Assembly: GCA_015061565.1 (NCBI GenBank)
Contig: SUWI01000026.1
Span: 1 to 33,679 of the forward strand
Direction: 5' to 3'
Source of the DNA: Lentisphaerota bacterium
GTDB lineage: Bacteria > Verrucomicrobiota > Lentisphaeria > Victivallales > UBA1829
Length of the DNA: 33,679 nucleotides
Shown piece after piece: positions 1 to 33,679 of this stretch; within the stretch, counting starts at the first letter, position 1, and each line of letters opens with the position of its first letter. Below the pieces are notes generated by a model. The model ran no database searches, was not told the origin of the DNA, and worked only from the letters and a program-made list of their open reading frames with translations. Both the position numbers and the translations under genes were made by a program.

Positions 1-721
1 CTTCCGCGGAAGTTTTCCCGGGCAGACCGTGGGGATTGTGGAAATGGGTGTTTTTCATGCCGATTTCCCTGGCGCGGCGGTTCATCCGGCCGACGAAACC
101 GTAAACATCGCCCTGCCCGAGGAATTCGGCGACCTGATAGGCGGCATCGTTGGCGCTCTTGATCGCCACGGCTTTAAGGAGTTCCTCAAGGGGGAAAGTC
201 TCCTTGGGATCGAGCCAGACCTGGCTGCCGCCGATCTTCATGGCGGCGGACGAGACCTTGACCGGGGACTGCAGCGTGATGCCGTTCCGGCCGGCCTGGA
301 TATCCTCGCAGGCCAGCAGCAGGGTCATGAGCTTGGTCATGGAGGCGATCTGAACGGGAGTCGAAGCCTGTTTATCCCAGAGGACGTTGCCGGTATCGGC
401 ATCGACCAGGATCCCGGCACGGGTCCCTGCCGAAGCGGGAAGATCGGGAATGACGCCTTTCCAGGCAGTCTGGAAATTGAACGGCGGATACTGCCGGTTC
501 CGGGATTCGGAAACGGGCTGCACCGCAGCGACGCCGGAAGCGGGATTCGCCGGCTGCACCGTCGCGGAACCGTCGTTTTTGACGACGTTTTTCGGGGATT
601 CAAGCTTTTCCGGCACATTCGAAGTTTTGCTGTCGTCCGGCTGATAGAAGCAGACGAACAGGATGATCAGATGCGCCAGGACGATCAGGCCGATGGTCAG
701 GATGATGTATTTGAGTTTCAT
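1..721 (-). CDS. D-alanyl-D-alanine carboxypeptidase (S11 penicillin-binding protein), partial
   Basis: Reading frame on the minus strand from ATG 721-719 to the window edge, so the C-terminus is missing. About 240 residues are visible. They begin with one hydrophobic N-terminal segment (about residues 5-25, an uncleaved anchor or signal), then a Pro/Ser/Val-rich linker to about residue 80, then the penicilloyl transferase fold. The nucleophile motif S-M-T-K follows 'QIAS', and the second motif S-A-N follows 'AVAIK'. The KTG motif lies beyond the edge. The family trims the terminal D-Ala of peptidoglycan pentapeptides in the periplasm. The ATG overlaps the leuA stop (ATGA), which implies co-transcription and translational coupling with leuA. 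An endopeptidase (PbpG-like) activity is possible. The family is certain; the exact specificity is not. Confidence 0.9.
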   Translation of the reverse strand, partial: MKLKYIILTIGLIVLAHLIILFVCFYQPDDSKTSNVPEKLESPKNVVKNDGSATVQPANPASGVAAVQPVSESRNRQYPPFNFQTAWKGVIPDLPASAGTRAGILVDADTGNVLWDKQASTPVQIASMTKLMTLLLACEDIQAGRNGITLQSPVKVSSAAMKIGGSQVWLDPKETFPLEELLKAVAIKSANDAAYQVAEFLGQGDVYGFVGRMNRRAREIGMKNTHFHNPHGLPGKTSAE

Positions 722-2439
722 AACAGGCCGCGCTCCTCCAGGATGGACCGGTTCAAAGCGGAAAAGAGAGCGGCAATGGCAGCCTGGTCAATATTGGAGT
801 GCTCGCCGACGCCGTAGAAAAGGCGTTTGTCGCTTTTTCTGCGGATACCGACGAAGGCGATGGCGTTGGCATCGGCGTTGGTGCCGAGCGTGCGTTCGGA
901 GAAATCCTCCAGGATGAACTGATAGAGGCCGGCTTCGTTGCGGATGCCGTGGACGGTGGCGGAGATCGGGCCGTTGCCGGTGCCCTTGATGCTCATGGGC
1001 TTGCCGTCGAAAGTCAGCTCCAGACCGACCGTGATCATGGAATCTTCCCTGGTTTCGTCATGGTCGTCGCCGCCGGAGATCCGTTTGAATTTCTTCAGGT
1101 CGAACGGACCCTTGATATTGACGAACGTATTGTTGAAGATCTTGAGAAGTTCGGCGCCGTTGAGCTCGTCGCCCTTGCGGTCGGCATAAGCCTGGATGGC
1201 CGCGCCGATCTCGGGATGCATGCCCTTGGGCGGATAAATCCCATAGTCGTGTTCGAGGACATAAGCCACACCGCCTTTGCCGGACTGCGAATTGATCCGG
1301 ATGAGTTTCTCGTATTTGCGTCCGACCGTGGCGGGGTCGATATGGAGATACGGCACTTTCCAGTCGACGCCGAAGATCTGCCGCGCGGTGTCGATGCTGT
1401 CGAGACCTTTGCGGATGGCATCCTGATGGGAGCCGGAAAACGCGGTGAACGCGAGCTGTCCGGCATAAGGATGACGCTCATGGACTTCAATACCGGTGGA
1501 ACTTTCCACGACCTTGACGACGTGCGGCAGATCGGAGAAATTCAGCCCGGTTTTGATGTTGCGGGATTCGAGATTGAGCGCCATGGCGCAGAGGTCGACG
1601 TTGCCGGTGCGTTCGCCGTGGCCGAACAAGGTGCCTTCCACGCGTTCGGCGCCGGCCATGACCGCCAGCTCGGACGAAGCGATCGCACAGCCCTGATCGT
1701 TATGCGAATGAATGCTGATCGTGGTTTCGTCCATATACGGATAGTGGTCGATGAACCAGGCGATCATGTCGGCATACTGATGGGGCGGACGGCGTTCCAC
1801 GGTCTGGGGCAGATTGAGGATGAAATCTTCCTTTTTGCTGGGACCCCAGGCTTCCTTGACGGCTTTGCAGACTTCGAGGACATGGTTCAGATCGCTGTCC
1901 GTGAATTCTTCAGGTGAAAATTCATAACCGATCTTGCCGTAGAGTCCGGCTTCCTTGAGGCAGCGGATAACTGATTTGGTGCCTTCGACCGCGGTCTTCA
2001 GCGTTTCCTCATGATTCTTGTGGAAGACGATCTGCTCATGCAGTTCGGAAGTGGCGATATACAAATGAAGGATCCCCCGTTCGAGTCCGGCGAGGGACTC
2101 GACGGTGCGGCGGATAAGGGGTTCGCGTGCCTGTGTCAGCACGGAGATCCGGACATCCTGCGGAATCCTGTTGCCTTCGATCAGCTCGCGGACGAATTCG
2201 AAATCATCCTGCGACGCGGAAGGGAACGAGACTTCAATTTCCTTGAATCCGATCTGGCACAGAAGCTGGAAATAAGCAAACTTTTTCTCCGGGTTCATCG
2301 GCATCGGCAGAGCCTGATTGCCATCCCGAAGATCCACTGAACACCAGATCGGCGATTTCTTCAGTTCATGATCCAACCATTCGCGGTTTTTCACCGGAAT
2401 GCTTGCGGGCTGCGGGTACTTGTTCATTTCAGCATCCAT
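718..2439 (-). CDS. leuA: 2-isopropylmalate synthase
   Basis: First committed step of leucine synthesis: condenses 2-oxoisovalerate with acetyl-CoA in the cytoplasm. The N-terminal HMGL-like TIM barrel shows the signature V-D-L-R-D-G-N-Q-A (about residues 35-43) and the metal-binding H-S-H-N-D-Q-G segment near residue 245. The C-terminal part (about 430-573) is the LeuA regulatory/dimerisation domain, with the GTGNGPISA-type motif and a GVGEHSNI ending. Length (about 573 aa) and the 'PIWCSVDLRDGNQAL' style fit the long type-2 LeuA class. The frame is open up to a GTG at 2505, but ATG 2439-2437 is preceded by GGAAACAGA at SD distance. A TATATT element at 2501-2496 would place the transcript start downstream of the GTG, so 2439 is preferred; ATG 2427 is also possible. 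The stop overlaps the carboxypeptidase start by four bases. Confidence 0.95.
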   Translation of the reverse strand: MDAEMNKYPQPASIPVKNREWLDHELKKSPIWCSVDLRDGNQALPMPMNPEKKFAYFQLLCQIGFKEIEVSFPSASQDDFEFVRELIEGNRIPQDVRISVLTQAREPLIRRTVESLAGLERGILHLYIATSELHEQIVFHKNHEETLKTAVEGTKSVIRCLKEAGLYGKIGYEFSPEEFTDSDLNHVLEVCKAVKEAWGPSKKEDFILNLPQTVERRPPHQYADMIAWFIDHYPYMDETTISIHSHNDQGCAIASSELAVMAGAERVEGTLFGHGERTGNVDLCAMALNLESRNIKTGLNFSDLPHVVKVVESSTGIEVHERHPYAGQLAFTAFSGSHQDAIRKGLDSIDTARQIFGVDWKVPYLHIDPATVGRKYEKLIRINSQSGKGGVAYVLEHDYGIYPPKGMHPEIGAAIQAYADRKGDELNGAELLKIFNNTFVNIKGPFDLKKFKRISGGDDHDETREDSMITVGLELTFDGKPMSIKGTGNGPISATVHGIRNEAGLYQFILEDFSERTLGTNADANAIAFVGIRRKSDKRLFYGVGEHSNIDQAAIAALFSALNRSILEERGLL

Positions 2440-2599
2440 TCTGTTTCCAGAGTTGACAATTTCTTCCGGCGGATCCGGAAAAAACTTTAAGATGGAAATA
2501 TACACCGTTTTCGGCAGAAAAACAGGGGCAGATCCGCCTTTTTTCTAATTTTTTTTAAAAAAACCGGTTTATCGCACCATGATCCCGTAAAATCCTGCG

Positions 2600-2624
2600 G
2601 ACCGGACCGAAAAGACGGACGGTC
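2600..2624 (-). terminator. Possible hairpin terminator after the AraC regulator
   Basis: An imperfect inverted repeat, GACCG-N2-CCG-N6-CGG-N-CGGTC on the plus strand, lies ten bases past the stop of the minus-strand AraC gene. No U-run follows on the minus strand, so intrinsic termination is only a suggestion. Confidence 0.3.
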
Positions 2625-2633
2625 ATGCGTTGA

Positions 2634-3455
2634 TCATTGTCCGCCGGAAGAACCGTGCTTCCTCCGGTAATCGCGCGGCGACATCCCCGAATACCGTTTG
2701 AAGGCACGCGAAAAATCCATCATGTTGGCGAATTTGCAGTTGTAAACGATCTCCTTGATCCGCATATCGGTCATGGACAGCAGCTCGGCGGCGCGGACCA
2801 TCTGCTGGTTCCGGACGAATACCGCAGGGGGAAGACCATGCATCTGCCGGAAGAGACGGCGGAAATGATACAGCGTGATCCCGTTTTCAGCGGCCAGCCG
2901 ATGGAAATCGAAATCCCGGAACGGGTCCTTGCGGATCTCGTCGCCGATCTGCCGGATGTGATACGGGTCTTCCTGAACTCGCGATCCCTGCCGAAGCGTC
3001 CGGTTGATCTCCAGCATGATCCGGTCGATGCATTCCGCGATCTCCGCCTGGTAGAATTCCCGGTCCATGCGGTAATAATCGACAGCCTCGACAAAGATCT
3101 CGGTGACCTTCTCCGGATCGGCGGGACGCAGAAAACCTTCCGGACAGACTTCATCCAGCCAGGCCAGCATCCGGTCCGCTTTTGCCCCCAGAAAATCGCA
3201 GTAGAGATGTTCACAGGGGTTGTGCGGTTTTTCAGGCACAGAAAACTGGAATGCTTCGCCCCGGCGCATCCAGAACAGCGCCGGAGCCGTCAGCAGCATG
3301 GATTTGCCCGGACGATTCAGAAATAACTGTCCGCTTCGGATAAATTCGATGGAGTGCGTGACCGGGATGGCAAACGGATATTCCCCGACCGAAAATCCGG
3401 GATAGAAAAACCGCCTCATCAACACCCGAACATTCACATCATCAAAATAATTCAA
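2634..3455 (-). CDS. AraC family transcriptional regulator
   Basis: A 273-residue regulator with an N-terminal cupin-like ligand-binding half (about residues 1-150) and a C-terminal double helix-turn-helix (about 165-268). The second HTH carries the classic AraC signature around 'IKEIVYNCKFANMMDFSRAF' and ends with 'SGMSPRDYRRK'. The start is TTG (3455-3453), supported by a strong Shine-Dalgarno GGGAGG five bases upstream; no better ATG exists near it. The gene is divergent from the operon starting at 3643 across a 187-base AT-rich region holding tandem half-site-like repeats, so it most likely controls that operon in response to a sugar or cyclitol. The ligand cannot be read from the sequence. 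Confidence 0.93.
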   Translation of the reverse strand: MNYFDDVNVRVLMRRFFYPGFSVGEYPFAIPVTHSIEFIRSGQLFLNRPGKSMLLTAPALFWMRRGEAFQFSVPEKPHNPCEHLYCDFLGAKADRMLAWLDEVCPEGFLRPADPEKVTEIFVEAVDYYRMDREFYQAEIAECIDRIMLEINRTLRQGSRVQEDPYHIRQIGDEIRKDPFRDFDFHRLAAENGITLYHFRRLFRQMHGLPPAVFVRNQQMVRAAELLSMTDMRIKEIVYNCKFANMMDFSRAFKRYSGMSPRDYRRKHGSSGGQ

Positions 3456-3466
3456 GACGACCTCCC
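3456..3466 (-). promoter_or_regulatory. Strong Shine-Dalgarno setting a TTG start
   Basis: On the minus strand, GGGAGG (3466-3461) lies five bases before the TTG codon at 3455-3453. It decides the start of the AraC gene at a non-ATG codon. Confidence 0.75.
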
Positions 3467-3550
3467 TTTTTTCCGATAATTATATCCTGCCGCGATGAAA
3501 AATCAAATAAAAAAACGCATAAAAGGCAATAAATATTCTTTTTTGATAAG

Positions 3551-3567
3551 TTTTTGCCCATTTTTGC
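3551..3567 (+). promoter_or_regulatory. Tandem TTTTTGC half-sites, candidate AraC operator
   Basis: Two identical 7-mers TTTTTGC (3551-3557 and 3561-3567) are spaced exactly 10 bases apart, one helical turn. They end two bases before the -35 of the downstream promoter. Related motifs in the other orientation (GCATAAAA at 3517, GCAATAAA at 3526) lie nearer the regulator. The direct-repeat layout abutting the -35 is what class II AraC activators use; the assignment is inference. Confidence 0.5.
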
Positions 3568-3569
3568 TA

Positions 3570-3598
3570 TTTACAAAATCAGGCGGACAGATTATAAT
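3570..3598 (+). promoter_or_regulatory. Sigma-70-like promoter of the ceramidase-like/DegT/IolE-like operon
   Basis: TTTACA (3570-3575), a 17-base spacer and a perfect TATAAT (3593-3598). The transcript would start near 3605, about 38 bases before the first ATG. Confidence 0.75.
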
Positions 3599-3642
3599 AT
3601 GGAACAGACGAACGGTCATGTCTGAAAAAGGAGAAAGACAAG

Positions 3643-4947
3643 ATGTTTAAAATTGGATGTTCGGAAACGGTCCTGGAAGTTCCGCTCTTCACCGAACTTT
3701 ACGGCTACGGTCCGTTTCAGGGCCGCCGCAACCTCGGGGTGCACGATCCGCTTTACTGCCGGGCCGTTTTTTTCGACGACGGGCAGAACCGCGCCATGGT
3801 CATATCCTCGGACCTGTGCACCATGGACCGGCTGTATTCCGCCGAAATGCGGGCGGCGATCTCGCAGGAACACCATATCGCGCCGGAATGTATTGCCTTC
3901 ACGGCGACCCATACGCACAGCGGTCCGGCACTGGGCGTCTCCTGCGGCGTCGGATCCGGAGAACCCGATCCGCGTTTTCAGGAAATCTGGAAGAAAACGG
4001 TTCTGAAGACCGCGGCCGAAGCGCTCCGCGATCCGGAAGAAATCGCGTTTGCTGAAGCCGGGCGTGCGCCGCTCACCCGGAAACTGGGCAAAAACCGCGT
4101 GGAAACGGAGAAAAACGCCACGGACGAAAGCATCCGCTGGATCCGCTTTGTGAGACCGGACGGCACCTGCAAACTGCTGCTGCACAGCCACGGCATCCAC
4201 GGCATCGCGATGAACCTGCCGTTCCATAAATTGGTGTCGGCCGACTGGATGGGTGCGGCCAACCGGAAGATCAAGGAACGCAAGCTCGCTTCCATGCCGC
4301 TGTTTTTCCTCGGCCCCTGCGGCGATGTCAACACCTATACCAGCTGCCATGTCCTGCAGAATGACACTGCCGCCGACGTGATTGCCGACCAATACCTGGC
4401 CGACCTGGAAAAGAGTCTGGCTTCCGGCGGGGAAAAGATCACCGGCCTCACCATCCGCGGCATGCTCAAATCCTGCGAAATGCCCGTGGTGGAACAATCC
4501 GCCGAAAGTCTGCGCAAAGATGCCGAAATTTTTCAGCCGATCAGCGTCCAGCACGCTTTCCGGCTCATCGAAATGGCGGTCGCTCTGGAACACGGGGCCG
4601 ATCTGCGGATCATGAACGATCTGCAGGTGATCCGGTTCGGAAAAGAGATCTCTTTCCTGTTCATCCCCGGCGAATATTTTGTGGAGGACGGCGCCGCGCT
4701 GATGGCACGGTCGCAGGCCGAATACAGTTTCGCGGTCACAGTGGCCAACGGCAACGGCGCCTATTTCCCCTCGGAATCCGATATGAAACGTTATCCGGAT
4801 ATTAAAAGCGCCCTGGACTGTCCCAACAACTGCCGTTTCGGTTTTTATGAGATCTACTGCTATCCGGGACGGCTCAAATTCAAGTATCAGGATCAGATCG
4901 CAGAATTTATCGCAAACAACCTTATAAATATGGAGAAGTCATTATGA
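3643..4947 (+). CDS. Neutral/alkaline ceramidase N-terminal-fold protein, catalytic Ser replaced
   Basis: 434 residues matching the N-terminal catalytic region of neutral ceramidases. Seen: T-H-T-H-S-G-P (His90, His92), a second His cluster 'HSHGIHG' (181-187), 'SADWMG' (199-204), 'PGE' with Glu344, and 'GAYFP' with Tyr374. These positions match the family's zinc site. The family's nucleophile motif G-D-V-S is G-D-V-N here (Asn230), so the serine is missing. There is no signal peptide and no C-terminal beta domain, so the protein is cytoplasmic and far shorter than true ceramidases. A different amide or ester substrate, or a non-hydrolytic role, is likely. GGAG precedes ATG 3643. The stop overlaps the next gene's ATG (ATGA). 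First gene of a three-gene operon divergent from an AraC regulator. Confidence 0.85.
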   Translation: MFKIGCSETVLEVPLFTELYGYGPFQGRRNLGVHDPLYCRAVFFDDGQNRAMVISSDLCTMDRLYSAEMRAAISQEHHIAPECIAFTATHTHSGPALGVSCGVGSGEPDPRFQEIWKKTVLKTAAEALRDPEEIAFAEAGRAPLTRKLGKNRVETEKNATDESIRWIRFVRPDGTCKLLLHSHGIHGIAMNLPFHKLVSADWMGAANRKIKERKLASMPLFFLGPCGDVNTYTSCHVLQNDTAADVIADQYLADLEKSLASGGEKITGLTIRGMLKSCEMPVVEQSAESLRKDAEIFQPISVQHAFRLIEMAVALEHGADLRIMNDLQVIRFGKEISFLFIPGEYFVEDGAALMARSQAEYSFAVTVANGNGAYFPSESDMKRYPDIKSALDCPNNCRFGFYEIYCYPGRLKFKYQDQIAEFIANNLINMEKSL

Positions 4948-6152
4948 ACAAACTGGCAATTGACGGCGGAACCCCGGCTTTTCAGCCGGATGAACTGGCA
5001 AAGCTCGTACCGGCCTGGCCGCTGGTCTACCCGGAAACCGATCAGAAACTGCTGGAAGTCTATCATTCCGGGAAATGGGGTCTCTGCGGCAAATATGAAC
5101 AACTGCTGATGGAGGAATTCGCCGCCTTCCAGGATGCGAAATACTCCGTCTGGATGTGCAACGGCACCACCACGCTCGAATGCGCCCTGCTCGCTCTCGG
5201 CGTCGGACCGGGCGACGAAGTCATCGTCCCCGGCGTCACCTGGATCGCCACCGCGGAAGCCGCGATCTACGTCGGAGCCAAACCGGTGATCGTGGACATC
5301 GATCCGGAGACGCTGTGCCTGGATCCGGCAAAGTTCGAGGAGGCGATCACGCCCCGGACCAAAGCCGTCATTCCCGTGCATCTTTATTCTGCTTTGGCCG
5401 ACATGGACAAGATCAACGCCATCGCGAAAAAACACGGGATCCACGTGGTCGAAGACTGCGCACACGCGCATGGTGCCAAACAGCACGGCAAAGGCGCGGG
5501 TTCGCTCAGTGAATACGGCAGTTTCTCCTTCCAGCTGTCCAAGCTGATGACCGGCGGCGAAGGCGGCTGTCTGATCACCAATGACGAGCATCTGGCCGAC
5601 CTCGCTTTCCGCCTCAGCCATATCGGCAATTCCCGGCTGCATCCGAAAGATCCGCTTCAGACCGGACTTGAGTGCCATCAGTACCGCTTCACGGAATTCC
5701 AGGCGGCGATCATTTACGACCAGCTGCATCATCAGGCCGAGGTCCGCGCCCGGCATCAGGCCGCGGTCAAGATCATCTGCGATATTCTGAAAGACATTCC
5801 TCTGGTTCAGCTTCAGAAATCCTCTTACGAGGACGATCTCCGCGATTATTATTTCTTTACTTTCCTGCTTCGGAAAGATTACCTGAAAGAAGGACTTGAC
5901 CGGTCCTGGATCTTCAACGCTCTCAGGGCAGAAGGCACTCCGCTGGGCTCCGGCTGGGGCTCTCCGCTTTACAAGAGTCCGGCCTGGAATATCCCGGAAA
6001 ATCAATTTATCAAAAAGGATACATCAGTCTGCGAGGATGTGATGTACAACCGGCTGATGGCGACTCTGCATAATCTTCTGCTGGCGGAACCGGCCGTGCT
6101 GACCCGCTGGGCGGAAGCGGTCCGCAAAGTTCTGCTCGCAGCCATGAAGTGA
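4944..6152 (+). CDS. DegT/DnrJ/EryC1/StrS-family PLP aminotransferase
   Basis: 402 residues with the fold-type I pattern of the sugar and cyclitol aminotransferase family. The opening 'LAIDGGTPAF' is typical. 'EDCAHAHGA' contains Asp171, which pairs with the pyridine nitrogen, and 'SFSFQLSKLMTGGEGG' contains the Schiff-base Lys200. The family moves an amino group from Glu or Gln to a keto-sugar or inosose. Full length, with its start fused to the preceding stop (ATGA). Its partners, an IolE-like enzyme downstream and a ceramidase-fold protein upstream, suggest interconversion of amino- and keto-cyclitols or sugars rather than nucleotide-sugar synthesis, since no nucleotidyltransferase lies nearby. 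The substrate is inference. Confidence 0.93.
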   Translation: MNKLAIDGGTPAFQPDELAKLVPAWPLVYPETDQKLLEVYHSGKWGLCGKYEQLLMEEFAAFQDAKYSVWMCNGTTTLECALLALGVGPGDEVIVPGVTWIATAEAAIYVGAKPVIVDIDPETLCLDPAKFEEAITPRTKAVIPVHLYSALADMDKINAIAKKHGIHVVEDCAHAHGAKQHGKGAGSLSEYGSFSFQLSKLMTGGEGGCLITNDEHLADLAFRLSHIGNSRLHPKDPLQTGLECHQYRFTEFQAAIIYDQLHHQAEVRARHQAAVKIICDILKDIPLVQLQKSSYEDDLRDYYFFTFLLRKDYLKEGLDRSWIFNALRAEGTPLGSGWGSPLYKSPAWNIPENQFIKKDTSVCEDVMYNRLMATLHNLLLAEPAVLTRWAEAVRKVLLAAMK

Positions 6153-6172
6153 ACTCAAACCGGGAGAAAATC

Positions 6173-6940
6173 ATGAATTATCAAATCGGAGTTGCCGATT
6201 ACGGCATGGATGTCTGGTACGGCGGGAATCTGAACCTGGAACAGCGTCTGCTTCTGCTGAAAAGCTGCGGGATCGGCGGGATCGAATGGCTGAAAGCGGC
6301 CGATATGGCCGAGGCGGTCCAGAATGCCGCTCTTTTCCACCGCATGGGGATGGATTTCGCATCCTGCAATATGAGTTCGCCGGAACTGACCATGAAATGC
6401 GCCTGCGCTTTCGGGAAGGAATATGTCTGGATCACCACGCCGGCCCGCAGAACTGTCCCGTTCGAGACCTATTGCCGCCAGGCCAATGCGTTTGTGGAAG
6501 CCGCGGCGTATTACGGACTCAAGGCCGCATTGCACAACCATCTCGGCACCAGGGTGGAATCCCAGCAGGAACTGGACGATTTCATGGCCGCGGTGCCGGG
6601 CGCCGCGCTGCTGCTGGATACCGCCCATCTCCATGCCGCCGGCGGCGACTGCATCGGAACCATCCGCAAATACCACGACCGGCTGGCCGCCGTACATTTC
6701 AAGGATTACTTCCTCAAAGATGAAAGCATCGGCCTGGACCGCTGGCCGGAGCGTCTGCGTTTCTGCGAACTCGGCGGCGGCAATGCCGGTATGGATTTCG
6801 CTCCGATCGTCCGCGAGCTCCGCGATCACAACTACAACAAATGGATTCTGATCGAACACGATACCCATCTGCGCGAACCGGAAATCGATTTGAAAAAGAG
6901 CGCGGATATCCTGAAAGATCTGTTCGGGATCCGGCAGTAA
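6173..6940 (+). CDS. IolE-like sugar phosphate isomerase/epimerase (AP-endonuclease-2 TIM barrel)
   Basis: 255 residues of the xylose-isomerase-like TIM barrel superfamily. Motifs 'LHNHLGTRVES' (about 129-139), 'LLDTAHLHAAGGD' (about 153-165), 'VHFKDY' (about 181-186) and a late 'LIEHDTH' supply the usual divalent-metal Glu/Asp/His ligands. The first two resemble inosose dehydratase (IolE) more than hydroxypyruvate isomerase. The frame opens at a GTG (6149) inside the previous gene's end, but ATG 6173 has GGGAG at proper distance and is preferred. Last gene of the operon; a GC-rich hairpin follows 10 bases after the stop. Likely cytoplasmic isomerase, epimerase or dehydratase acting on a keto-sugar or cyclitol from the neighbouring aminotransferase. 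Confidence 0.88.
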   Translation: MNYQIGVADYGMDVWYGGNLNLEQRLLLLKSCGIGGIEWLKAADMAEAVQNAALFHRMGMDFASCNMSSPELTMKCACAFGKEYVWITTPARRTVPFETYCRQANAFVEAAAYYGLKAALHNHLGTRVESQQELDDFMAAVPGAALLLDTAHLHAAGGDCIGTIRKYHDRLAAVHFKDYFLKDESIGLDRWPERLRFCELGGGNAGMDFAPIVRELRDHNYNKWILIEHDTHLREPEIDLKKSADILKDLFGIRQ

Positions 6941-6950
6941 CAGAATTACA

Positions 6951-6971
6951 GCGGGGGGACGATCCCCCCGC
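6951..6971. terminator. GC-rich bidirectional hairpin between convergent genes
   Basis: Perfect 8-bp stem GCGGGGGG / CCCCCCGC with a 5-base loop, lying in the 35-base gap between the convergent stops at 6940 and 6976. No long U-run follows on either side, though the minus-strand continuation is fairly U-rich. A shared terminator is the simplest reading. Confidence 0.65.
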
Positions 6972-6975
6972 AGGA

Positions 6976-9900
6976 TCAGGCAAGCGTGATTTCCACTGAG
7001 GTGTTCTTCGTCAGATCCACCGTTTTCGATTCGCATTTGCCGTTCGCTTTATGGATTGCGATCCGGTGCTTGCCGGTGCCGTGACAACGCACCTTGCCGG
7101 ACTTGAGCACTTCCAGATGCAGTTCGGAATCGTCCGGTTCCAGAACCATGTCCGGCAGGACCGTCAGGATCTTCGCTTCCCGTTCGACCACCTCGGTTTC
7201 GAAAAGGATCCTGCCGGTGTCGACCGTGATTTCCTTCCGGTTCCCAGCCTCGGTCCAATCGGTGTTCAGCAGCATCAGACGGCGGACATTGTTATCCTCG
7301 ATCCATTCGTTCCAGAACACTTCTTTCGACGGATCTTCCACCCGGGTCTGCGGCAGATTCTGCGCCGCCAGATACGCGACCAGCGCACCCATCACCTGAC
7401 GCAATGCTTCGTGTCCGGGATAAGCGTAAGCGGTGACCGTGTAGACCGTGCCTTTGCCCTTGCGGAAACGGCAGACCAGCGGTTCGCCGGTCATGGCATC
7501 CCAAATCACCGGTTCGGCGCCCGCCAGTTCGAGCTTGGCCAGACGGCAGGGACCGTCCTCGTCCGGCGACTTGCTCGGTACGCCGGAAAGGTCGGGAATG
7601 ACATAATCTTCGCGTCCTGCGGCATTCCATTGACCGGAATAACATTTGCCCGGCCCTTTGACTTTCAGTCCGCAGAAATCGCTGAGATCGCCGCCGTTCC
7701 ACAGGTCGAGTTCCATCATGTCTTCCAGAAATTCGCGGCGGACATGTTTGCTGAACTGCGGCAGACCGATCAGGATCGTTCCGCCTTTTTTCACGAAGCG
7801 GAGAAGTTTGTCGTAATCCTCCTGGATCATGGTGTTCCAGCCGAGATGCAGCAGCAGGGAATAACGGTCGAAATAATCTGCCTTCGCCTCGGTCGGGACT
7901 TCATCGAAATCGCCGTAAGGCGTGCCGGAGAAGAAGAATCTGCGTTTGGTGTAATCCTGACGCAGGGGCTGTGTGCTGGCGCCGGGCATCAGCACATCAA
8001 GCAGCTGACGGCATTTTTCCGGCTGGCGGTGCCCCCACAGCGGATCGTTTTTGCCGAAGAGTCCCCACACGGCATAATCGGGCGTCTGGTCGGTGTCGCA
8101 GATGAAACCGTTGAACGGCGCGGCGTAACGGCCTTCCACGAACGCGATCTTCCTCGTCGGCGCACCTTTGCGCGGATGCGTCTTCACGAACCGGAAGAAT
8201 TCGCGCGTCATATCCCGTTTTCCCTTGGTGAGCAGATCGTCCCACGCCTGGCGTTCCTCCTTGAAAAGCAGGAACAGGCTGTCCTCTTCGTAGATCATGG
8301 AAGCGCCCATCATCCAGGGCTGGAACAGCGAAAGGAAATACTGACCCAGATGCGTTTCGAAATAGGGCTGGAACGGGTGCTGGATGGCGATATGCACGCC
8401 CCATTCGCCGTCGGACAAAGCCTCGGCGGCGGGCCGGGCCTGCGAGCAGAGATGCTGGGTATGCGGCACCATGGTCTCCGTGCGGATGAAATCCGCGCCG
8501 GCCATGTAGCAGTAACGGTGTCCGCCTGAAGCGTCGCCGAACGCGGCGCGTTTGCTGACTTTATGGGCACGGTCGATTTCGATTTTCAGCCGTTTGAGAC
8601 AGTGTTCCATGGCGGTCTTCATATCTTCGGAACGCCATTCGAAACCGGGGTCGAACGCATAGACGGCGCCGGGCCATTCGTGGCGGCCGACGCTGTGCAG
8701 CATTTTGCCGGCGCTCTTCGTAAGCGCGCCGCTGTCGAAACTGGTGGCGGCTTCCACATATATCCGGTGGTCGCAGCAGAATTTTCCCCAGCGGGACAGC
8801 AAATCGTCCGGGACTTCCGCCGTGGCATAGGAATCGGGACTGACCTTGCGGAAGGAGCGGAAAACCACCAGATTGCCCAGACGGGTCCGCCAGGTGTAAT
8901 CCAGCAGCCAGTCCATGAAACCGTTGCCGTCATGCGGAACCACGGTCATGTCGTAGCCGACCGTGACTTCCGGCGTTTCATCCTTGAGCGCGTAGACCGC
9001 CGGAATGACGCCCTGCGTGGACGGCGTGGAAACCGGAACGTCTATCCCCGGTTTGGCAATGGAGAAACGGAATTCGTTCCAGCCGGGCTTGAGGTTCAGT
9101 TCGAGCTGTTGTTTTTCCCACTTGACCGTGGTGCGGGCGGCCTTCGCCGCGAAGATGCGTCCGATGAGCGGTTCCCCGGCCAATGCCCAGGGCGGCAGCG
9201 AAAATTCCAGATGCCGGTGTTCCGACTGCTGCATCACCAGACGCGTCACCAGCAGGAAGAATCTGCCGTTGTTGTTCTTCAGCGCGAAACGGTGCTTGCC
9301 GGAAACCGCGGGGAAACGGAGCCACACATCTTCCAGCAGCTGCATGAAACTGTCATGCTTGCGGAAATAGTGGACGCCCTGCGCGACGGGCTTGCCGTCG
9401 CAGAACAGGGTCAGCGGAAAATCGTCGTGGATCTGCTTTTCGTGTTCGGGCGTGTATTCCGGAGCAGCCATGGCGACCACATGCAGCAGCGTTTCATCCT
9501 GGTCGCCGCGGGTTTCCGGCAGTTCAGCCGTGAATTCGGCCTGCTTGCCGGGAGCGATCCAGGCGGTGCGCATCCGCGCCCAGTCCCGCACCGGGACCTT
9601 GGAAGACGCCAGCTGATCGGCCTCGATGACAAATTGTCCCGGCCGGGCGGCAGGCAGGAACCAGTAATAACCGGTACGGGTCACGATCACATGGCAGCCC
9701 AGATATTTCGGTCCGACCGGGAATTCGATGCGTCCCTCCGAGAGGATCTCCTGCGCCTTGAAATCAAAAGTTCCGGAAAGCGTGACCAGTTTGAAAACGG
9801 CATTTTCCGGCACGTCGGCTTCGATCCGGATCCCGGCGAGACCGCGGTGCGTGGTGCTTTTCCAGCTGGGGGAGTCCAGCAGGGTTTCCTTGGCGCAATG

Positions 9901-10059
9901 GCCCGGGCCATACCAGATCACCGGATAATCGAGCTGAAAAACTTTTTTGATCTTGCCGGCCGAACATTCCAGATGTCCGTCCCAATGATAATACGGATGG
10001 TAATGCCGGCGGGAATACAGGTACTGATACCCCCAGTCGATTCGGAAATTCAGTTTCAT
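6976..10059 (-). CDS. Large putative glycosidase-like protein, family not recognised
   Basis: 1027 residues, no signal peptide seen, starting at an ATG preceded by AAGGAGT. I do not recognise a named family. The N-terminal half (about 1-380) is rich in aromatic beta-strand-like segments ('YYWFLPAARPGQFV', 'RHLEFSLPPWALAGEPLIG'). The middle (about 380-640) has a TIM-barrel-like pattern with acidic residues ('FDPGFEWRSEDM', 'YCYMAGADFIRTETM'). Residues about 740-800 ('LLLHLGWNTMIQEDYDKLLRFVKKGGTILIG') resemble the glutamine-amidotransferase-like beta-galactosidase domain. The end is beta-rich. This order suggests a cytoplasmic glycoside hydrolase-like enzyme, but no catalytic pair can be named. 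It is a monocistronic gene on the minus strand, convergent with the IolE-like operon, and may take part in the same local carbohydrate use. Confidence 0.85.
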   Translation of the reverse strand: MKLNFRIDWGYQYLYSRRHYHPYYHWDGHLECSAGKIKKVFQLDYPVIWYGPGHCAKETLLDSPSWKSTTHRGLAGIRIEADVPENAVFKLVTLSGTFDFKAQEILSEGRIEFPVGPKYLGCHVIVTRTGYYWFLPAARPGQFVIEADQLASSKVPVRDWARMRTAWIAPGKQAEFTAELPETRGDQDETLLHVVAMAAPEYTPEHEKQIHDDFPLTLFCDGKPVAQGVHYFRKHDSFMQLLEDVWLRFPAVSGKHRFALKNNNGRFFLLVTRLVMQQSEHRHLEFSLPPWALAGEPLIGRIFAAKAARTTVKWEKQQLELNLKPGWNEFRFSIAKPGIDVPVSTPSTQGVIPAVYALKDETPEVTVGYDMTVVPHDGNGFMDWLLDYTWRTRLGNLVVFRSFRKVSPDSYATAEVPDDLLSRWGKFCCDHRIYVEAATSFDSGALTKSAGKMLHSVGRHEWPGAVYAFDPGFEWRSEDMKTAMEHCLKRLKIEIDRAHKVSKRAAFGDASGGHRYCYMAGADFIRTETMVPHTQHLCSQARPAAEALSDGEWGVHIAIQHPFQPYFETHLGQYFLSLFQPWMMGASMIYEEDSLFLLFKEERQAWDDLLTKGKRDMTREFFRFVKTHPRKGAPTRKIAFVEGRYAAPFNGFICDTDQTPDYAVWGLFGKNDPLWGHRQPEKCRQLLDVLMPGASTQPLRQDYTKRRFFFSGTPYGDFDEVPTEAKADYFDRYSLLLHLGWNTMIQEDYDKLLRFVKKGGTILIGLPQFSKHVRREFLEDMMELDLWNGGDLSDFCGLKVKGPGKCYSGQWNAAGREDYVIPDLSGVPSKSPDEDGPCRLAKLELAGAEPVIWDAMTGEPLVCRFRKGKGTVYTVTAYAYPGHEALRQVMGALVAYLAAQNLPQTRVEDPSKEVFWNEWIEDNNVRRLMLLNTDWTEAGNRKEITVDTGRILFETEVVEREAKILTVLPDMVLEPDDSELHLEVLKSGKVRCHGTGKHRIAIHKANGKCESKTVDLTKNTSVEITLA

Positions 10060-10089
10060 GAAAACACTCCTTGTTTCAGTTGGTTCATC

Positions 10090-10118
10090 GTCATATTATT
10101 CTTTCGTAAAAAATGCAA
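10090..10118 (-). promoter_or_regulatory. Candidate promoter of the 1027-residue gene
   Basis: On the minus strand, TTGCAT (10118-10113), 17 bases, then TATGAC (10095-10090), 31 bases before the ATG. It lies in the 66-base gap after cbiA, so the gene can be transcribed apart from the cobalamin operon. Confidence 0.4.
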
Positions 10119-10125
10119 GCGGAAA

Positions 10126-11439
10126 TCAACCTTTCATCCGGGCCAGCATGTTCCGGATCAGGTCCGGATCGTCGGCGAAATAGAGATGGATGTAACTGCC
10201 GAACACCTTGCCGCGCATGCCGCCGCAGTCGGACTGACGACCGTGCGCATCGGAACTGTGCCACAGATAGGGACCCGGCGGCGGTTCGATCAGCGAGGAA
10301 TAATGGAACTCATGACCGCGTCCCCTGCCCCATGGACCGGTCACTTCCCGATAACCCAGCGAAGCCAGCTTGCGGTTCATGACCGCCCGGCCCGGCAGCA
10401 GGCCCAGTCCGGGCAGCGTTTCTCCGGCAAAATTTTCCAGGCTTTCCAGCAGATAAAGATAACCGCCGCATTCACCGTAAACAAAATGATTTTCCGCAAA
10501 GTTCCGGATGGATGCCGTCATGGTCTCGTTCGCATTGATATCCTTCATATACAATTCCGGATAGCCGCCGCCCAGATAGATGCCGTCCAGATTTTCCGGC
10601 AGGGCCGGATCATGCAAAGGAGAAAACGGCACGATTTCCACGCCGTGCTGCCGCAGGGCGGCCAAATTCGCCTCGTAATAAAAACAGAACGCTTCGTCGT
10701 GCGCCACCCCGAGACGCAGGGTCGCGGGGGGGTCTTTTTCGACCGGCAGACAGGAGATCTCACCGCGCGTCATATCCAGCAGCTTTTCCAGGTCGACCGT
10801 TCTTTCGATCTTTTCGGCGAGCTCATTCAGCCAGGATTCATCCAGTTTTCCGACCGAAAGGCCGAGATGCCGCTCCGGCAGGATCAGGTGTTCATCCCGC
10901 AGCAGGTACCCCAGCAGCGGCGGCAGTGAAGCGCTTTCCAGTGCCTTCTGCAGGATTTCCGCATGACGGGCCGAACCGACCTTGTTGGCCAGAACGCCGA
11001 TGATCTTCACCTCGGGATGCCATTGTGAAAATCCTTTCACCAGCGGCGCGATGGATCCGCCGATCCCCTGCGCATTGACCGTCAGGATCACCGGCAGGGA
11101 AAGCTTCGCGGCCAGTTCCGCACAGGAGGCGTCAAGACGGTCCGGATAAATGCCGTCGAACAAGCCCATCACACCCTCGACCACGGCCGCATCGCATCCC
11201 TGCGTCCGGCGGCAGAATTCCCGTTCCGAACCCAGAAAGACATCCAGATTCCAGGACACCGCGCCTGCGGCCTGACGATGGAACAGCGGATCGATATAAT
11301 CCGGGCCGCATTTGAACGGAACCACGTTCATGCCTCGCTGTTTCAGCGCCCGCAGGATCCCGAGCGTCAAAGTGGTCTTGCCGCTGCCGGAATTGGTTCC
11401 GGCGATCATGAAACGGGGAATTGATTTATTCTCCGACAC
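10126..11439 (-). CDS. cbiA: Cobyrinic acid a,c-diamide synthase
   Basis: ATP- and glutamine-dependent amidation of the a and c side chains of (cobalt-)cobyrinic acid in corrin synthesis. The 437-residue protein has the N-terminal P-loop G-T-N-S-G-S-G-K-T-T (14-23), 'EGVMGLFDG' (88-96), and a C-terminal type-1 glutamine amidotransferase domain with 'GGYPELY' (291-297), nucleophile Cys324 in 'YGECGGY' and His376 in 'RGHEFHY'. The length is normal. Last gene of the minus-strand cobalamin operon; its start lies inside the end of the methyltransferase gene (14-base overlap). In the anaerobic route this is the step after ring completion by the upstream genes. Confidence 0.96.
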   Translation of the reverse strand: MSENKSIPRFMIAGTNSGSGKTTLTLGILRALKQRGMNVVPFKCGPDYIDPLFHRQAAGAVSWNLDVFLGSEREFCRRTQGCDAAVVEGVMGLFDGIYPDRLDASCAELAAKLSLPVILTVNAQGIGGSIAPLVKGFSQWHPEVKIIGVLANKVGSARHAEILQKALESASLPPLLGYLLRDEHLILPERHLGLSVGKLDESWLNELAEKIERTVDLEKLLDMTRGEISCLPVEKDPPATLRLGVAHDEAFCFYYEANLAALRQHGVEIVPFSPLHDPALPENLDGIYLGGGYPELYMKDINANETMTASIRNFAENHFVYGECGGYLYLLESLENFAGETLPGLGLLPGRAVMNRKLASLGYREVTGPWGRGRGHEFHYSSLIEPPPGPYLWHSSDAHGRQSDCGGMRGKVFGSYIHLYFADDPDLIRNMLARMKG

Positions 11440-12181
11440 CGTACTTCTCCCGATAGCCGCGCAGACAGAACATTCTGCCGTTGGCGATTCTGGTTTGACT
11501 GTTTCCGATCAGCACCAGCGTGGTCATCTGAACTTCGTCGAACGGGAACTGATCCAGGGTAAAAAACTGTATTTTCTGTCCTTCGCGCCAGGCATCGCGC
11601 ACGAGCGCGCCGGGCAGCTGATCCCCGCCATATTTCCGGAACACCTCCACCGCATATTCCAGCAGGACATGCCGCCGGCGGCTTTTCGGATTGTAAAGCG
11701 CCACAGGCAGATCGAGCTGCGCGATTGCTTCCAGACGCCGGCGGATCACCGCTTCCGGGGTCATCAGTTCGGAAAGGCTCAGCACGGCAAAATCATTCAT
11801 CAACGGCGCTCCGGCCAGGGCGGCACAGGACAACGCCGCGGTAATGCCCGGCACCACTTCGATCTCGATTCCGGAAAACCGTTCTTCCTGCGTCAGCTCC
11901 ATCAGCAGTCCGGCCATGCCGTAAACGCCCGCATCGCCGGACGACACCACCGCCACGGTCTCACCGGCCAGCGCGGCTTCCAACGCCCGCGTGCAGCGTT
12001 CCACTTCCTGCCGCATCCCGCCCGGAATGATCTTTTTTCCTTCGATCAGCGGCGCGATCTGATCCAGATACAGCTGGTATCCGGCCACGGCAGTGCACAT
12101 CCGCAAGACCTTTTCCGCCTGCGGAGTCAGCAAATCCAACGAACCCGGCCCGATCCCGACCGCATATACCTTAGCTGCCAT
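11426..12181 (-). CDS. cobJ: Precorrin-3B / cobalt-precorrin-3 C17-methyltransferase
   Basis: SAM-dependent ring-contracting methyltransferase of the tetrapyrrole methylase superfamily (CobJ/CbiH). In 251 residues: N-terminal 'VYAVGIGPGSLDLLTP', 'VVSSGDAGVYGMAG' (about 78-91), 'VVPGITAALSCAALAGAPL', and the CobJ/CbiH-typical 'LYNPKSRRR' (about 162-170). The presence of cbiG next door argues for the anaerobic (CbiH) version. Overlaps cbiFG by 11 bases and cbiA by 14, so translation is coupled. There is no C-terminal fusion domain, unlike some CbiH proteins. Confidence 0.95.
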   Translation of the reverse strand: MAAKVYAVGIGPGSLDLLTPQAEKVLRMCTAVAGYQLYLDQIAPLIEGKKIIPGGMRQEVERCTRALEAALAGETVAVVSSGDAGVYGMAGLLMELTQEERFSGIEIEVVPGITAALSCAALAGAPLMNDFAVLSLSELMTPEAVIRRRLEAIAQLDLPVALYNPKSRRRHVLLEYAVEVFRKYGGDQLPGALVRDAWREGQKIQFFTLDQFPFDEVQMTTLVLIGNSQTRIANGRMFCLRGYREKYGVGE

Positions 12182-13958
12182 GATTTCCTCCCGCGATGGC
12201 TGCTGTCACATCGCCGCAGCGCTGTTTTTCCACATACAGCCGGGCGTTTTCCCCTGCGGCCAGCAGGGCGGACGCCTCGGAAACCGACCGGATCCCGAGA
12301 TTCCGCTCCGCCGCTTGGGACGGATTCGGCACCTCGACCGCGTTCAGCTTTTCCGCGGGGAAAAACTGCAGCGGCAAATTCATTTTCCGGGCGAATTCCA
12401 GCAGACCGGTTTCCTCCCGTTTCACCTCCGCCGAGGCAATCGCACACAGATCCTCCGGGAAGAATCCGGCTTTTTCCAGAACGGCATCAACCACCTCGCC
12501 GATGCGGTCGGCGGTGATCCCTTTCCGGCAGCCGATCCCGAGCACGAAACGAGGCTGGTGCAGACGCAGTTCCGATCCGCCGGACCGGACCAGGATCAGA
12601 CCGTCCGTCCGTTCTTTGACCAGAGTCACGTCGGGATATCCGGCAAAATTTGCCTCGAACAGGCGGGCGGACATTTCCACTTCGACCGGTTCGCCGTTGA
12701 CCACCGCCGCCGCGATCCCGGTCAGGGTCTCCGGCGTTTCGATCACACAGTGATGCTCTTCGGCGAACACATCGAACGCGGGCAATTTCTGCACATCGCT
12801 GGCGGTGGTGATGACCGCCTGTCCGCCGGTGATCCGGGCGATGTCGTGCGCCAGCGCGTTGCCGCCGCCGATATGGCCGGAAAGCAGGCTGACCGCGTAA
12901 TTGCCTTTTTCATCGCAAACGACCACGGCCGGATCGCGTTTTTTATCCTCGCAGAGTTTTCCGATATGCCGCACCGCAATGCCCGCGGCCATGACGAACA
13001 CGAACGCATCGTAATTCCGCCAGTTCGAATCCAGGGTCTCACCGAATTTTCCGGCAGCAAAGGAACTGGTATGCAGACTCGGCACCGCATCGGCAAATTT
13101 CTCCGGCACGAACAGCACGGCGTCCGACAGCCCCGAGGCGATCTCGGCCGCTTTCAGACTGGCCTGACGCGTCAGGGCGAAAACCGCCGTCTGGCCGCGG
13201 AATTTATGATGCCGGTAGCCGGTGGCAAATTCCGAATCGTAAAGTTTGGAGAGCGCACCGTCTTTGCGCAACACATCCCCGATCACGATCATGGCTTGCC
13301 GTTTGATGCCGGCTTCGGCGACTTTCGAAGCAATGTCGGCAATGGTGCCGCGCACAATGAGTTCGTTCTCCCAGCTGGCACGATAGACCACCGCGGCGGC
13401 GGTATCGGGCGAACGGCCCGCAGCCAGCAGTTTCCGGCACAGTTTCTCCATATCCGACACGCTCAGGAAAATGCACAGCGTGCTGCCGTGCGCCGCCAGC
13501 AGTTCGAGCGATTCCTTTTCCGGCACGGGAGTCCGGCCCGCATCCCGGGTCAGGATCACGGTCTGGGAGATCTCCGGCATGGTCAGTTCGGTCTGCAAAG
13601 CCGCCGCGGCGGCGAAAACGCTGCTCACGCCCGGGATCACGGTATAAGGAATACCCGCCTGGTCCAGCAGGTGGAACTGTTCCCCGACCGCACCGTAAAC
13701 CGAAGGATCGCCGGTGTGCAGACGCACCACCATTTTCCCGGCCAGATAATCGCGTTTGAGGATCGTCAGCACCTCGTCGAGCGACATTTTCGCACTGTTA
13801 TGGAATTCGGCATGGCCGGCCAGTTCCAGGATCTTTTCATTCACGAGCGAACCGGCATAGACCACCGTATCCGCCTCGCGCAAAGCCGCGGCGCCTTTCA
13901 GGGTGATCAGTTCCGGATCACCGGGACCGGCACCGACAAAGGTGATCTTTCCGCTCAT
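12171..13958 (-). CDS. cbiFG: CbiF-CbiG fusion: C11-methyltransferase plus cobalt-precorrin-5A hydrolase
   Basis: 595 residues holding two enzymes. Residues about 1-255 are a tetrapyrrole methylase of the CobM/CbiF type ('ITFVGAGPGDPELITLKG', 'RLHTGDPSVYGA', 'TVIPGVSSVFAAAAAL'). Residues about 257-595 are CbiG: 'VFALTRQASLKAAEIA', central 'VMAAGIAVRHIGKL' and 'VSLLSGHIGGGNALA', and a C-terminal domain starting 'VLGIGCRKGI'. CbiF methylates C11 of cobalt-precorrin-4 and CbiG opens the lactone to release acetaldehyde, so the fusion joins consecutive steps. CbiG marks the oxygen-independent pathway. The ATG overlaps the upstream cbiET stop (ATGA). No frameshift lies at the junction, so it is a genuine fusion. 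Confidence 0.95.
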   Translation of the reverse strand: MSGKITFVGAGPGDPELITLKGAAALREADTVVYAGSLVNEKILELAGHAEFHNSAKMSLDEVLTILKRDYLAGKMVVRLHTGDPSVYGAVGEQFHLLDQAGIPYTVIPGVSSVFAAAAALQTELTMPEISQTVILTRDAGRTPVPEKESLELLAAHGSTLCIFLSVSDMEKLCRKLLAAGRSPDTAAAVVYRASWENELIVRGTIADIASKVAEAGIKRQAMIVIGDVLRKDGALSKLYDSEFATGYRHHKFRGQTAVFALTRQASLKAAEIASGLSDAVLFVPEKFADAVPSLHTSSFAAGKFGETLDSNWRNYDAFVFVMAAGIAVRHIGKLCEDKKRDPAVVVCDEKGNYAVSLLSGHIGGGNALAHDIARITGGQAVITTASDVQKLPAFDVFAEEHHCVIETPETLTGIAAAVVNGEPVEVEMSARLFEANFAGYPDVTLVKERTDGLILVRSGGSELRLHQPRFVLGIGCRKGITADRIGEVVDAVLEKAGFFPEDLCAIASAEVKREETGLLEFARKMNLPLQFFPAEKLNAVEVPNPSQAAERNLGIRSVSEASALLAAGENARLYVEKQRCGDVTAAIAGGNHGS

Positions 13959-15163
13959 TTCCCGGCTCCCTTCCGCCAGACGCCGACGGCGATCGGATTT
14001 TCCGCCCGGATCATCGAACTGCCCGGCAGGATCTCCTCGGCCCGGCTGATCTGAACCGTCAGGAACTCCTGCCGGTGTTCGCGCAGACCCGCGCTCATCA
14101 TCCCGATAGTGTCAAGCATGACAGCCGTCATCACGAGAATGCCGCCGGGCGCCAGCCGGTCGAAAGCTTTTTCAAAAATATCTTTGCCGCCTCCGCCGAT
14201 GAAGATCCGGGTCGGGCGCGGCAGTTCGTCGAGGAGCTCGCCGGCTTTGCCCTGACAGATCCGGACATTGGTCAGGCCTTCCCTGGCAATATTGGCAGTG
14301 ATATGCTGAACCCGTTCGGGGTCTTTTTCAACGGCGATGACCTGCAGTCCTGGACACGCTCCGGCGGCCTCGATCCCGACCGAACCGCTGCCGGCGCCCA
14401 GATCCCACAGCACCCCCGGAGCCAGCCGCAGTTTGGAAAGCACGATGGCGCGGATCTCAGGATGGGTAATCATATTCCGGTGATGGTCGTATGAATCGTC
14501 CGGCAGACCGAGCGGCAGGCACGGCTTTTCCGTCCGGTCGTCCGGCAGCAGCGCCAGTACGGAAAGCGAAACGCCGGCCGCGGGATCCGCGGCGATCTCC
14601 GAAAGGGAACCGCGCAATACATGTTCATCCGGCAGACCGAGATTGCATCCGCAGGCCGCCGCCCGATCCGCAGCCGCGGGAAAAGCGGCAATCAGTTCAG
14701 CGGCGATCTTCCGGGCCGGACGCTGCGTGTCACCGTAAACCGCCGCCAGGGATGCGCTCAGGATAGCCCGGAAAGGCACGGGATCTTTCCGTCCGTGCAG
14801 AGAAAACAGCCGGACCTGTTCCCAGGGCTGCCCCAACCGGGCAAAGAGTTTCTGGAACGCGGTCGGCGCGGGATGGAAAACGAGCTGTTCCGCGGGGACG
14901 AAGCGCAGCAGGGTCGAACCGATGCCGTAATAAAGCGGATCGCCGGTGGCCAGGACTACGGTCCGGAGTTCCCGGGCCAGCAGTCCGGGCAGACGCTGGA
15001 CGATTTTGCCGTCCACAGCGGCTTTTTCCGCAGCCGTGGGGATCTGCGGCAGTTCCAGCAGACGCGGGGCACCTATCACCAGCTGAGCCTGGCTCAGCAG
15101 CTGTTCCGCCTGGCCGCTGAAACCATCGTCCCAGCCGACCACATCGATTTTCCGTTCTTTCAT
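13955..15163 (-). CDS. cobL: Precorrin-6Y C5,15-methyltransferase/decarboxylase (CbiE-CbiT fusion, CobL)
   Basis: 402 residues. Residues about 1-205 are the CbiE tetrapyrrole methylase ('VLATGDPLYYGIGS', 71-83). Residues about 215-402 are CbiT, a Rossmann methyltransferase with 'MITHPEIRAIVLSKL' (231-245), the SAM loop 'DLGAGSGSVGIEAA' (254-267) and 'FIGGGGKD'. Together they methylate C5 and C15 and decarboxylate the C12 acetate. The fusion is common (CobL). First gene of the minus-strand cobalamin operon; the SD is weak (GAAG about 12 bases before ATG 15163). A promoter-like pair lies 40-70 bases upstream. I see no cobalamin riboswitch box in the leader. Confidence 0.95.
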   Translation of the reverse strand: MKERKIDVVGWDDGFSGQAEQLLSQAQLVIGAPRLLELPQIPTAAEKAAVDGKIVQRLPGLLARELRTVVLATGDPLYYGIGSTLLRFVPAEQLVFHPAPTAFQKLFARLGQPWEQVRLFSLHGRKDPVPFRAILSASLAAVYGDTQRPARKIAAELIAAFPAAADRAAACGCNLGLPDEHVLRGSLSEIAADPAAGVSLSVLALLPDDRTEKPCLPLGLPDDSYDHHRNMITHPEIRAIVLSKLRLAPGVLWDLGAGSGSVGIEAAGACPGLQVIAVEKDPERVQHITANIAREGLTNVRICQGKAGELLDELPRPTRIFIGGGGKDIFEKAFDRLAPGGILVMTAVMLDTIGMMSAGLREHRQEFLTVQISRAEEILPGSSMIRAENPIAVGVWRKGAGK

Positions 15164-15203
15164 TCTGTCGTTTTCTTCAGCAGTGGAATTAAGATTTTTC
15201 CAT

Positions 15204-15232
15204 AATATAATGCAGTATTGCCGATTTTAAAA
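15204..15232 (-). promoter_or_regulatory. Candidate promoter of the cobalamin operon
   Basis: On the minus strand a TTTTAA/TTTAAA -35 (15232-15226), 16-17 bases, then TATATT (15209-15204), about 40 bases before the cobL ATG. It lies downstream of a minus-strand terminator-like hairpin, so it would be unaffected by it. Confidence 0.4.
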
Positions 15233-15244
15233 GTCCATAAACTG

Positions 15245-15266
15245 AAAAAATGCCGTCATCCCGGCA
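15245..15266 (-). terminator. Minus-strand intrinsic terminator-like hairpin
   Basis: TGCCG-N6-CGGCA stem-loop followed on the minus strand by six U. It points towards the cobalamin operon but no minus-strand gene precedes it, so it either blocks antisense read-through from the right or serves as an attenuator for a longer cobalamin transcript. Confidence 0.5.
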
Positions 15267-15295
15267 AAAAAAACGGTCCATATCATCTTTCCGGC

Positions 15296-15324
15296 TTGAA
15301 AGTTCTCATTTTCACGGATATATT
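15296..15324 (+). promoter_or_regulatory. Promoter of the lipoprotein operon
   Basis: TTGAAA (15296-15301), 17 bases, TATATT (15319-15324); the transcript would start near 15331. A 7-bp inverted repeat, ATTTTCA (15308-15314) and TGAAAAT (15334-15340), brackets the -10 and start site and could be an operator, though this may be chance. Confidence 0.65.
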
Positions 15325-15365
15325 GTCCTGTCATGAAAATAACATTGACCATGAAAGGATATATT

Positions 15366-16232
15366 ATGAAAAAGAGATTTTTGTCCGGAGTTTTTGCCGT
15401 CCTGCAGCTGGCCGGGCTGATGCTGCTGACCGCCTGTCAGGATCTGCTGCATCTGGAGCCGATGGAACCGGCGGACATCAAAGTGCCGGAACTGATTGCA
15501 AAAATGGGCAAAGCGACCGATCCGGAACAGCGTTACCGCAACTGCAAATCCTATCTGATGAAGCAGACCTTTTCCGTGATGCAGTCCGGCTCCAAGGAAA
15601 CCCTGTCGATCGAGACCCGTTTCCAGGCTCCGGACAAAATGCGCCTCACCACCTACCGGAACCAGAAGCCCACCGTGATTCAGATCTACAATGCGGGGAA
15701 TGCCTGGAGCTATGACTGCGCCACCCGGAAAACGACGAAGGTCCCGAAAGGGATCCCGACCGAACTGATGCGGATCTTCACGCAGATGGGCACCCCCTCG
15801 CTCGATGCGACCAAGATCTTCAAGACCGTTGAGATCGACATGCAGATCGAGAACGGCTACAAGACCTACCGGCTGATCTGCGATGCCGGAGTCAAAGGCA
15901 TCGCCCCGTACGTGCTGTATATCAACGGCAAAACCTATCTGACCGAACGGATGGAAACCATCATGTATATCAACGGCGAGGAATACCTGTATGTGAACGT
16001 GCCGGCGGATTACACCTGGTATGAGGACAACAGCATCCGGCTTCCCGCGACCTCGACCGTGAAACAGATGGAAACGACCCGGATCTCGAAGATGACCGAT
16101 TTCAAGATCAATGTGGATTTCCCCGCCTCGGATTTCCTGCCGCCGGTGCCGTTCTCTCACCGGAACACAGCGGTGAAACCGGCAAAGAAAACCGAACCTG
16201 CCAAGGCTAAGAAGGAAGCGAAAAAACCATGA
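15366..16232 (+). CDS. LolA/LolB-like outer-membrane lipoprotein, putative
   Basis: 288 residues. The N-terminus 'MKKRF' plus a hydrophobic stretch ends in the lipobox L-T-A-C (Cys24), so it is a lipoprotein cut by signal peptidase II. The mature part has alternating beta-strand-like segments ('RYRNCKSYLMKQTFSV', 'ETRFQAPDKMRLTTYRN', 'IQIYNAGNAWSYD', 'APYVLYINGKTYLTER'), the pattern of the LolA/LolB/RseB-type antiparallel sheet that binds lipid. A Lys/Ala/Pro-rich tail (about 265-288) follows. The frame is open from an upstream ATG (15333), but ATG 15366 has AAAGGA at proper distance and starts exactly at the signal peptide. Its stop overlaps the next ATG. A role in lipoprotein handling or envelope stress is inferred from fold resemblance only. 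Confidence 0.85.
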   Translation: MKKRFLSGVFAVLQLAGLMLLTACQDLLHLEPMEPADIKVPELIAKMGKATDPEQRYRNCKSYLMKQTFSVMQSGSKETLSIETRFQAPDKMRLTTYRNQKPTVIQIYNAGNAWSYDCATRKTTKVPKGIPTELMRIFTQMGTPSLDATKIFKTVEIDMQIENGYKTYRLICDAGVKGIAPYVLYINGKTYLTERMETIMYINGEEYLYVNVPADYTWYEDNSIRLPATSTVKQMETTRISKMTDFKINVDFPASDFLPPVPFSHRNTAVKPAKKTEPAKAKKEAKKP

Positions 16233-16489
16233 AAAGCGCTTATGAACTCGCTCTCGAACGGACCGGCGGAAAACTGAACGAACTCCCGCAGGAGAAGAAG
16301 GAAAAAATCGCCGAGATCGACCGGATCTACAAATCCCGCATCGCCGCGGCGGAACTCAGCGCCCGGCAGAAACTCGCCAAGGGACTCGACGAGACCCAGG
16401 CCGAAGAGCTGCGACAGGGTCTCACGGCGGAGATCGCCTCCCTGCGCGACCAGTGCGAACGGGAAAAGAACGCCGTCCGCAACAGCTGA
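16229..16489 (+). CDS. Small charged helical protein, function unknown
   Basis: 86 residues, highly charged (many Glu, Lys, Arg) and predicted by eye to be almost all helix or coiled coil ('ELPQEKKEKIAEIDRIYKSR', 'DETQAEELRQGLTAEIASL'). There is no signal peptide, Cys or membrane segment. It starts with ATGA overlapping the lipoprotein stop, which argues that it is a real, translationally coupled gene. I do not recognise a named family; the 'KSAYELALER' opening looks like small conserved proteins of PVC bacteria, from memory. A scaffold or partner role for its operon neighbours is conceivable. Confidence 0.8.
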   Translation: MKSAYELALERTGGKLNELPQEKKEKIAEIDRIYKSRIAAAELSARQKLAKGLDETQAEELRQGLTAEIASLRDQCEREKNAVRNS

Positions 16490-16511
16490 CCCTTCCGGAC
16501 CGTCTCCCCCC

Positions 16512-17630
16512 ATGTCCATTTATCTTGACAATGCCGCGGCAGTTCCGTGCGATCCGGAACTGCTGCGCTGCTTTCAGGAGTATGCCGCGGAATTTCCCGG
16601 CAATCAGGAATCGGCCGGCTGGCACGGCCGGACCGCTGCCGAACGCATCCGCAAGGACAGCGCAGAACTCTGCAAAGCATTCGGACTTTCCGGATTCGGC
16701 ACGGTATTCTGCAACACGGGTACCGAAGCGCTCGCCGTCGCCGCCGAGGGCATCTGCCGCACGCTTCACGGCGGGGAAATCATCACCACCACGCTCGAAC
16801 ATCCCGCGCTGGAAAAAGCCTTCGAGCGCTCCTGCGCCAAATACGGAATGGAACTGATCCGCTGCAAATCGGACCGCAGCGGGGTCTCCATGACGGACCT
16901 GGAATCGCATCTTTCCGGCCGGACCGCGGCTGTGGCGGTCCACCATGTGCAGAGCGAGACCGGCGGCATCCTTGACCTCCGCAAGATCCGTCAGCTGCTG
17001 GACCGTCATGCTCCGAAAGCACTGCTGCTGTGCGACACCATGCAGTCCATCGGCAAGATCCCTCTGGAGACGCGGGAGATCCGGCCGGACTTTTTCACCC
17101 TTTCCGGCCAGAAGATCGGCGCTCCGGGTGGAGCGGTCCTTTTCTGTAACGAAAAATTACTGCGTCCGGTCCAGTCGCTCCGCAGTGCGGAACATTTCGG
17201 CGGCCGCTGTTCCGTTCCGGTCCTGCTGACCCTGCTTCAAGCCGGGATCAAAGCGGCGCAGATGCAGAAAGAACGTTATGGCCGGGCGCTGGAACTGCGC
17301 CGCCGTCTGCTGGACGCGCTGCGCCAAAACGGACTGGATTTCCCGTGCACCTTGCCGGAAGATGCGGTCTCGCCGTTCATCATCCATCTGCTGACCGCAC
17401 CTTATCAGGGGGCGATCCTGACGCGGGCCCTGCATCGATACGAGATCAGTGCGGCTCCGGGCAGTGCATGCGAATCGGAAACTCCGTCCGGTTCGCGGGC
17501 CCTGACGGCAATGGGTTATTCCCGGAAGGACGCTTTCTGCGGACTGCGGCTCTCGCTGTGGCAGCACAATACCGCCGAAGAGATGGACCGTCTGGCGGAA
17601 AAGCTCGCCGGATGCGTGAAGAATTATTAA
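16512..17630 (+). CDS. Cysteine desulfurase-like class V aminotransferase
   Basis: 372 residues of the NifS/IscS branch: 'YLDNAAAVPCDPEL' at the start, His97 in 'LEHPAL', 'HHVQSETGGILDL' in place of the usual VNNExG motif, Asp175 in 'LLCDTMQSIG', PLP lysine Lys201 in 'SGQKIGAPGG', and an active-site-like Cys320 in 'APGSACES'. The family takes sulfur from cysteine for Fe-S clusters and thio-cofactors. The usual SGHK is SGQK, and no iscU/sufE partner lies nearby, so this is a divergent paralogue; selenocysteine lyase or another class V activity is possible. It starts 22 bases after the small helical gene, without a visible Shine-Dalgarno, so it may depend on coupling to upstream translation. 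Confidence 0.88.
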   Translation: MSIYLDNAAAVPCDPELLRCFQEYAAEFPGNQESAGWHGRTAAERIRKDSAELCKAFGLSGFGTVFCNTGTEALAVAAEGICRTLHGGEIITTTLEHPALEKAFERSCAKYGMELIRCKSDRSGVSMTDLESHLSGRTAAVAVHHVQSETGGILDLRKIRQLLDRHAPKALLLCDTMQSIGKIPLETREIRPDFFTLSGQKIGAPGGAVLFCNEKLLRPVQSLRSAEHFGGRCSVPVLLTLLQAGIKAAQMQKERYGRALELRRRLLDALRQNGLDFPCTLPEDAVSPFIIHLLTAPYQGAILTRALHRYEISAAPGSACESETPSGSRALTAMGYSRKDAFCGLRLSLWQHNTAEEMDRLAEKLAGCVKNY

Positions 17631-17718
17631 AAAAACTCTTCGTTTCCGAATTGCTTTCCGGACAGTTCTCCGCATGGGATATCTTGGACAAAATCCGAAG
17701 AAATGATGAAAAAAAAGG

Positions 17719-17746
17719 TTGCATAATCCTGAAAATGTTTTATATT
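17719..17746 (+). promoter_or_regulatory. Promoter of the IclR operon
   Basis: TTGCAT (17719-17724), 16 bases, TATATT (17741-17746), about 55 bases before the IclR ATG. Confidence 0.6.
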
Positions 17747-17770
17747 CTTCTCTGACCGGAAAAGGAAAAC

Positions 17771-17784
17771 GGGAATCATTTCCC
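17771..17784 (+). promoter_or_regulatory. IclR-type operator candidate (GGGAA-N4-TTCCC)
   Basis: The palindrome GGGAATCATTTCCC sits between the predicted transcript start and the Shine-Dalgarno GGGAG (17788-17792). It is one base short of the E. coli IclR-box core TGGAAATNATTTCCA. It precedes an iclR-family gene, which suggests autoregulation of the whole operon. Confidence 0.6.
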
Positions 17785-17801
17785 ATTGGGAGAATTTCTT
17801 C

Positions 17802-18611
17802 ATGATCAAGATCATGCCGAAAATCATCACGCTGCTGGAACTCTTTGCCTCGGGCGGGGAATATTCTTTTTCGGAGATCACCGCAAAAACCGGTCTGACC
17901 CGTTCGAATGTGTCGCATCTGCTGCAGGCGCTGTGCGAAGAACAGATGCTGGAAAAAGTCCAATACGGGAAATACCGCCGCGGCAGCCGGCTCACCCGGT
18001 TGGGTCTGAGCGTCAACCCATGGAAAGAACTGATCGACAAAGCGGGCCGCTGCGCGGACAATCTGATGCTGTGGCTGAATGAACTGGCAGTCGTCGGGAT
18101 GCGGGATCAGGAAAAACGGCTGACGCTGGTCAAGCGCAAACCGGTCAAGGCGCTGCAGGTGGAACAGGAAAACGGGAAACTCTATCCTGCGGACTGGTAC
18201 AGCACGGCCAACGGCCGGGTCCTGCTGGCCTTTGCCCCGCCGGCAACGGTCCGCCGGATCGTGCGCCGCTGCGGTCTGCCCGCCCGGCAGGTCTGGCGCG
18301 AAGCCGCTACTCTGCCCAAGCTCGAACGGGAACTGGCCGTCATCCGGAAACAGGGTTATGCCGCCATGGAGGTGGACGAGCTGATCCGTGCGCTGGGAGT
18401 GCCGGTCCGGGACGCAGGCGGGGAAACGGTGATGAGCCTGGCCACCGCCTATCCGGTGTTCACCTGCCGGGAAAGCGAATCCGAGATCCTGGCCCGGATG
18501 AAAGAACTGGCTGCGGAACTGGAAGAAGAACTGAAAATCGGAGATATCCGGATCGCCGACTTGAAAAGCGGACTTTCCGGCAGATCCGGACCAACAAGGG
18601 GAAATTCGTGA
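17802..18611 (+). CDS. IclR family transcriptional regulator
   Basis: 269 residues: an N-terminal winged helix (about 5-65; 'YSFSEITAKTGLTRSNVSHL' is the helix-turn-helix) and a C-terminal GAF-like effector domain ('YSTANGRVLLAFAPP', 'IRKQGYAAMEVDE', 'LGVPVRDAGGETVMSLA'), the standard IclR layout. A charged tail of about 20 residues is extra. ATG 17802 has GGGAG nine bases upstream. The stop overlaps the next ATG (TGATG), so it leads an operon with DUF4838, GNAT and PIG-L genes and probably regulates itself and them from the palindrome at 17771. The effector is unknown; IclR proteins often sense sugar acids or aromatic acids. Confidence 0.93.
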   Translation: MIKIMPKIITLLELFASGGEYSFSEITAKTGLTRSNVSHLLQALCEEQMLEKVQYGKYRRGSRLTRLGLSVNPWKELIDKAGRCADNLMLWLNELAVVGMRDQEKRLTLVKRKPVKALQVEQENGKLYPADWYSTANGRVLLAFAPPATVRRIVRRCGLPARQVWREAATLPKLERELAVIRKQGYAAMEVDELIRALGVPVRDAGGETVMSLATAYPVFTCRESESEILARMKELAAELEEELKIGDIRIADLKSGLSGRSGPTRGNS

Positions 18612-20674
18612 TGAAAAAACTGCATATCGTTCTGAAATATCCGGATTCCGCCCGCTTATGGCGGGTCTGGGCGGACAGTGAAAACGAGATCGATTTCCGC
18701 CATGATCCGGCAGCCGGAGCGCGCTGCACCGCGGCGTATGCCGCCTCGGAACTGAAATATTTTCTGGGCAAAGCCATGCCCGGTCTGGAAATCGGCATTG
18801 GCGAAAGACCGCCGGAGGATGCCTGCTTCATCGAACTGGAGATCCAGGGCAATGACTTCACCGGAAGTTTCGAACTGGAGCCGCAGGAAAACGGCATCCG
18901 GGTGACCGGATACGGACGCAACGGCCTGCTCAACGGAATTTATGAACTGCTGCGGATCCAGGGCTGGCGCTGGCTCGAACCGGGCATTTACGGGGAAGCC
19001 GCACCGGCAAATCCCACGCTGGATTTTCTGACGGCGAAGGGAAAATTCGCGCCGTCGTTCCGGCACAGGATGATCGACCAGTATCGGGAATCGGACGACT
19101 CGGCCGATCTGCTCCGCTGGTTCTCGCGTAACCGGGTCAACACGGTGTTCCGGAAAGCCGCCACGGGCAAATTGGCCGACAAGCTGGGCATGCTCTCCCG
19201 GAAAGGCGGACATCTGCTCCAGAAGATCATGGCGCCGGACACGCCGATGGAAGACGGACGCACCATCTGGGAAGCGCATCCGGACTGGTATGGTCTGCCC
19301 GCGGACGGCAAACGCGACAAGGCGCTGGCCATGAAGACGCAGCTGTGTCTTTCGAACGGGGAAATGATCCGCTGGCTGTCCGCCCGGATCTGCACGATCC
19401 TCCGAACCGAAATGAAAGACATCGACATCCTCGATCTGTGGGGATTCGACACCTGGGGCAAGACCTGCAGCTGTCCGCACTGTGCGGACCTGGGCAACGG
19501 GTCCGACCAGAATCTGAGGCTGCTTTCGGCGATCCAGGCTTACCTGCAGCGGCATCTCGACCGGCCGGTCATGCTCAATACGATCTCCTACGAAGGAACG
19601 GCCACGATGTCCCCGCCGACCAGGCCGGCGCCGCGCAATCTGATCGACACCGGCTGCATGGTGATCTTTTATCCGATCAAACGGTGTTACCGGCATCAGC
19701 TGAAGGACCGTTCGTGCACCTTGAATCAGGTTTATGACGATTCGATGACCGGCTGGCACCGCATGGCGCCGGAACTGGCCCTGTGGTCGGGCGAGTATTA
19801 CAATGTTTCCAAATACGAGGATCTGCCGCTGGTTTTCGGACGGCTGATCCCGGCGGAAATGCGGTATTATCATGCCCGCGGCTGCACGGGCGCGACCTAC
19901 ATGCACAATCTCTCCCCGAACTGGGGTGTCCGCGCCCTGACCCAGCTGATGCATACGCAGTTCGCCTGGGATGTCGATATGGATGAAGATGCTTTTCTGT
20001 CCGAATATTTCGAGCGCAAATACGGCCGGTATGCCGCCCGCATGAGGAAAATCTACGGCCGGCTGGAAGCGGCAGGCAAGGATATCGCCCTGCGCCGCAA
20101 CTGGGGCGATTCGCTCCTGACCCGCCTGCTGCAGATGGAAGGCAACCGTCCGGCGGAGGAGATCACGGCGGCCCACTATGCCGGGGAGGCGGAGCTCCTG
20201 CAGGCGCTGAAAGAGGCCGTCCGGAATGCGGATGCGGCGGTGTCCGGTCTGCGGCAGGTGCTGGCCGCGGAACAGCGCCGCAACTGGAAAGATCTGCCGG
20301 CGATCCGGGATATTCCGCCTGTGGTGACCCCGCTCGAGCTGGAAAAACTCCGCTATTACGACAAGATGGAATACCGGATCGGCGAGGATCTGCGCGGGGC
20401 ACTTTACGGGGCGGAAATTCTGCGGCTCGAGTATGTCCTGCTGAATTACCACAATGCGCTCCGTCTCGGACGCAGGGGAAGCCGCGAATGGCTCGCCGTT
20501 GAAAAAACAGCAGCGAGGCTGAATGAATGGTATATCCCGCTGACTTACGAGAATCCGACGCCCGGCGTTCAGATCAAGGACGGCTTGAGCCGTTCCCAGC
20601 TGCGGATGTGCATCACCCGCTGCCGCGGCGCAAGGATCAAAGCTGTCAATTCAAAGATAAAACGAAAGGATTGA
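18611..20674 (+). CDS. DUF4838 protein, alpha-glucuronidase-like
   Basis: 687 residues, without a signal peptide. The N-terminal domain (about 1-140) resembles the GH67/GH20 accessory fold, with 'GIRVTGYGRNGLLNGIYELL' and 'GWRWLEPG' as in alpha-glucuronidases. Next comes the DUF4838 barrel: 'GGHLLQKIMAP', 'WEAHPDWYGLPADGKRDK', 'QLCLSNGEM', then 'DLWGFDTWGKTCSCPHC' with a C-x-C-x2-C cluster (Cys286, 288, 291) that probably binds a metal. The C-terminal third is helical. DUF4838 is uncharacterised but grouped with glycoside hydrolases. The cytoplasmic location, the IclR regulator and the acetyltransferase and deacetylase neighbours suggest action on an imported, acetylated uronic-acid oligosaccharide, by inference. 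ATG 18611 is chosen over GTG 18608 because it overlaps the IclR stop and has AAGGGG upstream. Confidence 0.88.
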   Translation: MKKLHIVLKYPDSARLWRVWADSENEIDFRHDPAAGARCTAAYAASELKYFLGKAMPGLEIGIGERPPEDACFIELEIQGNDFTGSFELEPQENGIRVTGYGRNGLLNGIYELLRIQGWRWLEPGIYGEAAPANPTLDFLTAKGKFAPSFRHRMIDQYRESDDSADLLRWFSRNRVNTVFRKAATGKLADKLGMLSRKGGHLLQKIMAPDTPMEDGRTIWEAHPDWYGLPADGKRDKALAMKTQLCLSNGEMIRWLSARICTILRTEMKDIDILDLWGFDTWGKTCSCPHCADLGNGSDQNLRLLSAIQAYLQRHLDRPVMLNTISYEGTATMSPPTRPAPRNLIDTGCMVIFYPIKRCYRHQLKDRSCTLNQVYDDSMTGWHRMAPELALWSGEYYNVSKYEDLPLVFGRLIPAEMRYYHARGCTGATYMHNLSPNWGVRALTQLMHTQFAWDVDMDEDAFLSEYFERKYGRYAARMRKIYGRLEAAGKDIALRRNWGDSLLTRLLQMEGNRPAEEITAAHYAGEAELLQALKEAVRNADAAVSGLRQVLAAEQRRNWKDLPAIRDIPPVVTPLELEKLRYYDKMEYRIGEDLRGALYGAEILRLEYVLLNYHNALRLGRRGSREWLAVEKTAARLNEWYIPLTYENPTPGVQIKDGLSRSQLRMCITRCRGARIKAVNSKIKRKD

Positions 20675-20677
20675 ACC

Positions 20678-21625
20678 ATGATCTGCCGTAATTTTCAAGA
20701 AAAAGACTGGAAAGAACTGTACCGGCTTTACAACCGGATGCTCCACGCAGACCGGGTGACGGAAGGGTTCTTTCTGGAACACCTGATCCTCTCGCCGAAC
20801 TTCGATCCGGAAGGGATCATCCTGGCCGAGGAAAACGGCAAGCTGGCAGGCGCGGCCGTGGCACAGATCGTCACACGGAATGTTTCGCCCTGGGCGGATC
20901 AGGTAAGCTCCGCCAAGTCCGTCGGCTATCTGATGCCGCCGCTGATCGACAATACGGAAACAGGCAGAATGCTGATCGCCGAAGCGGAAAAATATTTCCT
21001 GAAAAAAGGCCGGACCATGGTCCGGGTCGCCTCGCTGGGACCGACCCTGTTCCCGGATTCAACAGATGAAAATGCCTATCCGGAAATCTGCCGGGCGCTG
21101 GAGGAAAGCGGATATACGATCGCCGCGCGGTATCATTCCATGAAACGCGGCCTGACCGGCTATAAGCCGTCGGAAAAGGTCGCTGCCAAAGCCGCCGAGC
21201 TGAAACAGCAGGGGATCGAAGCGAAAGTCTGCGAATGGGAGGATATTCCCGCGGTCAAACGTTTCATGATGGGATCCAGTCTGGTCGGACGCATCCAGAA
21301 TCTGGCCTTGAAAATCCGGCAGAACGAGCTTGATCAGGTCGTCATCATCCGGAACGCGGAGGATGTGCTGGGATATTGCCAGTACAAATACTATGATGAA
21401 CTGGAACGGGTCGGTCCGTTCGGCGTGACTGATAAAATGCGCGGACAGGGGATCGGTCAGGTCATGACCGCCAAGCTGCTCCAGATCATGGCACAGCGCG
21501 GCCTCCCGTTCGCCTGGTTCGCGTCCTGCACGGAAACCAATGCGCATTTTTACCGGAAAAACGGATTCGAGATTTTCCGGACGAAAAGGATCTATATGAA
21601 AGACCTGCCGGGAGAAGCAAAATGA
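20678..21625 (+). CDS. GNAT-family N-acetyltransferase, tandem domains
   Basis: 315 residues with two GNAT-like halves. The N-terminal half (about 1-150: 'CRNFQEKDWKELYRLYNRM', 'GIILAEENGKLAGAAVAQIV') appears degenerate. The C-terminal half (about 165-310) holds the acetyl-CoA loop 'VTDKMRGQGIGQVM' and the ending 'ETNAHFYRKNGFE' typical of the fold. It transfers an acetyl or acyl group from CoA to an amine; the substrate is unknown. AAAGGA precedes the ATG, and the gene starts three bases after the DUF4838 stop. Its stop overlaps the PIG-L start (ATGA). Pairing an acetyltransferase with a deacetylase-fold protein suggests handling of the same amino-sugar or metabolite. Confidence 0.9.
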   Translation: MICRNFQEKDWKELYRLYNRMLHADRVTEGFFLEHLILSPNFDPEGIILAEENGKLAGAAVAQIVTRNVSPWADQVSSAKSVGYLMPPLIDNTETGRMLIAEAEKYFLKKGRTMVRVASLGPTLFPDSTDENAYPEICRALEESGYTIAARYHSMKRGLTGYKPSEKVAAKAAELKQQGIEAKVCEWEDIPAVKRFMMGSSLVGRIQNLALKIRQNELDQVVIIRNAEDVLGYCQYKYYDELERVGPFGVTDKMRGQGIGQVMTAKLLQIMAQRGLPFAWFASCTETNAHFYRKNGFEIFRTKRIYMKDLPGEAK

Positions 21626-22317
21626 ACCTGTATGTTATCGGCGGACATTCCGGCGACGAAGCGGTCATGGCAGGCGCGCTTATCCATAAATATGCGAAAC
21701 ACGGGCATCGGGTTTTCATGGTGAGTCTGACCAACGGGGACGGCGGACATCCGGAACTGTCCCGAAACGAATACCGCATCCAGAAAGACCGGGAAGCCGC
21801 CGAAGCCGCCAAAATCCTCGGAGCGGAATGCGTGCTGTTCCCCTGCTCCAGCGGAGCACTGCAGGTCGGCGATGAAGCAACCGGACAGCTGGCGGAACTT
21901 TTTCAGGCAGCGAAGCCGGATCTGGTCATCACCCATTGGCAGGGCAGTGTTCACCGCGACCATGAAGCAGCCCATTGGAATACCATCCGCGCCATGAAAC
22001 AGAGCGGCAATGCCGAAGTCCCGCTTTATTTCGCTGAAAACTGGGAAGACAAAAAAGGGTTCCTGCCGGAACTCTGGGTCATGGTCGATGAAGAGGACGT
22101 CGCGGCGTGGGAAAAAGCCTGTTCCTGCTTCCAGTTCTTCCGTGAGGGCTTTTACAAATTCCCTTACCGGACCTATTATAAGAATCTGTTTCAGAACCGA
22201 GGACTGGAAGCCCGCGGCAGTCTGGCATCCGCTCTGATGCCGTACCGTGTTTTGACCAGGCGGATCGAAAACGAAATCCCCGGCTGTCCGCTGCAGAAGG
22301 GAAACAATGCCATTTGA
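21622..22317 (+). CDS. PIG-L/LmbE-family deacetylase-like protein with altered catalytic motif
   Basis: 231 residues of the PIG-L (LmbE) Rossmann-like zinc-dependent N-deacetylase family. The first motif reads G-H-S-G-D-E (His9, Asp12) where the family has A-H-P-D-D-E. The zinc ligands His and second Asp remain, but the catalytic-base Asp is Gly11. The third zinc-site motif is 'HRDHEAAH' (His111, His114). 'TNGDGGHPEL' also matches the family. Known members remove acetyl from GlcNAc-containing glycolipids or bacillithiol/mycothiol precursors. With the base missing, activity may be altered; a GHxGD subgroup seems to exist, from memory. Last gene of the IclR operon. Confidence 0.87.
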   Translation: MNLYVIGGHSGDEAVMAGALIHKYAKHGHRVFMVSLTNGDGGHPELSRNEYRIQKDREAAEAAKILGAECVLFPCSSGALQVGDEATGQLAELFQAAKPDLVITHWQGSVHRDHEAAHWNTIRAMKQSGNAEVPLYFAENWEDKKGFLPELWVMVDEEDVAAWEKACSCFQFFREGFYKFPYRTYYKNLFQNRGLEARGSLASALMPYRVLTRRIENEIPGCPLQKGNNAI

Positions 22318-22448
22318 AAAAAACAACGGCAGGACACGAGACAGAATGCGGAAAGATTTTTCGGAATCGGCAAAGCAACTGCTAAAAAAATCTAAACCAT
22401 GACAGGTTCAGGGCGGCGAATTTTATGCTCCGAGATCGAAGCAGATAG

Positions 22449-23282
22449 TCACCAGATCCCGCGTTTTCTGAATTGCATGGGAGATATCTTGTGGTTTCGT
22501 GAAAATTCATTGGAGAAATGGAATTGTGAGGAATATCCCAGCCGGAAGGCGATTTCCTTGATGGAAAAATCGGAGTGAAGCAGCAGGAATTCCGCAGTTT
22601 CACTGCGGCGCAAACACCAGTAACGGCCCGGACTCATTCCTTTGCCGTCATGAAACAGCCGGCCCAGCGAAGCACGGCTGATATTCAGATTTTTCCGGAG
22701 CAGTTCCAGGTTGACCGGAATATCCAGATGATTTTCGATCCAGCGGCAGGCCTCGGAAAGCCGCGGATCGGATTTCTCATTTTTCTGCCCGTTTCTCAAC
22801 GCGCAGAGATGAAGCAAGCGGATGGCGGTCGCCGCTGTATCAGGAATATCATCCAGCTTGCTGTGCTCATTGGCGGGATGAATGACATTGAATGCGGTCA
22901 GGAAATCCTGCCATAGTCCCTTCCGCCAGCAGCAGACCTGATTGAGTTTCAAACTCATCACCAGGTCGTCCAGGAGCGTTCCCTGAAGCTCCAGAACTTT
23001 TTTTTCGTAATATCCTCCGGTGCTGTAGGATTCGAAAAAATAGCGGGTCCGGGGCGGGATCATAATGACATCCTGTTCCTGCAGCACGATTTTCCGGTCA
23101 TTGAAAGTATACCGCAGGGATCCTCCGGAAAGGCCGCACAGGATCAGAAACGGATGGCTGATCCATTCGGTCCGGCGGGGTTCCTGCCGGATCACCACTT
23201 CGGAACAGAACGGATATATCGGCAGTTCTTCATTCAGATTGACCCGCCAGAAATGAGCATCATAATGTTCGCCGTTTTTCAT
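22449..23282 (-). CDS. AraC family transcriptional regulator
   Basis: 277 residues with an N-terminal cupin-like sensor (about 20-150; 'GGSLRYTFNDRKIVLQEQDV', 'MIPPRTRYFFES') and a C-terminal AraC double HTH (about 178-277; 'LLRKNLNISRASLGRLFHD', 'FSIKEIAFRLGYSSQFHFSN', ending 'HKISPMQFRKR'). CGGGAG precedes the ATG. Divergent from the glycosidase operon starting at 23402, separated by about 120 AT-rich bases with several T-run motifs, so it probably activates that operon on sensing a sugar. No other gene shares its transcript. Confidence 0.94.
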   Translation of the reverse strand: MKNGEHYDAHFWRVNLNEELPIYPFCSEVVIRQEPRRTEWISHPFLILCGLSGGSLRYTFNDRKIVLQEQDVIMIPPRTRYFFESYSTGGYYEKKVLELQGTLLDDLVMSLKLNQVCCWRKGLWQDFLTAFNVIHPANEHSKLDDIPDTAATAIRLLHLCALRNGQKNEKSDPRLSEACRWIENHLDIPVNLELLRKNLNISRASLGRLFHDGKGMSPGRYWCLRRSETAEFLLLHSDFSIKEIAFRLGYSSQFHFSNEFSRNHKISPMQFRKRGIW

Positions 23283-23338
23283 AAAACTCCCGATTATATA
23301 TTATTTTTGAGCAGATTATGTATAAAATAACCTGTTTT

Positions 23339-23368
23339 TTGCTTGTTTTCAAGTTTTTTCAGTATAAA
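23339..23368 (+). promoter_or_regulatory. Promoter of the glycosidase/pseudopilin operon
   Basis: TTGCTT (23339-23344), 18 bases, TATAAA (23363-23368). The spacer contains the palindrome CTTG-TTTT-CAAG (23342-23353) overlapping the -35, a possible regulator site. Confidence 0.6.
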
Positions 23369-23401
23369 TTTCCAATAAATCGAATTTGACGGAGCATGGG
23401 A

Positions 23402-25216
23402 ATGGAAATCGAATACAGTGCCGGAACCGGGCGGAAACGTCATTATGTTCCCCCTGCATTGGGAAACGGACAGCTTTCCCTGATGGCGGACTTCGAGGGG
23501 AATATGCCGCAGCAGGAATATTGCGGCATGACGCCGGTGATCGTACGTGCCGGATGCCGTTATGACAATGCTTCGAAACAGTTGATCCGGTTCGGATATT
23601 TCGAACAGCTCCTGCCTGACGCCGGGACTGTTGCCTATTTCAGCCAGACGCTGGATCTGGAACACGGGTGCTGCAGCTGCCATTGCCGTTATGCGTCCGG
23701 ATTGGAGGTTTCCACCGTGGTATTCTGCCATCTGGAGCGGAATATCATCGCAATACGGAAAAATTTTTCCGGCTCAGGAGCGGGGCAGCAGTTCCGTTTT
23801 CGGTATACTTTCCCGGAATCTCCCTATTCGCGGGTCACTCCCGATAGAGCCGGGCGTCTGAACTGGCAGACCGGGGTCAGAACCGGGTTCGTACAGGCGG
23901 AATCTTCTACACTGCGTCCGGAATTCAGCGAAAACGGGACGACCGTCGTATTTTCCGGTCCGTTCGGGAAAACCGATTTCTTCCTGGCTTTCGATGAGGT
24001 TTTGCAGCAAGGCGATGATTTCGACACCCTGTTCGAATCGCATTGTGCGGCATGGTTCCGCTACTGGTCGGACAGCTGCGTGGAAATCCCCGACGGCGAT
24101 CTGCTGAAAATGTATATGACAGCGCAATATCATCTGCGGATATCTTCGACGCCGTGGTCAATGCCGACCGGGATTTTCCCGACCCACTGGGAAGGGCGAT
24201 ATTTCGGTTATGACGAATTTTATACCCATGGTGCACTGCTGACCAGCGGTCATTTTGCCGAAGCGGAAAAGATTGTCCGGTTCCGTGCTGAAACTCTGTC
24301 GAAGGCCGTACGGCGGGCGTGTTTCATGAAACTCTGCCCGGAAGAAAATCTGGCGGCGCATTATCCCTGGGAAACCTTGGAAGACGGTTCGGAAGGCGGT
24401 CCGGAAGGATTCTGGCTGGATCGTTATGTTCACATGGCAAATATCGGTTTCGCCTGCTGGGAAAACTGGTGTTTTACGAAAAATCGGGAGCGGCTGGAAT
24501 CGAAGTTGTATCCCGTGATCCGGGCTTGTGCGGAATATATCCGGAGGTGCGGAGTTTACACTGACTCGGCTGCCGGACCGTATATCGGAAAATGCACGGA
24601 TATGGAACGGTTCGGGGAAATGGTGGAGCGGCCCTATTCGACTACGTGCGGCGCGATTGCCGTGTTTCGTGCGGCGGCGGATTGTGCGGAAATTCTTAAG
24701 CGGGATGACGCTTTGCGCGGGCAATGGAAAAAGTTGGCGGAACAACTATACCGCGCTCTCCCGGTTGAAAACGGACGTTATGTGCCTTATCCCGGCTGCC
24801 GTCAGCATTCGATTGCGATGTATCACGGATTGTTTCCTTACGGTGTCATTCGGTCTGATGATCCGAAGCAGACCGCGGCAATTCAGGAAACCGAAGAGAA
24901 TTTTCAGGAATTCGCGGGACAATATTTTCATGGCGGGTCATTATCCGCCTGGTATGCCGGGGTGATCGCGACTGCGGAAGTCCGGCGGGGCAATGCGGAA
25001 AAGGCGTTGTCCCTGCTTTCCCGTGCGGCTGCCGATTCGACTGGTTGTTTTTATGAATGTTTCGAAGTTTACGAGCGGAAGAAACTGCCGTGGTTCACGA
25101 CGGCATCGGGCGCGGTTGTTCGGGCGGTCAATGAACTCCTGCTTTATACATCCGCCCGGAATATTGAATTATGGAAAGGCGGAAATGGTTCTCTGGTTCT
25201 GCCGGAAAGGAGTTGA
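23402..25216 (+). CDS. Six-hairpin glycosidase-like protein (GH65/GH95-like)
   Basis: 604 residues, no signal peptide. The N-terminal part (about 1-210) is beta-rich, opening 'PPALGNGQLSLMADFEG', as in GH65 and GH95 beta-sandwich domains. The rest looks like an (alpha/alpha)6 barrel: 'GIFPTHWEGRYFGYDEFYTH' followed by 'AAHYPWETLEDGSEGGPEG' with candidate catalytic acids, 'MERFGEMVERPYSTTCGA', and the ending 'TTASGAVVRAVNELLL', which resembles GH95 ends. The exact family and substrate are not readable; alpha-fucoside, rhamnoside or glucoside hydrolysis or phosphorolysis are all possible. ATG 23402 is chosen over 23396 because GGAG is seven bases upstream of it and too close to the other. First gene of the operon. 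Confidence 0.87.
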   Translation: MEIEYSAGTGRKRHYVPPALGNGQLSLMADFEGNMPQQEYCGMTPVIVRAGCRYDNASKQLIRFGYFEQLLPDAGTVAYFSQTLDLEHGCCSCHCRYASGLEVSTVVFCHLERNIIAIRKNFSGSGAGQQFRFRYTFPESPYSRVTPDRAGRLNWQTGVRTGFVQAESSTLRPEFSENGTTVVFSGPFGKTDFFLAFDEVLQQGDDFDTLFESHCAAWFRYWSDSCVEIPDGDLLKMYMTAQYHLRISSTPWSMPTGIFPTHWEGRYFGYDEFYTHGALLTSGHFAEAEKIVRFRAETLSKAVRRACFMKLCPEENLAAHYPWETLEDGSEGGPEGFWLDRYVHMANIGFACWENWCFTKNRERLESKLYPVIRACAEYIRRCGVYTDSAAGPYIGKCTDMERFGEMVERPYSTTCGAIAVFRAAADCAEILKRDDALRGQWKKLAEQLYRALPVENGRYVPYPGCRQHSIAMYHGLFPYGVIRSDDPKQTAAIQETEENFQEFAGQYFHGGSLSAWYAGVIATAEVRRGNAEKALSLLSRAAADSTGCFYECFEVYERKKLPWFTTASGAVVRAVNELLLYTSARNIELWKGGNGSLVLPERS

Positions 25217-25217
25217 A

Positions 25218-26792
25218 ATGGCTGATTTGCAGGATTGGAGTTGGAGAGCCGCAAATGCACCTCCCGGGTCGGGCTGGACGGAAAACGTTCTGTCAGGGGC
25301 GGAATTTCAGATTCCACTCGAACTGTATTGTTTTTACAGCGGCAGTGAACTGGGGTCCGATGGCTTTCCCCGGAACGGTTCGCTTTGGGAAGACGGCAGT
25401 TCTGAAGGCGAAGGTGCATGCAGTCTGTTCGATGTGACGGGGAAAAACGATTCCCTCGCACTTCTGGTTACTCCTGAGTCCGGAAATGGTGTGTGGAAAA
25501 TAATCCGACAACAGGATAGAATCGAGTTTCTTCCCTCTGCCGGTCAATGGAAGATCAAAGTCTATGCCGGGAATGAACCGGATTGGCAGTATCATCCGTT
25601 CCCTTTCCTCGATTTGCCGGAAACTGACAGCCGCACGCGTCATGCCTTTGTCCGGGGACTGCTGGATTTCCTGGCCGGGACTCGGCGTTCCCCGGCCAAC
25701 GGTGTTGTATTCCAGTCACCGCAGACATCGATTGGAAAAGGATACAGCGGCGACGGCATACCGGATACGTTTTTCCAGTTCTGCAGTGCATACCGGCATC
25801 TTTCCGAACCGCGCAAGGCTTATTTCCGTTCCCAGCTGGACTGGCTGGGAAACCATTTGCGTTTCGACGGCTGTGTTCCCTGGGGCGGCTGCCGGCAGGA
25901 TGTTCCCTATTACCATGTCTGGAAACGCCCCGACTGCGGCATGTTTTTCGACGGCAACGGATTATGGTTGGAAATGCAGCGTTTGCTCTATCGCATTGAC
26001 AAGATCATACCCGATCCGGAGAAAGTGATCCGGGCAGCGGATTTCTATCTTCATTACATGACCGAGAACGGACTGGTTGCGGCGGAATCCAAACAGCGGG
26101 GGTGCGAATGGGCCGATCTGCTTCAGAACGGCTGGCATTCGTCTCTGGTCAATGTGATCGCATACCGCGGACTGGATGCCGCTGCCGAATTGATGGCGGT
26201 CTGTAATCAGCCTGAATTGTCTGACCGCTATCGCCGGAGTGCGGCCCGGTTGAAAACGGCATTCAACCTGCCGCTGGAACAGTACGGATTGTTCACCGGT
26301 CGCGGCTTTGCCGACTGGCGCGATCCCGATGGCAAGGTCCATCCGCTCTGGCGTATCGATACGCACATGCTGGCGATTTTGTGGAATGTGATCGAGCCTG
26401 ATAAAATCGAACCAGTCATGCAATATTTCACGGAGAAATATTTTGCGGATGAACCTGCCGTTCCGGCACCGTATCTGCTGGATGGCGCCTGGTATGATGA
26501 ACAGCACGACGATATGCTGGAGAATACCCGGACTTACGGCTGCGGCACTGCGTCCATGCCGGGACGCATGGCCGGGCCCATGATCGCCGCATTGCGGAAA
26601 CTCGGCCGAAATGATGTTGCCGACCATATATTCGACCTGACGGTCGGTTTGAGTAACCGTGAACAGGCACTCTGGGAATATTATGACCGTTCCGGTAAAG
26701 GTTACGGAGCGAAATCTTATATAGAACATGCGTTGACTCCCCTGTATGCATGGGAGCTGACCGAAATCAATAAAACGGAGGTAAAACCATGA
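25218..26792 (+). CDS. (alpha/alpha)6-barrel glycosidase-like protein
   Basis: 524 residues. The frame is open from further upstream inside the preceding gene, but ATG 25218 has AAAGGAG five bases ahead and lies one base after the previous stop, so it is the real start. A beta-rich N-terminal domain (about 1-145) is followed by a helical barrel: '[20 protein letters not shown]', '[20 protein letters not shown]', '[20 protein letters not shown]', '[12 protein letters not shown]'. The E-W-A-D and D-x-D patterns resemble catalytic loops of clan GH-G/GH-L enzymes such as trehalases or debranching enzymes, but no specific family can be named. No signal peptide, so cytoplasmic, working with the neighbouring GH65/GH95-like protein. 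Its stop overlaps the pseudopilin ATG. Confidence 0.85.
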
Positions 26793-27529
26793 AAAGAAAA
26801 TCAACTTTCACCCTGATAGAACTCCTCGTGGTGATTGCAATTATCGCGATTCTGGCCGGGATGCTGCTGCCCGCGCTGAACACGGCAAAACAGAAAGCGC
26901 AAGCCACGTCCTGTGTCGGCAACTTGAAACAATGCGGCCTTGCCCTGGCTATGTATCAGAATGATTTCCAGGATTGGTTTTGGAGCGAGACTGCAATCGG
27001 ATGGAGTCAGATGATTCGTTCCTGCGGTTATATCGGCAGTTATAAAGGGATGCGCTGTTCGCGTCCAAGCCGTGCCCCGCTGTATGACCAGCTGACGCAG
27101 AAGGCCGCTTTACAGCAGACTTACGGGGCAGCGTATGTGACCGACAGCATCGGCGCAATCAATATGCGGGGAGCGACCAGTTACCATACCGGAAAGGCCG
27201 ATGAGGTGAAGCCCGACCCGTCCAGTATCGTAATGATCGGCGATTCCAGGTATGAATTTCCATCGGAAACCAGGGATCAGTATTATATCATGTCCCTGAG
27301 CGGGGGTACCACATCACTGGCCGCCAACCGCGGAGCATTGCTGCTGGCTCATTCCAAACGGGCGAATACAGTTATGAAGGACGGTCATGTTGCACAGCTC
27401 TCGGCCGGGGATATTTCCACTCACAAATTTTATTTCCCTGCTTATAATACTTCTTACGGCGGACCCACTTTGAGTATCGTTGCCGGCGCAGTGATGCTGA
27501 ATAATTACGGCGCACGGCTTGACCTGTGA
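26789..27529 (+). CDS. Pseudopilin-like protein with H-X9-DG motif, no -1 glycine
   Basis: 246 residues starting with a type IV prepilin-like N-terminus, '[17 protein letters not shown]' plus the rest of a hydrophobic helix (residues 7-30). Glu at +5 after the expected cut is present, but the -1 residue is Thr rather than Gly. The C-terminal part contains His-x9-Asp-Gly ([12 protein letters not shown]), the marker of the H-X9-DG family found in Planctomycetes and Lentisphaerae. Typically such proteins sit in the inner membrane and periplasm as secretion or pilus-like components. Here it is fused by ATGA overlap to a glycosidase gene and followed nine bases later by a secreted GH-like gene, so it is part of a glycan operon rather than a pilus operon. 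It may scaffold or export the following enzyme, by inference. Confidence 0.93.
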
Positions 27530-27538
27530 GGTAAACAT

Positions 27539-30214
27539 ATGAACCGCATTTTGTCTGCATTATTGCTTTTCCTCTTCGGAACAGCTGTTTTCGCCGCCGA
27601 ACCGGATTCGGTGATGTTTCCCGCCTGTTTTCAGAAAAATACATTCCATATCTGTGAAGGGTTTCCAGGTCTGCTGGGGTTTTATCCGCTCAATGAACCC
27701 CCGTCGGACCAAGCGTTACTGGAACTTGATCTTCCGGATTTTCTGAAGTTCCGTCAGGCATGTTTTTACAATGGAGAGAAAGATGATCCGGCGGAAAGCA
27801 GATCCATCCGGCGGAACGGCTCGGTATATAAACGGTTTCGGATTACGCTTTCCAAAACATTTGTTTCCTACTGGAATCAGTTCAAAAGTGCGACCTCGTT
27901 TCCTCACTATCTGAAAGAGATGATCGTTCTGGATGCAGTCAAAGGTTCGGCAGGAAAAGAAGGTGCTGTCTACTGGCGGCTGATTACCGGACGGGGAACC
28001 TCCAAAGAAAAAATCTTCAAAGTCAAAGTCCTCCCTCCGATTCGGATGCCGGCAGCTCCGGCCGCGAATTTCACGGTCGGTTTTTCCTCTGTGGAGACTC
28101 CCGGCGGGAAATATGACGGATATGCCAGGGAATTCTGCAGTTTCCTGAAAGGATTGACCCAAGCGGAGATTTTTGCCAACCTGAAATATGATATTCCGGT
28201 TCCTGATCCGCAGTTCGCTTCTGCGAAAAGTTCCGGCTCGGTCTGCTTCTTCCCGAATTTCCGTCCCGATCCGGTCGAACGCGAAATCCGGCTGGGAAAA
28301 CTGAACGGTAAATATCCCACGACTTCGGATCATCATAATTACCGAGGTCTGGCGCTTTCCTATATGGTGGATGATCCGGAGGGATTCTTTGCCGGGTATC
28401 TGAAAAACGGCATTCTGCGTTTCCGGAACGCTTCCCCCCGGGCCAAATACATCCGCTGGGATTATGAACCGCTGGCCTCGCAGTATTCTCAGTATGATCT
28501 TGAAGTGTTCTGCCGCCGCTGCCTGAAAACGGACAAGGTTCTGAGTTATCCGGAAATCATGAAAAAATATCCCCGGCAGTGGAGCGATTTCATGTATTCA
28601 CAGTCTGAAAAACTGGTCAAAATCTATTCCGATGCGGCCCGCCGTTACTGGCCCGGAGTCAAACTTATGATGGTTTCCGGCTATATGGACCGCAATCATC
28701 CGGAAAACAAATACCGTTCGACTTATACCCCGCTGGATGTGCGTGAAACGGAAAAATATTTCGACGTGCATTCCCCGATGATCTATTATCAGGGAACGGA
28801 TTTCTATGACGATGTTGCGTTGAACATGCGTTTCCTGAAGAAACCGTTTCTGCCTTGGATCGATCCATCGGAACACAGCAAGGTCTTTTTTGACCGCTAC
28901 ACTCCGGAAGGTGTCCGGCAGAATATTCTCGCCTGCGCCGCTCTCGGTGCCAGGGGGATTGTGTTTTACCCGGTGTCCGGTCTGGACGGACGTTATTATC
29001 CGGTCATTGCCGATGCGGTCGGACAGATTGCCGCAGCGGAACCGGTTCTGTCCGGAAAGGATATTTCCGCACAGTGCAAAGTCCGTGCCGCCAATGTGAT
29101 CGAAATGGACCTCGCGGATTCCGCCGGAAAATCCGCCAAGGTCGTGATGCCCCGGCTGGATGACAAGATCCGCTGGCTCATCCGGGAGAAAAACGGACGC
29201 TTCGCCGCCGCATTGTTCAATTACAATGACGGCCCCGTATTCCTGCGTCTGGACATCCCCGGATTCGCGTCCGGCAGTCTGGTGAAACTCGGTCCCTCGG
29301 ATGCCGTAATCCTGACCAGTCTGCCGGAACAGAAACCTCTGCTGACCGAACTGGAAAAGGAACTGGCCGCATTGCGGCAGAATACTAAGTTCAAACAAAT
29401 CAAATACGGTGGTTCGACGGTTGCCTGGCGCGCATTGGACGGCAAGGCATATCCGGCATTGATTACGGGGCGGTGCACGTTATCCATAGAGCCGGATACC
29501 GCATCCCCGCGGGCGTGGGCGTGTCCTTTCCCTTCCTGGGATCCGCTGATTTTCCACCGTCATACCCGCGGTCATCTGGGACGGATTTTTCTCATGGACA
29601 ATACCATGCCGATCCCCCTCCAGTTCACACTGCGGAAATTTGATCTTGACGCCCGGCGTCCGGCAATGATTCTGGAGCATGTCCAGAAGCCGTTCGGCGG
29701 ATTTCAGGAAATGGAAAACCGGTTCGAAGGGCTGCACATCATTTCAAAGTGGATCCTCGATTTCAAAGGAAATAAAGCCATATTGCGTTGTACTGCTGAA
29801 AACCGGCATGATAAACGGTCCATTCCCGTGATATTGAAGATTCAGTCATTGCCCCGGATCGGCAATAAATTCGGCAAACCGGCGCCAGGCATTCTGCGAA
29901 TCGACGGCCGCATCGTGGCCGGACAGTCTGACGGCAATTTCGTTCTGGTCAAACCGGGAAGACAATCCGGCATGTTTTCGCCCCGCCGTCCTGAATATGA
30001 ATGGAAGAATCCGGGGGCAGCTGTGATATCCTGCCAGACCGACAAATATGACGAGATCCTGACCATAACACCAGATCCTAAAACCGCTGCATTTTACAAC
30101 TGGTATGGGAATAAAGAGTTGACAGTTGAATTCCTGACGGAAGAAACTATTCTCACGCCAGGAGAAAAAAGCACTTCCGAATTTATTTTCGAATACAAGA
30201 TGGGTAAAAGGTGA
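27539..30214 (+). CDS. Secreted GH-like protein of unknown family
   Basis: 891 residues. A clear Sec signal peptide (residues 1-19, 'LLLFLFGTAVFA' then cut before AEP). A beta-rich region (about 30-170) is followed by a probable TIM barrel (about 180-530): 'YIRWDYEPLASQYSQYDLEV', 'WPGVKLMMVSGYMD', 'FDVHSPMIYYQGTDFYDD', 'PFLPWIDPSEHS', 'ALGARGIVFYPVSGLDGRYY', which reads as a glycosidase scaffold with Asp/Glu at strand ends. The C-terminal third (about 600-891) is beta-sandwich-like. I do not recognise a named family. GAGGTAAACAT precedes the ATG. It is the only exported enzyme of the operon, so it may make the first cut on an external glycan before uptake. Confidence 0.87.
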   Translation: MNRILSALLLFLFGTAVFAAEPDSVMFPACFQKNTFHICEGFPGLLGFYPLNEPPSDQALLELDLPDFLKFRQACFYNGEKDDPAESRSIRRNGSVYKRFRITLSKTFVSYWNQFKSATSFPHYLKEMIVLDAVKGSAGKEGAVYWRLITGRGTSKEKIFKVKVLPPIRMPAAPAANFTVGFSSVETPGGKYDGYAREFCSFLKGLTQAEIFANLKYDIPVPDPQFASAKSSGSVCFFPNFRPDPVEREIRLGKLNGKYPTTSDHHNYRGLALSYMVDDPEGFFAGYLKNGILRFRNASPRAKYIRWDYEPLASQYSQYDLEVFCRRCLKTDKVLSYPEIMKKYPRQWSDFMYSQSEKLVKIYSDAARRYWPGVKLMMVSGYMDRNHPENKYRSTYTPLDVRETEKYFDVHSPMIYYQGTDFYDDVALNMRFLKKPFLPWIDPSEHSKVFFDRYTPEGVRQNILACAALGARGIVFYPVSGLDGRYYPVIADAVGQIAAAEPVLSGKDISAQCKVRAANVIEMDLADSAGKSAKVVMPRLDDKIRWLIREKNGRFAAALFNYNDGPVFLRLDIPGFASGSLVKLGPSDAVILTSLPEQKPLLTELEKELAALRQNTKFKQIKYGGSTVAWRALDGKAYPALITGRCTLSIEPDTASPRAWACPFPSWDPLIFHRHTRGHLGRIFLMDNTMPIPLQFTLRKFDLDARRPAMILEHVQKPFGGFQEMENRFEGLHIISKWILDFKGNKAILRCTAENRHDKRSIPVILKIQSLPRIGNKFGKPAPGILRIDGRIVAGQSDGNFVLVKPGRQSGMFSPRRPEYEWKNPGAAVISCQTDKYDEILTITPDPKTAAFYNWYGNKELTVEFLTEETILTPGEKSTSEFIFEYKMGKR

Positions 30215-30249
30215 AAATAACTGATCTTGGTATTTTCACTTCCATTTCT
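30211..30249 (+). terminator. Intrinsic terminator of the glycosidase operon
   Basis: A perfect 9-bp stem, GTGAAAATA (30211-30219) and TATTTTCAC (30231-30239), with an 11-base loop, followed by a T-rich stretch (TTCCATTTCTCC...). The stem overlaps the stop codon of the secreted GH-like gene. Confidence 0.65.
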
Positions 30250-30260
30250 CCTTTCTACGC

Positions 30261-30288
30261 TTGAAAAAGTCCGCTTCAATGCTAATAT
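30261..30288 (+). promoter_or_regulatory. Promoter of the M14 carboxypeptidase gene
   Basis: TTGAAA (30261-30266), 16 bases, TAATAT (30283-30288), about 40 bases before the ATG, which has AAAAAGGA upstream. Confidence 0.55.
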
Positions 30289-30327
30289 GATGGCTATGAT
30301 CGTGCACTAAAAAAAAGGATTTGTAAA

Positions 30328-31405
30328 ATGGCAGTGAAAATCAATGTGGATTTCCCTGGCGGGAGCGTGGTGGTGCGCGGTTACCGGGAGAGAAAGGTGC
30401 TGTTGCGGCAGGATACCTGGGGATCGTCCATAAAATTCCTCTATTTCTATTTCGAAGCGGAAAGCGATGATACGGACTGGTATGATTTCGATTTCGTCTC
30501 CGGTCACTCCGTCTCGTCCGGCGGCGTGGCCTACTCGCTCGACCGGGGCCTGACCTGGGAACATCTGCCTTTCGGAGCCGGCAGCGACAAGTTCGGATTC
30601 CGTTATTTTATGCGGAAAAACCAGCCGGTGCGGTTCTGTCTGGGACAGCAGTTCCTCCAGGCCGACCTGGAACGTTTTCTGGCGGGGACCCCGAACATCC
30701 GCAGGGAAGTACTGTGCAGAAGTCTCGGCAAACGGGAGGTGGAACTGCTCCGCATCGGTTCCGATGCCCCCGACCGGATACCGGTGCTGCTGACCGCCCG
30801 GCATCATGCCTGCGAAATGCACGGGACCCAGGTGATGATGGGTCTGCTGGCCGCGGCCGCCGCCGATCCGGATTTTCAGAAAAAATATAACGTCTATGCC
30901 GTTCCGTTTGTGGACAAGGACGGTGTCGAGGAAGGGCTGCAGGGGAAAGCGCGGATCCCGCACGACCACAACCGGGATTACGGAGATCCTTCGATTTATC
31001 CGGAAGTCCGTGCACTGAAAGCGCTGGATCAGGAAAAACATTTTCAGATCGTTCTGGATTTCCATTGTCACCGTCTGTTCCGGGAAAAGATCTTCTTTTT
31101 TTGGCAGTCAGTATCCCCGGATCGAACGCAATATCGAGGAACTCTGCGACCTGATCGGAGTGTATGGCCCGGCCTGGCTGAACTTCAACCGGGACGATCT
31201 GGTGAAATTCGGCTTCGGGCATAACCTGCCGTATCGGGACGGTGTTGCCTGCGCCCGTTACTTTGCCGCTCAGCCGTGGAACAAACTCTCGGCCTGCAAT
31301 GAAATCTCCTATGATTTCGCCAACGGACATCTGCTGACTGTGGCCAAGCTCCGGGAATACGGCAAAGGCATTGCCGACGCCATGATGCATCTGACTCTGC
31401 AATAA
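30328..31405 (+). pseudogene. M14-family zinc carboxypeptidase, frameshifted at a T7 run
   Basis: The first frame (30328-31224) gives 298 residues with an N-terminal beta-rich domain (about 1-125) and a zinc carboxypeptidase core: H-A-C-E (His160, Glu163) inside 'LLTARHHACEMHGTQ', 'FVDKDGVEEG', 'HDHNRDYGD' with the substrate-binding Asn-Arg (215-216), and 'DFHCH' (His246/248). After Phe258 the frame drifts into nonsense. Removing one T from TTTTTTT (31096-31102) restores a 358-residue protein that continues through GGC 31103 to the stop at 31405 and carries the C-terminal 'ACNEISYDF' with a candidate catalytic Glu. The downstream frame is also open from ATG 31160. So the metal-binding and catalytic-Glu parts are split by one base. 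A real mutation, assembly error or slippage are all possible. Monocistronic, with its own promoter; M14 enzymes trim peptides or peptidoglycan. Confidence 0.8.
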
Positions 31406-31439
31406 CGCAGAAAAAATGTCCCGAATTCGCTATTTCCGC

Positions 31440-31467
31440 TTGCGTTTTTCAATAGAAATGCTAGATT
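31440..31467 (+). promoter_or_regulatory. Promoter of the phosphofructokinase operon
   Basis: TTGCGT (31440-31445), 16 bases, TAGATT (31462-31467), about 40 bases before ATG 31508. AACGCA (31404-31409) and TGCGTT (31441-31446) plus the following T-run could form a long-loop terminator for the preceding gene that overlaps this -35. Confidence 0.5.
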
Positions 31468-31507
31468 ATCGACAGTTTTAAATTCTGCAGTAAAAAGGAT
31501 GCTAGCC

Positions 31508-32788
31508 ATGAATATAGAGACATTTCCGATCCGTAAAGTCGGTCCGGCCAAAATCAAAACGCCGCTGGACTTGAGAACCCCGTTCGTTTCCGATCAGGCA
31601 CAGGTCTTCTATGACCGGGAAGCCGACGGAGCAAAGAAGGAATTTCAGGAAACCGGCAAGATCCATGCATTCGAAAAAGCCGGACCGCGGGAAAAAATCT
31701 TCTTCGATCCCAACTGGTGCAAGGCCGGCATTCTGACCGCCGGCGGTCTCTGCCCCGGGCTGAACAACGTGATCAAAGGCATTACCGAAACGCTGAAGAA
31801 GATCTACGGTGTTCCAGTGGTTTACGGGATCCCCTACGGATATGCCGGTCTCAATCCGGAGCTCGGATACGGTCCGATCATGCTGGATGAAAACACCGTG
31901 GACGGCATCCATGAACAGGGCGGCACCATTCTGGGGTCCTCCCGGGGCAGCCAAAGCACGGAAGCCATGCTGGAAACCCTGATGCGGATGGATATCAACA
32001 TGCTGTTCTGCATCGGCGGCGACGGCACGCTGCGCGCGGCTCATGAGCTGGCGCAGGAGATCCTGAAACGCGAGCTCAACATCAGCGTGATCGGCATTCC
32101 GAAAACCATCGACAACGACATCTGCATGATTGACAAAACCTTCGGTTTCGAAACCGCGGTCCATGCCACCAACCCGATGATCACCGTGGCGCATAACGAA
32201 GCCAAAGGCGCACCCAACGGGATCGGACTCATCCATGTGATGGGACGGGACAGCGGATTCATCGCCGCTTATTCCTCCCTCGCCAATCCGCACGTCAACT
32301 ACTGCCTGGTGCCTGAAGTGAAATTCTCGCTGGAAGACGGTCCGGACGCCTTCCTGCCCAAGCTGTACGACCGGCTGAAACGCCGTCACCATGCGGTGAT
32401 CATCGTGGCCGAGGGCGCGGGACAGGACCTGATCCAGGGCGAACGCCAGAAAGACGCCTCCGGCAATCTGCTCAACAACAATATCGGCATGTTCCTGAAG
32501 GACCGGATCAAGGAATACTTCAAACGCAACAATTTCGAAGTCAATATCAAATATTTCGATCCGACCTATCTGATCCGCGGCATCGCGGCGGAAGCCTCCG
32601 ACTCGGTGTTCTGTCTGCTGCTGGCCCAGAATGCGGTCCACGCCGCCATGGCGGGCAAGACCGACATGCTGGTCGGACACTGGAGCGACACCTTCACGCA
32701 CGTGCCCATCGAAATGGCAATCAGGGAACGCAAAAAGATCAATCCGCGCGGCACTCTGTGGCGCTGCGTTCAGATGAACATCCGTTAA
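31508..32788 (+). CDS. pfkA: 6-phosphofructokinase (plant/kinetoplastid-like group)
   Basis: 426 residues. Phosphorylates fructose 6-phosphate in the cytoplasm. Seen: 'TAGGLCPGLNNVI' (77-89), nucleotide loop 'IGGDGTLRAA' (169-178), catalytic 'IPKTIDNDI' (197-205, Lys199) and 'VMGRDSG' (244-250). In E. coli ATP-PFK the first diagnostic position is Gly (GGDG) and the second is Gly in PGTIDND. Here the first is Gly and the second Lys, the mix found in ATP-using plant and trypanosome enzymes. PPi-dependent members usually have Asp plus Lys, so ATP is favoured but not certain. ATG 31508 is chosen over 31499 because AAAGGA lies eight bases upstream. C-ending codons dominate, fitting high expression. 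Followed 42 bases later by an aldolase-family gene. Confidence 0.93.
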   Translation: MNIETFPIRKVGPAKIKTPLDLRTPFVSDQAQVFYDREADGAKKEFQETGKIHAFEKAGPREKIFFDPNWCKAGILTAGGLCPGLNNVIKGITETLKKIYGVPVVYGIPYGYAGLNPELGYGPIMLDENTVDGIHEQGGTILGSSRGSQSTEAMLETLMRMDINMLFCIGGDGTLRAAHELAQEILKRELNISVIGIPKTIDNDICMIDKTFGFETAVHATNPMITVAHNEAKGAPNGIGLIHVMGRDSGFIAAYSSLANPHVNYCLVPEVKFSLEDGPDAFLPKLYDRLKRRHHAVIIVAEGAGQDLIQGERQKDASGNLLNNNIGMFLKDRIKEYFKRNNFEVNIKYFDPTYLIRGIAAEASDSVFCLLLAQNAVHAAMAGKTDMLVGHWSDTFTHVPIEMAIRERKKINPRGTLWRCVQMNIR

Positions 32789-32830
32789 TTTTTCAACCAG
32801 CAACATATCAACGAAAGGAAATCCGGAAAA

Positions 32831-33679
32831 ATGTCTCTGGAAAAAATCACCGCGCTGTCCGTGAAATACGGATCCGACGCCCGCTTCGTTCTCGCCGGCG
32901 GCGGGAACACCTCGTTCAAAGATGAAAAATTTCTCTATGTCAAACCCAGCGGCGTCTCCCTGGCCGCGATCAAGCCCGAAAATTTCGTCAAGATGGACCG
33001 CGCCCAGATCCGCAAGATCTTCACCGAAGCGCTGCCCGCCGACGACACCGCCCGCGAAGCCGCGGCCAAGGATCTGATGATGGCAGCGGTCTGCTCCGGC
33101 GGCCGTCCCTCGGTGGAAGCTCCCCTGCATGAACTGCTCCCGTTCGCCTACGTGGTGCATCTCCATCCGGCCATGGTGAACGGCATGACTGCGGCCGAGA
33201 AAGCACAGGAAACCTGTGCAAAACTCTTCCCCGACGCCCTGTGGATCCCGTATGTAGATCCCGGCTATACGCTCTCGAAGAAAGTCAGCGATGAAATGGC
33301 CGGCTATAAGGCCGCCAAAGGCAAAGCCGCCGGCCTGATCTTCCTGCAGAACCACGGCGTGTTCGTCGGAGCCGACACTCCGGAAGAGATCGACGCCATC
33401 TACGCCAACGTCATGGGCACGCTCGAAAAAGCCTACGCCGCGGCCGGAGTTGCCACGGAACTGGCGAAGCAGGAACCCTGCATGGATGCCATCAAGCAGT
33501 ATGCGCCGAAACTCCGCACCCTGCTCGGCGACGAGAACGGCAATTCGATCAAGGCTAAATTCGTAGTCTGCGCCGGCAATTTCGAAGTCACCGGCGGCCC
33601 GCTCTCTCCCGACCATATCGTTTACTCCAAATCCTTCCCGATGGTCTCCGACGATCCGAAAAGGCAGATGTGGACGCCT
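32831..33679 (+). CDS. Class II aldolase/adducin family protein, partial
   Basis: 283 codons visible, open to the right edge. Starts 'MSLEKITALSVKYGSDARFV', then 'LAGGGNTSFKD' (about 21-31), the zinc-site 'VVHLHPAMVNGM' (about 114-125) and 'FLQNHGVFVGADTPEEI' (about 172-188), all hallmarks of the class II aldolase fold. Family members cleave or epimerise sugar phosphates (fuculose-, rhamnulose- or ribulose-phosphate). A C-terminal dehydrogenase, as in RhaD-type bifunctional proteins, could lie beyond the edge. GAAAGGAAA lies upstream of the ATG. It lies 42 bases after the phosphofructokinase stop without a terminator, so the two are probably co-transcribed. Confidence 0.88.
   Translation, partial: MSLEKITALSVKYGSDARFVLAGGGNTSFKDEKFLYVKPSGVSLAAIKPENFVKMDRAQIRKIFTEALPADDTAREAAAKDLMMAAVCSGGRPSVEAPLHELLPFAYVVHLHPAMVNGMTAAEKAQETCAKLFPDALWIPYVDPGYTLSKKVSDEMAGYKAAKGKAAGLIFLQNHGVFVGADTPEEIDAIYANVMGTLEKAYAAAGVATELAKQEPCMDAIKQYAPKLRTLLGDENGNSIKAKFVVCAGNFEVTGGPLSPDHIVYSKSFPMVSDDPKRQMWTP

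Follow-up and report, generated by a model that had tools for sequence, protein, structure and literature searches.

A ceramidase-type hydrolase and a DegT aminotransferase recur as a gene pair in Lentisphaeria, with a possible role in the breakdown of N-acylated aminocyclitols or amino sugars

In a gut-type Lentisphaeria bacterium, a divergent AraC-family regulator and three co-oriented genes, which we call CER, DEGT and TIM, form a discrete unit (positions 2634–6971) within the 33,679-nucleotide stretch of DNA analysed here (the window), and two of them, encoding a ceramidase-fold metallo-amidohydrolase and a DegT/StrS aminotransferase, belong to a pair that recurs across the class together with a variable third gene. 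Our preferred reading, plausible enough to pursue and still tentative, is that of an AraC-regulated catabolic operon in which an N-acylated aminocyclitol or free amino sugar is deacylated at the nitrogen, transaminated and then isomerised or dehydrated. CER, as a putative zinc amidohydrolase, would deacylate the ring amine; DEGT would then move the liberated amino group onto an alpha-keto acid, turning the ring into a ketone (either an inosose or a free keto sugar), which TIM would finally dehydrate or isomerise, allowing entry into sugar-acid metabolism. The enzyme families are already known; for their combination, no literature was recognised among the open-licence matches listed.

The original prediction, made from the DNA letters, described a tightly coupled operon beside an AraC gene, with nucleotide-sugar synthesis genes absent nearby, and as an observation it is confirmed. 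On the forward strand, CER (3643–4947, 434 aa; PF04734, 5e-9) encodes a catalytic domain only, DEGT (4944–6152, 402 aa; PF01041, 3e-86, 290 bits) a PLP-dependent enzyme of the inosose-aminotransferase type, and TIM (6173–6940, 255 aa; PF01261, 1e-18) an IolE-like TIM barrel of the xylose-isomerase type. The reading frames of CER and DEGT share 4 bp, and 20 bp separate DEGT from TIM, whose start is more likely the ATG at 6173 than the GTG at 6149, since GGGAGA lies immediately 5′ of the former and relatives of TIM align from the same ATG. Pfam scans covered 25 of the 26 genes called in the window (one 86-aa gene was omitted) and returned no family for 4 of the 25; among those scanned, no gene for nucleotide-sugar synthesis, cyclitol synthase, 2-DOI synthase or glycosyltransferase was recognised. 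The operon itself has no transporter.

The regulator lies on the reverse strand (2634–3455; PF12833, 2.7e-19; the TTG start at 3455 gives the longest reading), and homologues of it, scoring 181–394 bits, adjoin six related operons as well as one unpaired DEGT paralogue; none was seen adjoining two other trios (L047 and L048). The divergent intergenic region holds a sigma-70-like site on the forward strand (TTTACA-17 nt-TATAAT, 3570–3598), a pure consensus match scoring 11/12 that we count as weak because the stretch has 4 promoter-like sites against 2.4 expected. A strong hairpin of 9 pairs (6951–6971; −20.3 kcal/mol, z −4.2) closes the unit and is a possible two-way terminator; it has no T run, and the terminator scan did not flag it. 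Beyond it lies a convergent 1027-aa gene (6976–10059), which was considered as a pathway member and dropped, because 41 of 197 genomes have homologues of it and the highest-scoring of these, beyond the window's own, lie off the contigs that carry CER. Relatives of this gene also sit convergent to CER at two other loci.

A ceramidase annotation on a bacterial protein readily suggests a lipid enzyme, and CER does share the catalytic-domain fold, the zinc ligands and the THTHSG motif of the neutral/alkaline ceramidases (2zws, 4wgk; PF04734). Judged by its AlphaFold2 model (pLDDT 91.6), CER is a hydrolase with the catalytic fold of neutral ceramidase rather than a generic one: the predicted structure superposes on the neutral ceramidase 2zws with a Z score of 39.7 over 388 residues (rmsd 3.3, identity 15–20%), and a Foldseek comparison of the same model gives an E value of 1.3e-26. 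The zinc ligands of the Pseudomonas enzyme, which we take to be His97, His204, Glu411 and Tyr448, all appear to be kept in CER as H90, H186, E344 and Y374; the alignment is direct for His97 and Glu411 and runs through the human enzyme for the second His, and the Tyr was positioned by eye across a short gap in the alignment. All four CER residues are invariant in 27 aligned rows and in 19 broader rows. CER differs from neutral ceramidase in its length, in its sugar-enzyme partners and in lacking the C-terminal domain (the model spans only residues 4–486 of 2zws), and it scores 20.4 bits on the curated NCBIfam ceramidase model NF041649, whose cut-off is 1200. Inspection by eye revealed no obvious signal peptide, and CER is probably cytoplasmic.

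The conserved core of the locus is the CER–DEGT pair, not the cassette of three that was originally proposed. The pair occurs in 26 of the 32 class genomes that have this type of CER and in two further genomes from elsewhere in the phylum, and the full trio, which is present but rarer, in 10 of 197 class genomes (5 genera, 2 families). In 13 genomes picked for having CER homologues, 45 of 109 ceramidase-domain genes adjoin a DegT gene, 44 of them on the same strand, against 2.3 expected from a simple density estimate; coordinates for this count were transferred by hand, and one PF04734 row was removed because it duplicated a frame already represented by another fragment. Such an association exceeds chance by a wide margin. 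Trio conservation, set in advance as a test, holds in the 10 class genomes and on a haloarchaeal plasmid discussed below, with the qualification that the pair is wider than the trio. The gene next to the pair may encode an IolE-like TIM barrel, another TIM barrel or a Gfo/Idh dehydrogenase, or be missing altogether, as in the closest relative found (L059, CER identity 75%), which has no TIM at that place; where present, these third genes fit ketone chemistry. The trio counts rest on tblastn, since the simple in-house gene caller overlooked TIM at several loci (L066/L199, recovered by tblastn, L204 and L208), and the contig scan used patterns built from close relatives, so that its reach excludes distant phyla.

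The pairing is not universal. At 15 of the loci examined, two of them (L074 and L086) truncated by a contig end, this type of CER has no adjoining DEGT, and one genome (G125) carries 13 ceramidase-domain and 14 DegT genes, none of them neighbouring. At the other extreme, the CER genes of a single genome number seven and are spread over six DegT loci, which suggests that the substrates form a common and varied class and are not rare inosamines. Several of the pairs have glycosidase-like, sulfatase, PIG-L and DUF4838 genes in their vicinity. A CER on an Agrobacterium plasmid and a DegT on a Chloroflexota plasmid were rejected as further pairs because the opposite partner was not in the stretch examined.

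DegT/StrS enzymes are known chiefly for making amino sugars and aminocyclitols, and the characterised members closest to DEGT in sequence are biosynthetic. Its best profile matches are 5w71, 2c7t (BtrR) and 5w70; the 2-deoxy-scyllo-inosose aminotransferases score 317 bits, and the highest-scoring nucleotide-sugar enzyme reaches 260. In a tree whose PDB reference rows are partial and from which the MosB sequence was left out, ArnB, WecE, perosamine and rhizobial exopolysaccharide enzymes split off with support of 96/98, and DEGT joins BtrR and 5w70 in a group of 26 rows (91/95) within which the branching order lacks support; it stands beside, not within, the two-member clade that these form. 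The rhizobial sequences, plasmid matches once considered as rhizopine genes, served as nucleotide-sugar controls because the two neighbourhoods checked hold exopolysaccharide and nucleotide-sugar genes. With the inosose aminotransferases DEGT shares a Q three residues before the PLP lysine (SFSFQLSK; K200 is invariant) and an EDCA-x-(A/S)-HG motif (here EDCAHAHG). A nucleotide-sugar role was rejected on the basis of tree and neighbourhood, and the grouping that the original prediction had named as its refutation was not observed. DEGT differs from BtrR, 5w70 and MosB in its clade and in its surroundings, where no antibiotic or rhizopine synthesis gene was recognised, and from the 2-DOI aminotransferases in having no recognised 2-DOI synthase partner in the window. 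That a DegT-like enzyme can act on free cyclitol ketones is illustrated by MosB of rhizopine synthesis, which transaminates free inososes in vitro (PMC6668481).

By sequence, the best PDB match of TIM is IolE, the myo-inosose-2 dehydratase (3cny, 9zmu), with which it shares its fold and an H-x-H-x-GT region; by fold, IolE (Z 25.1) is tied with Art22 (24.9). TIM is nevertheless no standard IolE, scoring 80 bits against an NCBIfam cut-off of 290, and IolD was not found above its cut-off in any of 7 genomes, whose 56–93% completeness leaves room for a missed copy (best 228 of 715 bits; 3 of 14 control genomes pass). The classical inositol route is therefore unlikely, and canonical inositol catabolism was rejected; the predicted chain of release, transamination and isomerisation or dehydration fits the gene set well, though probably not as part of an ordinary inosose route. 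TIM also gives significant profile matches to 3-keto-glycoside enzymes of the same barrel family, namely a 2-hydroxy-3-keto-glucal hydratase (8ro4) and 3-keto-glucoside lyases (8tcd/8tct); these matches are weaker in sequence than that to IolE, and the trio has no 3-keto-glycosidase gene. It matches a 3-ketoglucoside 4-epimerase as well, and 3-keto sugars are the substrates of some of its relatives, which act as lyases, hydratases or epimerases. Homologues of TIM occur in 60 of 197 class genomes, and DEGT adjoins TIM at only 10 of the 30 TIM loci listed. Outside the trios, TIM homologues may precede a Gfo/Idh dehydrogenase with no DegT in front (3 of 11 loci with longer flanks), and one such cluster (L212) continues with a mannonate oxidoreductase-like SDR and UxuA.

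A related cluster on a plasmid of the archaeon Natronococcus has the gene order ADH-DegT-CER-TIM, with a Rid deaminase, a sulfatase, a GNAT protein and a GH20 enzyme nearby. Its CER is divergent (24% identity; 30.2 bits, under the Pfam cut-off of 32.1) and retains the metal residues. The IolM/IolO inositol pathway supplies the best models for its ADH (scyllo-inosose 3-dehydrogenase IolM, 204 bits against a cut-off of 450) and for its TIM barrel (IolO, 51 bits against 300, followed by IolE); both scores fall below cut-off, and this likeness is seen in the archaeal cluster only.

What favours a catabolic operon is the intact ceramidase fold and metal site, the place of DEGT among inosose aminotransferases (with MosB, as cited, acting on free inososes), the nearness of TIM to IolE, the CER–DegT pairing with its ketone-type third genes, and the company of Gfo/Idh, SDR and UxuA genes and of the Natronococcus cluster. 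It is weakened by the biosynthetic roles of the nearest characterised DegTs, by the loci where TIM or DEGT is missing, by the multiplicity of CER genes in one genome, by the subthreshold IolD scores, by an operon that has no transporter, by G125, by the divergence of the archaeal CER and by the 3-keto sugar chemistry of some TIM relatives. This last point belongs to an unlikely, though serious, alternative in which the substrate is a non-nucleotide amino sugar, such as a 3- or 4-amino-deoxy sugar of microbial glycans, which DEGT would convert to a 3- or 4-keto sugar for TIM acting as lyase, hydratase or epimerase. The 8ro4, 8tcd/8tct and 4-epimerase matches, the glycan-related genes near several pairs and the multiple paralogous pairs per genome, which suggest varied glycan substrates, all speak for it; the sequence of TIM, closest to IolE with the fold tied to Art22, and the affinity of DEGT to inosose aminotransferases speak against it.

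Should the operon instead be biosynthetic, DEGT would aminate an inosose to an aminocyclitol, TIM would supply or edit the ketone, and CER would tailor or recycle the acyl group. MosB (PMC6668481) is a biosynthetic enzyme, as are BtrR and 5w70, nearest among characterised relatives. We consider this direction improbable, given that the window scan recognised no gene for a cyclitol synthase, a glycosyltransferase or nucleotide-sugar synthesis, and that breakdown is suggested by the N-deacylase-like partner and by the IolE-, UxuA- and IolM-like genes of related clusters. Still less credible is a role for CER not as an amidase but as the hydrolase that opens the ring in an inositol pathway of the IolM/IolO type, into which DEGT would feed inosamines. 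In Natronococcus, CER shares an operon with IolM-like and IolO-like genes, a place where such a hydrolase would be expected from the Thermotoga pathway; the metal site, however, is of the amidase type, CER accompanies an IolM-like gene in one cluster only but a DegT gene in many, and an amine substrate best accounts for a transaminase partner. Most improbable of all is that CER is a true sphingolipid-type amidase whose amine product DEGT transaminates, for PF04734 membership and fold would suit such an enzyme, but the missing C-terminal domain, the very low NCBIfam ceramidase score, the lack of an obvious signal peptide by eye and the sugar-enzyme partners would not.

The catabolic operon thus remains our preferred reading, and the original interpretation is partly supported. 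It is also possible, if somewhat doubtful, that the short ceramidase-family proteins consisting of a catalytic domain only are ring-amine N-deacylases instead of lipid enzymes, which together with a deaminating DegT would form a general and modular breakdown route for unusual amino sugars or N-acylated aminocyclitols, common to gut Lentisphaeria and haloarchaea and ending in hexuronate-type metabolism rather than the classical inositol pathway. CER, DEGT and TIM are small, single-domain proteins, so direct in vitro testing is feasible. If the proposal is true, the CER–DEGT pair with its IolE-like or Gfo/Idh partners would give the ceramidase and DegT families a role in breakdown, would account in part for a set of probably mis-named genes, and would indicate a source of nitrogen and carbon that is exploited in the rumen and hindgut.

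The three open frames described in the original prediction are present, namely CER, a ceramidase-fold protein (3643-4947, 434 aa), DEGT, a DegT/StrS aminotransferase (402 aa) whose start at 4944 precedes the CER stop at 4947 and which ends at 6152, and TIM, an IolE-like TIM-barrel protein (255 aa) that most likely starts at the ATG at 6173 and ends at 6940. Since an AraC gene (2634-3455) is divergent from them, a hairpin (6951-6971) lies between them and a convergent gene, and the intergenic region holds a weak candidate for a near-consensus promoter-like site, the unit so flanked and bounded looks like a self-contained operon. The product of the convergent gene (6976-10059), 1027 aa long, matches neither a Pfam nor an NCBIfam model; its homologues occur in 41 of the 197 genomes of the class and are at times convergent with a CER (L074, L190). 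Tightly ordered cobalamin genes (10126-15163: CbiA/CobB-like, tetrapyrrole methylase, methylase-CbiG fusion, methylase-methyltransferase fusion) lie in the same window, as does a consecutive row (17802-22317) of an IclR regulator, a DUF4838 protein, a GNAT acetyltransferase and a PIG-L deacetylase that is possibly another amino-sugar unit. The host genome (G000) comprises 5.45 Mb in 396 contigs and is 86% complete.

The trio was expected to be conserved, and it does recur in 10 of 197 class genomes spanning 5 genera and 2 families (G000, G002, G008, G015, G021, G087, G114, G368, G381 and G384), but the CER-DEGT pair is wider and is the stronger finding. The CER type is found in 32 of the 197, with at least one pair in 26 of these 32 (in G384 the contig start truncates the CER of the pair), all but G327 having been examined; no pair was present at the loci examined in G125, G262, G328 and G331, nor at the one locus examined of two in G345. 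The 30 named CER-bearing relatives are all Lentisphaeria/Lentisphaerae/Victivallales MAGs, mainly from rumen and hindgut. In a single scan of 30 named loci, a same-strand DEGT adjoins CER at 22, counting L087, where two other ceramidase-domain genes separate them; the next gene is TIM at 5 loci, another TIM barrel at 3 (preceded by two amidohydrolases at L069) and a Gfo/Idh dehydrogenase at 5, while 3 stop near a contig edge and the other 6 lack a third gene of these kinds. When any PF04734 (ceramidase) gene was set against any PF01041 (DegT) gene in 13 genomes, 45 of 109 CER-type genes lay within 2.5 kb of a DegT versus 2.28 expected, 44 of them on the same strand; G125 contributed 0 of 13. 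In 14 control genomes the Pfam ceramidase model had no matches, and in a phylum-level draw the CER profile matched 14 of 288 genomes. Two of these 14, G072 and G118, lie outside the class and carry the pair with distant CERs. Among the matches listed in the open-licence literature, none was recognised as describing the CER-DEGT pair.

Several of these loci have features of their own. G041 (L054, L055) holds 18 ceramidase-domain genes, one row merged, three of them consecutive in L054. An FAD-dependent oxidoreductase and Pfam-unmatched proteins lie upstream of DEGT-CER operons at L079:2-5787 and L052:4026-9790, and L088 has genes of about the same sizes at the corresponding place. At L043:13346-14910, two adjoining Amidohydro_2 proteins sit between CER and a TIM barrel in a DEGT-CER operon.

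The Pfam ceramidase model matches CER through its N-terminal part only, and CER is without the C-terminal part that ceramidases have. Its predicted structure (pLDDT 91.6, built from 27 sequences) nevertheless aligns over the whole CER length both with the neutral ceramidase of Pseudomonas (388 residues at rmsd 3.3, Z 39.7) and with its human counterpart (Z 36.3). The ceramidase zinc ligands correspond to H90, H186, E344 and Y374, which do not vary across 27 rows or in a wider 19-row set that takes in four haloarchaeal proteins and one Agrobacterium protein. No signal peptide was seen by eye in CER, whose natural reading would be a small-molecule amidase.

Searches of solved structures with DEGT, by single sequence and by profile alike, placed 2-deoxy-scyllo-inosose aminotransferases on top. 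In a tree of 47 rows, 26 labelled as CER-paired, one clade of 23 (100/100) takes 20 of the 26; together with BtrR/5w70, which are such aminotransferases, and a long-branched G000 row (C88) it forms one group (91/95), its inner order unresolved. The pair DegTs of Natronococcus, G118 and G239 fall just outside, within a wider 33-row group (94/92), and those of G072, G000 C224 and G000 C215 fall outside that. ArnB, WecE, and perosamine and rhizobial nucleotide-sugar enzymes group separately (96/98), so the aminotransferase stays apart from the nucleotide-sugar enzymes; grouping with them would have counted against the original prediction. Three clade members, all from G000 (C300, C40, C73), have no labelled CER neighbour; the C300 copy (L147:18077-19285) shares 89% identity with the DEGT of the window and adjoins a related divergent AraC, with no CER or TIM found beside it on a contig that runs only ~400 bp past the gene. 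Transamination of non-nucleotide ring ketones is established chemistry, since MosB transaminates free scyllo-inosose (PMC6668481).

IolE is the best match of TIM by sequence and, tied with Art22, by fold, yet TIM falls short of the curated IolE score; because further matches include hydratases, lyases and epimerases working on 3-keto sugars, its reaction is not fixed. Homologues of TIM are present in 60 of the 197 class genomes, and DEGT adjoins TIM at 10 of the 30 TIM loci listed. At 11 lone TIM loci with longer flanks, a Gfo/Idh dehydrogenase follows in 3 and PIG-L in 1. Dehydrogenase and transaminase partners both produce ketones, and TIM therefore probably acts on one, judging from these few loci. 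At one of the 11, L212, further genes of the cluster encode another TIM barrel, an SDR resembling D-mannonate oxidoreductase, and UxuA, so that the pathway may exit through hexuronate metabolism, in agreement with IolD being above cut-off in 0 of 7 genomes.

The nature of the substrate can be approached from two sides. A Natronococcus plasmid carries ADH-DegT-CER-TIM on one strand, with a 4-bp DegT/CER overlap and a CER annotated as hypothetical that scores slightly under the Pfam cut-off; its ADH is an IolM-like dehydrogenase and its TIM is IolO/IolE-like (both below curated cut-offs), neighbours of the archaeal pair that favour a cyclitol. DegT and CER are also found on Haladaptatus and Halosolutus plasmids, ~15 and ~23 kb apart, respectively. 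A glycan amino sugar is favoured by the several copies per genome and by the glycosidase-like, sulfatase and PIG-L genes close by. The observation behind the original prediction is real, and the outline of its interpretation survives both tests set against it, recurrence elsewhere and placement of the aminotransferase. Most likely, CER would deacylate, DEGT would then transaminate and TIM would dehydrate or isomerise, a chain whose direction and substrate are putative and which is best explained as acting on a cyclitol or an amino sugar.
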